From Rhizophagus irregularis (lineage: Eukaryota > Glomeromycota > Glomeromycetes > Glomerales > Glomeraceae), in contig NC_089435.1 in NCBI RefSeq assembly GCF_026210795.1, forward strand, positions 4,092,001-4,156,000: 64,000 nt of DNA. The letters are read 5' to 3'. Made by a program: the position numbers and the translations under genes. Positions 1-64,000 of this stretch are shown here, one piece after another. The notes beneath the pieces are model-generated. The model worked only from the letters and a program-made list of their open reading frames with translations. It had not been told where the DNA came from and searched no databases. The first letter of the stretch is position 1, and every line of letters begins with the position of its first letter.

Positions 1-2
1 AC

Positions 3-143
3 TGGATTTGGTCAGATGGTATATCCTCCTTACCATTCGGTCACTGGCGTATTCAAGTATATAAGAAACTTCTTGAGCGTGGTACAAGTCATGAGGCAGC
101 AGAAAAAATAGCTATAGGGACCAGATTACCAGAGAAATATTAG
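3..143 (+). pseudogene. 3' fragment of an unrecognised ORF at window edge
   Basis: An open frame enters from the left edge and runs 46 codons to a TAG at 141-143. It contains the stretches WSDGISSLPFGHW and GTRLPEKY. I do not recognise a family. It lies upstream of two small genes on the same strand that belong to the outer mobile element, so it is probably the 3' end of another gene of that element. Only the C-terminus is visible, so it may be the end of an intact gene rather than a pseudogene. Confidence 0.35.
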
Positions 144-215
144 AATGATATAGAATAGTTTAGTGATACTTAGGCATATATTAATAATAAATTATATTTT
201 TTCCCGATAGTTAAA

Positions 216-488
216 ATGGAAGACGATCCAATCTATGATATACATAGTGAAGAATATATCGATGACCTTATACATATCACAATTCAGAGAGGTCTCTTTA
301 AAGATGTAGAGGATGCAATAAAAAGTATAAAGGCATTAGCTAAAATGGTCATAAGTTCTAAGACTAGTATTGATGCATTTAATATGAAATGCCCTGTACC
401 AAACATTCCAAATGCCTTTTATGACTTAGTAGAGGCATTTTATTATTCAATACTAAGAGAAAGACAATCATTAGCACATGACATCTAA
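216..488 (+). CDS. Hypothetical 90-aa protein of the outer element
   Basis: A complete small ORF from ATG to TAA. It has an acidic N-terminus (MEDDPIYDIHSEEY) and a predicted mostly helical body (an ERQS/LRER-rich C-terminus). There is no signal peptide or membrane segment and no motif I recognise. It sits 92 bp upstream of another small ORF on the same strand. This compact spacing is typical of virus-like mobile elements and unlike the intron-rich host genes elsewhere. Function unknown; membership of the outer Gag/integrase element is inferred from position only. Confidence 0.45.
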   Translation: MEDDPIYDIHSEEYIDDLIHITIQRGLFKDVEDAIKSIKALAKMVISSKTSIDAFNMKCPVPNIPNAFYDLVEAFYYSILRERQSLAHDI

Positions 489-580
489 CAGATTTCTGGG
501 AGGTGTCATATGATAAGATATTCTATGGAATTCTTCAGAATTCTTTGGAATTCCAAATTTTTTTTTCGTAATAAGAACTA

Positions 581-1018
581 ATGTCTTTCAACCAGGTATA
601 CACTGAGCTACTAGTTATATTACCAGCTTCTGTAATACATGAGGCATGGATTCGTCTCACAACAAGGAAGCGCAGTCCACTATCTGTGTTCGATGCCAGC
701 GGAGTAAATTCCATGGTAGAGTTATTTTTGAAACATGAAGTAGAAAGATACCAGAAAAAATTAGCACGTCAGAGACTAACTGTTAAACAGACATATATGC
801 CAAGAAACAGAATGACACAAGACATGATTAGTAAAGAGGTTTCCATACTTCAGAAGCACTTGCTTGAATATAATAAGGTTACTTTTGGCCGATTCATGCA
901 GAACCTTACTAAAGAACATGAGAAATTGATCAAGACAAATCATCAGATACGACATGAAATTGATACCATGAAGAAGCAAGTACGAGAAATAGAAAAAAAA
1001 CTTGCTTCCATGTCGTAG
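581..1018 (+). CDS. Hypothetical 145-aa coiled-coil protein
   Basis: A complete ORF. The C-terminal half (about residues 70-143) is strongly helical and charged, with heptad-like spacing (KEHEKLIKTNHQ, MKKQVREIEKKLASM), so it should form a coiled coil. The N-terminal half has no motif I can name. It is the last gene before the repeat-rich block that starts near 1060. On the far side of that block (from 10811) the Gag-protease gene of the outer element resumes on the opposite strand. It is therefore likely an accessory or structural gene of the outer element. Function unknown. Confidence 0.5.
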   Translation: MSFNQVYTELLVILPASVIHEAWIRLTTRKRSPLSVFDASGVNSMVELFLKHEVERYQKKLARQRLTVKQTYMPRNRMTQDMISKEVSILQKHLLEYNKVTFGRFMQNLTKEHEKLIKTNHQIRHEIDTMKKQVREIEKKLASMS

Positions 1019-1374
1019 TTCCCATTATTCATCAAGAAATAGACGAATGGGTACTGTTGCTTCACTCAAATTTTGTGTGGATTGCGCATGGGATTTTTTT
1101 ACTGTGCATAGACTTTGCATGGACTTTGCATGGGAAATTTTAACTGCACATGGGCTTTGCATGGGCTTTCACAGGTCGAACAGATGTCATTGTCGCAAAA
1201 TTTGCCTGGAATTTTTCTGGCAAATTGAGAATTATCCCGGTAAATTGAGGTAAATTGTGTTACAATTTTGGGATAATGGAGGACTTACAATTTGGCAAAT
1301 TTTGTCAAAATGGCGGAATTCCTACAGAATTCCTAATTCAAATGTTGAGAAATTTTTCAGTAAATTATCATTAA

Positions 1375-1837
1375 ATTGTGGGAAATTTTAGGCAAATTTT
1401 TAGTAATGTTATGCAAACGAAGTGTAAATTGTGGTGAATTTAGTTAAATTTTTAGTAATTTTATGCAAATGTAATGTAAATTGTGGTGAATTTTAGGCAA
1501 ATTTTTAGTAATTTTATGCAAACGAAGTGCAAATTGTGGTGAATTTAGTTAAATTTTTAGTAATGTTATGTAAACAAAGTGCAAATTGTGGTGAATTTAG
1601 TTAAATTTTTAGTAATTATATGTAAACGTAATGTAAATTGTGGTGAATTTAGTTAAATTTTTAGTAATGCTATGCAAACGAAGTGCAAATTGTGGTGAAT
1701 TTAGTTAAAATTTTAGTAATGTTATGTAAACAAAGTGCAAATTGTGGTGAATTTAGTTAAATTTTTAGTAATTATATGTAAACGTAATGTAAATTGTGGT
1801 GAATTTAGTTAAATTTTTAGTAATGCTATGCAAACGA
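1375..1837. repeat. 52-bp tandem array
   Basis: About nine head-to-tail copies of a roughly 52-bp unit containing AAATTGTGGTGAATTTAG, TTAAATTTTTAGTAAT and ATGCAAACGAAGTGC. Copies differ by a few bases. The array resumes in the same phase at 5518, which shows that 1838-5517 is a later insertion. Similar but looser units fill 1200-1375. Confidence 0.85.
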
Positions 1838-2069
1838 CATCAGCAAGTTTGAAAAGTGTTGATTCACACCAGTATACGCGTTAATCAACACCAGCTAGTT
1901 GTTCAACGCGTTTTACAATATTAATCAACACCCGTATACTAGAGTATATTAACGCATAATGCTAATATACGCGTTGTTCAACTCTAATGTGTAGTTCAAC
2001 ACATTATGCATTGTTGTTCAACGCGCTGTATATTAACACTTAATTAAATTAAATTATATTTATTTTTAC

Positions 2070-2140
2070 TCACCTTAGGAATTGAACCAAACACCTCAAC
2101 TTATACTATTAATTATCTCACGATCTAACCACTGTACTAT
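2070..2140 (-). tRNA. Degenerate tRNA-like segment (tRNA relic or SINE head)
   Basis: On the minus strand there is a perfect pol III B-box-like sequence GGTTCAATTCC (2078-2088), about 40 nt downstream of an A-box-like AGTGGTTAGATCG. I cannot build a paired acceptor stem and the T-stem has a mismatch, so this is not a functional tRNA gene by eye. It could be the promoter head of a tRNA-derived SINE, or a tRNA relic captured by the surrounding element. Confidence 0.35.
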
Positions 2141-2210
2141 TTAATTTAAGTATATATTATATATATTAAAATTAATATTTAAAAAAAAATTATTTCAGCA
2201 TTGCGTAATG

Positions 2211-2335
2211 TACTCTATATCATGTGTATCACGTGATAATGGATTATTAATAATTACCGCTGCGGACTGCGGTATGGCGAAAAAAAAATTAAGCTTTTTT
2301 TAGCAAGCTTAATTTTTTTTCGCTTCTCTTTCACT
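2211..2335. repeat. Inverted cassette, left copy (GC-rich palindrome plus AAGCTT hairpin)
   Basis: Contains ATCACGTGATAA, TAATTACCGCTGCGG..GCGGTA and a long hairpin AAAATTAAGCTTTTTTTAGC..AAGCTTAATTTT. The same ordered motifs occur in inverted orientation at 8555-8665. The hairpin arms around the AAGCTT core are A/T homopolymer-rich. The matching right copy suggests that the elements at 1838-5517 and about 5950-9040 belong to one family. Confidence 0.7.
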
Positions 2336-3649
2336 TTCGTTCTATTTCTCCTTTCACTTTCGTCCCATTTTCCCCCTCTCACTTTCACTTTCACTTTCTT
2401 CCCATTTTCCCCTTTTACTTTCCCCTTTCACTTTCGTCCTGTTTCTCCTTCCACTTCGTCCCGTTTTCCCTTCATTTTCTTCCCGTTTTCTCCTTTCTCT
2501 CTCGTTTCATTTAGTTCCCTTCACTTTTCTTTCCATTCTTCCTTCGTTTTCCCCTTTCCCTTTTCGTTCCTCCTTTTCTCTTTCGTTCTGCCCTTCCAAC
2601 TCCCGTAAAATGAGTTCCATTCAACGGAAATGTAGATAATTTGATAAATTCCGTAATATAAGGTTATTAATTCCAGAGATATAAGCCTTTTACAGAAAAA
2701 CTTTTGGTGAGTTTCGCAACGAAACATTGCGAAACTATTTTTCATTTTCTAACGAAACGTTGTTTAACGCGTTTAAATAATTTTTTTAAATTTATTTAAT
2801 CGAACGTTATCTAACGTTCGATTATTTATTTTCTTTTATTTTTTTAATCGAACGTTGAAAAACGTTCGAAATATAATTTTTTTAATTTCTTTAATCAGAG
2901 CGTTGGCTAGCGTTCCGATTATTTTTTATTTTATTTTTTAACGAAACGTTGAAAAGCGTTTCATTTATTCTTTTTTTAACTTCTTTAATCAGAGCGTTGG
3001 ATTAAGCGTTCGATTTATTTTTTCTTGTTTTAAGCAAAGCGTTTTTAACGTTAGATTGTCTTTTTTTTCATTCCTTTTAATCCGGGCGTTGAAAAAGCGT
3101 TCGATTTACATTTTTTCTTTTTTAAGAAGCGTTTTTAGCGTTTCGTTAATAACTTTTTTTTCTTTTTTTTTAATCGAACGCTGGGCTAACGCTCCGATTT
3201 TTTTATTTTTTATTCTTTTTTTAATCGTAAACGCTTTTAAGCTGTTAATAACTTTTTTTCATTTTAAATCTGAACGCTACTAACGCTCCGATTATTTTTT
3301 TATTCATTTTTTTTAATCGAACGCTTGAAAAACGCTCCAATTAATTATTTTTTTTATTTTTTCTTTTTAATCGAACGCTAACGCTCCGATTAATTTTTTA
3401 TTTCATTTTTTTAACGAAACGCTAAAAAACGCTTTCAAATATTCTTTTTTTAAATTTTTTTAATTGGAACGCTAGCTAACGCTCCAATTTTTTTATTTCA
3501 TTTTTTAACGAAACGCTTATTAACGTTCGTAATATAATTTTTTTAATTTTTTTCAATCGGAACGCTAACGCTCCGATTTTTTATTACATTTTTTAACGAA
3601 ACGCTTATTAACGTTTCGTAATTTTTTTTTCATTTTTTTTTCCTTTCTT
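2336..3649. repeat. CT-rich tract followed by palindromic AACGTT/AACGCT repeats
   Basis: 2336-2600 is a polypyrimidine tract of TTTCACTTTCGTCCC-like units. From about 2740 to 3640 there are about a dozen 60-75 bp units, each a short palindrome such as TCGAACGTTGAAAAACGTTCGA or GGAACGCTAGCTAACGCTCC (GAACGTT..AACGTTC arms) separated by T-rich spacers. No coding potential beyond chance; short frames here are repeat artefacts. Confidence 0.75.
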
Positions 3650-4800
3650 CTTTTAGGTCAGCGGGTGGGCTTCAGGTTCGAAGAACGGAAAACCAAGATT
3701 CGTAAGATAAGTACGAATCTTGGTTTAATTTTTTTTTCTTTTTTTTTTTAATATTATTAATGAACGGTTACTAATAACCGTTTTTTTCTTTTTTTAGGTT
3801 TTGGGTGGGCTTCCAAAGATCAGAAAACCCAAAGATTCATAAGTAAGAATCTTTATATATATATTTTTTTGTTTTTTGATTAATGAACGGTTACTAATAA
3901 CCGATCTTCTTTTTATTTTTTTAGGTTCGGTGGGCTTCCAAAGAACGAAAACCCAAAGATTCGTAAGTACGAATCTATATTTTTTTTTGTTTTTTTAATT
4001 TTATTAATGAACGGTTACTAATAACCGTTCTTTTCATTTTTTTAGGTTCGGGTAGCTTATGGTCTTTGGAAAAAGTGGAACCAAGTTTCGTATTACGAAT
4101 CTTGGTTTTATTTATTTTTTTTTTTAATATTATTATGAACGGTTACTAATAACCGTTCTTTTTTTTGTTTAGGTTCGGGTGGTTTTCCAAAAATCAGAGG
4201 AACCAAGATTCGTAAGTATTCCGAATCTTGGTTTTAATTTTTTTCTTTTTTAAAAAAAATACTATGAACGGTTACTAATAACCGTTCTTTTCTTTGATTT
4301 TTATAGGTTCGGGTGATTTCCGACGAATGGATGAACCAAGATTCGTAAGGTATGAATACGAATCTTGGTTTTATTATTTATTTTTTATTATTATTTTGGA
4401 ACGGTTTACTAACCGTTCTTGTATTTTTTTTTATAGGTTTGGGTGGGCTTCCGAAGAACGGAAAACCTAAAGATTCGTAAGGAATCTTTACTTTTTTTTT
4501 ATTTTTTTAATTTTTTTATTATTATGAACAGTTTACTAACCGTTCTTGTATTTTTTTTTTAGAAGTTCGGGTGGGTTTCGGACAAATGAAGGAACCAAGA
4601 TTCGTAAGTACGAGTACGAATCTTGGTTTTTGTTTTTTTATTATTATTTTGGAACGGTTTACTAACCGTTCTTTTTTTTTATAGGTTCGGGTGGGCTTCC
4701 GAGTTCGGAATAATGGAAAAAAAAACCAAAGATTCGTATTATGATACGAATCTTGGGTTTTTTTTTAATTTGTTTTTTTTATCTCTTTTTTATAGGTATC
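3650..4800 (+). repeat. Tandem array of exon/intron-like units, palindromic donor type
   Basis: About ten units of 110-125 bp. Each has a T-rich run ending TTTTTAG, then a conserved block starting GTTCGGGTGGGCTTCC, a GAACGGAAAACC-like middle, then AGATTCGTAAGTACGAATCT, then a second palindrome AACGGTTACTAATAACCGTT. The first and last features read as 3' and 5' splice sites: TTTTTAG/G and GTAAGT. The GTAAGT lies at the centre of a perfect palindrome. The array reads rightward. Confidence 0.75.
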
Positions 4801-5517
4801 CGGTTCCTTCAGCGTTGGACTTTTAATTAGATTTCTCAACGTTAGACGCGGCGTTGCTGTAGATTAGCATTTTGGAATGAATTGGTAAGTTTCGAATAAA
4901 ACTTACATTTTTTTATTTTATTTTTTTTATTTTTTTTTAAATTTCTCTTTTCTTTTTGTAGTCCTCGGTCAGATTTTTAGAATAAGATTGTGTAAGTTTC
5001 GTTAACGAAACTTAATTTTTGTGTTTTTTTTATTTGAAACCTTATCTTGTTATGGTTGTATCACCAGGGGCGCTTTGTCAACGGAAATTTAGTACATTGA
5101 TCGCTTAAAAATCCGCGGCAATCTAATTATAACAAGAGGAATTGATTTTTCATTAGATAATTTGATAATTTAATGTAATTTGTATTGTAACTGTATTTAT
5201 AAATAAATTTACAATTAATGAAATGTTAATAATATACAATAATATATATATTAATAAATTAATACTATTAAATTAACTACATTGCTATACGCGTTTTTAA
5301 TATCAATATACACGTTTTTATACATTATATACACGTTATTAAACTAGTGTTATTTTACTGTATGTTGTTTTACACATAAAACACTGTTGCACTACGCGGT
5401 TTTCAACATTTTTAAGTGGTGTTGATTGACAAAGGGTTCGTATCTCTACACTTTTTGGTGTTGAGCAACACATGGCGTTTTTCAACACTTTATACGCCTG
5501 TTTAAAACTTGCTGATG
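4801..5517. other. Right part of 3.7-kb element, no gene
   Basis: AT-rich DNA. There are two more donor-like GTAAGT sites with TTTTTGTAG/TTTTATAG acceptors up to about 5010. It then runs into ACGCGTTTT and CAACAC/GTGTTG-rich subterminal sequence near the right end. No ORF that I would defend. Confidence 0.6.
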
Positions 5518-5960
5518 GAAGTGCAAATTGTGGTAAATTTAGTTAAATTTTTAGTAATGTTATGCAAACGTAATGCAAATAGTGGTAAATTGTAGTGTAT
5601 TTTTAGTAATATTATGTAAATTGTTGAAAATTTAGGTAAATTTTTCAGCAATGTTGTGCAAACGTAATACAAATTGTGGAAAATTGTGGTGAATTTTGCA
5701 TTTTTTTGGTAAATGTTAGCTAGATTTTTGAATAATTTAGTGAAATTTAGGATAATTTCAGACAATTGAGTGAAAATGTTTTACCGATTTTGGACAATTG
5801 AGTGTAAACGATATAAATGCAACATTTTTGAAGATAATTTAGTGAAATTTTGCAATAATTTCAGATAATTGAGTGAAATTTTCGGACAATTGAGCGAAAT
5901 TTAGTAATAATTTTAAACAATTTAGTGTAAACGCCATGACAATTTAAAACACTGATTTAT
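5518..5960. repeat. Continuation of array, then GACAATTGAGTGAAA-type repeats
   Basis: The 52-bp units resume for about four copies. They grade into units containing AATTTAGTGAAATTT, GACAATTGAG and AACGCCATGACAATT. These resemble the TTTAGTGTAATG repeats on the other side of the next insertion (from 9045), as expected if 5960-9040 is a second insertion in the same arrays. Confidence 0.65.
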
Positions 5961-6059
5961 AATCTATTATAATTTTATTTATTAATAAATGCACAATTAT
6001 TATTATTTAACGATAATCTATATTTATCAGATATCCGATAATCTATGGATAATCCGCAC

Positions 6060-6610
6060 CAGTGCCAAAATAGAAAACCTAAAAAAGAAAAAAAACGAAA
6101 CATTAATATACGTTTCGTAAAAAAAAATAAATTAAAGAAACATTTCGAAGTTATATACCTTCGAAATGTTGAATTCCATACGTCCAATAAGCCGCTGAAC
6201 CTAAAAAAGAAAAAAAATGAAACATTAATTTATGTTTCATGAAAAAAATTAAATTAAAGAAACATTTCGAAGTTATATACCTTCGAAATGTTGAATTCCA
6301 TACGTCCAATAAGCCACTGAACCTAAAAAAGAAAAAAAACGAAACATTAATTTATGTTTCGTGAAAAAAATTAAATTAAAGAAACATTTTGAAGTTATAT
6401 ACCTTCAAAATGTTGAATTCCATACGTCCAATGAGCTGCTGAACCTAAAAAAGAAAAAAACGAAACATTAATAACCGTTTCGTTGAAAAAAATAAAAATA
6501 AAAAATATTTCAAAGTATACCTTCGAAATATTGAATTCCGGTCTGTTCAATGGCTGCTGAACCTAAAAAAAAAAAAATGAAGCGTTAATAAACACTTCGT
6601 TGAAAAATAA
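6060..6610 (-). repeat. Exon/intron-like array, AACATTTCGAAG type (minus)
   Basis: About five units of roughly 120 bp. Read on the minus strand, each has TTTTTTTAG, then GTTCAGCGGCTTATTGGACG, then ATTTCGAAG followed by GTATATAACTTCGAAAT. The donor-like GTATAT is again in the middle of a palindrome. Each intron-like part also holds a second hairpin of the form CGAAACATAAATTAATGTTTCG. Unit identity is high for the first three and drops for the last two. Confidence 0.75.
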
Positions 6611-6639
6611 AATAAAAAAATTTCGAAGTATACCTTCGA

Positions 6640-6835
6640 AATATTCCCTTTCGTTTTCCCTTTCCCTTTCGTTCTCACCCTTCCCTTTCATCTTCTCTTT
6701 CGTTTTCTCTTTTCCTTTACATTTTTCACCTTCCCCTTTCATTTTTCACATTCCCCTTTCATTTTTTACCTTTCCCTTTCGTTCTCATCTTTCTCTTTCC
6801 TTTCGTTCTCACCTTTCCCTTTCATTCCTTTAACC
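6640..6835. repeat. CT-rich tract
   Basis: Short tandem TTTCCCTTTCGTTCTCACC-like units. The mirror-image GA-rich tract lies at 8300-8545. No coding function; the apparent Phe/Ser/Leu frame is a composition artefact. Confidence 0.7.
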
Positions 6836-7019
6836 TATAAAAAAACAAAAAATAAATGAAACTTAAATAATGTTTCGTTATATAATAAAAGAACACCCCA
6901 CCAAATGCCCAGAGTTTCCTTTGTCTCCTCCAATTACTTGGATGGATTCTTCAATTCATTCACCTTTGCCAAGCACTTTCTTTTTGAACTTCTTAACCAT
7001 TTTAGTTCCAATTTGGCAG

Positions 7020-8300
7020 AAGTGGATGTTAAGGTGATCTATAAAAAAAATTGAAATGTTAGTTAACGTTTCGTTAAGAAATAAAGAAAAAAATATAAAC
7101 AAAAATAAAATTCCCTTTATTACCTTTCACCCAAAGTCCGGTTCGTGAATTCGTTCCGGCGTTCCTACAAAAAGTAAAGGAAAGAAACGTTTAATATCGT
7201 TTCTTTAAAAAAAAACAATAAATTAAGTTTCGCAACGATTCGTTGCGAAACTCACCAGGTCGTTTCATCCAAACGTCCAGAACCTACAAAAAGAAGGAAA
7301 GAAACGTTAGTTAACGTTTCTTTTAATAAAAAAAAAATAAAAAATTAAGTATCGCAATGTAACATTGCGAAACTTACCAGTTCGTTTCCATCATTCTAAC
7401 GTCCGGAACCTACAAAAAGTAAAAAAGAAACGTTAATATAAACGTTTCTTATAATAAAAAAATAAAAATTAAGTTTCGCAATGTAACATTGCGAAACTTA
7501 CCATCATCCTAACGTCCGGAACCTACAAAAAGTAAAATAAAGAAACGTTAGTTAACGTTTCTTAAAAAGAAATAAATAAAAATAAAGTTTTGCAACACAA
7601 TGTTGCGAAACTCACCAGTTCATTTCGAACTCATCATCCAAACGTCCGGCGTTCCTACAAAAAGAAAAAGGAAACTTAGAAACGTTTCCTTACAAAAAAA
7701 AGAAAAAAATTTTTTTCTTAAAAGTTTCGAAGCGTACAACAACACGCTTCGAAACTTACCAATTTGCCTTCCAAAGTCGAATATCGAAAAATCTCTACAA
7801 AAAAAAATAGGAAACGTTAGAAACGTTTCCTTACAAAAAATTAAAAAAAAAATAATTTTTTTTAAAAAGTTTCAAAGCGAAACGCTTCGAAACTTACCCT
7901 TTCGGTTCCTTGCTTCCCGAAGTCGAATACCGAAAGACCTACACAAAAAAAGAAAGAAAGGAAACGTTAGAAAAGTTTCCTAAAGAAATTAAAAATTTTT
8001 AAAAAGTTTCGAAGCATATGCTTCGAAACTTACCATTTCGAATCCCAAAGAAGCATGCCGAAAGACCTACACAAAAAAAAAATAAGAAACGTTAGATACG
8101 TTTCCTAAAGAAATTAAAAAAAAAACACTGTTTCGAAGCGAACTCGCTTCGAAACTTACCCTTAATTTCCTAAATTTCCAAAATCGAATATCGAGATCTA
8201 AAAAAAGAGAGTATAGGAAGCGTTAGAAACGTTTCCTAAAAGAAATTAAAAAAATATATTAAAAGTTTCGAAGCGAACGCTTCGAAACTTACCATTTCGT
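7020..8300 (-). repeat. Exon/intron-like arrays, two subfamilies (minus)
   Basis: About ten units of 115-125 bp. On the minus strand they read TTTTTGTAG, GTTCCGGACGTT, then GGTAAGTTTCGCAATGTTAC (7150-7640) or, from 7640, GGTAAGTTTCGAAGCG. The donor-like GTAAGT starts the 5' arm of a hairpin (TTTCGCAATG..CATTGCGAAA or GTTTCGAAGC..GCTTCGAAAC). A second hairpin GAAACGTT..AACGTTTC precedes the acceptor-like site. Confidence 0.75.
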
Positions 8301-8560
8301 TGGAATTTTCTGGGAAGGGAAAGGGGAAGGGGAGAGAAAGAGGGGAAAAGGGCGAAGGGAAGGGAAATGAAACGAAAAGGGAGGAAGAGAACGAAAGGTA
8401 AAGGGAAAATGGAGGGGAGAAAAGGGGGAAATAAAACGAAAAGGGAGGAGGAGAAAGGGAAAGGGGAAATGGAACAAAAGGGAGGGGGAGAACGAAAGGG
8501 AAAGGAAAGGGAACGAAAGGGAAAGGGGAAAGGGAAGAAAGAAAGAGGACGTGAGAAAAA
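8300..8560. repeat. GA-rich tract
   Basis: Irregular GGGAAAGGGGAAATGGA / AACGAAAGGG units, the inverted counterpart of the CT-rich tract near the left cassette. Lys/Gly/Arg or Phe/Pro/Ser frames across it are composition artefacts. Confidence 0.7.
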
Positions 8561-8665
8561 AAATTAAGCTTTTGCTAAAAAAAGCTTAATTTTTTTTTTC
8601 GTTATACCGCAGCTGAAGCTGCGGTAATTATTAAGTAATATCACGTGACGCACGTGATATATAAT
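8555..8665. repeat. Inverted cassette, right copy
   Basis: Inverted counterpart of 2211-2335, with AAAATTAAGCTTTTGC..AAGCTTAATTTT, then TACCGCAGCT..AGCTGCGGTA and ATCACGTGACGCACGTGAT. By eye the two copies share roughly three quarters or more of their bases. Confidence 0.7.
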
Positions 8666-8787
8666 TTTATATAAATAGGGGCTTTCCCCCGCCCCAGAAT
8701 TTTTTTTTTTATTTTAATAATTTTAAATAGATGTATATATATGCTTATATATACATATATATATATCTATTAACTAATACTTTACGA

Positions 8788-8895
8788 AAAGCCCCTCTTC
8801 TGTAAACAGGTAGAGGTCATAAAGTACCTATAGGGGGAGAGCCATTGCTGCTCCCTCCGCCTGTTTATAGTGACAAAAGAGGGAGTCTTCAGTAG
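8788..8895. other. GC-richer imperfect hairpin, possible structured RNA
   Basis: CCTCTTCTGTAAACAGG pairs with CCTGTTTATAG and AAAAGAGG further on, apart from a short bulge. Between them, GGGGGAGAGCC and GCTCCCTCC can form an inner stem. The block is much more GC-rich than its surroundings. It could be a structured RNA, or just the palindromic tip of an element. No family recognised. Confidence 0.3.
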
Positions 8896-9361
8896 TAAGG
8901 TTTAGTATTAAATTACATCACAACACATCGTGTTATATTAACAATGTGTTTAATGTTAAATAATGCGTTTAAAATATAAATATTATAAATTTAATAATGT
9001 ACGTAATTAAATAAATAAAAATTATCATCAATTTTTAATGTAATTAAGTGTAATGCTACGTTATCCAATGTAATTGTAGTATTTTTTTTGTGTTTTTTAG
9101 TGCAATTCCGCGTTTTTTAGTGCAATTCCGCATTTTCTAGCATAATGTTACATTTTCCAGTATAACGCGAAATTTTTTAAAAAAAAAATGATAATTGTGG
9201 TATTTTTTAGTGTAATGCTACATTGTCTAGTGCAATTGTGGTATTTTTTAGTGCAATTCTGAATTTTCTAGCATAATGTTACATTTTCCAGCATAACACG
9301 AAATTTTCTAAAAAATATGATAATTGTGGTACTTTTTAGTGTAATGCTACATTGTCTAGTG

Positions 9362-9605
9362 TAAGGTTGCTTGTCGAAACCTAGGGGTTTAAGCAAGATG
9401 GCGTTTCGCCAAAAAGCGAAATTCTGCCGAAACTATATTAAAGTTATATTAAAAAACTGGCGAAACTTTGGAGAATGGCGAAACTGCTGAAACTTATTAT
9501 AAACGCCGAAACTGCCGAAACTCTGTCGAAACTATAATAAATCTATAGTAAAATTTTGACGAAATTAATCGTAGGATTTTGAAGAGGTTTAGACAAGCAA
9601 CTTTA
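9362..9605 (+). mobile_element. 244-bp hAT-type MITE, copy 1
   Basis: Termini TAAGGTTGCTTG and CAAGCAACTTTA are inverted repeats. The 8-bp sequence GTCTAGTG flanks the element on both sides (9354-9361 and 9606-9613). An 8-bp duplication is the rule for hAT transposons. The interior has CGAAACT/GCGAAACT repeats and no ORF. Confidence 0.88.
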
Positions 9606-9776
9606 GTCTAGTGTAATTGTGGTATTTTTTAGTGCAATGCCGCATAATCTAGTATAGTGCTACATTTTTTAGTATAATTTAATGTAATGTGGAATTTTCC
9701 AAAAAATGAGATAATTGTGATGCTTTTTAGTGTAATTTGGTGAAATGCTACATTTTCCAGTGTAATGCTATATTAC

Positions 9777-10020
9777 TAAAGTTGCTTGTCTAAACCTCTT
9801 CAAAATCCTACGATTAATTTCGTCAAAATTTTACTATAGATTTATTATAGTTTCGGCAGAATTTCGGCAGTTTTGGCGTTTATAATAAGTTTCAGCAGTT
9901 TCGCCATTCTCCAAAGTTTCGCCAGTTTTTTAATATAACTTTAATATAGTTTCGGCAGAATTTCACTTTTTGGCGAAATGCCATCTTGCCTAAACCCCTA
10001 GGTTTCGGCAAGCAACCTTA
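9777..10020 (-). mobile_element. 244-bp hAT-type MITE, copy 2 (inverted)
   Basis: The same 244-bp element in the opposite orientation to copy 1 and nearly identical to it. It has its own 8-bp duplication TATATTAC (9769-9776 and 10021-10028). Two different duplications show two independent insertions about 170 bp apart. Confidence 0.88.
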
Positions 10021-10810
10021 TATATTACTGAGCATTTTCAAAAAAAAATGTAAAATCTTAACATTCTGACGAAAATGAAACATTTTGACCAAAAAAACGT
10101 AAAATTTGCTGAAAATATGCAACATTTGACAGAAAATATAGAATTTTCATAAAAAATACACCATTTGCAAGAAAATCGGAATATTTGACAAAATTTGAAT
10201 TTAATTGACAATGTTATAACAATTTTATGAAATGTTGTTACAATGATATCACATTGAAGATAAAATGTGGCATTTTCATAAAAATGCACCATTTGCAAGA
10301 AAATTGGAACATTTGACAAAAAAAAAGCAAAATTTGATTTTAATTGACAATGTTATAACAATTTTATTAAATGTTATTACATTTGAGGTAAAATGTGAAA
10401 TTTTCATAAAAATGCACCATTTGCAAGAAAATTGGAACATTTAACAAAAAAAAAGCAAAATTTGATTTTAATGACAATGTTATAACAATGTTACGAAATG
10501 TTACAAAAATGTTACATTTGAGATATAATGTAGCATTTTCTCAAAATTTCATAAGATTTGCTAAATCGGACAATGTTGTAACAATGCTATTCCAAAAAAT
10601 TGCTCAGCGTAATGCAGCATTTTCCACAATTTCCCACCATTTTCCAGGAAAATGGGGAATTTGCATTTTTTGAATTTTGGACAATGGCGCCCCTTCGACC
10701 TGTGTTTGCATGGGACTTTTTTACTGCACATGGATTTTTTCGTAAAAAATGTTGTCTAAGATTAGAAGGATATGGGAATTCCTTCCTACAATGCTGACAG
10801 GTATGATCAG

Positions 10811-12788
10811 CTAGTTTTTTTTTATAGGCTGGCTATCTACTGCAAAAACATTACGTTGTGCCTTATGTACAGAGAGAGGAATTGAGACAACCTGTCCATT
10901 TACATTTGCTTTGAACTCACCCTTTACTACAGGTTCCCAACCTGCACGATACTGCCACTGTGTACCAAGTATTAGCAATGATTTGTCCTTACCATTTCGA
11001 TCCTTCTCGGTAGGTATAACAGAGAATTCGTCTGATATAGTGACTGTATTTGTACCTTCACCGATAGTTATGGGAATTTCATTGATAGTGCCAAGAGTTT
11101 TGGTTGATCCAGCTACACCATTAAGTGCATGTATATTCTTTTGATCTATTTTGAGACCTAGATGCTTAGCTACATTTTTAGAGATTACTGAAGAGTCAGA
11201 CCCTGTATCGATCATAGCATAGGGTATGCATACATTTTTGATTTTACAGGAAATGGTCGCTACATCATTGGGATCATCTAACTGGAGAAAGTTGATTTCT
11301 AAGGGTCTTGGCCAGTATAGGTTTTTCTGCTGATAGGCACGTATTGCATGGTTCAGTGTTTTGTCTTCTTTCTGTTCTACTTCAGATGGTACATCTGCAG
11401 GAGGAGTTGGTAATAGTGAAGTTGCTGTATTTACAGCATGAGCTAGAGGAGATAAAATGTCTTGCATATTTGCTGAAAGAACATCCCAGAGTTTCTTTCT
11501 TTCACTAACTGGATAGTCACTAACAAAATGGTTTAAAAGCGGGTCTTTCAGATTCTTATATGCTTGATTGGTATAAGCATTAATCTGTAGGAGGATTTCT
11601 TTAGGACATTGTGCTGCTAGTGAAGCAATTATAGACTTCAGTGCTGCATGAAAGACTTCATCAGTTTTCTTGAGAATAGGTTCTCTTTTAGATTTGGAAG
11701 TACGGGATTTCTTCCCTTTGTTTTTTACTGAAACTCCACGTTGACGAGTTTTTTTTACACTAAAGCAATTCTGAGGTTCATCCTCCTCCTCCTCTTCTTC
11801 CTTCAGTTAACTCTTCCTCAGTTTCTTCATCAGTTTACATCGCTTTCGATTCTTCGTAGTCAACTATGTGAGTATTGTTAACTTTCTTAGCAGCACTCGT
11901 GGAGCAGGCTTGTTCTTGGAATGACCTGTTCTACCGCAGTTTGAGCAATGACGTTTAGGAGAAGATTTGGTTGTCTTTGTCACCTTTTAACCTGACCAGT
12001 TCCAAAGTGATCTTTTCTTAGATGTTGTGTTTGTCCACCTAACTTTCTGGTAAGATCACTCTCAATGAAAGTATGTATTGCTACGGGATTTGTTATGTCG
12101 CCAGTATAGCCAAGACGTCCTGCTATATCTGCAAGCTTTTCTAATGCAGTTCTATTCTGTGGTTGTTCTACTATAGTGGTTGGATTTTTTATTTTTCGCT
12201 TCATCTACCATTTATTACGCAACTCATTAAAGAAAGCATCAAGATCGCGGAGCGGCAACTACGCTGCGTTTAAAAGCGTCGAGGCAAATGATTATATAGA
12301 TAAGGTAAAATTTCGGCGTATACTTGTCCTTTGTCTAATGATCGAATTCTTTTTGCATATGTATCTGGTGTATCTATAGGAGAAAATGATTCGTTCATGA
12401 GTGCTATTATAGCACCTTGATTTGTTCCAACCGTCGCATCTCATATTTTCCTTGCAGCCAGTTTAGAAAGCTCTGGTTCTGTATTAATAGCAGCATTGCC
12501 ATTATATGGATTATTTACTGGAACAGGGAATAAATCTACCAGACATTTTATTTTTCATGACATTGCTCCTCATAGCGACATTAAAACCAGCAAAAGCTAG
12601 TGGACGAGCCATCTGCATTGACAGCTCAAGCTTTTGGTAATAAGAGTCTGGCGAACTCTTGTCCATCGTAAAATGGTGCTTGTGCAAGACCTGGTGATAT
12701 AGTATGCATGACATCTTGTATTGTAGCCATGTTTGGAGGATTGTTTTGTAACGCTAATATTTGTTGTTGTAAATTTAAAATATTTTGG
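10811..12788 (-). pseudogene. Gag / zinc knuckle / aspartic protease part of the outer polyprotein (broken)
   Basis: On the minus strand, several frames in order match a Ty3-like Gag followed by a retropepsin. The aspartic protease active site DTGSDSS is at about 11189-11209, in an open frame ending at 10811. Upstream is a degenerate zinc knuckle, HCSNCGRTGH (near 11955), whose last Cys is reached only after a frame change. The Gag part (about 12200-12780) is in at least three frames with stops. The order and several stretches match the inner Polinton's polyprotein at 50757-53675 (for example LQQQILALQNNPP versus LNQQILALQNNPP). Known of the families: such proteases process Gag. Inferred: this was one ORF continuous with the coiled-coil part upstream, now inactive. 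Confidence 0.75.
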
Positions 12789-12802
12789 GCTTGTGCTTGC
12801 AC

Positions 12803-13783
12803 TTAGGTCTGTGAAATCCTATATTGTCTTTGCCAGTTTTGTGCCTGACGTATACAACCTGCATGCCTTCTTCTCCAACGTTCTGTATCAGCATTATAGC
12901 GTAACATCAGCCTATGTGCATTCCTTCTATGCTCAGCTATCTGATTCTGTTGGTTTGTTATCTGATTCTGTTGGTTTGCCAGTTGTGCATCTTTACGTCT
13001 ATTCAGAAAACGTATACCTAGATTGGCTATTTGTATTCCTGCAATACGTGCTTGATTCTGTTGTGCAACAGTTTCCCAGTGTCTACGAGCATTTCTCTCA
13101 TATGTAAAATTATCACGTACTCTTATTAAGTCTTGATTAAGAGCATTTGTACGATCTAAAGATTCTCCAAGTAATGTCTGCAATCCTTCTATCTGATTTA
13201 GTTGGTCTACACCAATTTCTTGCATTAAAGCAGCTTGACGAATAATTTCATCAAGACTTTGAGTGGTAGCATTAAAGACATCATCTATGTCTTGTGGAAT
13301 TGGAATCCTATTCCGATCAAAAAATAGTCGAATCTCAGATACACAATCTGCAACTGCCCGTCGGCGGTCTAGTATTCTTAGAATAGGATTGAATAATTCA
13401 TTATCTTCATCCATTTCTATCTTTCCTTTACATAAAGATAATTCTTGAATGCGTTTTTTGAGTTTATCTACTATGTATTCAAGCTGAATGATACGTTCAT
13501 CCTGGGTAACAAGTGCCTCTTCCTTTAACTCTAAGTGATCTCGATACTTTCCAAGTTCAACTAAAGTGGACTGACACTCTGCTTTTATCTGATCGATCTC
13601 ATCCTCACGTGAAACAAGATTTTTTTCAAGATAGAAGATATATCGTTCACATGCCTCTATCTCCTTTGTGAGTTTACGGATTTTCTCCTTATTGGAAATA
13701 TTATTTGTTTCCTCTTGAACTAGCTGTTTGCGCAAATCAAAGTTGCTATTTAACAAATCAAGATATGCCTGTTCAACTCCCAT
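12803..13783 (-). CDS. N-terminal coiled-coil part of the outer polyprotein (326 aa)
   Basis: The ATG at 13783 overlaps the start of the divergent integrase gene (ATG 13765 on the plus strand) by 19 bp. Residues about 15-120 are a long coiled coil. The C-terminal part matches the inner homologue: RRNAHRLMLRYNADTE here versus RRNAHRLLQHYNTETE at about 51230. A TAA ends it near 12803, but the same frame continues past the stop into VQAQAQNILNLQQQILALQ, which is where the Gag-like part begins. The stop is therefore probably secondary and this is the front of a longer Gag polyprotein. Function inferred: assembly or oligomerisation domain of a Gag-like particle protein. Confidence 0.7.
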   Translation of the reverse strand: MGVEQAYLDLLNSNFDLRKQLVQEETNNISNKEKIRKLTKEIEACERYIFYLEKNLVSREDEIDQIKAECQSTLVELGKYRDHLELKEEALVTQDERIIQLEYIVDKLKKRIQELSLCKGKIEMDEDNELFNPILRILDRRRAVADCVSEIRLFFDRNRIPIPQDIDDVFNATTQSLDEIIRQAALMQEIGVDQLNQIEGLQTLLGESLDRTNALNQDLIRVRDNFTYERNARRHWETVAQQNQARIAGIQIANLGIRFLNRRKDAQLANQQNQITNQQNQIAEHRRNAHRLMLRYNADTERWRRRHAGCIRQAQNWQRQYRISQT

Positions 13784-14362
13784 TGATTCCTATTATTCCA
13801 ATAGATTCTGATGAAGCACGAAATGTAGAGGTGACTTCGACTTTATGCAGAATATTTTATCAACCATCTGGATATCAGAGGACTGCCAAAAAATTGTATC
13901 AGACATCATAAAATGCTGGATATGATTTCACTTTGGATGAAGTGGAGGATTGGCTTGAAAGACAGGCAGTACATCAAGTCCACAAACCTCGTCCCCGAAT
14001 TATCCCTCGTGTAAGTTTTAGTTCTATACAAGTTCCCAATGAAGTTCATCAAGCTGACATTTTGTATATGCCATATGACAAGGTTGGACATGTGACTTAT
14101 CTTTTCTGTCTCAATATAATTGATATAGCATCGAGGTATAAAGAAAGTGTCCCTATAGGTTCAACCAGTGTTAAAGATCAACAGGGAATCCTAACTTCTC
14201 ATACTATTGCTCGGGCTTTTGAAAAGGTATATGATGATACAACATGTCTGCTCACTTGGCCAAAATTATTGATTACAGATAGGGGTTCAGAGTTTAAAGG
14301 TGAGTGTGAAAAGCTGATGACTTCCCATGGTGTAAAGATTCAGAAGGCCAAGTCTAAGCGTA
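13765..14362 (+). pseudogene. Outer integrase, 5' part (interrupted)
   Basis: Retroviral/Polinton-type integrase. It starts at ATG 13765, has an in-frame TAA at 13909-13911, then reads through the catalytic core. The first Asp is in HQADILYMPYD and the second in LLITDRGSEF. The frame ends at 14356-14362, where the inner Polinton begins. The missing catalytic Glu (IVERYNRTL) lies 42 kb away at 56425-56460, in the same frame. It is divergent from and overlapping with the coiled-coil/Gag gene, an arrangement repeated inside the inner Polinton. The element inserted within the DDE core, so this integrase cannot be functional. Confidence 0.85.
14356..14362. repeat. Target-site duplication of inner Polinton, left
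   Basis: AAGCGT(A) precedes the left terminus. The same bases follow the right terminus at 56410-56416. Polintons characteristically make 6-bp duplications; here 6 or 7 bp match, depending on where the terminal A is assigned. Confidence 0.85.
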
Positions 14363-14522
14363 AGTAGTATGAAAACCCCAATTCTGGCTCACCTACTTAT
14401 CTCATAATCTAAACCGTTTATTAATATTTTCACCTACTTATATACTACATATTTTATAACCTAAATCACCTTTTTTATATTTTTACCTACTTATATCCTA
14501 CTTATTTCATAATCTAAATCAT

Positions 14523-15995
14523 ATGTGCCGATTTTTGGAATTAGTCTAAATTAAGATTTTTATAAAAATTTAATATTTTAGTAAGATTAACATTACACAA
14601 ATCTAAATTAAATATGTGTTACATATTTACGTAACTCAGATTTAATAAAAAATAAAAAAATTTTTTTAATCAATATTCAAAAATAACGGTAATAACCACT
14701 TCTTTTTCCCCATCACTCCCATCACTTTTCCATCATTTTTCTATTCACTTTTATTAAATATGACAAAAAAGTTTATAAGCAAATATAGCAGTTATTTTTA
14801 AGTGGTAAGTAAAAGAAAAAACTTAATATTTTATATACATAGATAAGACATATTTTTTCATAATTTTTAGCTTTAATTTATTGTTTTTTCTTTGTAAAAA
14901 ATACATGCAAATAAAAAATAATTATGATGTAAAATAGTTGTAAAATGAATAATAAGATATTCTTTTTTTTAAAATAACTAATTATATATTTGTTTTTTAT
15001 CTTTTAAAATTATTTCATTAGATTTATTCTACTAAAATCCTTAAATGGCAAATAAAATCTTTTAAATAAAGTAAAAGAATTTGGGATTCTTTTATGAAAG
15101 CATTTTTTGGTAAGAAATAAAATTTTCAGATCGGACTTTATGCAGGTGACAAAATCGTGCATTATTATTCCTGGAGATATGCTAACGTCATCATTTTACA
15201 TTCATTTGAAAGCTGAGAATTTGCTCTATCGTAAGAATCAAAGATCAGGAAAATTGGATCACTGGATGAGGCGTAATTAACGATCAAAGTCAAATCAAAT
15301 TTAAAAATTAAAAATAAATATATTAGACGTAATTATTCACAATCCAGTGATTCAATTCATTCGATTTTAGGCTTATTAGATAGACCTCAATTTTCTCTTT
15401 CAAATGAATATAATTTCATTCGTGTAGCTTGCATCTACAGGTATTTAATAAATTTTTTTATATCAGATTTTATCAAATTTATAAAATTTTATATTAATAA
15501 TATAATTGATGATTCCTAAACATCTACATATATTAAACGAATTATTTTAAATTTATTTTAAAGATAAAAGTTGGCATCACCTTAGGGAGCAAAGATCATT
15601 CAAATTGAATCACTATATGTGAAGTAATTAATGATCAAATTTAGATAAAATTCAATAATATACTGAACGTGATTACTGAACAACTAGTGATTCAATTCAC
15701 TTGATTTTAGATTCATTAGATAGATCTCGATTTTCTCTTTCAAATGAATGTAAATTTATTTGTATAGCTTATTTCTACGAAGAATTATCAATGATTTTGT
15801 CATGAGAGTTATATTTGATCTTTTAAATTTTAATGATATCTTATATTAAAAAAAAATTAAAAATTATATAATTAATTAGTTTTTTTTGCATTATCTGGTA
15901 TAAATTTATTATTCTTATATAAATGATAATTTATATTTGCTTTAATAAAATTATTTTTGTGTAAAAAAATTAGATTCCAAGGATCGGCCCATATG
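14523..15995. mobile_element. 1.47-kb non-autonomous element in the left TIR
   Basis: The uninterrupted right TIR shows exactly which bases are extra. The ends are imperfect inverted repeats (ATGTGCCGATTTTTGGAA on the left; inverse of TTCCAAGGATCGGCCCATATG on the right). TCAT is present on both sides (14519-14522 and 15996-15999). It is AT-rich with no ORF. Two blocks inside, about 15220-15440 and 15590-15790, are diverged direct copies sharing TTTCTCTTTCAAATGAAT and AGTGATTCAATTCA. Confidence 0.75.
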
Positions 15996-16207
15996 TCATT
16001 TATTAATATTTTCACCTACTTATATCCTACTTATTTCATAATCTAAATCATTTATTAATATTTTCACCTACTTACCCCAACCGAACAAGAAATAGGATTT
16101 CAAAGCCAACGGAGCTAAAAAAGGTAAAGAAATATTAACCCATCCAGGAAACCAGCCATGGAATCAATAGAGCGGAATAGCAAGGCAAGCAATTTCCCTT
16201 ATACCGA

Positions 16208-16230
16208 GAAAAAATGTAATTGAATAAAAG
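16208..16230 (+). promoter_or_regulatory. Shared 23-bp motif upstream of the left F-box gene
   Basis: Contains AAAAAATGTAATTGAATAAA, ending 39 bp before the ATG at 16270. Identical or near-identical copies precede the polymerase gene (34087-34109), the 227-aa gene (56018-56040, inverted) and, with three changes, the F-box/LRR gene (54423-54445, inverted). Position just upstream of start codons suggests a core promoter element. Confidence 0.65.
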
Positions 16231-16269
16231 GTAGGTACCAAGTAACTATACAGATAAATAGTACATAAC

Positions 16270-16830
16270 ATGGTATATACCGCAGAAAAGTTAGCAACAA
16301 TCTTTGGCTGCACAGTCTCTGATCTTATGGCTATCAATAGGGAGATTCTAAAAAGCCACCAAACCCCGTACGCAGTATCAGTAATCCCCGAACTTGTGGG
16401 CCATATCCTGGAATACATTCCAAGTAGAAATTTCGGGACACATCTTCTAGAAGTCAGCCCAATCTGGAGAGCCGAAGCTGAACGAGTACTCTGGAAGCGG
16501 TGCATGCAAGCTGAGGAGGCATACGAACAGGTGGCAAATATATGTAAGAAAGCTGAAAGGGCTTTCTGGCGAGATTGTGCAGATGGTGGTATAAATTTTG
16601 ATAAACTTGACGATGAATCAACTAAAATTAGTCAAGAAAAGTATACCAGATTCGAAGAAATGGTAGTCATAGAACAAGCTATTCTCCATTGTAGTTTTAT
16701 ATCGAAAGAAACTAATAAGGGAGAATACATCCGAATGATGTGCAATTTTGAGTTATTTAAGGATGGGGATACTCCTGATGAGGATGCGTTCGGTAACTCG
16801 GATGATGATGACTCAGATGACGAGGAATAG
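16270..16830 (+). CDS. F-box-like protein with acidic tail (186 aa)
   Basis: First gene inside the left TIR. Residues about 38-77 (SVIPELVGHILEYIPSRNFG onward to RVLWKRC) fit the F-box pattern: Pro-Glu-Leu then spaced hydrophobics, ending in a Trp-containing helix. The rest is helical and the C-terminal 20 residues are almost all Asp/Glu/Ser. F-box proteins recruit substrates to SCF ubiquitin ligases through Skp1. A selfish element might use one to adjust host protein turnover, but that is inference. The ORF is intact, unlike most genes here. It is preceded by the shared 23-bp motif. Confidence 0.6.
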   Translation: MVYTAEKLATIFGCTVSDLMAINREILKSHQTPYAVSVIPELVGHILEYIPSRNFGTHLLEVSPIWRAEAERVLWKRCMQAEEAYEQVANICKKAERAFWRDCADGGINFDKLDDESTKISQEKYTRFEEMVVIEQAILHCSFISKETNKGEYIRMMCNFELFKDGDTPDEDAFGNSDDDDSDDEE

Positions 16831-16919
16831 ATTATATCCAGATAAATTTTAGAAGGTGATATTAACCCGCCTTCATCTTTTTTTTATCCTTCATCAGGAA
16901 TTTAAACACGGCATAATGT

Positions 16920-18164
16920 TCCGTAAGTTTACAGATTTTTGTAAAATTACGTACATTTACGGCATAATGTTTCGTAGATTTACGGATTTCCGTAAATCTA
17001 CGTAATTTTATGATCGAAATATTCTGAAATAATACGTGATCGTAAATGTTCCGAAGCATTACGGTCAAAATATTCCGTAATAATACGTGATCGTAAATGT
17101 TTCGAAACATTACGATCGAAATATTCCGTAATAATACGTGATCGTAAATGTTCCAAAGCATTACGATCGAAATATTCCGTAATAATATGATATCGCAATT
17201 GTTCCGAAGCATTACGATCGAAATATTCCGTAATAATACGTGATCAAAAATGTTCGAAGCATTACGATCGAAATATTCTGTAATAATACGTGATCGCAAT
17301 TGTTCCGAAGCATTACGATCGAAATATTCCGTAATAATACGTGATCGAAAATGTTCCGAAGCATTACGATCGAAATATTCCGTAATAATATGATATCGCA
17401 ATTGTTGAAGCATTACGATCGAAATATTCCGTAATAATACATGATCGTAAATGTTTCGAAACATTACGATCGAAATATTCCGTAATAATACGATATCGTA
17501 AATGTTTCGAAGCATTACGATCGAAATATTCCGTAATAATACGTGATCGTAAATGTTTTGAAACATTACGATCGAAATATTCCGTAATAATACGTGATCA
17601 TAAATGTTTCAAAACATTACGGTCAAAATATTCCGTAGAATTACGATATCGTAAATGTTCCGAAGCATTACGATCGAAATATTCCGTAATAATATGTGAT
17701 CGTAAATGTTTCGAAGCATTACGATCAAAATATTCCGTAATAATACGTGATCGTAAATGTTTCGAAACATTACGTCGAAATATTCCGTAATAATACGTGA
17801 TCGTAAATGTTTCGAAACATTACGGTCAAAATATTCCATAGAATTACGATATCGTAAATGTTCCAAAGTATTACGATCGAAATATTCCGTAATAATACGT
17901 GATCGTAAATATTTCGAAACATTACGATCGAAATATTCCGTAATAATATGATATCGCAATTGTTCCGAAGCATTACGATCGAAATATTCTGTAATAATAC
18001 GATATCGTAAATGTTCCGAAGCATTACGATCGAAATATTCTGTAGAATTATGATATCGCAATTGTTCCGAAGCATTACGATCGAAATATTCCGTAATAAT
18101 ACGTGATCGTAAATGTTTCAAGCATTACGGTCAAAATATTCCGTAATAATACGTGATCGTAAAT
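16920..18164. repeat. 51-bp subterminal array, left
   Basis: About 24 tandem copies of a roughly 51-bp unit: TTACGATCGAAATATTCCGT, then AATAATACGTGATCGTAA, then ATGTTTCGAAGCA. TTACGATC and GATCGTAA are inverse, so each unit can fold or bind a protein symmetrically. One or two more copies follow the MITE at 18486-18525. Long frames over this array are repeat artefacts. Likely role, by analogy with CMC elements: transposase-binding subterminal repeats. Confidence 0.85.
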
Positions 18165-18167
18165 ATT

Positions 18168-18485
18168 AGCCCTGTTCATTTCTGGTCGGGTACATTTTTC
18201 GGTCGGATTTTGTTGTACAAAAATTATCCAATAAAATTTTTTTATTTTCAATCGCAAATTGAACTGCTTTAGATTGAAATTTAGTTCAAACTCCTTGTAT
18301 TTCCTGTAACTGATTTTGTTAGGATTAAAAAGGAAATTATAACTTATGTCTTTTTCTTAAATATCACGTAAACAGAAATTATCTAATTTTGGTTGGTTGT
18401 TTTTGGTATTCAAAACGGGCTAAAAGTTCAGAAAATGGTTGCGTTGTACACCGAAAAATGCGATCGACCGGAAATGAACAGGGCT
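18168..18485. mobile_element. 318-bp MITE in the subterminal array
   Basis: AGCCCTGTTCATTTCTGGTCG at the left and its near-inverse CCGGAAATGAACAGGGCT at the right. The array is restored on removal, with ATT on both sides (18165-18167 and 18486-18488), a 3-bp duplication. CATTTTTCGGT..ACCGAAAAATG lies just inside the ends. No ORF. Confidence 0.8.
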
Positions 18486-18525
18486 ATTTTGAAGCGTTAC
18501 GGTCAAAATATTCTGTAATAAATTC

Positions 18526-18785
18526 AATAACTTATATTACGCTACGTAACTTATCTCATCTGGTAATTCAAGTTTCTAAAATAATCATTCTTATTTATTA
18601 CAATCGTAATATTTCACATTTACACAAAATAAAGTGGCCAACTACATAATGATCAAATATATTTTACCCGAACATGTATTTATTTATTGACTTGAAAATT
18701 ATCTCCTTTATTAAAATAAATGGGATATTAAAATATATGGGGGGATATTAAAATATAAAAAATATATGCGTAGTCAATTATTATT
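18526..18785. other. AT-rich spacer, no gene seen
   Basis: Between the array and the 3' end of the minus-strand accessory gene. Contains a short duplicated GGGATATTAAAATATA (about 18720-18755). Nothing else supported. Confidence 0.6.
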
Positions 18786-20172
18786 TTATTTTTTATATTG
18801 TTTTTTTAATCGCCTCATTCTTTTTTTTGTCTCTTCATCCGTACTACTTATATAAATTCTTCCGCCTTCCTCCTCGTCTTCTTCTCTTATCTCGTTTTCT
18901 TCCTCTTCTTGTAATACTTCTTCTGCTTCGTCCTCTACTTCTTCTGCTTCATCAACTTCTGCTGCTTCATCAACTCCTTTGTTTGTCTCTTCAGCTTCTT
19001 GGGAAGCTTCTATTTCGTCATTATCGGAATATGAATAATTATCCTTACTTGTAATTTTTTTCTAAGAAGTAAAACAAAATTAGTTTTTAAATATTACTAT
19101 TTATTCAAATTTCTAATGCTTACCAAATTCTTCGTTAAAACGGGTTTTATGACAGATTCTGTAACCTGAATATGTAAATTTTTCGGATTTAAAATAATTT
19201 CACAAATACTTATTGCATATGCAATTTGCATATTAGATAATTGATTTTTGCCTTTAAGTATTTGGAGGATTCTCGACATATATGTTTCTGGATCCGGATT
19301 CTTGATTTTTTTGAATAAATTACCGTAACAATTTTTCACGGCTGGGCTCCCTTTCCATTTTCTTATTTCGCTTTCCTTTAATGCCGTGTTTACGGCAGGG
19401 ATTGTGGGAAGGTTAAATTCTTTAAAAACGACATACATTATGTCTTTCACTTTAGAAGCTAAAGAACCCCGGGCACTACGATGTTTAGCTAGAAGCTAAA
19501 GAAAAGATTTTAAATTTAAATTTTAATAAATTAATGTAAAATCGTAATTTCTCAAAACTTACGGGAGAAGCAATGTTTTTTTCATAAAATATAATCCATT
19601 TATCATATCTTTTAAACCGTTTAATAAAATCATCGTAGTTTTCATTCATATAATTATTAGTGAACTCTCGAAGTTCATCGGGGGTAGGATATATTGAAGC
19701 TTCAAGTAACTTTTTAGCAACTTCTTTGATTATTTTCTATAATCAAGAATATAATGATTTAATGAGGAATTACTACTAAATGTTCAACCATGATTTATGT
19801 AAATATTTGTATTTTTGGGTCTTACCTTTATATATTCTTTATCCCCTTGATTACTATCATTATTTTTATCGACCGATTCTTCTACTTTCGATACTCTGTT
19901 TTCTAAAGCCTTTTGGTTGGAAATAATTATATCCAGTTTGGATAAAATTTTTGTATTCTGGCGCAATATTTTCGTTAAAGCTTCTTTATAACAGTAGAAT
20001 ATAAATAATATAAATAATAATATATTAGTAATAATTATTTTTATTTTTCAAAAATATATAATTTAACCAACCATTAATTAATTCATCGGAAGATTCGTCG
20101 GTTTTTCTCCGTTTGTCTACATGCTCGACTGTTTCAGTGTTTTTTTTTTTTTTTATTATTATTTTTGTCCAT
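18786..20172 (-). CDS. Plavaka accessory gene, left copy (coiled coil, acidic tail)
   Basis: Spliced gene on the minus strand, ATG at 20172, TAA at 18786. GT..AG introns lie about 20071-19983, 19827-19742, 19559-19495 and 19123-19064. The product has a Lys/Asn-rich start, a coiled coil (KLDIIISNQKALENRVSKVEE), a middle with PTPDELREFTNNYMNENYDD, a conserved block KWKGSPAVKNCYGNLFKKI, and a very acidic Glu-rich tail ending RRLKKQYKK. Two homologous, broken copies lie on the other side of the transposase on the opposite strand (26844-27848 and 29684-30589), where the block reads KWKRKSEVKDCFEGLFKKM. I do not recognise the family. Its symmetry around the transposase suggests a DNA-binding or regulatory helper; that is inference. 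Confidence 0.6.
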
Positions 20173-20257
20173 GATTGAAAAAATGAAAAAAAAAGAGAAA
20201 TTTAACAGATAGAAGAGAAGAAAGGAGTTTAACGGATGAATTGAGAGAGAAAAGAAA

Positions 20258-20923
20258 GGGGTTGGTTAATGGATAAAGGAGAGTTTGAAGGATGCCTGTG
20301 AAACAATAGCATGAGTTTTTTTTCTGTTAGTGGACTTGCATTGCGTTGCAAAATTTTTTTTTTTTTTTTTGAAAGGATTTGTTAAGGGGTGTGAAAAAGA
20401 AATAGAAAAGACATGAACTTGCATATATTTCTAAAAAAAAAAAAAATCTGGGAACATTTGCAAATCCAGTAGAAGAAAAAAGGTATAAAAAAAAAAAATC
20501 TGGGAACATTTGCAAATCCAGTAGAAGAAAAAAGGCATGAAATGAAAAATGAGCAAAACGCTCGAGAGACTAAATCTGCAGACAAAAAAGATGAGGACCA
20601 AGCCTAAACGGATAGATTGAAAGGGGTTGGTTAATGGATAAAGGAGAGTTTGAAGGATGCTTGTGAAACAATAGCATGAGTTTTTTTCTGTTAGTGGACT
20701 CGCATTGCGTTGCAAATTTTTTTTTTGAAAAGGATTTTGTTAAGGGGTGTGAAAAAGAAAATAGAAAAGACATGAACTTGCATATATTTCTAAAAAAAAA
20801 AAAAAAAAAAATCTGGGAACATTTGCAAATCCAGTAGAAGAAAAAAGGCATGAAATGAAAAATGAGCAAGACGCTCGAGAGACTAAATCTGCAGACAAAA
20901 AAGATGAGGACCAAGCCTACAGA
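20258..20923. repeat. Tandem duplication of about 0.35 kb
   Basis: Two direct copies (about 20258-20610 and 20620-20923) share GGTTGGTTAATGGATAAAGG at one end and GACTAAATCTGCAGACAAAA at the other. Copy 1 also has an internal duplication of TCTGGGAACATTTGCAAATC. Poly-A/T runs differ in length between copies. Minus-strand Phe-rich frames here are artefacts. Confidence 0.8.
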
Positions 20924-21039
20924 AGATGAACAGAAACAATGCATATTTATATATTTTATTGTTTGTAAATCTTTCTATATACTGTTGTTTGTTAAAAAAA
21001 ATTATTTGATCATTATGCGTAATGATCGACTACACAACA

Positions 21040-21500
21040 AGTTTAATTTCATGCAAAGCCTATATATTTCTAGATCGCAATAAATATAAGGTTTTCATTA
21101 CATTTACAACAAAGTTAATAGATAAATGACAATCTTTCATGCAAAGCCCTACAATATTTCTAGATCCGAATAAACATTCAAATTTTATAAGGTTTTCGTT
21201 TACATTAAAGTTAATAGATAAATGACAATCTTTCATGCAAAGCCCTACAATATTTCTAGATCCGAAATATTTCGCAATAAATATTCAAATTTTATAAGGT
21301 TTTCGTTTACATTAAAGTTAATAGATAAATGACAATCTTTCATGCAAAGCCTACAATATTTCTAGATCCGAAATATTTCGCAATAAATATTCAAATTTTA
21401 TAAGGTTTTTGTTTACATTTACAACAAAGTAATAGATAAATGATAATCTTTCATGCAAAGCCCTACTATATTTCTAGATCCGAAATATCTCGCAATAAAT
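21040..21500. repeat. Tandem repeats with CTTTCATGCAAAGCC
   Basis: About four to five units of roughly 110-120 bp, with ATGCAAAGCCCTACAATATT, TCTAGATCCGAAATATTTCG and TATAAGGTTTTCGTTTACAT. No coding function seen. From 21500 to 22099 is AT-rich DNA with an inverted ACCAACC/GGTTGGTT motif (about 21628-21685) and nothing else supported. Confidence 0.75.
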
Positions 21501-22099
21501 ATTCAGATTTTATAAAATAATAAGCTGTGCATGATTATAACGAAATTTTTCTAAGCTTATTAATTGATAAATATATAGAAAAATGCTTGTGGTCTTTTGA
21601 TGCACAACTATTGACCGAAAAAATGTATAACCAACCAGATCACAGTTACAATTGAGCACAATTTTTGATTGATCGGGTTGGTTATATATCCATAATAGCT
21701 TATGTTTATTATAAAATTAAAATCGATCAGGGGAAAACCAATTTTTGTAGATCTGATTAACCAGCTTATGTTTCCATTAACATGATCTGATCTATAGAGT
21801 TTCAAAAATAGGATTTTAGAGATTTTGGCTTATATTAGGCGAGGCTTATTTCAAATTTGAAATATAGCTTCGCCCGAAACTCACTTTATGATTATCGAAA
21901 TACGCCACTTTTCGTAGAAAAATTTAAAAAGAAATAAACTTTTCACAATGATCTACACCTGAGCCGGATCATGTTGTGGCTAATTATTTTTCGGCTAACT
22001 ACACCATTATGCAAACGTTTATAAATTGACATAAATGAGCAAATAATTTTTTAATTAATTTGTAAAGTTTAAATTCAAGTAAATAAAATACTCTTAAAA

Positions 22100-25000
22100 A
22101 TGTTATATAAATGCCCTTTTTGTCCAAGGTACTTCAGCACAAGGTCTGCATACACTCAACATAAGAATTTTTGTACTCCGCCTAATAACGATAGTAGCGA
22201 TAGTGAAGAATTAGAAGAATTTGAACATAAAACTAATAATTATGATATCGAGGTAAAGAAAATAGGAAATTATAAAATTTTTTGAATTTCTTTTTTAACA
22301 TAATTAATTTTATAGATGGTCCGTGAAGATTCATGCGAAGATCTTTCTGATAATAAAAGTACAGACTCGGAAATAAATAATCAGAGTTTTCAAAGTATGA
22401 TGTCAATTTCAGAGGTTGGTGAAATTGATCAAAATATAGAAGAAATAGACCACGATGAAAATGAAAATGTCTTTGAAAATATCTTGGAAGATTCTGATTC
22501 AGAATTGAATGAAGAAGAATCCAAACCAGAAATTAATGTTAATTACCCAAGTGAAGCATATGGTGATTTAATGGCATTAGTTACGAAACATAAACTTAAC
22601 AATGCGACAGGAAATGCTATAATTAAATTCTTTAATAAACATGCAAATTTAGATAAATCACCTCTTCCAAGATCTATCGAACAAGGCCGCAAATATATGG
22701 ATAATATGAAACTACCAAATTTAAATTATACTAAAACTAGTATAATGAATTATAATAATAATGAGTATTTTCTTTATCATCAGTCTTTAATAAACTGTAT
22801 AAAAAATATTTTGTCAATTTCGGACATATCACAAAATTTTGCGTTAACTTTTGAGAAAGTTGAGGTAATTATTTTATACTTTTGTATGAAATATACAACT
22901 TAATATTATAGGATATTTACTAATCTTCATATAAACTTAAAGCATAACGGTGAAAGGGAGTTTAGCGAACAAAATACTGGGATATGGTGGGAAAATGCGG
23001 AAAAATCCCTGCCACCTGGTGCCAGGCTTTTATCTTTAATATTATATTCTGACGCTACAAATGTTGACACACTAGGAAAAAGTCAACTCCATTCCATTTA
23101 CTTGTCTATTGGTAATATTAAAAATTGGAGGCGTAATAAGAAAGATGCAAAGCAATTATTAGCGTATCTGCCGATCTTAAAATCTAATAATATTACTGAA
23201 AGGAAGTCTGAAACATTTAAGATTGCTATTCGCGAATGCTTCCATAAATCTTTGGAATTGTTACTAGACCCTTTATTAAAATTAAATAAAAATGGCATTG
23301 ATCTATTTTTAAATAACGAAATGATTTGGTTTTATCCTAGAGTTTCAGCTATAATATCTGACTGGCCAGAAGCTGCAACGTACTGTCTTACATACAAATC
23401 ACCAATGTCGAAACATCCTTGTCATTTTTGTTTAGTCACAAGAGACAATCTTGCTGATCTTAATTTACAAATTGATGATATAACACCACGAACTCATGTT
23501 AATATGCAGCAGTATTTTAATCAAAACTCGGGAAATTCCGTTTGCATTGAAAATATATCTAATTTTTTTTGGAATCTGCCGTAAGTTTACATAATATTTG
23601 TTAGGCATCCAGCCATTTCGCCAAATCACGTAAGCATTACAAGCATTACACTAACATGAGTTTATTTTTATTAATTTATATTAAGTAATATAAATATCTA
23701 TCAAGCCATAGTGCCTGATAGAATGCATCATCTCGATTTAGGCCTCTTTCATTATCAAATCGATTATACGAAAAAACTTTTAGGGGCGCAATGTGGCAAA
23801 ACTTTAGTTGATGAAGTAGATCATCGATTAGCCACAATACCAAGATTTCCCGATTTGAAGATCTTTACAAATGGCATACAATCAATAGCCAGATTAACAG
23901 CTAATGAGTATCGCAATCTGATGAAAGTAATGGTTTTTGTAGTGGACAATTTGTTTGTAAATAATGAGGATGATGAAAATTTTGTAAAGAATGAAGATCT
24001 GGCAAAACTTTACGAAGCTTGGAATGAAATGTATGCAATTAGTCGATATGAAAATTTCAAAGAAAGTGATTTGGCCAAATTTAGGGTATGTACTACATAA
24101 TTATTATAAAACAACGCTGTCCACTAATACTTAAAATTATAATTTCAGGAATCTATAAACAATTGGTCTCAAATGTTCATAAAAATTCTCCAATGTATGT
24201 CCCCTCGGAGTTAAAATTACCAAAACTGCATTCGTGGGCATATCATATAATTGATTCGATTCGATCATTTGGTGCAGTTAATGGATACACTACGGAGACT
24301 TACGAAAGCCTTCACAAAGAATACGTTAAGAATCCCTACCGATTAAGTAATAAAAAAAATATTGAAGTTCAAATAATGAAAATAGCAAGTATTATTTATA
24401 TAAAATACACAATACTATGTTAAATTTCTAAAAAAAATTAATTTTTATAGATTCGGCGACAATCAATAACAAATATAACCCATCGATTACCAAATTCAGC
24501 TACTATCCCTCGTATATTTAAATTTACAGCAATACTTTTCGAATTTCTATTAAAAGATGCCCATGATTTTTTTGTAGAACAGGCTAATATAGACCACAAA
24601 ATGAGATTTGGATTTGACAATTTTTTGGAATGTTTAAATCTGTATATGGATCACAAAAGTATTGCAAATGAAAGCCAAGTGACAATATACAGATCAGTTA
24701 TAATAGAAAATGGTGCAATAATGCGTGCTACTAACAGTTATTATGGCAGACCTTGGTATAGTAATGTGTCTGTTCGTATGAATTCTGATGAATTATTTGA
24801 TTACGCTTCTGATCAAGGCATTTGTTACGGGCAGGTAATTTTTTAATTGATTTGATACTACATATTTATATAATATTGCTAATTTAAAAATGATTTTTTA
24901 AATTAAGGTTTTATTAATAGCGAAAATAGAACTTAAGAATCAAAATATTCCATTAAATCTCGCATTAATTCAGTGGTATGACTTCAAATTTCAAAATCAA

Positions 25001-25141
25001 CCACATCTTTATGGGTGTCCCTTACTAGAAATTACGGAAATCTATAACTTTATTGATATAGAAGCAATACAAGATATCGTACATATAGTACCCCGGTTTA
25101 ATAAAACAAATGAATATTTTGTAAATAAATACATATTTTAA
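22100..25141 (+). pseudogene. Plavaka-family transposase (C2H2 finger, multi-exon, apparently frameshifted)
   Basis: DDE transposase of the Plavaka family (CMC supergroup), which cuts and pastes its own element. Exon 1 (22100-22252) encodes a C2H2-like finger, YKCPFCPRYFSTRSAYTQH. After a 63-bp intron comes an acidic stretch, then conserved Plavaka blocks: LPPGARLLSLILYSDATN, GNIKNWRRNKKDAKQLLAYL, ISDWPEAATYCLTYKS, PCHFCLVTRDNL, VPDRMHHLDLGLFHYQI, LPKLHSWAYHIIDSIR, NGYTTETYESLHKEYVKNPY and a C-terminal LIQWYDFKFQNQ. Introns are about 22865-22911, 23581-23685, 24087-24148, 24393-24449 (donor GC, GCAAGT) and 24836-24907. Two breaks do not fit simple splicing: at the start of exon 3 (22912) and near 24192. 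The copy is probably dead, or my junctions are off by a base. Confidence 0.85.
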
Positions 25142-25479
25142 TAAAGTTTATTATACTTAACGACAGCGATACTAATATCTTGTATAACGTTACTGATCTA
25201 AAATATGACTATTACTTTTCCTTTTTGATAAGGTAAGTTTTATGGATTTCCGTAAAGTTACGGTTGAATGCGTAAATTGTTCCATTTTTATTGGTTAGAC
25301 TGTTCATGTCTGATCGGTTACACCAACTAATAAATTCGTGATCAAAAAATGCTGATCAAACAACCCTGACTAATATATAATGAGTTGGAATTTTATTTCA
25401 CTCAGGAGTGGTATCATTAGATTTTTTATAATGTGTATGCATGCTTATGTTTTCGAAATTATATAAATTTTTTATCGTA

Positions 25480-26480
25480 CAAAGAAAAACTTTAATGTTT
25501 ATTGTTTCCATGTAAGATACGACTGACATAATTATTACTACTAAGTATGCGAAGGTTTCTGCAGTTTCTGCGAATTCTACTTTAATGACTTGTACGAAAA
25601 ATTGCTTGGTTTAGTATAATGAGTAAGTATCGAAATCATGCGAATTTCTATCCATAATAATAAAACTCATGTTCACGTGTTTATGTTTTATTTCCATATA
25701 TGATATAACAATGATATAATTATTAAATATTCAAAGGTTCAAGGTTCCTGCGGATTCTACTTTAATGACTTGTCGAAAAATTGCTTGGTTTAGTATAATG
25801 AGTAAGTATCGAAATCATGCGGTTCTATCCATAATAATAACAAGGAAAAAACTCATGTTCCATATAAAGTGATATAATTATCGAATATTCGAAGGTTTCT
25901 GCGGTTACTGCTTTAATGACTGGTACGCCTGGTTTTAGAATAATGAGTAAGTAATCGAAATTATCCTTATGTTCACGTGCGTGTTTTTATTTCCTCAACT
26001 GACATAATTATTACTAAGAAAGTTTCTGCGGTTCTACTTTAATGACTGGTACGAAAAAATTACCTGGTTTAGAATAATGAGTAAGTAATCGAAATTATGT
26101 GAATTTATCCTTATGTTCACGTGCATTTGGTTTTATTTCCTCAACTGACATAATTATTACTAAGAAAGTTTCTTTGCCTGGTTTAGAATAATGAGTAATT
26201 ATGCCTATGTTCACGTGCATGTGTTTTTATTTCCTCGACTGACATAATTATTACTAAGAAAGTTTCTTTTCCTGGTTTAGAATAATGAGTAATTATGCGA
26301 ATTTATCCTTATGTTCATGTGTATATGCTTTTATTTCCTCAACTGACATAATTATTACTAAGAGAGTTTCTGCGGTTCTGCTTAATGACTGGTACGAAAA
26401 TTTGCATGATGTAATTATTGAATATTCGAAAGTTTCTGTTAATGACTGGTACGAAAAATTGCTTGATTTGGGTTTAAAGA
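25480..26480 (+). repeat. Exon/intron-like array, branch-point type (copy 1)
   Basis: About seven units of 110-190 bp. Exon-like part: AAGGTTTCTGCGGTTCTACT, TTAATGACTGGTACGAAAAATTG and TTTAGAATAATGA. It is followed by GTAAGTAATCGAAAT (donor-like), CCTTATGTTCACGTGC, TTTATTTCCTC, then ACTGACATAATTATTACTAAG (branch-site-like CTGAC about 15-20 nt before AG). The array reads toward the ATG at 26576, so it may be a multi-intron 5' leader. Confidence 0.7.
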
Positions 26481-26575
26481 GTTTTTTTTTTCATAAATAA
26501 TGGTCAATTTTTTTCCTTCAGAAATATTTTTTTTTCTTAAATTGTAAGAAATCCCACTTTTTCAAAAGTATCATT

Positions 26576-26809
26576 ATGGAATCAGGAAATAAATTGAGAG
26601 AGTCCTCTCGTAAGAAAATTGAGGAATTGCTAATCGAAGGGAATCATAAGCGCAGTGATAGAAGCCAAAGCTGAAGCAGAAACAACAGCAGTAAAACCAA
26701 CATCAACACCAACGAAACCATTAATGACGAAGTTAGCGTTCTTCAAACTAAGAGATGGCTTCCTGCAAATTCAAAAATTGAAGGTATTCGCAAATATTTA
26801 AGAAATTAA
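26576..26809 (+). pseudogene. Short Ser/Arg-rich ORF, copy 1 (nonsense)
   Basis: Same gene as 29416-29649, but CGA in copy 2 is TGA here (in AGC TGA AGC, about 26672), cutting the product after about 32 residues. The rest of the frame is intact to the TAA at about 26809. A clear C-to-T stop with the intact sister copy next door. Confidence 0.7.
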
Positions 26810-26843
26810 TAAAATTATCTTGTAATTAATATTTATTGTAATT

Positions 26844-27848
26844 ATGGTAGATCGATTAACAAAGATTGAAAATAAAATCGATACTTTAAGTAAAGAAATA
26901 CACAAGTTTAAATCCGAGTTAAAAACTTTACTTTCTGATAAAATAAATTTGTCATCAAGCGTTAAAGAATCATTCATAGCGGTAGGAATATCTTTGAAAT
27001 ATTTAGTTTTATTATTTATTTACATTCTAATTATTTTGAATTTCGACTAATTTTAGGATGTTGTGAAAAATGTTTCGAAATTATTAATATAAGTATCAAT
27101 TTACCCAACAAAAGATGAATGTTATGGAGTGGTTGAAGGATATTTAATACTGAACCATGCGAGTTTTTTCTCTAATTTTACTGAAGACGATTGGATCGCG
27201 TATTATAACGAGAATATACATAAACAAGTAAGTCCTTATTCGATAACAAAATGTTTAATAAAATAAAATAAAATATTAAGTATTAACTTTCTTCGTAAAG
27301 TTAACAAAACAAGTACGGTCCATAAGAAGAACATTGTCCTCGAAATCAATGGAGGCTATTTTTTCTATATTCGGATCCCGTTTACCACCTATAAACACAA
27401 ATGCCGAGCCGTCTGAAGTAGCAAAATGGAAGAGAAAATCCGAAGTTAAAGATTGTTTTGAAGGCCTGTTCAAAAAAATGAATCCCAAAGACAAAAATTC
27501 TTCGATTGTTTTAGCAAGCGTTATTGACAGAGTCCTCCAAGGTGGCAATTCTAATGCAGAACTTGCATATGTTCTTGCGACCTGCTCAACAATTTTGAAC
27601 CCACATCATGACGAAATAATGTTGAAAAAGAATATCATGAAACAAAAAGTTAAAAAATTTTTAGTAAGTTTGTAATTTTGTAGTAGTATTTAATAAAATA
27701 TCATTTCATGGCTAATCAATCATATTATTCTTTAAAGGAAAAAATCAATAATCAAACGGCCATAAAATATTCCGATTTTGAAGATAATAACTATGAGGAA
27801 GAAGAAGGTGGAAATGAAACTGAAGATGATGAAGAAGATGATGTATAA
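26844..27848 (+). pseudogene. Plavaka accessory gene, right copy 1
   Basis: Homologue of 18786-20172. Starts MVDRLTKIENKIDTLSKE (coiled coil). GT..AG introns are plausible at about 27240-27298 and 27664-27737. Contains KWKRKSEVKDCFEGLFKKM, AYVLATCSTILNP and an acidic tail ending DDEEDDV. One stop (TAA in the stretch before VSIYPTKDE, near 27090) has no counterpart in the left copy, so this copy is probably inactive. It faces away from the transposase, mirroring the left copy. Confidence 0.6.
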
Positions 27849-28255
27849 TAAGGTGAATTTTATATGCATAAGATAATTATATATATGTTTATTTGTTTTA
27901 ATAAATTTATTATTTTTTTTTATTGGTTTGGTAGGACTGGTGAATATATTAATAATATAACAAATATTACGAATTAGTAATTGATATGTACAATTTCAAA
28001 AAAAAAAATGCCCCCACTCTTCTAAATTTTATAAATTACATTTATTTGATAATCATTTAAAAGAGCATCTCCTTCAAAAAACAAATCAATAAATTTTACG
28101 TTTTTGCGATTAATTTGTATATAAAATTTTATTAATTTGAGTTTTCTCATTTGGCTGATAACTGTTAAACAAATAAAAGAATTTTTATACATGAAACACA
28201 AAAAATTATTTTGAATTTGATCGTAATTTTGTTAAAATTCATAGTTACAATTGAT
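27849..28255. other. AT-rich 3' flank, no gene seen
   Basis: Follows the accessory gene in copy 1; a shortened version follows copy 2 (30590-30815). Nothing supported beyond AT-rich sequence. Confidence 0.6.
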
Positions 28256-28479
28256 TCGTAAATTGTTCTATTTTTTATTGGTTAGACTGAAGTTCATTGT
28301 CTGATCGGTCACACCAACTAATATCAAAAATGCTGATCAAACAACCCTGACTAATATATAATGAGTTTGAATTTTATTTCACTCAGGAGTGGTATCATTA
28401 GATTTTTTATTCTGTGTATGCATGCTTATGTTCGAAATTATACAAATTTTTTATCGTGCAAAGAAAAACTTTAATGTTT

Positions 28480-29300
28480 ATTTGTTTCCATGTAAGATAC
28501 GACTGACATAATTATTACTACTAAGTATGCGAAGGTTTCTGCAGTTCCTGCGAATTCTACTTTAATGACTTGTACGAAAAATTGCTTGGTTTAGTATAAT
28601 GAGTAAGTATCGAAATCATGCGAATTTCTATCCATAATAATAAAACTCATGTTCACGTGTTTATGTTTTATTTCCATATATGATATAACAATGATATAAT
28701 TATTAAATATTCGAAGGTTCAAGGTTCCTGCGGATTCTACTTTAATGACTTGTACGAAAAATTGCTTGGTTTAGTATAATGAGTAAGTATCGAAATCATG
28801 CGGTTCTATCCATAATAATAACAAGGAAAAAACTCATGTTCACGCGTAATTATTTATTTTTATATAAAGTGATATAATTATTGAATATTCGAAGGTTTCT
28901 GCGGTTACTGCTTTAATGACTGGTACGCCTGGTTTAGAATAATGAGTAAGTAATCGGAATTATCCTTATGTTCACGTGCGTGTTTTTATTTCCTCAACTG
29001 ACATAATTATTACTAAGAAAGTTTTTTTGCTTGGTTTAGAATAATGAGTAATTATGCGAATTGTACGAAAAAATTTCCTGGTTTAGAATAATGAGTAATT
29101 ATGCGAATTGTACGAAAAAATTTCCTGGTTTAGAATAATGAGTAATTATGCGATTTATCCTTATGTTCACGCGCATTTGTTTTTATTTCCTCGACTGACA
29201 TAATTATTACTAAGAAAGTTTCTGCGGTTCTGCTTAATGACTGGTACGAAAATTTGCATGATGTAATTATTGAGTATTCGAAAGTTTCTGTTAATGACTA
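28480..29300 (+). repeat. Exon/intron-like array, branch-point type (copy 2)
   Basis: Same units as 25480-26480 (TTAATGACTTGTACGAAAAA, ATAATGAGTAAGT, GACATAATTATTACTAAG). Units near 29030-29150 have collapsed to about 55 bp. It precedes the ATG at 29416 in the sense orientation. Confidence 0.7.
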
Positions 29301-29415
29301 GTACGAAAAATTGTTAAAGAGTTTTTTTTTTTCATAAATAATGGTCAATTTTTTTTCTTCAGAAATATTTTTTTTTCTTAAATTGTAAGAAATCCCATTT
29401 TTCAAAAGTATCATT

Positions 29416-29649
29416 ATGGAATCAGGAAATAAATTGAGAGAATCCTCTCATAAGAAAATTGAGGAATTGCTAATCGAAGGGAATCACAAGCGCAGTGATA
29501 GAAGCCGAAGCCGAAGCAGAAACAACAACAGTAAAACCAACATCAACACCAGCAAAACCATCAATGATGAAGTTAACGTTCTTCAGACTAAGAGATGGCT
29601 TCCTGTAAATTCAAAAATTGAAGGTATTCGCAAATATTTAAGAAATTAA
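29416..29649 (+). CDS. 77-aa Ser/Arg-rich protein (copy 2, intact)
   Basis: ATG to TAA without breaks. Residues 28-40 are a short SR repeat (RSRSRSRNNN), followed by an Asn/Thr-rich linker and VLQTKRWLPVNSKIEGIRKYL. SR stretches occur in splicing-linked proteins, which is suggestive next to an intron-like array, but the protein is short and I do not recognise a family. It lies 34 bp before the accessory ORF and the two could instead be exons of one gene. Confidence 0.5.
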   Translation: MESGNKLRESSHKKIEELLIEGNHKRSDRSRSRSRNNNSKTNINTSKTINDEVNVLQTKRWLPVNSKIEGIRKYLRN

Positions 29650-29683
29650 TAAAATTATCTTGTAATTAATATTTATTGTAATT

Positions 29684-30589
29684 ATGGTAGATCGATTAAC
29701 AAAGATTGAAAATAAAATCGATACTTTAAGTAAAGAAATACACGAGTTTAAATCCGAATTAAAAAATTTACTTTCTGATAAAATAAATTTGTCATCAAGC
29801 GTTAAAGAATCATTCATAGTGGTAGGAATATCTTTGAAATATTTAATTTTATTATTTATTTACGTTCTAATTATTTTGATTGAAGGATATTTAGTACTGA
29901 ACCATGCGAGTTTTTTCTCTAATTTTACTGAAGATGATTGGATCACGTATTACAACGAGAATATACATAAACAAGTAAGTCCTTATTCGATAACAAAATG
30001 TTTAATAAAATAAAATAAAATATTAAGTATTAACTTTCTTTGTAAAGTTAACAAAACAAGTACGGTCTGTAAGAGGAACATTGTCCTCGAAATCAAGGGA
30101 GGCTATTTTTTCTATATTCGGATCCTGTTTACCACCTATAAACACAAATGCCGGGCCGTCTGAAGTAGCAAAGTGGGAGAGAAAACCCGAAGTTAAAGAT
30201 TGTTTTGAAGGCCTGTTCAAAAAAATGAATCCCAAGGACAAAAATTCTTCGATTGTTTTAGCAAGCGTTATTGACAGAGCCCTCCCAAAATGACCATTCT
30301 AATGCAGAACTTGCATATGTTCTTGCGACCTGCTCAACAATTTTAAACCCAAATCATGACGAAATAAGGTGTAAAAAGAATATCATGAAACAAAAAGTTA
30401 AAAAATTTTTAGTAAGTTTGTAATTTTGTAGTAGCATTTAATAAAATATCATTTCATGGCTAATCATATTATTCTTTAAAGAAAAAAATTAACAGTCAAA
30501 CGGGCATAAGATATTCCGATTTTGAAGATAATAGCTATGAGGAAGAAGAAAGCGGAAATGAAACTGAAGATGAAGATGATGATGTATAA
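29684..30589 (+). pseudogene. Plavaka accessory gene, right copy 2 (deleted)
   Basis: Near-identical to copy 1 at the start (coiled coil, ELKNLLSDKINLSSSVKES). Lacks the segment containing the first 3' splice site, reading straight from LIILI into EGYLVLNHASFFSNF, and has a TGA near 30291 (after DRALPK). The acidic tail is shorter (ETEDEDDDV). Non-functional as read. Confidence 0.6.
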
Positions 30590-30815
30590 TAAGGTGAATT
30601 TTATTGTATGCATAAGATATTTTTTTTTTATTGGTGTGGCAGGACTGGTGAATTTTATGTTTTTGCGATTAATTTGTATATAAAATTTATTAATTTGAGT
30701 TTTTCTCATTTGGCTGATAACTGTTAAACAAATAAAAGAATTTTTATCCATGAAACACAAAATTATTTTGAATTTGATCGCACAAAATTTATCAATTTTG
30801 TTAAAATTCATTTTT

Positions 30816-31590
30816 TTGTTCCTCTTTCGCAATATTTGGAAAGTTAAATTTATTTCTATCAAGTCTGATGCCGAGTGCCAACCATAAGAAATTATAAATT
30901 TGTGAAAAGTGTTACAAATTAACCTCTAGTTATTTGTTATATTATTTATATAGTATATATTATCAACACGTCATGCATATTTCTCTTAATTTTATATTTA
31001 TCATGCAAGAATTTTTTTTTAATAGTCGAGGTCAGAATTCTTTAGGACTCTACCAAAATCATATAATTTGACTCACAGATTACGAATTAATTTTATAAAT
31101 CTAGTAAATTTGATAAATTAACCTATTATGGCATATACATGGTTCATGCGATCATCTAAAAATAGCTAAACACGAATTAAATAAACAAACTTAATATTCT
31201 CTATACGCTCTATTTTGCAAGGACCGCTCATTGTACATTTGCGTAGCAGAAGACTAGCAGAAGTATCATGGAAAGTATTTATATATATTCATAGGCTTTA
31301 TGAATATTTATAATATTAATAAATTATACATGAAAAAGCTTTGCAACAGCTGCTGGAAAAATGAACGCGTACTTTCAATATAGTAGAAGTATGGAAGTTA
31401 TTTATATTTCATAATTTCATTAATATTCGTAGGTTTACGACTATTTCATAATATTAATAATTGTTCATGGAAAGTTTTGCGTACAATATAATGGTAAAGG
31501 TATGGAAAGTATTTATACTCCATAATTTAACTATTTTATACAATATTAATAATTATAACTGTTGGTCTAACTTTTGAACTTATAAAGTAA
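30816..31590. other. AT-rich region, no gene seen
   Basis: No supported ORF or RNA. From about 31340, diverged repeats of the following array begin (GTAGAAGTATGGAAGTTATTTAT, TTTACGACTATTT). Confidence 0.55.
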
Positions 31591-33015
31591 AAATAAAATT
31601 AACGCGTGCTCTCAATGTAGTAGTGTAGAAGGAATGGAAGGTATTTGTACTTTGTAATTTCGTTAATGTGTTTACGTCTTTTTTATAAAAAATATTAATA
31701 ATCACGCATAATGAACTGTTGGTTTAACTTTTTGAACTTGTAGAAATAAAGTTAACGCGTGCTTTCAATGTAGTAGTGTAGAAGGAATGGAAGGTATTTG
31801 TACTTTATAATTTCGTTAATGTTCGTATATTTACGTCTTTTTTATAAAATATTAATAATCACATAAAATGACAACTGTTGGCCCAATTATTGAACTTGAA
31901 TATTCGTTGATGCAGAAATGAATTTAACGCTCTCAACGTAGTAGTGTAGAAGGAATGGAAGGTATGTACTTCACGATTTCGTTAATGTTCGTATGTTTAC
32001 GTCTTTTTTTATAAAAAATATTAATAATCACGCATATTGAAACTGTTGGTTTAACTTTTTGAACTTGTAGAAATAAAGTTAACGCGTGCTCTCAACGTAA
32101 TAGTGTAGAAGAGATGGAAGGTATGATCACAACTGTTGGTCCAACTTTTTGAACTTGTAATTGTTTGTTTGACGTAGTAGTGTAGAAGGAATGGAAGGTA
32201 TGTACTTCACGATTTCGTTAATGTTCGTATGTTTACGTCTTTTTTATAAAAAATATTAATAATCACGCATATTGAAACTGTTAGTTTAACTTTTTGAACT
32301 TATAGAAATAAAGTTAACGCGTGCTCTTAACGTAATAGTGTAGAAGGGATAGAAGGTATGTATTCCTTAATTTCGTTAATGTTCGTATGTTTACGACTTT
32401 TTAATAATAATCACAACTGTTTGGTCCAACTTTTTGAACTTGCAATGTTTGTTTGATGTAGAGATGAATTTAACGCTCTCAACGTAGTAGTGTAGAAGGA
32501 ATGGAAGGTATGTACTTCACGATTTCGTTAATGTTCGTATGTTTACGTCTTTTTTATAAAAAATATTAATAATTACGCATATTGAAACTGTTGGTTTAAC
32601 CTTTTGAACTTGTAGAAATAAAGTTAACGCGTGCTCCCAACGTAATAGTGTAGAAGGGATGGAAGGTATGTATTCCTTAATTTCGTTAATGTTCGTATGT
32701 TTACAACTTTTTAATAATAATCACAACTGTTTGGTCTAACTTTTTGAACTTGTAATGTTTGTTTGATGTAGAGATGAATTTAACGCATGTTCTCAACGTA
32801 ATAGTGTAGAAGGAGTGGAAGGTATGTACCTCACAATTTCGTTAATGTTCGTAAGTTTACTTTTTTTTTTATAAAAAATATTAATAATCACGCATAATGA
32901 TAACTGTTGGTCTAACTTTTGATCTTGTAATATTCGTTGATGCAGAAATGAATTTAACGCATGCTATCAACATAGCAGTGTAAAAGGACTGAAGGTATGT
33001 ACTTCATAATTTCGT
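31590..33015 (+). repeat. Exon/intron-like array, GGAATGGAAG/GTATGT type
   Basis: About eight units of 150-190 bp. Exon-like block AAATAAAGTTAACGCGTGCT, then CTCAACGTAGTAGTGTAGAA and GGAATGGAAG, followed by donor-like GTATGTACTTCACG. The intron-like part has TTCGTTAATGTTCGTATG, TAATAATCACGCAT and TTTAACTTTTTGAACTTGTAG (acceptor-like). Reads rightward. No gene begins directly after it. Confidence 0.75.
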
Positions 33016-33430
33016 TAATGTTCGTACGACTTTATTACAATTATGTTTATAGGTTAAGTTTTAATAACAATTTGTCTTTACAACACATCCTTTTGATATT
33101 AACAAATAATGTTATCCAAATGACTTTTATTTTATAATATCAGATATAGCAAAATATTAATCACAGATGAAATAGAAGTGAAGTTGAAAAATAAAAAGTC
33201 AAAGAACGAAAGTCAAATAAATGAAGATGAGCGACAAATAAGATTAAAAAAAATTCTATTGACGAGATTGAACGCAATATTATGATAGTTTTAAATACAA
33301 ATTATTTATTGTAGCTATATTTCGAATAAAAATACAAAAATTACATAAATTTATAAAATATTACGTGTAAGTTACAGTGAAAAATGTTATTTTGTAATTA
33401 CATATATTAATCACTTGAATTTGTGAAAAA
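33016..33430. other. AT-rich spacer, no gene seen
   Basis: No supported coding sequence. A short frame with KKNSK-like content around 33180-33280 is too weak to call. Confidence 0.5.
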
Positions 33431-34042
33431 AGTTCGCGAAATAATAATATTTTGGAAAAGTTTCGAAATATTGTACCGTAAACCTACGAAATTCTGCGAT
33501 GTAAAATTACGAAATGTTATACTTTCGGAAAAGTTTCGAAATATTATACCGTAAACCTACGAAATTCTGCGATGTAAAATTACGAAATATTATACCTTCA
33601 GAAAAGTTTCGAAATATTATACCGTAAACCTACGAAATCCTACGACGTAAAATTATGAAATATTACATTTTCGAAAAGTTTCGAAATATTGCACCCGTAA
33701 ACCTACGAAAATCCTACGACGTAAAATTACGAAATATTACACTTTCGAAAAGTTTCGAAATATTGCACCCGTAAACCTACGAAAATCCCACGACGTAAAA
33801 TTACGAAATATTACACTTTCGAAAAGTTTCGAAATATTGCACCGTAAATCTAAGAAATTCTACGATGTAAAATTTACATACATGGCAATATTACACTGTA
33901 ATTCTACGAAATATTACGCGTAAACTTACGAAATATTGCGTTGAAATTACGAAATATTACTGTTGCGTAATTTTTCGAAGGTCATGTAAATTTACGGAGT
34001 ATTTCGCAGGCGTAAATTTTCGTAATATTACGCCGTATTCAA
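33430..34042. repeat. 74-bp subterminal array, right
   Basis: About five to six units with TTTCGAAATATTGCACCCGT, AAACCTACGAAAATCC and CGACGTAAAATTACGAAATA, then looser CGTAATATTACG-type motifs toward the end. Together with the left array it brackets the Plavaka gene; both are rich in TTACG/CGAAATATT words, as expected of subterminal transposase-binding repeats. Confidence 0.8.
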
Positions 34043-34086
34043 TTTGCAGATGTTATAGGGTAGGCGAACAATTAATTTTATTTTCA

Positions 34087-34109
34087 GAAAAAATGTAATT
34101 GAATAAAAG
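34087..34109 (+). promoter_or_regulatory. Shared 23-bp motif upstream of pPolB
   Basis: Identical over 23 bp to the copy at 16208-16230, ending 22 bp before the ATG at 34132. This internal copy is outside the TIRs, so its conservation is not explained by TIR homogenisation. Confidence 0.7.
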
Positions 34110-34131
34110 AGGGATCTAAAAAGTATACAAG

Positions 34132-35454
34132 ATGTCAACACATCAAGCAAGAAGTGCCCAACACAGACAAGTCATCCGATCAGTTTTAGCTGAACTCAAG
34201 CAGGTACCTGTCAAATCCATCCTATATCCCCGCTCAAATGCAAAATTGCAGGAATATGAGGATGAGATCCGCCAAATCCGTGAAGCACAAGCGGCGGTAA
34301 CCAATGAAGAGATAACCCGCATGATGCAAATTGACCCAGACCCACATTATGAGGTAGTCTTTGAACGTCGTGATCAGGTACGTATAGGAAAAGAGTTAAC
34401 AGACTCAAACTTTACGGCTGATATTGCTATAGGAACACCTGGAGAGCATGACTATGCTTCATTTCTTACAGCACACAGTCAAACAATCCAGAATATTCTT
34501 CGGGATGAAAGAAATCGATTGGGATCAATAAAAGTAAGAATTGGAATATTTGCCACAATAAGACGTTTAGATTCTTACCTTGAGACATTATTTGGATATG
34601 GTAACTTTAGTGAAGATGATGGAGTAGAGTATATCTACAGATATAACATACCATTTAAAACTCGCAATATGCCAATCCTACCATCAACAGATATTAATGG
34701 TACATTTAACTTTGCATTAGCAAGAATCATGCAGAAAGTAGAAGACTATGTAAATTACGGATCAGGTTGGGAATTCTATCGTGTAGAAAAAATATTTATA
34801 GAAATCTCGCAATTCCAACCACCCACAGGAGCAGGACATATACCACTCCCAAAAGATCTTGCCACGAAAAAGGGAGTAGTAAATCCAGCTAATGATGATG
34901 ACAAATGCTTCCAGTGGGCAATCCTAGCAGCATTACATCCAGTAGAAAAGAACGCAGAAAGAATTTCCAAGTATAAGGAGTATGTAAATGAGTTAAACTT
35001 TAAAGGTATCAAATTTCCAGTACAAGCTGATGAGGTAATTCTAAGAAGATTTGAGCGACAGAACCCAACTATTGCCCTCTGCATCTGTGAATGGCGTGAC
35101 CACCGCCTATGCCCAATATATGTTACCGATAGGGATGATGCAGAGGGCCGTAAAATAATAGATTTAGTACTTATCAGTAACGGGGAAAAGCAGCACTATT
35201 GCTGGATTAAGAATATGAGCCGTTTAGTAAATAAACGTACAAAAGATGGACATGCAACATTTGTCTGCCGATGGTGTATCTCCCACTTCACACATCAACA
35301 AGAAATCCATGACAAACATGTAGCAATATGTCGAGGATTAAAGAAAACCCCACAAGCAGACCGAATGCCATCAGTAAAGAAAGGAAATGATATATATGAA
35401 TTCAAGAACTGGAAACGCCGCATGCAAGTAGGACCCCGAATAATACTAATATAA
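34132..35454 (+). pseudogene. Polinton DNA polymerase B, N-terminal part (interrupted)
   Basis: Starts ATG 34132 after the shared motif. Residues about 255-350 carry the block typical of Polinton pPolB N-termini: DDKCFQWAILAALHPVEKN, LNFKGIKFPV, then KQHYCWIKNMSRLV. Then follows a Cys/His finger CRWCISHF..HDKHVAIC. The native frame ends at the P-like element (35430); the last residues to 35454 are element-derived. The rest of the gene continues at 40468. The segment that normally holds the Exo I motif (YADFE) is missing at the junction. Known role: protein-primed replication of the element. Confidence 0.88.
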
Positions 35455-35460
35455 CTCACA

Positions 35461-35665
35461 AATGATCGGCATGCGTTTACTATTAACTTTACGCAACTTT
35501 TTTTTCATAGTAACGCTACGCAAACTTAAATCTTAGTTAAAAAATTGCTTAAAATACGCAAATTTAAAATGTGAGTTATAAGGACAATAAACCATTTAAA
35601 TTTTATTATATTTAATTTATCACCAATTTAAATCATATTACATATAAATTTCAATGATATTTTTT
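35461..35665. other. Left subterminal region of the P-like element
   Basis: AT-rich with CTACGCAAACTTAAAT and ATGTGAGTTATA words that recur in inverted orientation near the right end (about 40320-40440). No gene. Confidence 0.6.
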
Positions 35666-38600
35666 CTACCCTTTAACTATTGCCTCCTTTATATCATCGC
35701 GATTAAAGTAATTATATATAATCTTTCCAAAGCCTTTCAAACTTAAAGAACTTTCGGTCACAATAACATCTATATTTGCTAAATGATATACTATATTATC
35801 AGGCTGATGGTGCGTAAAAATCTTTGATTTTTCATTAGTTAGACCGGAAAAAATGTTATAATGAATTGGTAAAAATACATGAAGTGTAATATACGATAAA
35901 CTATCAAGATCCGTTACCTCTCCTACATGATAAGAATGATAATTATATACCTCATAATACATTGCTATGACGCGTGCAATACAAAGTATTAAACCGAAAA
36001 TTGCAATAACAAATTGATTATTTGATAAGGGATTATCAGTATTAACATTGGCACAGTCAATATTCGGAACTGTGAAAATTAAATAAAGTTTAAATTAAAA
36101 AATATATATTTTAAAAAATAATATAGATTTTAAATTATTTATTATATAAAACTTACTTTCACAAATAACTGAATTAACGTTTCGTTTTTTCTTATTTTTA
36201 TTTTTTGCCAAGTCTTCTCTATGTTGTTGAACAAGCTTTGTTGCCATGGTTTTTCTATTTATCATCCAACGTTTTTCACGCTGTGTAACAAATCGTGTTT
36301 CTGGATTTTCATTATTAATAAGATGTGCAACCATATGACTTGCTTTATTCGGATTTATTATTCCTGGATCGCTATTATTTGCAATTTGTTCACCACGATA
36401 TTTACGTTCCAACTTTTTTGAAGAGTAAGCTTCATGTTTAACACGAATTTCTATCATTTCAACCAAATTTAATTGGCCATCTGTTAAAGTATACTGAATA
36501 CTTAAATTAACATCATCTGAATAAATAGAATTTATAATTCCCTATTTAATAAATAAACAAATATAATTTATACACAAGTTTTTTGACAGTTACGTACCAT
36601 TATTTACTGGAGTTAAATTAGAACGAGTATTTTGTACTATCACATCCACTTGTTTAGCAAGATCTCCCACATCTAATTTAACTATATCATCATCTGATAA
36701 AGAAAGAAACCCGGTCTGTTTTAAAGCTATCTCAATAGCTGTAGAAATATCATTTTCTTTTAAAAGTGGATCTTCATCTACCGGTAATTCATTAATAATT
36801 TCATTATCCATTGAAATATCATTATCAACCTGATTTTGAATTAAAATTATCGGTTCCACATAGGTTAAGTTTAAATTATTCTCTGATGGAACATCTATAC
36901 CTAACGCCTCACATAATTCCATCGCAACACTAAAAGAATCTTTGAAATAGTCACGTATGGTAGAGTCCGTTGGCCAATCACGCAAAATATTGAGTTGTTC
37001 AATATTTAGATCCATATTATTATAATCGTAATGGTATCCTAAATATTATGAAAATTTTACATTAGTCATTGAATTTTAAGTAAAGGTAAAATTAAATTAC
37101 ACTATGTCTTGTAGATTTATTATACCTTCACGTACTGATTTTTCTTTTTCGTATATAAGATTATTATTTCTTAGTGCCTTAGAACATTGAGCAATTTTTG
37201 GAATCAGATGAATCAGTTCAGCGTAAGTAAAGTCTGAATTTATTTGACGAGCAATACCAAAAAAATGCTCAACAGCTTCAGATCCATGCATCCATGGAAG
37301 TAAAGGAACTGATGAATAATATTCACAGTGAGCTTTTATCAAAAGAATCATTGATTCTGCTAGTGATGTAAGAATAGAATAGCTTTGATCAGCTAAAAAA
37401 TTCTTTTTTAAACTAATGAAATCAGGATAATTTTCTGATAAATTCAATATATGTTGGCACCAAAAACGAAGAAAAAAAAATGTCATAGCCATTTTAATAC
37501 GTTCTAATGGACTGATTTGTCGATTAAGATAGCAATCAATTAATTCACCTTAATAATAATGAATTTTTAATTAGTATATATTTCTGACTAAAATAATAAC
37601 AATAGAATAAAATTTACCGAAAATAAACAATAAAACAAAAAATCTACACATCTCCTCATCTTCGGGATTTTCCAAATGTTGCAAATACACATTTCTTAAA
37701 TTTGAAGAGCAGAAAGCTCTATACGCAGCACCATCATCCTGACGATCAAGTTTCACAACATCTTGTTTGTACATTATGGAATCCGGACGTTGAGAAATAT
37801 GTAAAAAATGGTCAAACCGTGCAGTTGATCTTCCAAGTGATAAAACTCTTGCACCAGACATAATTATATTTCGGCAAGTTTTTTTAGCATGTTTCGGATC
37901 CTGTACTCTTACAACAGGTCCGATTGATGGTAAAATTGGACAACTAAAAGTTACCTCAAACCTTGTATCAATCATTTGTAATCTTTCGTTTGTTGCCATA
38001 CTTTGAATAATTGTTTGGGCTTGAAATTCAACTAGCGCACCATCAGACCCAATACTTAAAATGTGCAAATTTAATTGAGGTGCGATATTAATTAAAAGTT
38101 CCCGGTGAAAATCAGCAATTGTAGATGTTTTATCTGAACCATTATTTGGAATTAATGCAATTACCACCGGAGGAAATTTAGGCAGTGGAATCTAAATATT
38201 TAAATAAAATATATAATTAATAAATTAATAAATAATATAAATAATTAATGCTAATATATAATTTAACTCACTTGTAAAATATATGTTCGAACACTACTTG
38301 CGAATGCTTTTTCACTTTTGATTTTATTAATTACTTGAGGAATTTGATCATAATTAGTGATTTTTGTTTCATTATAATTTAATGTTGATCCAATAATGCA
38401 GCCGAATTGTGATGAATAATAAAGACCAGATTTTAATTTCGTATTATCAGTCATTGCAGTGATAGGACCATCGTAACGCAAAGTATCTATTAATCGTTTA
38501 AATCTTGCAACATTCTCATAACAAAGCTCTGGGTCAGTAAGACAATCAATTTCATTCTTTCTTAATCGTCTTATTAAAATAAAATTTATTATTAATATAA

Positions 38601-39830
38601 ATTAAAGTATAAGCTTATTAATTAAATGTATAAAATACCTTATATTTTGAATACTTCTTCCTTCCAAATTTTGCCGAAAAAGATCCAAAGCTCGATTACT
38701 AAAACTAGCTAAAATTACAAGAAAATTAGTGAATTCCTCTGAATATTTAGAATTTTGTTTTCCCATGTCTTTTTCTTTTCGTAAATATGCTTGGACCATT
38801 ATGTGACATAGTCCAGTAAATACAGGTTTATCGTTAAAAGCACCTTTCATTGCTTTATCAGCTAAAGTAAGCCATACAGTTGAATTAGTATGAGATAACT
38901 CGTCTCCTTTGATAATATTCCAAATCTGAAGTAAATCAACATTTTGTAAATATTTTTTCATAGGATCATTTTCAAACCAAAATAAAGGAGTATGTTTTAT
39001 ATTTTGAGATTTTGGTGTTGGTATAGCAATTCGATTTGCCAATAAAGTATTTGAACGCAATGATAAACATGCTGTACAACAGATTTTATTATGACAATTT
39101 TCATTAACATATCCGTTACATTCTTTAGCACGTACAGAATCACCTAAAATATGCAAGTTTTAATATAACAAAATAAATAAACTAGCAAATAATATAAAAA
39201 TATAAAAATAATATAATTACTTTGACGGTCAATAAACCATTGACTTTCAGCATAAATTTGATGATTGAGAATTCTTTTTTCTTTTAAATTAAGTTTCTTT
39301 CTAGAAAATCCCTTTTTAAATCTATTCCTCCATATTTCTTTTGCAATTATTTCTACACGACGAGAACCACCAAAATTTGCAGGAGTACGATTAATATATT
39401 CTGAAATTTTAGCAGAACGAAGCCCACTACAAATTCTTCTTTTATTTGAAGTTAAATCAATGTTTTCATTAAAATCAAGATCAATAGAATTGTTATCTTC
39501 GTCATGCTCATCATCACGCTCGTCAACACCAATAATATCATCATCATCCATTGCGTCCTCAACTTCACTACTCCAATCTTCTCATTCTTCATCGGAATCA
39601 TTAGAATTATCATATTTTTTATTAATATCAAAATAATTATATAATGTTTTTTGACCTTCAACTCGTGTACATCCTTTACTTCTAGCATGACGGTTAATAT
39701 AATCTTCATCCCATTTTCTTGAAAGTTTAATCACTGCTCCACATATACAAATAACTTTTTTTGCACGTAATACTTTGGCAACATATGGATGCTTTTTTAA
39801 ACGCTCTTTTGAATATTTCCAACCTGTCAT
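35666..39830 (-). pseudogene. P-like DDE transposase, multi-exon, one in-frame stop
   Basis: Minus-strand gene of about eight exons with good GT..AG borders (for example introns at about 39218-39145, 38274-38192, 37617-37553 and 36597-36545). N-terminal Cys/His motif CICGAV..YINRHARSKGC, then an acidic region with TGA at 39582-39584. Further on: KECNGYVNENC, a probable first Asp in ITAMTDNTKLKSG, then LSIGSDGALVEFQAQ, VQDPKHAKKTCRN, SGARVLSLG and SEAVEHFFGIARQ (probable Glu). The order Asp, DPxHxxKxxRN and ExFFGxxR is reminiscent of P/THAP9-type transposases; I rank that as the best guess, not certain. Apart from the one stop the gene looks fairly fresh. Confidence 0.65.
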
Positions 39831-40436
39831 AATTCAGTATTATAAAATATAAATTTTAGTATTTTAGATAAAAAAAAATGTGTATCAAAAATACAAGTGA
39901 TGTAAGATGGAAACTTACGGGAATTAAAATTGAATTACTAAGTAATTGATATAAATTCTTTCTATATAATATGAAAATTTACCTTTATTGTAATAATACA
40001 AGTAATTCATTATCTTTTATAAGAACAACCCGCAATGTATTGACGTATTAAAAGCTAGGGGGTGGGAAACAACAATTATTACGATATAATTTTAACATAA
40101 TTAGAATAAATACGATATAAATTTATTGAATTTAATTTAATACGTATTGTTTAACATAATTAAAATAACCCAGAAATAATTAAAAAAATTTTGGATAAAT
40201 AATTTAAACAAACGGAATATAAAATATAAAATGTAAACATTTTTTACATAACGAGTTGACGATATTTATTTACAGTTAAAAAATGATCAACACTACGCAT
40301 CTCTAAACTCTTAGTTCCTATTTTAGTTAATTCTACGCAAACATAATTTGTGAGTTATCTAAAATTAGGCTGATCTATGCAAATTCAATTTATTAGTTTA
40401 AAAAATAATTTCATATAAACTCTACGCAAACCCAAA
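39831..40436. other. Promoter-side flank of the P-like transposase
   Basis: AT-rich, no ORF. Presumably holds the minus-strand promoter. Subterminal words CTACGCAAAC and GTGAGTTAT occur at about 40330-40440. Confidence 0.5.
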
Positions 40437-40467
40437 TGTGAGTTATATCAGTATTATTCGGGGTCCT

Positions 40468-42861
40468 GGCTGAAGCAATTCGCAATGAATTCAGAAACCC
40501 AATGGAAATGATGCCATTAACAACCCAAGAGTAAGTAAGTTATGATAATGCAATAAACTGCTGGATATGTCGCAACCCCTTAGATGGAAATAAAGTAAGA
40601 GACCACTGCCATATTACAGGAAGGTATCGAGGTGCAGCACATAGAGGATGTAATCTTGACTTATCCATAAAACCTCGTGAAATGCATATCCCAGTAATCT
40701 TTCACAATTTATCAGGATATGATGGACACATAATTATGCAAGGAATTGGTGCAATGGAATGTGAGGATGATATTGATCCTATCCCTTATAACATGGAAAA
40801 GTATATGGCATTCAAGTTAGGTTCCCTCCGATTTATAGACAGCCTACAATTCATGAAATCAAGTCTCGACAAATTAGCATCCAACCTAGGTGCAGAAAAA
40901 TGTAGAGCACAAGAATGTAGTAATCCACAACACTTATGGCGAATTGATGCAGGTAGATGCTTTACACATCCCGAAAACTTTAAGATAACACGAAGTCAAA
41001 TACCACCTGAATTACTCGAGATTTATCTTAAGAAAGGTGTCTACCCGTATGAATATATGGATGACTGGAAAAAGTTCGAGAAAACTAGTTTACCACCTAA
41101 AGGAGCATTCTATAGCAAACTTAATGAAACCCACATTAGTGATAAAGAATATGAATATGCACAGTATGTATGGGAAAAAGCAGGATGTAAAACAATGCAA
41201 GATTATCATGACATTTATCTCAAAACTGACGTCCTTCTACTAGCCGATATATTTCAGAATTTCCGAGAAATGGCTTTGAAAAAATATGGGTTAGATCCTC
41301 TCTGGTACTATTCAACACCAGGCTTCGCATGGGATGCACTATTCTTCATGACAGGGCAAAGATTGGATCTTATAACTGACCAGGATATGTATATGATGGT
41401 AGAACAAGGATTACGTGGTGGAATCTCTATGGTAAGTAAACGATATGCTCGTGCAAATAATCCAGGTATGGGAGAAGGTAAATGGACCGCAGATAAGCCC
41501 AAGTCATCTATTCTATACTTAGACGCAAATAACCTATATGGATGGGCCATGTTGCAATACTTACCTACAGGTAACTTCCACTGGATAAAGGAGGAAAACG
41601 AGTTATCTAACATTCAAAGGCAAATAGAAAGTAATGAAATACCAGATGATTCTTCTGAGGGATATATCCTTAAAGTCAAACTGGAGTACCCTCAAGCCCT
41701 CCATTCACAACACACAGATTACCCCCTTGCACCAGAACGAATGAAGGTTAAGAAGGAATGGCTTAGTAAAAAGCAGCAGGAAATAATAGCACGTTCAGGA
41801 CAACGATATACACCCACAGATAAGCTCATCCCTAACCTATTTGATAAGGATGAATATGTAGTTCATTATAGAAATCTCCAGTATTATGTTAGCCAGGGCT
41901 TAGTAATCAAGAAGGTCTATGAAGCTATAAAATTCGAGCAGGCTCCATAGATGAAACCATATATAGAATTTAACACCGCCGAACGTGCTAAGGCTAAGAA
42001 TGATTTTGAGAAGGACTTCTATAAACTCATGAATAATAGTGTATTTGGTAAAACTATGGAAAATCTCAGAAAACGTGTACGTGTCTCAGTAGTACAACCC
42101 CAAACCCATCCCAAGAAATATAAAAAGCTTACCTCAGATCCTGCATTCAAGGGTCGTAAAATATTCTCAGAAAATCTTGTTGCAATCCACTGACGAAAAG
42201 TGGAGGTAATGCTTAACCGTCCAACATATGTGGGTATGAGTGTGCTTGACCTCTCGAAGTTCTGTATGTATCAATTCTACTATGATACTCTTAAAGTACG
42301 ATATGGTGAAAAAATCCAGTTATGTTATACAGACACAGACTCACTTCTTGTACAAATCCAAACTGAGGATATCAATGCAGACCTCATAGATATGGCAGAC
42401 CAATTTGACTTCAGTGATTATCCTAAAGATCATCCCTGTACGAAAAGCATTAGGTGATAAGACTGACATAAATATGAAAATCCCAGGGAAATTTAAGGAT
42501 GAATGTAATGGAGCAGTTATAGCAGAATTTATTGGCCTCCGTCCCAAAATGTACTCCATTCTCAAGGTAGGGGATGAGAGCTAATCCAAATCCAAAACAT
42601 GGTATCCGTAAGGCTAAAGGTGTCCCCTCAAAGGTAGTTAAAAAAGAGTTCCACCATGAGCGGTATAATAAGGCACTCTTTGATCCTAAACATAATGATA
42701 CAGTCACCTTTAGAGCAATCCGATCTGATAGACATGCCATAAATGTTATAGAAATGTCGAAGGTGGGATTATCCCCTATGGATGATAAAAAATGGATTGC
42801 ACAAGATAATATCACAATGTATGCACATGGAGATTATAGGATACCACAACTTGAAAATTAA
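40468..42861 (+). pseudogene. Polinton DNA polymerase B, C-terminal part
   Basis: Continues the polymerase: CWICRNPLDGNKVRDHCHIT (endonuclease VII-like Cys/His block), Exo II FHNLSGYDGH, Exo III LKTDVLLLADIFQNF, palm motif A YLDANNLYGWAM, motif B region KNDFEKDFYKLMNNSVFGKT, and motif C YTDTDSL (Asps at 42332-42340). In-frame stops lie at 40532 (TAA), 41948 (TAG where a Trp is usual) and 42191 (TGA). Frame changes occur near 42435 and 42575. The last block (VTFRAIRSDRHAINVIEMSK) ends at 42861. The 3' end overlaps the convergent integrase by a few bases, showing the dense original layout. Clearly inactive. Confidence 0.9.
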
Positions 42862-43102
42862 TATAATATATGAGTAGGAGGCAGCATAGTATCAGATGGC
42901 ACAACTAATAATTCTTCTCGAGTAAATATTTTTTTAGGTCCATCAGATAACCTATATATAACCAGCTGCCCATCAACAACTGTGGAAGATTCAATTGTAT
43001 AAACTTTAGTAGACCATATTGGATCAGTTGCACGTCTCCTACCTTGGTAATCTGAGTTATCAAGTAAGTATCTCACAAGAGAACCAGCTGGTAAACGTAT
43101 TT
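42858..43102 (-). pseudogene. Inner integrase, 3' part
   Basis: Minus-strand frame with IRLPAGSLVRYLLDN, YQGRRRATDPIWSTKVYTI and VIYRLSDGPKKIFTREELL: the C-terminal SH3/chromo-like part of a Polinton integrase, clearly homologous to the outer copy (SVRYLLEPNDLEGGRRRAGD). It joins in frame to the segment at 49660 once the DUF7869 element is removed. Confidence 0.85.
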
Positions 43103-43339
43103 GGGGTGAGTGCTGGGAAAAGGGACCAAATCGACATTTTATACATTTTGAGATAAATGCGATTTTGTGATTTCTGACGTAAATTCCAAATATTCGGATC
43201 ACAAGACAAAAACCAGTTTATTACAAGACGAAATCCAGTTTTTATATCTGATCATTTGATGAGTTATTTATTTATACACAGTTTTAGAATAAATACTGGT
43301 AACCGCATCTTTATTTTAAAATCTGAATAAAAAAAATAT

Positions 43340-44420
43340 ATTCTAATGCTTTCTTTTCTTTCTTTTTAGGTTCTTCGGCTTTCTTGGTTCTGCGGTCAAG
43401 GTATTTTCATTATTTTTCGTTTATTTGTTTCTTTGTTGCTCCATTTCGTTTCTAATGCTTTCTTTTTTTTCTTTTCAGGTTCTCCGGCTCTTTTCGGTTC
43501 TGTGGTCATTGGTCAAGGTATTTTCATTTTTTTTCGGTTGTTTTATTTCTTCGTTTCTCCCTTTCGTTTTAATTTTGTTTCTAATAATGCTTTCTTTTCT
43601 TTCTTTTTAGGTTCTTCGGCTCTCTCGGGTTTGCGATCAAAGTATTTTCTTTTTTTTATTTGTTTGTTTCTTTGTTGCTCTATTTGTTTACTTTTGTTCC
43701 TAAACTAATGCTTTCTTTTTTTTCGTTTTAGGGTTCTTCGGCTCTTTTCGGTTCTGCAGTTAAGGTATTTTCATTTTTTTTCATTCTTCATTTCTCTATT
43801 TCGTTTTAATTTTATTTCTAATGCTTTCTTTTTTTTTCTTTTAAGGTTCTTCGACTCTTTTTTGGTTCAGTCAAGGTATTTTCATTTTTTCGTTTGTTTC
43901 TCTATTTCATTTTAATTATGTCTCTAATGCTTTCTTTTCTTTCTTTTTAGGTTCTTCGGCTCTCTCAGTTCTGCGGTCAAGGTATTTTTATTATTTTTCA
44001 TTTGTTTGTTTCTTCGTTGCTCCATTTTGTTTCTAATGCTTTCTTTTTTTTTCTTTTTAGGTTCTTCGGCTCTGATGGGTATTATCAAGTACACACGATG
44101 GTTGCAATGAGATATTAATCAAAAATCGATTATATGTTGTTTCCCTACTAATATAATCTCATTTCGACTTTCGGCCACAAAATTTATCGTATGTCTTTTT
44201 TTCATTTTGCTTCTTGCATTTTGTTTCCTACTAACTTTATTTCGTTTTTTTAGGTCCTTTGGCTCTTTCGGTTTTGCAATTAAGGTATGTCCAGCACTAC
44301 ATGGCCGTTTCTTCTTATTTTTTTATTTCATTCTTATATTTCGTTTCTTACATTTTGTATTTCGTTCTTTTTAGGTCTTTCGGTTCTTCTCTGCAACTAC
44401 TAAGGTATGTTTTTTATTTT
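43340..44420 (+). repeat. Exon/intron-like array, TTCTTCGGCTC type (left, plus)
   Basis: About six close units of 90-125 bp to 44090, then two looser ones. TTCTTTTTAG (acceptor-like), GTTCTTCGGCTCTCTCGGTT, CTGCGGTCAAG, then donor-like GTATTTTCATT, then T-rich sequence with TTTCTAATGCTTTC just before the next acceptor. CTAATG could serve as a branch site. The exon-like block is only about 30 nt. Reads inward toward the gene's 3' side. Confidence 0.78.
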
Positions 44421-45172
44421 TTTTTGTTTTTGTTTATTTATTACATGTAATTTCCGTTCCCTACTAACTTTATTTCTTCTTTTATTTTATGGGTTTGGTT
44501 TTCACTTGGTCACCTGTTACTTTCGTATTTTTTTTGTTTCCACTTTGTTTTTTCCGTTCCTTTCTTTTTTTTCGTTCCCATTTCGTCTTTTTCCGTTCCC
44601 ATTTCGTCTTTTTCATTCCTTTACACTACTCTTCGTTCCTTCCATTTTTATTCCATTCCCACTTCATCTTTTTCATTCCTTTACACTACCTTTCGTTATT
44701 TTCATTTTTTTTTTCCATTCCCACTTCATCTTTTTCATTTCTTTACACTACCCTTTGTTCCTTTCATTTTTTTATTCCCCTTTACTACATTTCGTCCCCC
44801 TTCATTCTTTTCATTTTTTTTTTCATTCCCACTTGTTCTTTTTCGTTCCTTTCGTTTCTTTCACTCCCCCTTTGCTCCATTTCGTTCCTCCTTCGCTCCC
44901 CCTTCGTTTCTTTCATTCCCTTTCACTCTCCCTATTTTTTTCATTCACCCTCATTCTTTTTTCCTTTTTCATTCACTTATTCTCTTTTATTTATCGTTGC
45001 GACTCATTTTTTTTATAATTCCTATCAAAAAATTTAAAAAATTTACAGGGGATTTATATGCAAATTACGAAGTGAGAAATATTGAATTTTATTTAATAAA
45101 TTAATCATGAGTGAAATCACCCTTAGGTGATTTCACCCTGAATGCAAATTAGCAACAGTCTTAAATATCTAT
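44421..45172. repeat. CT-rich tract and 3' flank
   Basis: 44500-45000 is a TTTCGTTCCTTT / CCCACTTCATCTTTTTCATT polypyrimidine tract. The long Phe/Ser/His frames across it are composition artefacts. 45045-45172 is AT-rich and contains CACCCTTAGGTGATTTCACC, a small palindrome. Confidence 0.7.
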
Positions 45173-47499
45173 CTAATTTTCAGATTTGTCTTTACTAGGT
45201 TTTGGTATAAGTGGTTTTGAACAATATTGATCTTTTTTATCTGGATGAGTAACATGTTCACGGATTTGCTCATATAAGTACCATTGTCGTTCTGCAGATA
45301 ATTTCTTTGGTAACAATATATTTGGAAAACTAATTAAAGGAGTTATATTTTTTTTAAGAATTGAAATTTCTATTTTTTCTCCATCAACTTTTGTTTGAAC
45401 ATTTACTATTCCATTTTTTTCATTTGAAATTTCAAAATGATGCTGCTGAAGGATTTGTGGTATTTTAGTAAATTCTTTATTTAAAAATTCAGTCCATTTA
45501 TAAAAAAGAACTTTTTGATTTCCACCTAAACCATAAATTGTTTGTGCTGTATTAAATCCTCCAGTAGTAGAATTATGAACTACTTCTACCATATCAGAAA
45601 GATCTTGAACTTCTGAAACTCGCATTTTTAATTTAATTAATCCAAAAAATCCATCTGGAGAAAACTTTGTATGACCAGCTACCATAAAGCAGTATTTAAT
45701 CCGATCATGTAAACCATTCATTACTCTCCATGTTAAATATTGAATCATGGCATTATTTTTGTTTTGACCTGAACAATTATCAGCATGAACGATTAGGTAT
45801 TTTTCTCCAAGACCATGGGTTTTAAAATAATGATGGACCAAAGAAATTACAGCATCTGCACCTTTTCCCACATTTTCATTTTCTTGTATTAAATAATTTT
45901 TCTATAAAATATATTATTAATTTTATTATTAATTAATTTAATTTTATATATTTTTTTTTAGTTTATATAATTAAACTATACCTGTTGGGGAAAGGCTTCT
46001 TCACAAATTCCAAAAATAGAAACTTTCCATGGTGATTTAAAGTAAATTGATCCCTAAAAATATTAATAATATTAATATATAATAAAAATGCTAAGTTTTT
46101 AATTATTTAATATTTAAACTTTTACCTCTTGTTGTGAGGAGTAGGGAAGGTGAACACCTTCAGCAAAATCCCATGAAATATGATTTTCAAATTCTAAAGA
46201 ATTTGAAACTCCAGGACGTATTATTAATTCTTTATCAATTTTTGTTAATTGATCTTTAGAATTTTTTATACAGTTTCTTAAATAAATATAAAATATAAAT
46301 TAATATACAAAATTGTAAAGAATTTATTATTAATAAGTTACTAACCTATAATAATCTCTTTCTTGATTAGCCCATGTAATATGTTCATGCCATTCTTTTA
46401 CTTTATCATCCTTTTCATCTTGATTCCAAAATTGTGTATTGAACCTCATATTTTTACAATGAAAACACAAATCACTTCTAGGAGATAAAAATTTAATTTC
46501 TGGAATATATTTTTTCCAAACTCTTAAAAAGGTCCAACAACTTATATAATGTTCAGAATCAATTTCTAAACTTGATTCATACAGTCGATATAATCCTATA
46601 TAACTATCACTAACTGGAAGAAAAATTATAGCCATTGTATCATCACGAAAACTACGTCCTATAAAATTAAATAACTTATTAATATATTTATTAAGTAAAA
46701 TAAGTTATTTGATTAAAAATCAATAAATTATACCTGGAGAAGGTAATCCATGAATATTGGCATAATTAATAATAAAAGTAAGTATATGTAAAATTGTTTC
46801 AAATGTTAAAGCATGACTACTTTTTCTTCTTTTATTTCCATGTAATATAGGTTTAAACCCATTTATTTGATAATGACTTCGAATCATCTTCCATTTTTTT
46901 ATACTTAGTGAATAAATATGAAGAAAAGCTGTTTCACAAATTTCAATTTCATCAAAGATATATTTAATAGTTAAATATTTTTTTTCAGTTTTACTATGAT
47001 GGGTTTGATCTGAACATTTCATAGCGTGGAGTAATCCTAATAAAAACATATTTAACTCAGATTTTGGAAGTGATTTTATTGTTTGAAAAGAAAGAAGAGC
47101 ATTATCATGATTGATTTTGGTTGTATAACATTTTTTATTACAACAGTCAGAATGAAGAATAAGCTTAAATGCCTTTTCATCCTGTTCATTTAAAAGCTTT
47201 TCCATTTTACTTTGCTCTTTTTGTTCATCATCATCATCAACATCCATTATATCATATAATTTTTGAAATTTTTCTTTTTGAGCTGAAGTTAAAATTTCAT
47301 TTCCTTCATCTTCTGATAATTCATCTACGGAATATGCATCACTTTCATCAGGAATTGGAGTGGATTCCGGTTTGTCATTAATTTCTAATTCACCATCATT
47401 TTGATATAATGCTTTAAGTTGTTCAAATTCTTTAGATAATGAATTTATTGAATGGGCTTCTATAATTGTAGGATAAAATATTTCGTGAGTGGACTCCAT
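45173..47499 (-). CDS. DUF7869-type transposase-like protein, five exons
   Basis: Exons on the minus strand by GT..AG borders: 47499-46734, 46658-46347, 46275-46127, 46053-45982 and 45901-45173. An acidic N-terminus is followed by a Cys-rich motif CCNKKCYTTK, then a helix-rich region with KSSHALTFETILHILTFIIN and ANIHGLPSPG. Exon 2 has KFLSPRSDLCFHCKNMRF. The last exon has the RNase H-like core HADNCSGQNKNN, then MVAGHTKFSPDGFFGLIK. This order is that of a widespread eukaryotic family annotated with DUF7869, which I take to be a DDE-type transposase because of the D-x-N and PD motifs and its place between TIRs. No internal stop seen. Catalytic assignment is inference. Confidence 0.75.
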
Positions 47500-48059
47500 T
47501 AGTAAGAAGGATAAGAAGAATGAAAAAAAAAATTAATGCAAATTCTATTTATTTAAATAAAATACCTCCAAAAAAAAAGATTTATTGTATAAAAACATTA
47601 AATATACAGGATTGGTAACATAATACAACACTTAAATTGATGAGATGTCAACGCCATTAGCCATATATAGTCTTATGAAAATGATAAGATAACGATGATA
47701 ACGATAGATAACGATATATAACAAATAAATTTCCCAAAATTTGCAACATAATACCAAAAAAAGATTTTAGACTAATACAGAAATTTCATTATTTTCGTTG
47801 AAAATTCACATTACAAATTTCCCGTAGTGCAAAATACCAAAAAAATTATCATTTTTGTTAAAATAATACACTACACTGATGATAATAAGGCTAATAATGA
47901 TAATAAACCGAATTATGAATAATAATAACAAAAACCAATGTTGGCAAAATAAAACGAACTGTAAATGAAATGAAATGAAAAATAATTAGATATGAAGAAC
48001 CTAAAATATAAAGCAAAGACAAAATAAATAAAATGGAACAAATAAACGAAAAAAAAATG
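47500..48059. other. Upstream region of the DUF7869 gene
   Basis: AT-rich sequence between the array and the ATG at 47499. It contains repeated ATAATGATAA/ATAACGATA words (47690-47720, 47880-47930). Probably leader or promoter of the transposase. No ORF. Confidence 0.5.
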
Positions 48060-48870
48060 AAAATACCTTGACTGCAGAATCAAAAGAGCCGAAGAACCTA
48101 AAAAGAAAGAAAAGAAAGCATTAGAAACAAAATTAAACCGAAATGGAGGAACGAAGAAACAAAAAAATGAAATAAATACTTTGACTGCAGAATCGAAAAG
48201 AGCCGAAGAACCTAAAAAGAAAAAAAAAGAAAGCATTAGTTTAGGAACAAAAGTAAACAAAATAGAGCAACGAAGAAACAAACAAATAAAAAAAAAGAAA
48301 ATACTTTGATCGCAAACCCGAGAGAGCCGAAGAACCTAAAAAGAAAAGAAAGCATTAGAAACAAAATTAAAATGAAATGGAGAAACGAAGAAACAAACAA
48401 ACGAAAAAAATGAAAATACCTTGACTGCAGAACCGAAAAGAGCCGAAGAACCTAAAAAGAAAAAAAAGAAAGCATTAGTTTAGGAACAAAGTAAAACAAA
48501 ATAGAGCAACGAAGAAACAAACAAATGAAAAAAAAGAAAATACTTTGATCACAAATCCGAGAGAGCCGAAGAACCTAAAAAGAAAGAAAAGAAAGCATTA
48601 TTAAAACGAAATGGAGCAACGAAGAAACAAACAAATGAAAAAAAAAGGAAAATACCTTGATCACAAACTCGAGAGAGCCGAAGAACCTAAAAAAAAAGAA
48701 AAAGAAAGCATTATTAAAACGAAATTGAACAACAAAGAAATAAACAAATGAAAAAAAAGGAAAATACCTTGATCGCAAATCCGGGAGAGCCGAAGAACCT
48801 AAAATAAAAGAAAAGAAGCATTAGAATAAATAAAACGAAATGGGAAACAAGCAAATGAATATACCTTGAC
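48060..48870 (-). repeat. Exon/intron-like array, TTCTTCGGCTC type (right, minus)
   Basis: Seven units of 95-125 bp, the inverse of the left array. On the minus strand: TTTTTAG, GTTCTTCGGCTCTTTTCG, then TCTGCAGTCAAGGTATTTTC. Reads leftward toward the transposase ATG at 47499, so it could form a multi-intron 5' leader of that gene. Confidence 0.78.
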
Positions 48871-49659
48871 CCGTTGACCGCTTAGTTTAGTTTCCAGTTG
48901 GTTTCAATTATCTACTAAGGAGCAATTATCGAAGGAGCATTTATAATTAAAAATCCCAATAAAGTAGTTATGGAAAAACTCTACTATTTGGGCTTGTCAG
49001 AGGTCTTTATTGGGAGGGAGTTTTAGTGATGTTTAAAATTATTTATAGGAATTAGTAAAAGACATCGGTGGCGTTAAGCGCACTGGGAGGGGAGCGAAAC
49101 GGCATTGGCTTTATGCAGGCGCGTTTGTTAGTTTAGTTGGGCTACTTAGTCAAATAGTATCGTGCGATGTAGACATGAATACGTTAATATTTCATATAGC
49201 GTGCTCTTTATTTTTTTGCTGTGTTTATTGTTTTATCATGTATTTTAGATAGATACTTTATTTAACGTATATCGAGTCCGGTGCTTGACGTGTAAAGGTT
49301 GTATTGCGAGGCGCGAATTCCTTATTAATAAAAAAAAAAAATCGTACACTGAGTCAGTGCACAAAAACTTTTAATTGGTTGTAAAATTTGGTCCCTTTTC
49401 TCAGCACTCATAAATGTTGTAGTACTGTTTTGGAAGTGATCTGCAAAATTGATTGACATTTGCATCTCCTTATTTAAAAACAACTAAACCAGATATAGGG
49501 TAACAAAGTGTTATAAGGCCGTAGCGCAACATTTTATTATGCTAATGACCCTTCGATATTAAGTAAAAAATGTTTCTTAGATAAATCTTTATCCATTTGT
49601 AATAAAAAATAAATTTTCACTGAAATGTCAATTTGGTCCCTTTTCCCAGCACTCACCCC
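48871..49659. other. Right subterminal region with a duplicated terminus
   Basis: No gene. At 49386-49410 is a second copy of the terminal sequence (AATTTGGTCCCTTTTCTCAG then CACTCA), 0.25 kb inside the true end. This suggests a doubled or alternative right terminus. GC-richer stretch at 49060-49130 unexplained. Confidence 0.6.
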
Positions 49660-50478
49660 ATTTCTTCTGCACCTACAGGTCTATCCTTCCGAATTTTTGA
49701 AGGTAGTGCATACACTTGATCTTTCTGGATTGCCTCAACTGGAGACATACCTAGCAGACGAGTATTAGAATTATTTAGCTCATTCACAATATCAGAAAGG
49801 TTCTTAACCCAAGCAGTATTCGCACCTTCTTGTAAGGAGTTCCTTTGCATCCTGTATTTTGAAAAGTCTCTCTGCTAAAGTTCGATTATACCGTTCAACA
49901 ATAGCCTGACTCTTAGGAGTAGTACCCACCCGAATACGTACACCTTTTTCATCCATTAATCGGATAACTTCATCCTTAAATTCTGATCCCCCATCTACTT
50001 GTAAAACTCTTGGCCAAATAAGCGGGCAGTCTGCTTTACCATAAATCTTTTTAAATGCCTTAGCAACACGTGCAGAGCTGCGATCTTCTAGAGGTACTGA
50101 AGCTTTATATCGGCTAGCAACATCTACAATATTCAGACAGTATTTATACAGCTTTCTATCTACAATATCATAGGGCATATATAAGATATCTGCTTGATGA
50201 TACATATTTGGTCGAGTAATCTTATTAAAAGAAACCTGTGGAATATACTTGGGTATAGGTGAGTGTATTTGCCATATAGCCTGTTTATACAACCACTCTG
50301 TAATATCAGATATGTTAAAATCATGGCTTTCAGCTTGCACTTTAGCCCAAAGTTTTTCAGGAGTACGATAATATCCACATAGATGGTAATAGATTTGTTG
50401 AAGAATATAATTTTGTTCGATTTGTTTATTAAATGTAGGGTCTATAAAAATCTGTAGAACTGGCAATGGAAGATACAT
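49660..50478 (-). pseudogene. Inner integrase, 5' part (frameshifted)
   Basis: ATG at 50478 on the minus strand, overlapping the divergent Gag gene start (50466) by 13 bp. N-terminal zinc-binding region is weak. Core: HQADILYMPYD (first Asp), LQVDGGSEFK (second Asp) and IVERYNRTLAERLF (Glu). It loses frame near 49830-49850, after IQDAKELL, and continues in another frame (KNLSDIVNELNNSNTRLLGMSPVEAIQ, in parts) to the ATTT duplication. Known role: insertion of Polinton DNA into the host genome. Inactive through the frameshift and the 6.6-kb insertion. Confidence 0.85.
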
Positions 50479-53400
50479 CGTTAAAGACACAGATTACAAA
50501 GCTTGCACATACATTGCAATCACAAGAGCAATATATAAAATACCTGTATGGTGTAATCGAGGGTCATGAATCTGAGATAGAAGAACTTAGGCAAAAAAAT
50601 GCTGAGTTGCGTGCAAAACTTAAGAAAGCATTAGAAACAGCATCACTAAAGGAGGAAGGGCTTCAAGCATTAGAACGTCAGCTGATTGAAGTTGATACTC
50701 TAAATATTCAACTCAAAGATCGAATAAAAGAACTTACTAATAGATAACGGAAAAACATGGCAGCAATTCCTCCTGACCTTATTACAGAAATCTTAAATAA
50801 TCGGACAACTATAGCAAATAGTGTAGCTGGTATTCGTATTCACCTTGATCGTACAACTATAGCAGCACACCCTCATATAAATCATTTATTTAATACTGCA
50901 AATGATAGTCTTGATGCCATTATCCGATATGCTAACGAGTTGCGAAATATTATAGAAGATCAAGATAATATGGAGGATAGACTTGAAGGTTTGTTAGATG
51001 ATGCACATAACCGTGAAGAATATCTTAGACAAGAACTTAATAATACACGTGCTACTATACTGAGAACAAGACGTACTTATGAGGATGCATATGCAAATGA
51101 AGTGCGTCATCGCCAACATTGGGAAGTCCTTGCACAAAATACTCAGATCCAATTGGCTAACATCCAGGCTCAATTTGCTAACAGTCAAATCCAACTAGCT
51201 AATGTCCAGAGAGAACGTGATGAGAGTAGAAGAAATGCTCATAGATTATTACAGCACTATAATACTGAAACAGAGCGAAGTAGAAGGCGGGCTAATGGTA
51301 TCATTCAGCAAGCTCGAGCATGAAGAGGGCAATTTTTAAACTGTCGCAATCATGGTCAAAATTTGCAAAATCAGGTCAATAATTTGAATCAACAGATTCT
51401 AGCATTACAAAATAACCCTCCGATAATACAACAACTGATAATGGCAGGATATGCACCTAAAAAATTTAGAGGAGCATCTGGTGAAGATCCAGAACTTTGG
51501 CTTCAAGAATTCAGGCAATGGTGTGAGTCTGCTGAACTTGATCCTGCTGCTAATGCTAGAACTCGTGTTAGGATTCATGGGATCTTTGAGACTTTACTTG
51601 AAGATGATGCTAGAGATTGGTATGAAACACATATCAAAGGAAAAAATTGGGAATGTGTAAATCTTCTGGATAATACTGGTGTGGCCAATCTTGCTGCTTT
51701 TAATGCTTTGAATAATGGCGCTATACAGGCTGTAGCGGTGAATCAATTTCGTGGAGGGGCTGGTGTATTACATGGACAAGCAGCTGCAGTTAATACTATT
51801 ACTGGTGCTAATTTTATACCTGATCATACTGTATGAGATGAAGATTGGTCAATAGTCGAGGGTCGTCCTACTGATATAGCTGTTAATAATCCTAATGCTA
51901 ATAATGGAGGTACAATTGTGGTTCCTGGAATACGTATTGGACAATTAATATATCATTTTAAGCATTACTTTCCTACTATAACATCTGAAAAGTCTAAGCT
52001 TGCATTTAATGCTATTGTTCAGGGTAGTGATACTGTAAGCCGATTCTATTCTAAATTACGAAGAATGGTTAGACTTGCATATCCAACTCTTCCAGAGGTA
52101 AATCAGAATGAATTAGTACGGCAACAGTTCTTAAATGGTCTTTCCAGTGAAAATAAGTTGGATGCGCGACATATTGGTTTAGAAAATTCAGTTGCATCTA
52201 TTCTGAATAAATTGGAAGAAGTTGAGAAATACAGGACAGATATGCCACCTACTCCTATAGTTACATATCAGGGTCCAACTTTAGCAGATATTGAGAATCT
52301 TATAAATTCTAAAATTCCTATGACTACGGCTAGATCATCTGCAGTACCAGTACCATCTTCTAGTCCATTTTCAAGTCCTCAAAATGATACATCATTTCAG
52401 AGATTACTTGCTTTAGCATATAAATTAGGTCTTCCAAGAGATATCGATATAAGTAAAGTAACCCTTAGTGATCTTGAAATATTTATTGATACAGAACTTA
52501 ATAAAAATTTACCATCTGACCATATTTACCGTGGTAATCAGGTATTTGGTATAAGTTCAGGTACACGCAAACCAAAGAAATCAAAGAAATGCTCAAGTTG
52601 TGGAAAATCTGGTCATACTAAGAGTTCCTGTCCAAAATCTAAGAAGGGAAAGAGGAAAACAAATTATGCACATGACTCCTCTGATTCCTCTAACTCTTCT
52701 GATGCCTCTGACTCCTCTGATTCCTTTGATAGTGATTCAGACTCTGGACATGCCTGCTATGGATTAAAAAAAAAGCCTACAGAAAGGAAACGTGTAGATA
52801 AAAAGCCTACTGATAAGAAAAAATCACAACTTGAAAGGCAGCGTATTATCTTTGAGGTTTTTATACAACTCTTAAAGCTTCTGGTTCAATCCTTCGTTAA
52901 TGCTGTACCAAAAGAGACTGTTATATCTGCTTACAATGCTCTGAATGCTGAATTCATTAATTATAAAGAACCAGTACTCAGTCAGCTTAAAGGAGAACCC
53001 TCGATAAAAACACGTGAAAAAGTTTGGGATAATGTTAAGGACCTTTTCACATCTATCCTTCATCCTATGATTTCGGTTGTAACTAATAGTATGGCTGCAA
53101 ATTTAATCCGTAAAAATGATGATGTTATATGTAATAATGACTTATGGTCTTCTATAGCAGGTATTGGAATTGTTAATCGCAAGTCTGCTAGTGATGTAGT
53201 CACTATTAAGACCAAAGTAGTCGCACCTGAGAGTGAAAAATCTTTAGTTATTCCTACGACAATTTTCGATACTGGTTCTGATAGTTCTCCGATATCTAAC
53301 AATATTGTAAAGCGCCTAAATCTTGACGTTGATAGAAGTAATGCTCCTGACCTTAGTGGTGTTGCAACAAAATCTGATACTATTGGGACAGTATATGGTC

Positions 53401-53675
53401 TTGGTATTCTTGTATATGATGGGGAGAACTCTAAAAAAATTGAAGATGACTTCATGGTTGTTAAGAGTGATAAGGACTTTTTATTGCTAGGTGTACCTTG
53501 GATTGATCGTGCTAATGTCATTCTAGATTTCCAAAATCGGCAACTGACCATTCCTCTATCATCACGTAAAAAAATTACCATTCCAATTTCTCTACATAAA
53601 CGGAAAACTAACGTGACTTCCTTGCAGATGGATACTATCGACCTAAAAAAAATTCACTCTCTCGAGGAAGATTAA
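50466..53675 (+). pseudogene. Coiled-coil / Gag / zinc-knuckle / aspartic-protease polyprotein, three in-frame stops
   Basis: One reading frame of about 1070 codons broken only by TAA 50745, TGA 51321 and TGA 51834; no frameshift is needed. Order: coiled coil (50466-50744); second helical domain (50757-51320) with RRNAHRLLQHYNTETE; Ty3-like Gag core (51450-52230: FRGASGEDPELWLQEFRQW, DDARDWYE, FYSKLRRMVRLAYP, FLNGL); zinc knuckle CSSCGKSGHTKSSC (52590-52634); Ser/Asp-rich linker (52672-52750); retropepsin DTGSDSS (53268 on) with FLLLGVPWI. Known of the families: Gag forms particles and the protease cleaves it. The second TGA falls where a Trp would suit. The outer element has the same architecture. 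No reverse transcriptase or RNase H follows. Confidence 0.85.
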
Positions 53676-53793
53676 CCTGTCATCTATGTGGAGCAAGTTT
53701 TGACTTTCCCTCTAAGTTAAAGCGTCATCTTGCTAGGAAAAATCCATGTGTTTCCCAAACTTCTGCGGCAATGATGGGCGGTGGCGGGCAGTG
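53651..53793 (+). pseudogene. Zinc-finger fragment after the protease
   Basis: In a different frame from the protease end: LTCHLCGASFDFPSKLKRHL then ARKNPC, a C2HC-type finger of a style common in this genome, ending in TGA at about 53791-53793. No upstream start of its own, so it may be the remnant of a C-terminal extension or a separate small gene. Confidence 0.45.
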
Positions 53794-53870
53794 ACAGGGC
53801 AGTGCCCAAATTTTTTGGCAGTGACGGGCAGTAACAGGGCAGTGCCCAAATTTTTTGGCAGTGATTAGCC
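53775..53870. repeat. GCAGTGACAGGGCAGTGCCC tandem repeat
   Basis: Two copies of a roughly 47-bp unit with GGGCAGTGCCCAAATTTTTT. GGGCAGTGCCC is a near-palindrome. GC-richer than the surroundings; lies between convergent genes, where it could act as a transcription-end hairpin. Confidence 0.6.
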
Positions 53871-53880
53871 TTTACAAATA

Positions 53881-54393
53881 TTACATTTGCCATGTTACTC
53901 TGATTTCTAGGTCTTTACGGGTTTTTATGAGTTTTTCAATAGCATTTCTATTTTTAAAATATCGACTATATCTGATATTTAGCTTTTGAAGGTTTGGTAA
54001 TATATGCAGGATTTCACTTAGCAAATCTCTAACGTCACCTTTTCCACCATAGTATTGATAATCTATTATGCTAAGTTCCTGGATATTGGGGCAAGCTTGT
54101 AGCATTTTTACAATACAGATAGGCCATAAAAATACTCCATCCATATTAAGCTTTCTGATATATTTTCCACATACTGTCCCTGGTTTTGTGAGATGTTTGT
54201 ACATTTGGAACTCCTTAATATTATAGCGGTTATAAAGGTCTGTTTCACCCCATAGGAGAGAGTTTGCTACTACAGCCCATTTTCGACACACTAATGCATA
54301 ATTGCAAAGATAATGCCAACGGGAGTAAGTACCTTCATATGAAGTTTTGAATATCTTTTCTAAAAGTTTGAAAGGTAAGCTATTGTTTGTCAT
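53881..54393 (-). CDS. F-box/LRR-like protein (170 aa)
   Basis: Intact minus-strand ORF. Residues about 5-48 resemble an F-box (LPFKLLEKIFKTSY, then LVCRKWAVVANSLLW). Residues about 90-165 have leucine-rich repeats (MLQACPNIQELSIIDYQY, LPNLQKLNIRYS). Rhizophagus has very large F-box/LRR families, so this may be a captured host gene or a long-standing element gene. A variant of the shared 23-bp motif at 54423-54445 favours the second view. Substrate unknown. Confidence 0.7.
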   Translation of the reverse strand: MTNNSLPFKLLEKIFKTSYEGTYSRWHYLCNYALVCRKWAVVANSLLWGETDLYNRYNIKEFQMYKHLTKPGTVCGKYIRKLNMDGVFLWPICIVKMLQACPNIQELSIIDYQYYGGKGDVRDLLSEILHILPNLQKLNIRYSRYFKNRNAIEKLIKTRKDLEIRVTWQM

Positions 54394-54422
54394 GGTATCT
54401 CATATGAGATATTGATGAAGAA

Positions 54423-54445
54423 GTTTTATTTAATTAGATTTTTTC
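54423..54445 (-). promoter_or_regulatory. Variant of the shared motif upstream of the F-box/LRR gene
   Basis: GAAAAAATCTAATTAAATAA on the minus strand, three differences over 23 bp from the copies at 16208 and 34087, ending 29 bp before the ATG at 54393. Could be coincidence in AT-rich DNA, but position and orientation match the others. Confidence 0.45.
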
Positions 54446-54497
54446 TTAGGATAAAATAATTTGAACATTTCTTTTCTATCAATAGAAAAAACCAGAC

Positions 54498-55289
54498 ATG
54501 CTTACTTTTAGTGAACTTACTCCATCTCTTACTGTTACTGAATTTAAGATCAATGTTGAAGGGCTTGATTACACCGTGCTTGGTCATAAACTTGAACCTA
54601 CTAAGGATGTTATTGCCATTAATAGCAACTTTATTCATAAAGCTTTTGAGGGTTATGAACAGTACTTGTCTAAACCAAAAGGTGAGAGGCGATGCAGACG
54701 AAGTACACCTGACAATCCATTAAATAGACGGCGACGTACAGGGGATGGTAGCACTTTTAATGCATGCATTGAGTTTGTTATCATCTTAGCTGATACTGTA
54801 CATACTATTCGTTATTTTCCTAAATCTGGTAGTATACAAGTTTTCGGGTCTTTTGATCCTGTTGCTATCTTCTTACGTTACCTTTCTGAATGTTCCCTAC
54901 CTGAATTTTCTTCTGTAGAACTTGTGGGTGAAAATAAGGCTCTCCTGCGCAATTATAAATTTGTGATTAATATTGGAGGTGATAAGTTTATTAATCTTTC
55001 TACCTTAGCATATGCTTTAGAATCTATAGATGGTATTCGTGAGATTCTTCCCTTTCCGATAAAGTATATTAAGAATGATGCAGGTGATATTCATTCTAAA
55101 ATTGCTATAATCTTTACTTCAAAGATTCGGGTACATATCTGGCCTAAATCTGGTAAGGTTAATATATTTGGCACTAAGACTGAATTGGATGCTGATATGG
55201 TTTATAAGTTCTTACAGAAGTTGTTTTCTAATCCATATGATTTTGAAGATTTTATTTGTGATGCACCTATTCCAGATTGCGAGAGGTAA
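54498..55289 (+). CDS. Two-repeat protein resembling a TATA-binding-protein fold (263 aa)
   Basis: Intact ORF. Two internal repeats each carry a strand-turn-strand motif: YFPKSGSIQVFG (residues 106-117) and WPKSGKVNIFG (215-225), each preceded by a hydrophobic strand (EFVIILADTVHTI; KIAIIFTSKIRVHI) and followed by a helix (FLRYLSE; MVYKFLQKLF). This twofold layout and the [F/W]xxSGxhxhFG motif recall TATA-binding proteins and their viral relatives, which bind promoter DNA. Arg-rich linker at 64-80. If right, it would be a transcription factor for the element's own promoters. This is inference from pattern only; no sequence search was possible. Confidence 0.5.
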   Translation: MLTFSELTPSLTVTEFKINVEGLDYTVLGHKLEPTKDVIAINSNFIHKAFEGYEQYLSKPKGERRCRRSTPDNPLNRRRRTGDGSTFNACIEFVIILADTVHTIRYFPKSGSIQVFGSFDPVAIFLRYLSECSLPEFSSVELVGENKALLRNYKFVINIGGDKFINLSTLAYALESIDGIREILPFPIKYIKNDAGDIHSKIAIIFTSKIRVHIWPKSGKVNIFGTKTELDADMVYKFLQKLFSNPYDFEDFICDAPIPDCER

Positions 55290-55309
55290 AAAAATGGTTT
55301 CACTGAAAA

Positions 55310-55993
55310 CTAGAAATCCTCTATTTGTAAAATCCAGCAATCGCATTCATGACTTCTTGTTGGCATAAGACATTCGTCACATAGAGTTATAGCCAACTCA
55401 TTTTTTAGCCTATCCAGCTGACTCTCGGTGGTTGGTGCAAGATTTTGGTAGTATTCATTGAATTCATTCTGCTCTTCTTCATTTATGTCTTCATCTATAT
55501 CTTCATCTGTGTCTTCATCCATATCTTCATCTCCTTTTATATGATAGATGCTGAATTCATTTCTATATTCATCATTAGGATTTGTGAATATTCTTTGTAT
55601 ATTGTAATCTATAATGTTGAATGTTGTAGGTTTCTTTTTTGATAATATTTCTACTAAGTCTAATAATGCATATGCTAATTCTTTATCCTCTGAGAAGTTC
55701 TTAATGATATCTGAAAATCTTTTATATATTGCCATCTCATCTGGTAGAATAGAATATCTTATTCGTGATAAAAGTGATGGATGTATCCATATATCATCAC
55801 CTTCTAACATCTCATCAAATATTTCTACTAGCTCTTCTAATCCAGATACTAACATACTTTCTTTGCTAAATTTGGAATCTAAAGCTTTTAAATATGCTAT
55901 ATCTAAATACCACATTATTTCCTTTACCCATTCTTTTATGTTGAGTTCAAACTGGCCTAGTATACGTCTTAGTAATGGTCTGTATTGTGACAT
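55310..55993 (-). CDS. Hypothetical 227-aa acidic protein next to the right TIR
   Basis: Intact minus-strand ORF, the last gene before the right TIR. Helical N-terminal two thirds (LDIAYLKALDSKFSKESML, LEELVEIFDEML), then an acidic DEDMDEDTDEDIDEDINEEE stretch, then a Cys/His-rich C-terminus (CDECLMPTRSHECDCW) that could bind zinc. No family recognised. The shared 23-bp motif precedes it by 24 bp, so it likely shares control with pPolB and the left F-box gene. Confidence 0.65.
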   Translation of the reverse strand: MSQYRPLLRRILGQFELNIKEWVKEIMWYLDIAYLKALDSKFSKESMLVSGLEELVEIFDEMLEGDDIWIHPSLLSRIRYSILPDEMAIYKRFSDIIKNFSEDKELAYALLDLVEILSKKKPTTFNIIDYNIQRIFTNPNDEYRNEFSIYHIKGDEDMDEDTDEDIDEDINEEEQNEFNEYYQNLAPTTESQLDRLKNELAITLCDECLMPTRSHECDCWILQIEDF

Positions 55994-56017
55994 CTTGTAA
56001 GTCTTTTATATGTGAAT

Positions 56018-56040
56018 CTTTTATTCAATTACATTTTTTC
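56018..56040 (-). promoter_or_regulatory. Shared 23-bp motif upstream of the 227-aa gene
   Basis: Minus-strand copy identical to 16208-16230. It forms the inner border of the right TIR and lies 24 bp before the ATG at 55993. Confidence 0.65.
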
Positions 56041-56409
56041 TCGGTATAAGGGTAATTGCTTGCCTTGCTATTCCGCTTTATTGACTCCATGGCTGGTTTC
56101 CTGGATGGGTTAATATTTCCTTACCTTTTTTGGCTCCGTTGGCTTTGAAATCCTATTTCTTGTTCGGTTGAGGGTAAGTAGGTGAAAATATTAATAAATG
56201 ATTTAGATTATGAAATAAGTAGGATATAAGTAAATGAAAATATTAATAAATGATTTAGATTATGAAATAAGTAGGATATAAGTAGGTAAAAATATAAAAA
56301 AGGTGATTTAGGTTATAAAATATGTAGTATATAAGTAGGTGAAAATATTAATAAACGGTTTAGATTATGAGATAAGTAGGTGAGCCAGAATTGGGGTTTT
56401 CATACTACT
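56018..56409. repeat. Right TIR of the Polinton
   Basis: 392 bp matching the inverse of the left TIR without insertion, ending GGTTTTCATACTACT. It shows three tandem copies of ATGATTTAGATTATGAAATA / AGTAGGATATAAGTAGGT. Confidence 0.9.
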
Positions 56410-56892
56410 AAGCGTACTGTTGGCATTGTGGAGCGATATAACCGTACCTTAGTTGAGAAACTATTTCCCTCTCAAGATGCATCTGACTTACTAACTTTAG
56501 GTAAAACAAGATCTCGAGTCTGGGTAAAAAACTTACCTATTGCTGTAGAAAGTATAAATAACTCAGTGACCCAACAACTTGGTATATCTCCTGCTATAGC
56601 TATAAAAAAATCACGAGTGTCTTCCAGATCTTCTTATCCTCGTGATGGACCTGTTGGGTATGAAGAAGAGAAACTACCACCTGATATAAGTGTAAGGTAC
56701 TTACTTGAACCAAATGATCTGGAAGGTGGAAGACGTCGAGCAGGAGATATGAATTGGTCACCTAAGATTTATCATATCCATATGTCTTTAACACAGAAAA
56801 ATCAACCAGTTTTGTACTGGCTTATTGATGATGATGGTAAAGAATCAGAGAGATCCTTTGTGAGGGGAAGAACTTTTGGTTATACCAGATGA
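56410..56892 (+). pseudogene. Outer integrase, 3' part
   Basis: Begins with the repeated AAGCGTA (56410-56416) and continues in the frame left at 14362. Catalytic Glu in VGIVERYNRTLVEKLF, then SRVWVKNLPIAVESINNS, then the C-terminal domain VRYLLEPNDLEGGRRRAGD and PVLYWLIDDDGK. No stop within this part. TGA at 56890. Confidence 0.85.
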
Positions 56893-56918
56893 TACAGAAC
56901 TTCCACCACAATGGGTAC

Positions 56919-57302
56919 TTATGAATTAAGATAGTCTTCTACCTCATCATCTGCTTGGGAGTCTGTAAGGAAGTAGTCTTTTGCCAATTCGTAGTATAAC
57001 CTGTATAGCTTATTAATAGCAGACAAAAGTTTTCTTTTTGGTTCTCTGCTATACCAGGTCTTATAATTTTCCAAGATTTGCTAATACTTTGTCTCATTAG
57101 GTAGAATAGATTGTGCTGTTTCAAGAACAAAATTTTCTGGTTCTTCTGCTTGACGCAATTTGATTATCCTTTGTTTGTAACATAACATGAATTTACCATC
57201 CTTTGGTTTCTTGTAAAGGATGCCTGCTTTAATTACAGCAATTAAAGCTGATTCAATTTCACGGTATGTTGGCTTAGCTGGTATAGCTTGGGTAGACATC
57301 AT
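56919..57302 (-). pseudogene. Hypothetical 127-codon gene of the outer element, one stop
   Basis: Minus strand, ATG near 57302, TAA at 56919. In-frame TAG at about 57081 (after LPNETKY) splits two parts that read as one protein: YREIESALIAVIKAGILYKK and the acidic end DSQADDEVEDYLNS. Convergent with the outer integrase, 27 bp apart. In the inner Polinton this place is taken by pPolB, so the two elements differ here. No family recognised. Confidence 0.5.
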
Positions 57303-57354
57303 TTTTATATCATGTAAACTTTTTTTTAATTTAACTTATTTATACTTAATAAAA

Positions 57355-57590
57355 ATGATTGGAGAATATACTTGTGAATATTTACATAATACACGAAGCC
57401 TTGTGGTCGTCCTTGTGTGAGGCCAGAAGGTTGTCGCATTCATTGGAAGACAAAATCACGCTTTCCTTGTACTGTATGTGGTAAACCTACAGGTTCATCT
57501 AGTGGTCGATGTCAATCTCATATTGGAAGTTATTATCAAAATCGGTATGAAAATAGGCTTCGTCAAAGAATCAGAGCAATTTATGATTAG
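57355..57590 (+). pseudogene. Small Cys-rich zinc-finger ORF, frameshifted
   Basis: Starts MIGEYTCEYLHNTRS, then changes frame near 57402 into CGRPCVRPEGCRIHW, FPCTVCGKPTGSSSGRC and RQRIRAIYD before TAG. Cys spacing (CxxxxC, CxxC, CxxH) suggests two zinc-binding units. Likely an accessory gene of the outer element; function unknown. Confidence 0.45.
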
Positions 57591-57989
57591 GGTTAAATTT
57601 TGGTTAGACTTCATTGTCCCAGAATTTTTCGTATAGGAGGAAAAGCTTTAAAACATATCTAGTTACCTTCCTGCTATACATTTTTTGGTTAGACCTCGGT
57701 CGGATTTTTGGTTAGACCTTTGGTTAGACCTGTTATTCCAGATTTTTTTCGTATTGCAGAAAAAGCTTTACAATATATCTAATTACCTTCCTGCTATACA
57801 TTTTTTGTTTAAACCTGGGTTGGATTTTTGGTTAGACTTCGCTGTCCCAGATTTTTTCGTATAGGAGGAAAAGCTTTAAAACATATCTAGTTGCCTTCCT
57901 GCTATACATTTTTGGTTAGACCTGGGTTAGATTTTTGGTTAGACTTCGCTGTCCCAGATTTTTTCGTATAGCAGGAAAAGCTTTACAAT
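57591..57989. repeat. GGTTAGACCT / CTTCCTGCTATACA tandem repeats
   Basis: Three to four units of roughly 110-120 bp with TTTTTGGTTAGACTT, CCCAGATTTTTTCGTATAG, AGGAAAAGCTTTACAATAT and CTAGTTACCTTCCTGCTATA. The units resemble the first codons and leader of the small ORF that follows, so they may have arisen by repeated duplication of its 5' end. Confidence 0.7.
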
Positions 57990-58154
57990 ATGTCTAGTTG
58001 CCTTCCTGTTAAAAATTTTTGGTTAGAGCATGAATGGCTTAAATCATTGAATGAATCCATTTTAGAGTATCATAAAAATAGTATGCCACAATGGATTGCT
58101 GAATCGTGCCATCGGTATTACAGACACTTTGCTTCATACCTTTGGCACTTATAA
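57990..58154 (+). CDS. 54-aa hypothetical ORF
   Basis: ATG in ATATGTCTAGTTGCC, TAA at 58152. The product has three Trp-containing helical stretches (NFWLEHEWLKSLNESI, MPQWIAESCHRYYRHF). Short and unrecognised. The upstream tandem units carry copies of its start region but with the ATG changed to ATATC, so only this unit has a start. Confidence 0.3.
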   Translation: MSSCLPVKNFWLEHEWLKSLNESILEYHKNSMPQWIAESCHRYYRHFASYLWHL

Positions 58155-59460
58155 AGGCAATCTGATATAGCATAAAATTAAGATACCCTGGAATGGATCC
58201 ATGCGTGGTAATAATGCCTAGAAATAAATGATGTTAATCTTATCTACAACGCTTGGGGATTCTTTTTAGCTATCAAGTAATAACATATCAGGAATCGGAG
58301 GTTAGGTGGTCTGGGGATAGAAAAACAGGTATAGTGTTATCATATCAGAAAACAAGGCTAGGTGGTCTGGGAGTACACTAAATTATGGTTAGACCTATGT
58401 GATAGCCGCTGTCCCAGAACCCCCAAGATTGCCCTACTCTACTCATATAAAAAGTCTTTACGTACAGCTCATAGTAAAAAAAATTTTTGCCACCTGATCT
58501 TTATATATATATTTCTAGGTATTAGCAATGCCCTATTTATTTTATATATAAATTAATTTACTATGTAATAATTATATAAAATAATAAAAAATAAATTAAT
58601 TAATTAAAAATTATTTCAATAAAATATTAAATGCTAAAAAAAATTGAATTACTGTATCACAATAAAAAATTCGATTTTTTAATTCAATTTTTGATTAATC
58701 AATTTAGATTCGATTTTTGATTAATTTGATTTTACTAGAATCGATTCCATTCTCTAGATAGAAGACTACTAAAATATCACTATTATTAAATAGTTTCCAC
58801 TTTTTTATATTATTAGCTATACCTCTAACTTATCTCTTCATGAATAGATCCACTTTCTTTATATTAGAATTATTTAATTCTACTTCTTTATATTCTGAAT
58901 AGATTACTTAGTATTATATCAATCCATTACCTTTATATCTTTCATAAAGTTTTTTCCTTTGTATACAAACTGTTTTATATAACTAATACCTCTATATATA
59001 CTTTAAATAAATCTCTTTCTGCTTGCCATATGTATTTTCATTAAATATAACTTTTACTAATGGAACCTTAGATGGAAATTAAATAATCTATTTCTTATAT
59101 TTTTAATAAACTTTTCTATTATTTGATAGTATAATAGTACATAATTGTGAACATAAGTTATATGGTAATCTAAAACTAAAATATCATGAATCATATCTAA
59201 CTGAGAATTTAATATAAATTGTTATTTTGTTATTTCTGAATGATATTGAAATAAGGATGATACCGATCTTAGAAGATTGCGGTTATACCAGTCCTACATT
59301 CCAAAAAATGGACTGGTTTATCTTGCGTAGGACTGTGATCTTTCAGTTTTGGGCTAATTCTTGCCAGATACAGAATAAACAGTTATTAGTTAATTATGAA
59401 AAAAAACATAAATTGTAAATAAACAATTAAATAAATTAAACATTTACTTTTGTTGTTATA
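58155..59460. other. Decayed intergenic DNA
   Basis: 58260-58390 has a duplicated AGGTGGTCTGGG motif and another GGTTAGACCTATGTGATAG. 58650-58750 has short ATTCGATTTTTGATTAAT repeats. No ORF with a recognisable product; a 63-codon frame at 59227-59418 has no support. Confidence 0.5.
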
Positions 59461-60310
59461 TCAAACTCTTGAAGGACTTCTAAAAATCTTTGTAATAAAT
59501 TAACTCCAGTATGGGATCCTGATAAAATACAAAAATCCAATGTAGTATATTTTAATTTCTATTTGTTATTTATCCAGTGAACACTTATCCCAAGAAATGG
59601 AATTTAGTTCTTGCTAGTCCAAACGTCTACTGTAAAAGATAAGTGACTGGGTGCTTCCTATTATTCAGTTTTGATTTGGATTGATTTAATACCTATATAA
59701 TATAAAATCATTATATATAAACATTAGTTATTAACCTGCAGTTGTTGTCTAAATACATTTTTTGCAGTTTTAAAGCTTTCATCTAAATCTCGTCGTACAG
59801 TATCAGCAGAGAAAATGTGCATGCCTAGTTGAATAAATGTCATCATGTCTTGAAATTCCCTATTTTCAGTCACATTAAATGGTTGATTATTATTAACTAC
59901 CCAATGAATCAATCTTTTTCTATATTCTTTTTGGCTAAGTTAAAAAAAAATGATATAATTATATTGATATATTAATAATAAGAATCTTTAATATGGTATT
60001 AAATAAATATTAAACTTACATTTTCTTTTTGATTAGAAATTATAAACTTATCTATTTCACCGATTTTTTCTTCTTGTTTTTGAGTTTCAGCAACAATTTT
60101 TGGATGGTGATTATTCATATGACGCCATAATGTAGAAGTTGATTTGTCTGAAAAACTCTTACTAGGACAATAGGTGCAATAATATCTTGAAGACTTATAA
60201 GTAAAAAATTGATAAACAAGGGATTTTTTGCTGCTTGAAGAAGAATTAGTATCCTCTTCAAGTTCAACAATAGGAGTGGGAACGGGAATAGATGAAGAAG
60301 AGTTAGTCAT
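59461..60310 (-). pseudogene. hAT-type transposase, 5' half (decayed)
   Basis: Minus strand. Exon 1 (60310-60020) encodes a BED-type zinc finger: YYCTYCPSKSFS, then STLWRHMNNHHP. An 85-bp GTAAGT..TTAG intron leads to exon 2 (59934-59736) with HWVVNNNQPFNVTENREFQ. A third segment (about 59690-59461) shows LSFTVDVWTS and HTGVNLLQRFLEVLQEF across at least two frames with stops. The family's C-terminal dimerisation (hATC) domain is absent. A dead, truncated element. Confidence 0.7.
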
Positions 60311-60736
60311 TATTCAGATATATAAATCTTTTTATCTTCAGAGAAAGCCGTCAAAAAAGAACAAAGAACAAAATGTAAAAGAATGACTTAAGTTGGATTA
60401 TTTGGCATGAATGATAACTGAAATTATCAACTCGAATTTTTTTTTTCATACAGATGATAACTACTTTTAAATAATTAAGACTTGATAAATTAATAAAATT
60501 GGTTTAGCTAAAATTGGTTTAGCTACCAAAATTAGTTTAGTACAATTACTTTTCACACCGATCAGTTGATAATCTATTTACAAAAAGTTAAATATTAAAA
60601 AAGCCATTTTTATAAAATCTTTAGTCAAGCAAAATAAAAGAATTTTTTTTTCTTTGGTTAATTTCGACCTCTAAAATAGTTGAAATAATCAAAATTAATT
60701 TCAACTTTAGGTCACAGACAGTCAAAATTAATATTA
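60311..60736. other. AT-rich flank, no gene seen
   Basis: Contains a doubled AAATTGGTTTAGCTA (about 60500-60530). Nothing else supported. Confidence 0.5.
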
Positions 60737-60920
60737 CAGTCTAACCTTGATATACCGATATTCGATATACCAATATACTATTAAAAACTTGATATACTGA
60801 TAAAATTTTATTTTCCCACTATATATGAGAACATATAAATATCGGTATAACTTTGATATAACAATATTTTCTAAAAATTTCATATATGTCCCGACATATC
60901 ATTATATAAAGGTTTGACTG
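60737..60920. mobile_element. 184-bp mariner-type MITE with TA duplication
   Basis: Starts CAGTCTAACCTTGATATACC and ends TATATAAAGGTTTGACTG; flanked by TA on both sides (60735-60736 and 60921-60922), the Tc1/mariner signature. The interior has further GATATA repeats. No ORF. Confidence 0.85.
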
Positions 60921-61069
60921 TACATGTGACTTATCAATTCAATTTACCGATCGATAATCAATTTTTATTAAAAAAAATGGGTTATAAAAACCGTTATTCA
61001 TTTTATTTAAAAAACTTTTTTTTTTGTCCAAACAGTCTTATTATACCATTGAATTTTTTATTTTATTTT

Positions 61070-61570
61070 TTTTTTAGGTACAGCTTTTGGACTTGAAATT
61101 CGTAAAATGGTAAGTTATAGAGAAAAGTGTTGTATTAATAATTCTTTTAATATAAGAACATTAACTTCTTTTCTTTTCTTTTTTGTAGGAACGAATCTTT
61201 CAGCACATGGCTTTTTGAGGTAATGTGAGGAAAGGGTGGAGTTTTCAATACAAGAACTACAAGAACATTAACTAGCGTTCTTTTCTTTTCTTTTTTTGTA
61301 AGAACGGACTGGCTTCTAATGTTTGAAGGTAATCAAAATAATTTTTTTTTTATAATTATTTAACGAAACGTTACTAACATTTTGATTCTTTTTTTTTTTA
61401 GATTTGGAAAGTCCAGATTTGGAATGTGTGCAAGTATATGTTGACGGGAATTGGAGAGTAATTTTTTTAATATATAAAAGAAACGTACTAACGTTTCTAC
61501 TATTTTCTTTAGGTTGCCAGACTCATTAGACGAACTTGGAGATAACTAGGTTTTGGTTGCTTGTTGGACA
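61070..61570 (+). repeat. Short series of exon/intron-like units
   Basis: Four to five blocks bounded by TTTTTTTTAG or TTTTTTGTAG on the left and GTAAGT, GTAATG, GTAATC or GTATATG on the right (for example 61078-61110 GTACAGCTTTTGGACTTGAA). Some intron-like parts hold AACGTTACTAAC or AAACGTACTAACGTTT hairpins like those of the left arrays. Either a relic of the same kind of array or a degraded host gene. Confidence 0.5.
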
Positions 61571-61889
61571 TTCTGAAGCAGTAATTATGTATGAAAGGTA
61601 GGAAGGGTAAAATTTAATGATAAAGTAAAATAGTAGACTTGATAATTGCTCATAATAGAAGTCTGAATAACGGAAAGGGTTAGACAGAAATGAAATTAAT
61701 TAACAAATAAATGAAGTTAAAAAAAATGTGTGCCGCGTATGTACTGGTAATTATAATTTATTAATTAAATTAGATTTTAAATTAAATTAAATCAATAAAT
61801 AAATAAAAATTGAATAAATAAATAAATAAAAAATAAATAAAAATATTCTACATGATTATATTAATTATAAATACAATTATACAAATTAT

Positions 61890-62110
61890 ACGATAGTAAA
61901 ACAAAATAGTAGTTCGAGCCAAATTATTCCGAGCCAAAATTTATTAAAGTTCAGTTCAGCTCATTTGTTTCAAGTTAAGAATTATTATAGCTTGGCTTAT
62001 ATCAAGCTGAGCCATAGGAAATTTGTGGCTCAGCTCGGCTTGGCTCAGTACATTTTTTCAAGCCAAGCTCAAGCCAGACCTTAACTTGGCTCAAACCTTA
62101 GAACCCCATA
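61890..62110. repeat. GAGCCAAG/CTTGGCTC inverted-repeat block
   Basis: CGAGCCAAATTATTCCGAGCC at one side and AACTTGGCTCAAACC at the other, with GGCTCAGCTCGGCTTGGCTC inside, so the block folds on itself. Likely a MITE relic. The flanks (61570-61890 and 62111-62335) are plain AT-rich DNA. Confidence 0.5.
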
Positions 62111-62335
62111 CGCAAAGCTTTAGATAGTACAAATAGTGTAACTATAAATATTAGTCAATCTAATCAAATTTATTATATGATAGAAGTGAATAATTTATAT
62201 AATTATATAAAATTTATTAGTAGGTTAAATCACTTAGGTTAAATCACCCCAGGTTAAAATTAATTTTATACATTTAAATAATACATTTATTAAACTTTAT
62301 TATATTTTCAGTATATAATTTTTCTTACTGGAATA

Positions 62336-62520
62336 CAGTTAAAGCTCGTTATAGTGAACTTTCTGTTTCACTATGTAATTTTTTTCCTTTTATTCACTAA
62401 AATGAGATTTATTAAGATATCAAAAGAAATTAATTATAAAGAAAAAAATCAATAGGTCACTATAATGCAATTTTACTTAATGTTCACTATAATGAGATTT
62501 ACTATAATGAGCTTTAACTG
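62336..62520. mobile_element. 185-bp mariner-type MITE, second family
   Basis: Starts CAGTTAAAGCTCGTTATAGT and ends ACTATAATGAGCTTTAACTG; TA on both sides (62334-62335 and 62521-62522). GTTCACTATAATGAGATT occurs as an internal repeat. Distinct in sequence from the MITE at 60737. Confidence 0.88.
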
Positions 62521-62899
62521 TAGTAATCTTTAGCTATATATAAAAATATCTTGTTTATCCAAAATTTCATAATTAGTTAATTTATAAAGAAATGTTAAAC
62601 AATAATCTGAGACAATGCTAAAATAATATGAAATTGGTTTTAAAAAAAAAGTATTGAATAATATTTCGTGATCTTTAGATAATTTTGGCCAAATTTGTAA
62701 TTCTAGCCGAAATTAATATCACGTGATACCGGGAAAAATAGTTTAGCCGGCTAAGCATAGTAGCACGAAAATTTAATGTTACACAAATTTGTAATTCTGG
62801 CCGGCGTTATGAATTCTGGCCAGAATTATTGCCGATCAGTTGTAAATCCAATCCGGATAAAATCCGGATTTTTTTGTGTAATCCGGATGACGGTTTTCA

Positions 62900-63215
62900 T
62901 CCGGGTCGAAGCTTTAAAGGGTTCATTTGGTGATGTACGAAAACAGAACCTTCTTTTAGTGTCATTTATATTTCTAACAATCAATATTCATTTGTCTGTT
63001 TACTATGGTTTTGCTTTAAAAGGGTTATCATTTGGTGATGTACGAAAAAAATCCCTTCTTTTGTATCATTTATATTTCTAAAAATAAATATTCATTTGTC
63101 TCTTTGCAAGTTTACTATGGTTTTGCTTTAAAAGGGTTATCATTTGGTTATGTACGAAAAAATCCTTTCTTTTGGTGTCATTATAATTCTAAAAATCAAT
63201 ATTTAAATGATTCGA
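62900..63215. repeat. Three tandem units of about 110 bp
   Basis: Units share GCTTTAAAAGGGTTATCATT, TGGTGATGTACGAAAAAATC and AATATTCATTTGTCT. They lie 0.15-0.45 kb upstream of the secreted-protein gene. 62840-62890 also has inverted ATCCGGAT words. Confidence 0.75.
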
Positions 63216-63361
63216 ATCCACCTTTCCTTTATTTCACTTTTCAACCTAACTAACAATCAATTAGTTTGCCTTTTCACTTATTTTACATGTAGGGTTTTTT
63301 GCAGTCTGTATAGTTTTCGTCTATTCGTATGTTGTTAATCTTTTACTCCCTTTAGATTACG

Positions 63362-63631
63362 ATGGGTCTTAACATTCTTAAGTTCTTCTCGGTTCTCTCA
63401 ATTTTTCTCTTCGTTGCTTCAGCATATCATCTGGCTGAACGTGCTGTTGTTACTTGTGATCACTGTGCACCAGTAAGTGGCATTGGTGATTGTAGTTCAA
63501 ATTCTTTCACAAGTATCAGTCAATGGGATTGCAGCGGATCTACTAATGCGATTTGCACTAGTTTATGTACTGGTTGTACTCTAACGTGCACGTCTGCTAC
63601 TTCAATTGCCTGGACTTGTAACTGCACATAA
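63362..63631 (+). CDS. Small secreted cysteine-rich protein (89 aa)
   Basis: Intact single-exon ORF. Residues 1-21 form a classic signal peptide (ILKFFSVLSIFLFVASA, cleavage likely after AYA/ASA). The mature part of about 68 residues has ten Cys, enough for five disulphides, and is Ser/Thr-rich with no Lys. This is the profile of a fungal secreted protein or candidate effector; a cell-wall or symbiotic role is possible but not shown. Base composition is less AT-rich than the flanks and codons look host-like, so this is the best candidate for a genuine host gene in the window. Confidence 0.75.
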   Translation: MGLNILKFFSVLSIFLFVASAYHLAERAVVTCDHCAPVSGIGDCSSNSFTSISQWDCSGSTNAICTSLCTGCTLTCTSATSIAWTCNCT

Positions 63632-64000
63632 TTTTTCAATTATATCATATTCTGTATTCCTCTTATTTTTTCAATTACTTTTTTCAATTACTTTGAAATG
63701 TAACATATAATCAAAGAAATATTTCAATGTTTATGAAACAACAATAAAAAACACATAGTAAATCTATAATATCATAGTCGAGATACTTGAAATTTTTGCA
63801 GTGACCAATTTTTCAGTATTGCTTTTCTCGTGGTCAATTCAGAAACTAACAAATATGAAGAAATCACTACGGAAATTTCAAAGCCCGTTATATAAACATT
63901 GCATTATATCGATAATCCATGTAAGATGTGCCCTATATGTCCATCAGCCGGCGAGGAATTCGAAAGCGAAACTCTAAGGAATCCGAAAATAAGAAGGCAA
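63632..64000. other. 3' flank of the secreted-protein gene
   Basis: AATAAA-like signals at about 63740 (ACAATAAAAAAC) may serve polyadenylation. Beyond 63900 the sequence is GC-richer and could enter another gene at the window edge, but no frame is long enough to call. Confidence 0.4.

What the first reader, a model, noticed from the sequence alone, without database searches (positions are those of the whole stretch)
50466..53675. Polinton with a Gag plus retropepsin module instead of the usual capsid set
Inside an element with Polinton TIRs, pPolB and integrase lies a Ty3-like Gag core, a zinc knuckle and a DTGS aspartic protease in one frame, with no reverse transcriptase or RNase H. Canonical Polintons carry jelly-roll capsid genes, an FtsK-type ATPase and an adenovirus-like protease, none of which I see. 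A DNA-replicated element that may package itself with a retroviral-type Gag would be a new hybrid architecture.
Basis: partly seen in the sequence, partly recalled or inferred. Interest (0 to 1): 0.92.

Follow-up and report, generated by a model that had tools for sequence, protein, structure and literature searches.

The report
DNA transposon with a retroviral capsid
In the genome of a root-symbiont fungus, a family of 12-kb DNA transposons of the Polinton kind carries, inside its own terminal repeats and back-to-back with its integrase, a predicted capsid-and-protease gene of the retrovirus type and no recognised jelly-roll capsid gene; that gene likely builds the particle that carries the element.

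The parts
14356..14362 (.). target duplication AAGCGTA, left
14363..14522 (+). left terminal inverted repeat of the Polinton, outer part (an insertion follows)
   Evidence: 100% identical to 56409-56250 reversed; same 33-mer at 58 places in the genome
15996..16230 (+). left terminal inverted repeat, inner part
   Evidence: 96.6% identical to 56253-56018 reversed
16258..16827 (+). 190-codon ORF; its 12-kb counterparts have 149-152 codons; no family
34120..35451 (+). pPolB, N-terminal part
   Evidence: contiguous with the polymerase in L031
40535..42858 (+). pPolB, C-terminal part (broken frames)
   Evidence: PF03175 E 1e-12
42861..43217 (-). integrase, C-terminal part, cut off by a nested DUF7869 transposon
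   Evidence: matches the end of the 357-aa integrase of L031
49656..50493 (-). integrase, N-terminal part and core (rve)
   Evidence: rve E 2.6e-8; frames 49656-49874 and 49807-50493
50466..53675 (+). Gag-protease gene: coiled coil, CA, CCHC, DTGS protease; three in-frame stops in this copy
52766..52774 (+). A-run (A9 here) at the Gag/protease junction
   Evidence: A9 in 19, A10 in 9, A8 in 2 of 30 distinct family-A elements read
53645..53652 (+). second A-run (A8), before the end of the protease frame
53678..53749 (+). C2H2 zinc finger in the -1 frame behind the protease
53884..54399 (-). F-box protein
   Evidence: F-box-like E 2.5e-5 here, 1.2e-6 in L032
54486..55286 (+). protein predicted to have the TBP fold
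55313..56005 (-). 231-codon ORF, no family
56018..56409 (-). right terminal inverted repeat
56410..56416 (.). target duplication AAGCGTA, right
10590..13789 (-). Gag-protease and C2H2 finger of the older Polinton into which this one is inserted (broken copy)
   Evidence: 26% and 35% identity to two pieces of P0002; Asp_protease_2 E 5.7e-7; zf-C2H2 E 2.4e-4
13672..14362 (+). integrase of the older Polinton, first part, head-to-head with its Gag
   Evidence: rve E 1.4e-7, just under the cut-off
56410..56889 (+). integrase of the older Polinton, rest
   Evidence: no Pfam family; continues where the first part stops in the alignment

Best explanation
Polinton-type DNA transposons of this fungus carry a retroviral-type Gag-protease gene as a standing part of the element, and that gene likely supplies the particle in which the element's DNA is packed and moved, in place of the jelly-roll capsid set. 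Shown: complete 12-kb copies with near-identical inverted repeats and 6-7-bp target duplications hold, in a fixed order, a 152-codon ORF, pPolB, integrase, Gag-protease, an F-box protein, a protein predicted to have the TBP fold and a 231-codon ORF; Gag and integrase are head-to-head and their open frames overlap at the 5' ends. Inferred: pPolB copies the linear DNA from protein-primed ends; Gag (coiled coil, helical CA, CCHC) assembles a shell around that DNA or its nucleoprotein; slippage at an A-run between Gag and protease sets the dose of Gag-protease; the aspartic protease matures the shell; integrase inserts the DNA and leaves the duplication. In deeper relatives an A32-type ATPase may pump the DNA in.
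For: 22 pairs of the terminal repeats: 21 contain a Gag hit and the other a truncated Gag; 15 of 15 pairs of 11-14 kb contain pPolB, integrase and Gag. Gag places: 83, of which 59 are head-to-head with an integrase within 10 kb; 57 of 83 lie within 3 kb, against 0 of 150 PF03732 matches. CA fold: 50 of 50 listed rows are retroviral CA, Arc or PEG10. Constraint: pN/pS 0.10 in PR, 0.25 in CA-CTD, 0.13 in a family-C Gag pair. No reverse transcriptase family in the ORFs scanned and no LTRs in three complete elements. Gag/protease junction at an A-run in three families. In 11 loci A32, integrase and Gag keep one order. Print: no MCP found in the R. irregularis Polinton (PMC7805220, passages).
Confidence: 0.6

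Rival explanations
1. Captured Gag with a non-packaging role: the element uses Gag-protease against competing LTR retrotransposons or viruses (mixed lattices, as Gag-derived restriction factors do), or as an Arc/PEG10-like RNA carrier.
For: The genome is rich in LTR-type Gags (150 listed, the cap); CA looks like Arc and PEG10 as much as like retroviral CA; family A has no packaging ATPase in 21 of 22 repeat pairs.
Against: The protease and the A-run junction, found in three families, fit particle maturation better than interference; other Polintons carry capsid genes; 11 loci have the A32-type ATPase in the same order beside integrase and Gag.
Confidence: 0.25
2. Gag acts inside the cell only: a replication or transport body for pPolB-copied DNA (nuclear import, protection), with no spread between cells.
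For: No envelope or other entry gene was recognised among the ORFs of a complete copy; hyphae of this fungus share cytoplasm (recalled); LTR retrotransposons use Gag this way (recalled).
Against: Nothing here separates it from the best explanation; it is a weaker form of it.
Confidence: 0.1
3. Nested LTR element or chance neighbour, as in the finding's refutation clause.
For: Gag, CCHC and retropepsin are LTR-element parts.
Against: Same place in 15 of 15 complete-length copies, no LTR-like repeats in three of them, no RT family in the ORFs scanned; open frames of Gag and integrase overlap; the layout is kept in families whose Gag is 30-40% identical.
Confidence: 0.01
4. Passenger gene without function, carried along by young bursts of copies.
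For: Many copies carry stops or frameshifts.
Against: Purifying selection, relatives of 48-64% identity among proteins without a species name, and linkage in divergent families.
Confidence: 0.04

Closest known systems
Polintons/Mavericks (Polintoviricetes)
   Same: pPolB, rve integrase, terminal inverted repeats, 6-bp target duplications. The R. irregularis Polinton is itself known and listed as without a detectable MCP (PMC7805220, passages).
   Different: Gag-retropepsin in place of a recognised jelly-roll MCP/mCP and cysteine protease; family A also lacks the A32-type ATPase.
Ty3/Gypsy LTR retrotransposons and retroviruses
   Same: Gag CA fold, CCHC, aspartic protease, integrase, an A-run at the gag-pro junction.
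   Different: No LTR and no RT found; integrase is divergent and upstream; DNA polymerase of the protein-primed kind; terminal inverted repeats.
Domesticated Gags (Arc, PEG10)
   Same: CA-CTD fold; Gag without RT.
   Different: Encoded inside a mobile DNA element, with protease, in many copies.
Ginger DNA transposons
   Same: Gypsy-type integrase in a DNA transposon (PMC2836005, passages).
   Different: Cut-and-paste elements; I saw no Gag or pPolB mentioned for them in those passages.
Teratorn
   Same: A chimera of a transposon and a virus (PMC10175614, start of abstract in a search listing).
   Different: There a herpesvirus is fused with a piggyBac-like transposon; here a DNA transposon has a retrovirus-type capsid gene.

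Membership tests
[quoted passage not shown]
   PF03175 E 1e-12 in the window, 7.8e-13 and 1.4e-17 in pieces of complete copies, 2.5e-10 and 8.6e-10 in family B. The whole 1081-aa and 1190-aa frames listed no PF03175. Protein priming itself not tested.
Polinton/Maverick | retrovirus-like (rve) integrase | tested here: met
   rve E 2.3e-9 in L031, 2.6e-8 in the window
Polinton/Maverick | long terminal inverted repeats | tested here: met
   22 pairs; arms of about 380-450 bp, 98.7-99.5% identical, in three complete copies
Polinton/Maverick | 6-bp target duplication | tested here: met
   6 elements read: 6 bp in 4, 7 bp in 2 (window and L037)
Polinton/Maverick | double jelly-roll MCP and minor capsid protein (not in every Polinton: PMC4028283, passages) | tested here: inconclusive
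   no capsid family in the sense ORFs of a complete copy; PF21738 and PF16903 find nothing in the genome, but no control rang either; the 267-aa ORF is predicted to be TBP-like; two ORFs of about 150 and 231 codons are unassigned
Polinton/Maverick | A32/FtsK-type packaging ATPase (83% of Polintons, PMC4028283) | tested here: not met
   PF04665: 88 places in the genome, but inside only 1 of 22 family-A repeat pairs, a 27-kb one. Present beside integrase and Gag in 11 other loci.
Polinton/Maverick | adenovirus/Ulp1-type cysteine protease (74% of Polintons, PMC4028283) | tested here: not met
   no such family in the ORFs of a complete copy; genome not searched for it
LTR retrotransposon (Ty3/Gypsy) | long terminal repeats in direct orientation | tested here: not met
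   none in three complete copies or around the window's Gag
LTR retrotransposon (Ty3/Gypsy) | reverse transcriptase and RNase H | tested here: not met
   no precomputed Pfam domain in any of 40 related proteins
LTR retrotransposon (Ty3/Gypsy) | Gag CA fold, CCHC, retropepsin | tested here: met
Gag particle that packages its genome | assembly and encapsidation | not testable with these tools
   needs bench work

The most novel reading that the evidence does not exclude
A whole radiation of fungal DNA elements has exchanged the jelly-roll capsid for a retroviral Gag: dsDNA copied by a protein-primed or an asfarvirus-like polymerase, matured by a retropepsin made by frameshifting, and in some families pumped into the Gag shell by an A32-type motor - a virus type that crosses the line between two viral realms.
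Probability: 0.38. Interest if true: 0.97.

Novelty: new variant of a known kind. Interest (0 to 1): 0.88.

Why it matters
R. irregularis Polintons stand in print as capsid-less (PMC7805220), taken as loss of the viral state. A fixed Gag-protease gene in that place makes 'transposon or virus?' testable in an organism that can be grown. If Gag does pack the DNA, capsid exchange between retroelements and dsDNA elements is possible, and the rule that Gag lattices belong to RNA-templated replicators falls. It would also offer a Gag that evolved to handle DNA.

Tried and rejected
Nested LTR element: rejected. The 43.3-48.9 kb inverted repeats as Polinton ends: rejected; they flank a separate DUF7869 transposon, and the ends are 14363 and 56409. 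Window piece alone: Pfam E-values too weak. Viral contigs and genome-contig scans with Gag, and viral-contig scans with integrase and pPolB: no relatives, so no genome context outside this assembly, only proteins. Shared contig lengths suggest linked Gag and TBP-fold genes in other assemblies (P0024/P0049, 12,523 bp; P0035/P0064, 67,248 bp), and OCT59_030060/OCT59_030058 are near neighbours by tag; suggestive only. Stimulatory RNA structure at the junction: none in 6 sequences. Jelly-roll families: silent controls. PHROGs on 10 proteins: nothing for Gag. Solved-structure sequence search with the Gag profile: 4 weak hits, best E 0.26, all Gag/Arc knuckle or CA regions. Selection: L016 was dropped from the CA-CTD count as misaligned (over a longer stretch with it the ratio was 0.55; without it 0.25); the coil (4 copies) gave 0.69; family-B pairs are near-identical (4 copies, ratios 0.20-1.07). 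Folds absent's list are not excluded. Paper searches for a Polinton/Maverick with Gag: no title or abstract start listed reports one; I saw passages only of PMC7805220, PMC4028283, PMC10120064, PMC11071308, PMC5294986, PMC2836005, PMC6431247, PMC4409740, PMC8647823 and PMC11075540; PMC3671162 held none of the terms asked for. The library lacks most subscription papers.

Full report
What is there. The frame at 50454-53675 (+) reads as one protein with three in-frame stops. Relatives (40 proteins, 22 of them R. irregularis by name) include open forms of about 1000 aa with a coiled coil, a Gag-like core, CCHC, a Ser-rich stretch, a helical stretch and a DTGS protease. None of the 40 carries a precomputed Pfam domain, so none an RT. 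Pfam is weak for single members, but 16 of 24 relatives match Retrotrans_gag and 16 of 24 gag-asp_proteas at E<=0.1.

The element. The Polinton repeats are real, but they are not the most obvious ones. The inverted repeats at 43.3-44.1 and 48.0-48.9 kb flank a DUF7869 transposon that split the integrase. The Polinton ends are 14363 and 56409: 160 bp at 100% and 236 bp at 96.6%, with AAGCGTA on both sides. This 42-kb copy sits in the integrase gene of an older Polinton: that integrase's first part ends at the left flank and the rest begins at the right flank, both on the + strand. The older Polinton has its own Gag-protease (13789-10814, minus), head-to-head with its integrase; two pieces of it are 26% and 35% identical to P0002. 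So one window shows two anciently diverged copies with the same layout.

Whole genome. The window's assembly (G000, 146.7 Mb, 32 contigs) was searched. Gag protein: 81 matches, merged to 46 places; 42 of 46 have an integrase head-to-head within 15 kb, 40 of 46 within 3 kb (0.17 expected by chance), and 39 of 46 have pPolB within 25 kb. With a more distant Gag as second query: 83 places, 67 with an integrase within 10 kb, 59 of them head-to-head, 8 on the same strand, 16 with none. The searches score only the best candidates, so counts are lower bounds. Control: of 150 PF03732 matches listed for the genome (150 of 306 candidates scored), 0 overlap this Gag and 0 lie within 3 kb of these integrases, against 57 of 83. 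Repeat pattern: 58 matches, reversed control 0; 22 pairs, of which 21 hold a Gag hit, 21 an integrase and 20 a pPolB; the pair without a Gag hit (L037) holds a truncated Gag. All 15 pairs of 11-14 kb hold all three. Target duplications were read for 6 elements: 6 bp in 4, 7 bp in 2.

Gene content of a complete copy (L031/L032, C29:2998311-3010416): a 152-codon ORF, pPolB (two open frames here; 1302 codons open in other copies), integrase 357, Gag-protease 1075, F-box 178 (F-box-like E 1.2e-6), a 267- and a 231-codon ORF. The whole 1081-aa polymerase frame listed no PF03175, but a piece of it did at 7.8e-13. The 267-aa protein was a possible seat for a hidden small capsid protein; its model (pLDDT 87.5) matches TBP: best E 3.5e-7, TM 0.44-0.51 of the query for the first ten, and the 42 rows at E<=0.001 are TBPs or initiation complexes, two of them titled only DNA-binding protein. 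It is thus unlikely to be a jelly roll, and the element probably has a transcription factor of its own. In the window the Gag ATG (50466) and the first integrase ATG (50478, minus) would overlap by 13 bases; the open frames overlap by 46 (read by eye).

Expression logic. At the Gag/PR junction family A has an A-run of 9 (in frame) in 19 elements, 10 in 9 and 8 in 2, of 30 distinct elements read (L025 and L030 are one). In family B (L040, L041, L045, L046) an A10 run and in family C (L042-L044, close copies, and L050) an A9 run followed by G-TGA end the Gag frame within 11 and 4 codons, at 8 of 8 loci. The -1 frame then carries the whole protease at 3 of 8 (L044, L045, L046), closes after 22-42 codons at 4 of 8 (L040, L041, L042, L043), and reaches the locus end at 1 (L050). 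The window's broken second copy has A8 and reads on in frame. Five metagenome or unnamed proteins (P0031, with 104 members, P0032, P0033, P0036, P0040) stop just after the same KKK. This is the gag-pro frameshift layout of retroviruses; that slippage happens is inferred, and length drift of an A-run in decaying copies is a rival for part of it. A second A-run near the PR end precedes a C2H2 finger in -1 in 29 of 30 family-A rows (rows not de-duplicated) and 3 of 5 family-B rows; in the other 2 it is in +1.

Selection. Pooled pairwise pN/pS in family A, copies without stops: PR 0.10 (18), CA-CTD 0.25 (16 kept, L016 dropped), CA-NTD 0.50 (20), coil 0.69 (4). Family-C Gag: 0.13 (L043/L044), 0.21 and 0.28 for two shorter pairs. 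Values are uncorrected, and pairs share history.

Deeper relatives. Family-C loci carry an A32-type ATPase beside integrase (Pox_A32 E 7.6e-11 in L050, 2e-7 in L043; L049 1e-10 and L048 9.7e-6 beside more distant integrases). In 11 loci A32, integrase and Gag keep one order, none with a pPolB hit within 15 kb. In L043 and L044 the polymerase is PF00136 (E 1.7e-11 and 4.3e-43); L044's best solved relative is a 1206-aa 'DNA polymerase' at E 4.9e-177 (8ywg), which I recall as the asfarvirus enzyme; PMC5294986 (passages) reported an Asfarviridae-type polymerase in R. irregularis. Its place beside integrase and Gag is not mentioned in the passages I saw. 50 of 88 A32 places have neither integrase nor Gag within 15 kb, so A32 is not confined to these elements. 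The family-C protease frame has DPGA where others have DTGS, matching Asp_protease only at E 0.021 in L043 and nothing in L044.

Reading. The element is a Polinton by polymerase, integrase, repeats and duplication. Gag-protease is an integral, constrained gene. The most economical role is the one Gag has elsewhere: a shell. Which nucleic acid it packs is open. PMC7805220 (passages) states that no MCP was found for Glomus intraradices (R. irregularis) Polintons; PMC4028283 (passages) reads MCP-less Polintons as concerted loss of capsid genes. The present result offers replacement instead of loss. The paper searches named in Tried and rejected listed no report of a Polinton with Gag.

Certainty (my estimate). 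Architecture (Gag belongs to the Polinton): about 0.97. Gag forms a particle used by the element: about 0.7. It packs the element's DNA: about 0.5. Combined statement: 0.6.

Noticed in passing
window 43341-48870: A DUF7869 transposon (DUF7869 E 1.5e-17) with inverted arrays of subterminal repeats, inserted in the Polinton's integrase gene.
   Followed up: partly
window 54486-55286: A protein predicted to have the TBP fold is encoded by the Polinton; 69 relatives. It may be the element's own promoter factor.
   Followed up: partly
L044:1-2163, L043:8475-9899: A family B polymerase very close to a 1206-aa viral-size enzyme lies next to integrase, Gag and an A32-type ATPase: asfarvirus-like replication gene in an integrase-Gag element.
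   Followed up: partly
window 53645-53749 and 10590-10832: A second A-run before the end of the protease frame, with a C2H2 finger in the -1 frame behind it, in two families.
   Followed up: partly
window 23102-23584: Plavaka-type transposase fragment (E 5.4e-15) nested in the Polinton.
   Followed up: no
window 35669-39833: Minus-strand ORFs that interrupt pPolB, probably another transposon; only a sub-threshold P-element-like match (E 0.012).
   Followed up: no
window 16861-18167: 51-bp minisatellite inside the Polinton.
   Followed up: no
window 581-1018 and G000:C7:4089798-4091150: A gene whose start resembles L050:5055-5687 (beside A32), and a 43% pPolB just upstream of the window: probably yet another element (read by eye).
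   Followed up: no
G000:C3:4565924 and C9:1643535: PF03732 Gags within about 160 bp outside two Polinton ends: Polintons may have inserted in or near LTR elements.
   Followed up: no
G000, 50 of 88 PF04665 places: A32-type ATPases, many in 400-411-codon frames, far from these integrases and Gags: another multicopy element or a host family.
   Followed up: no
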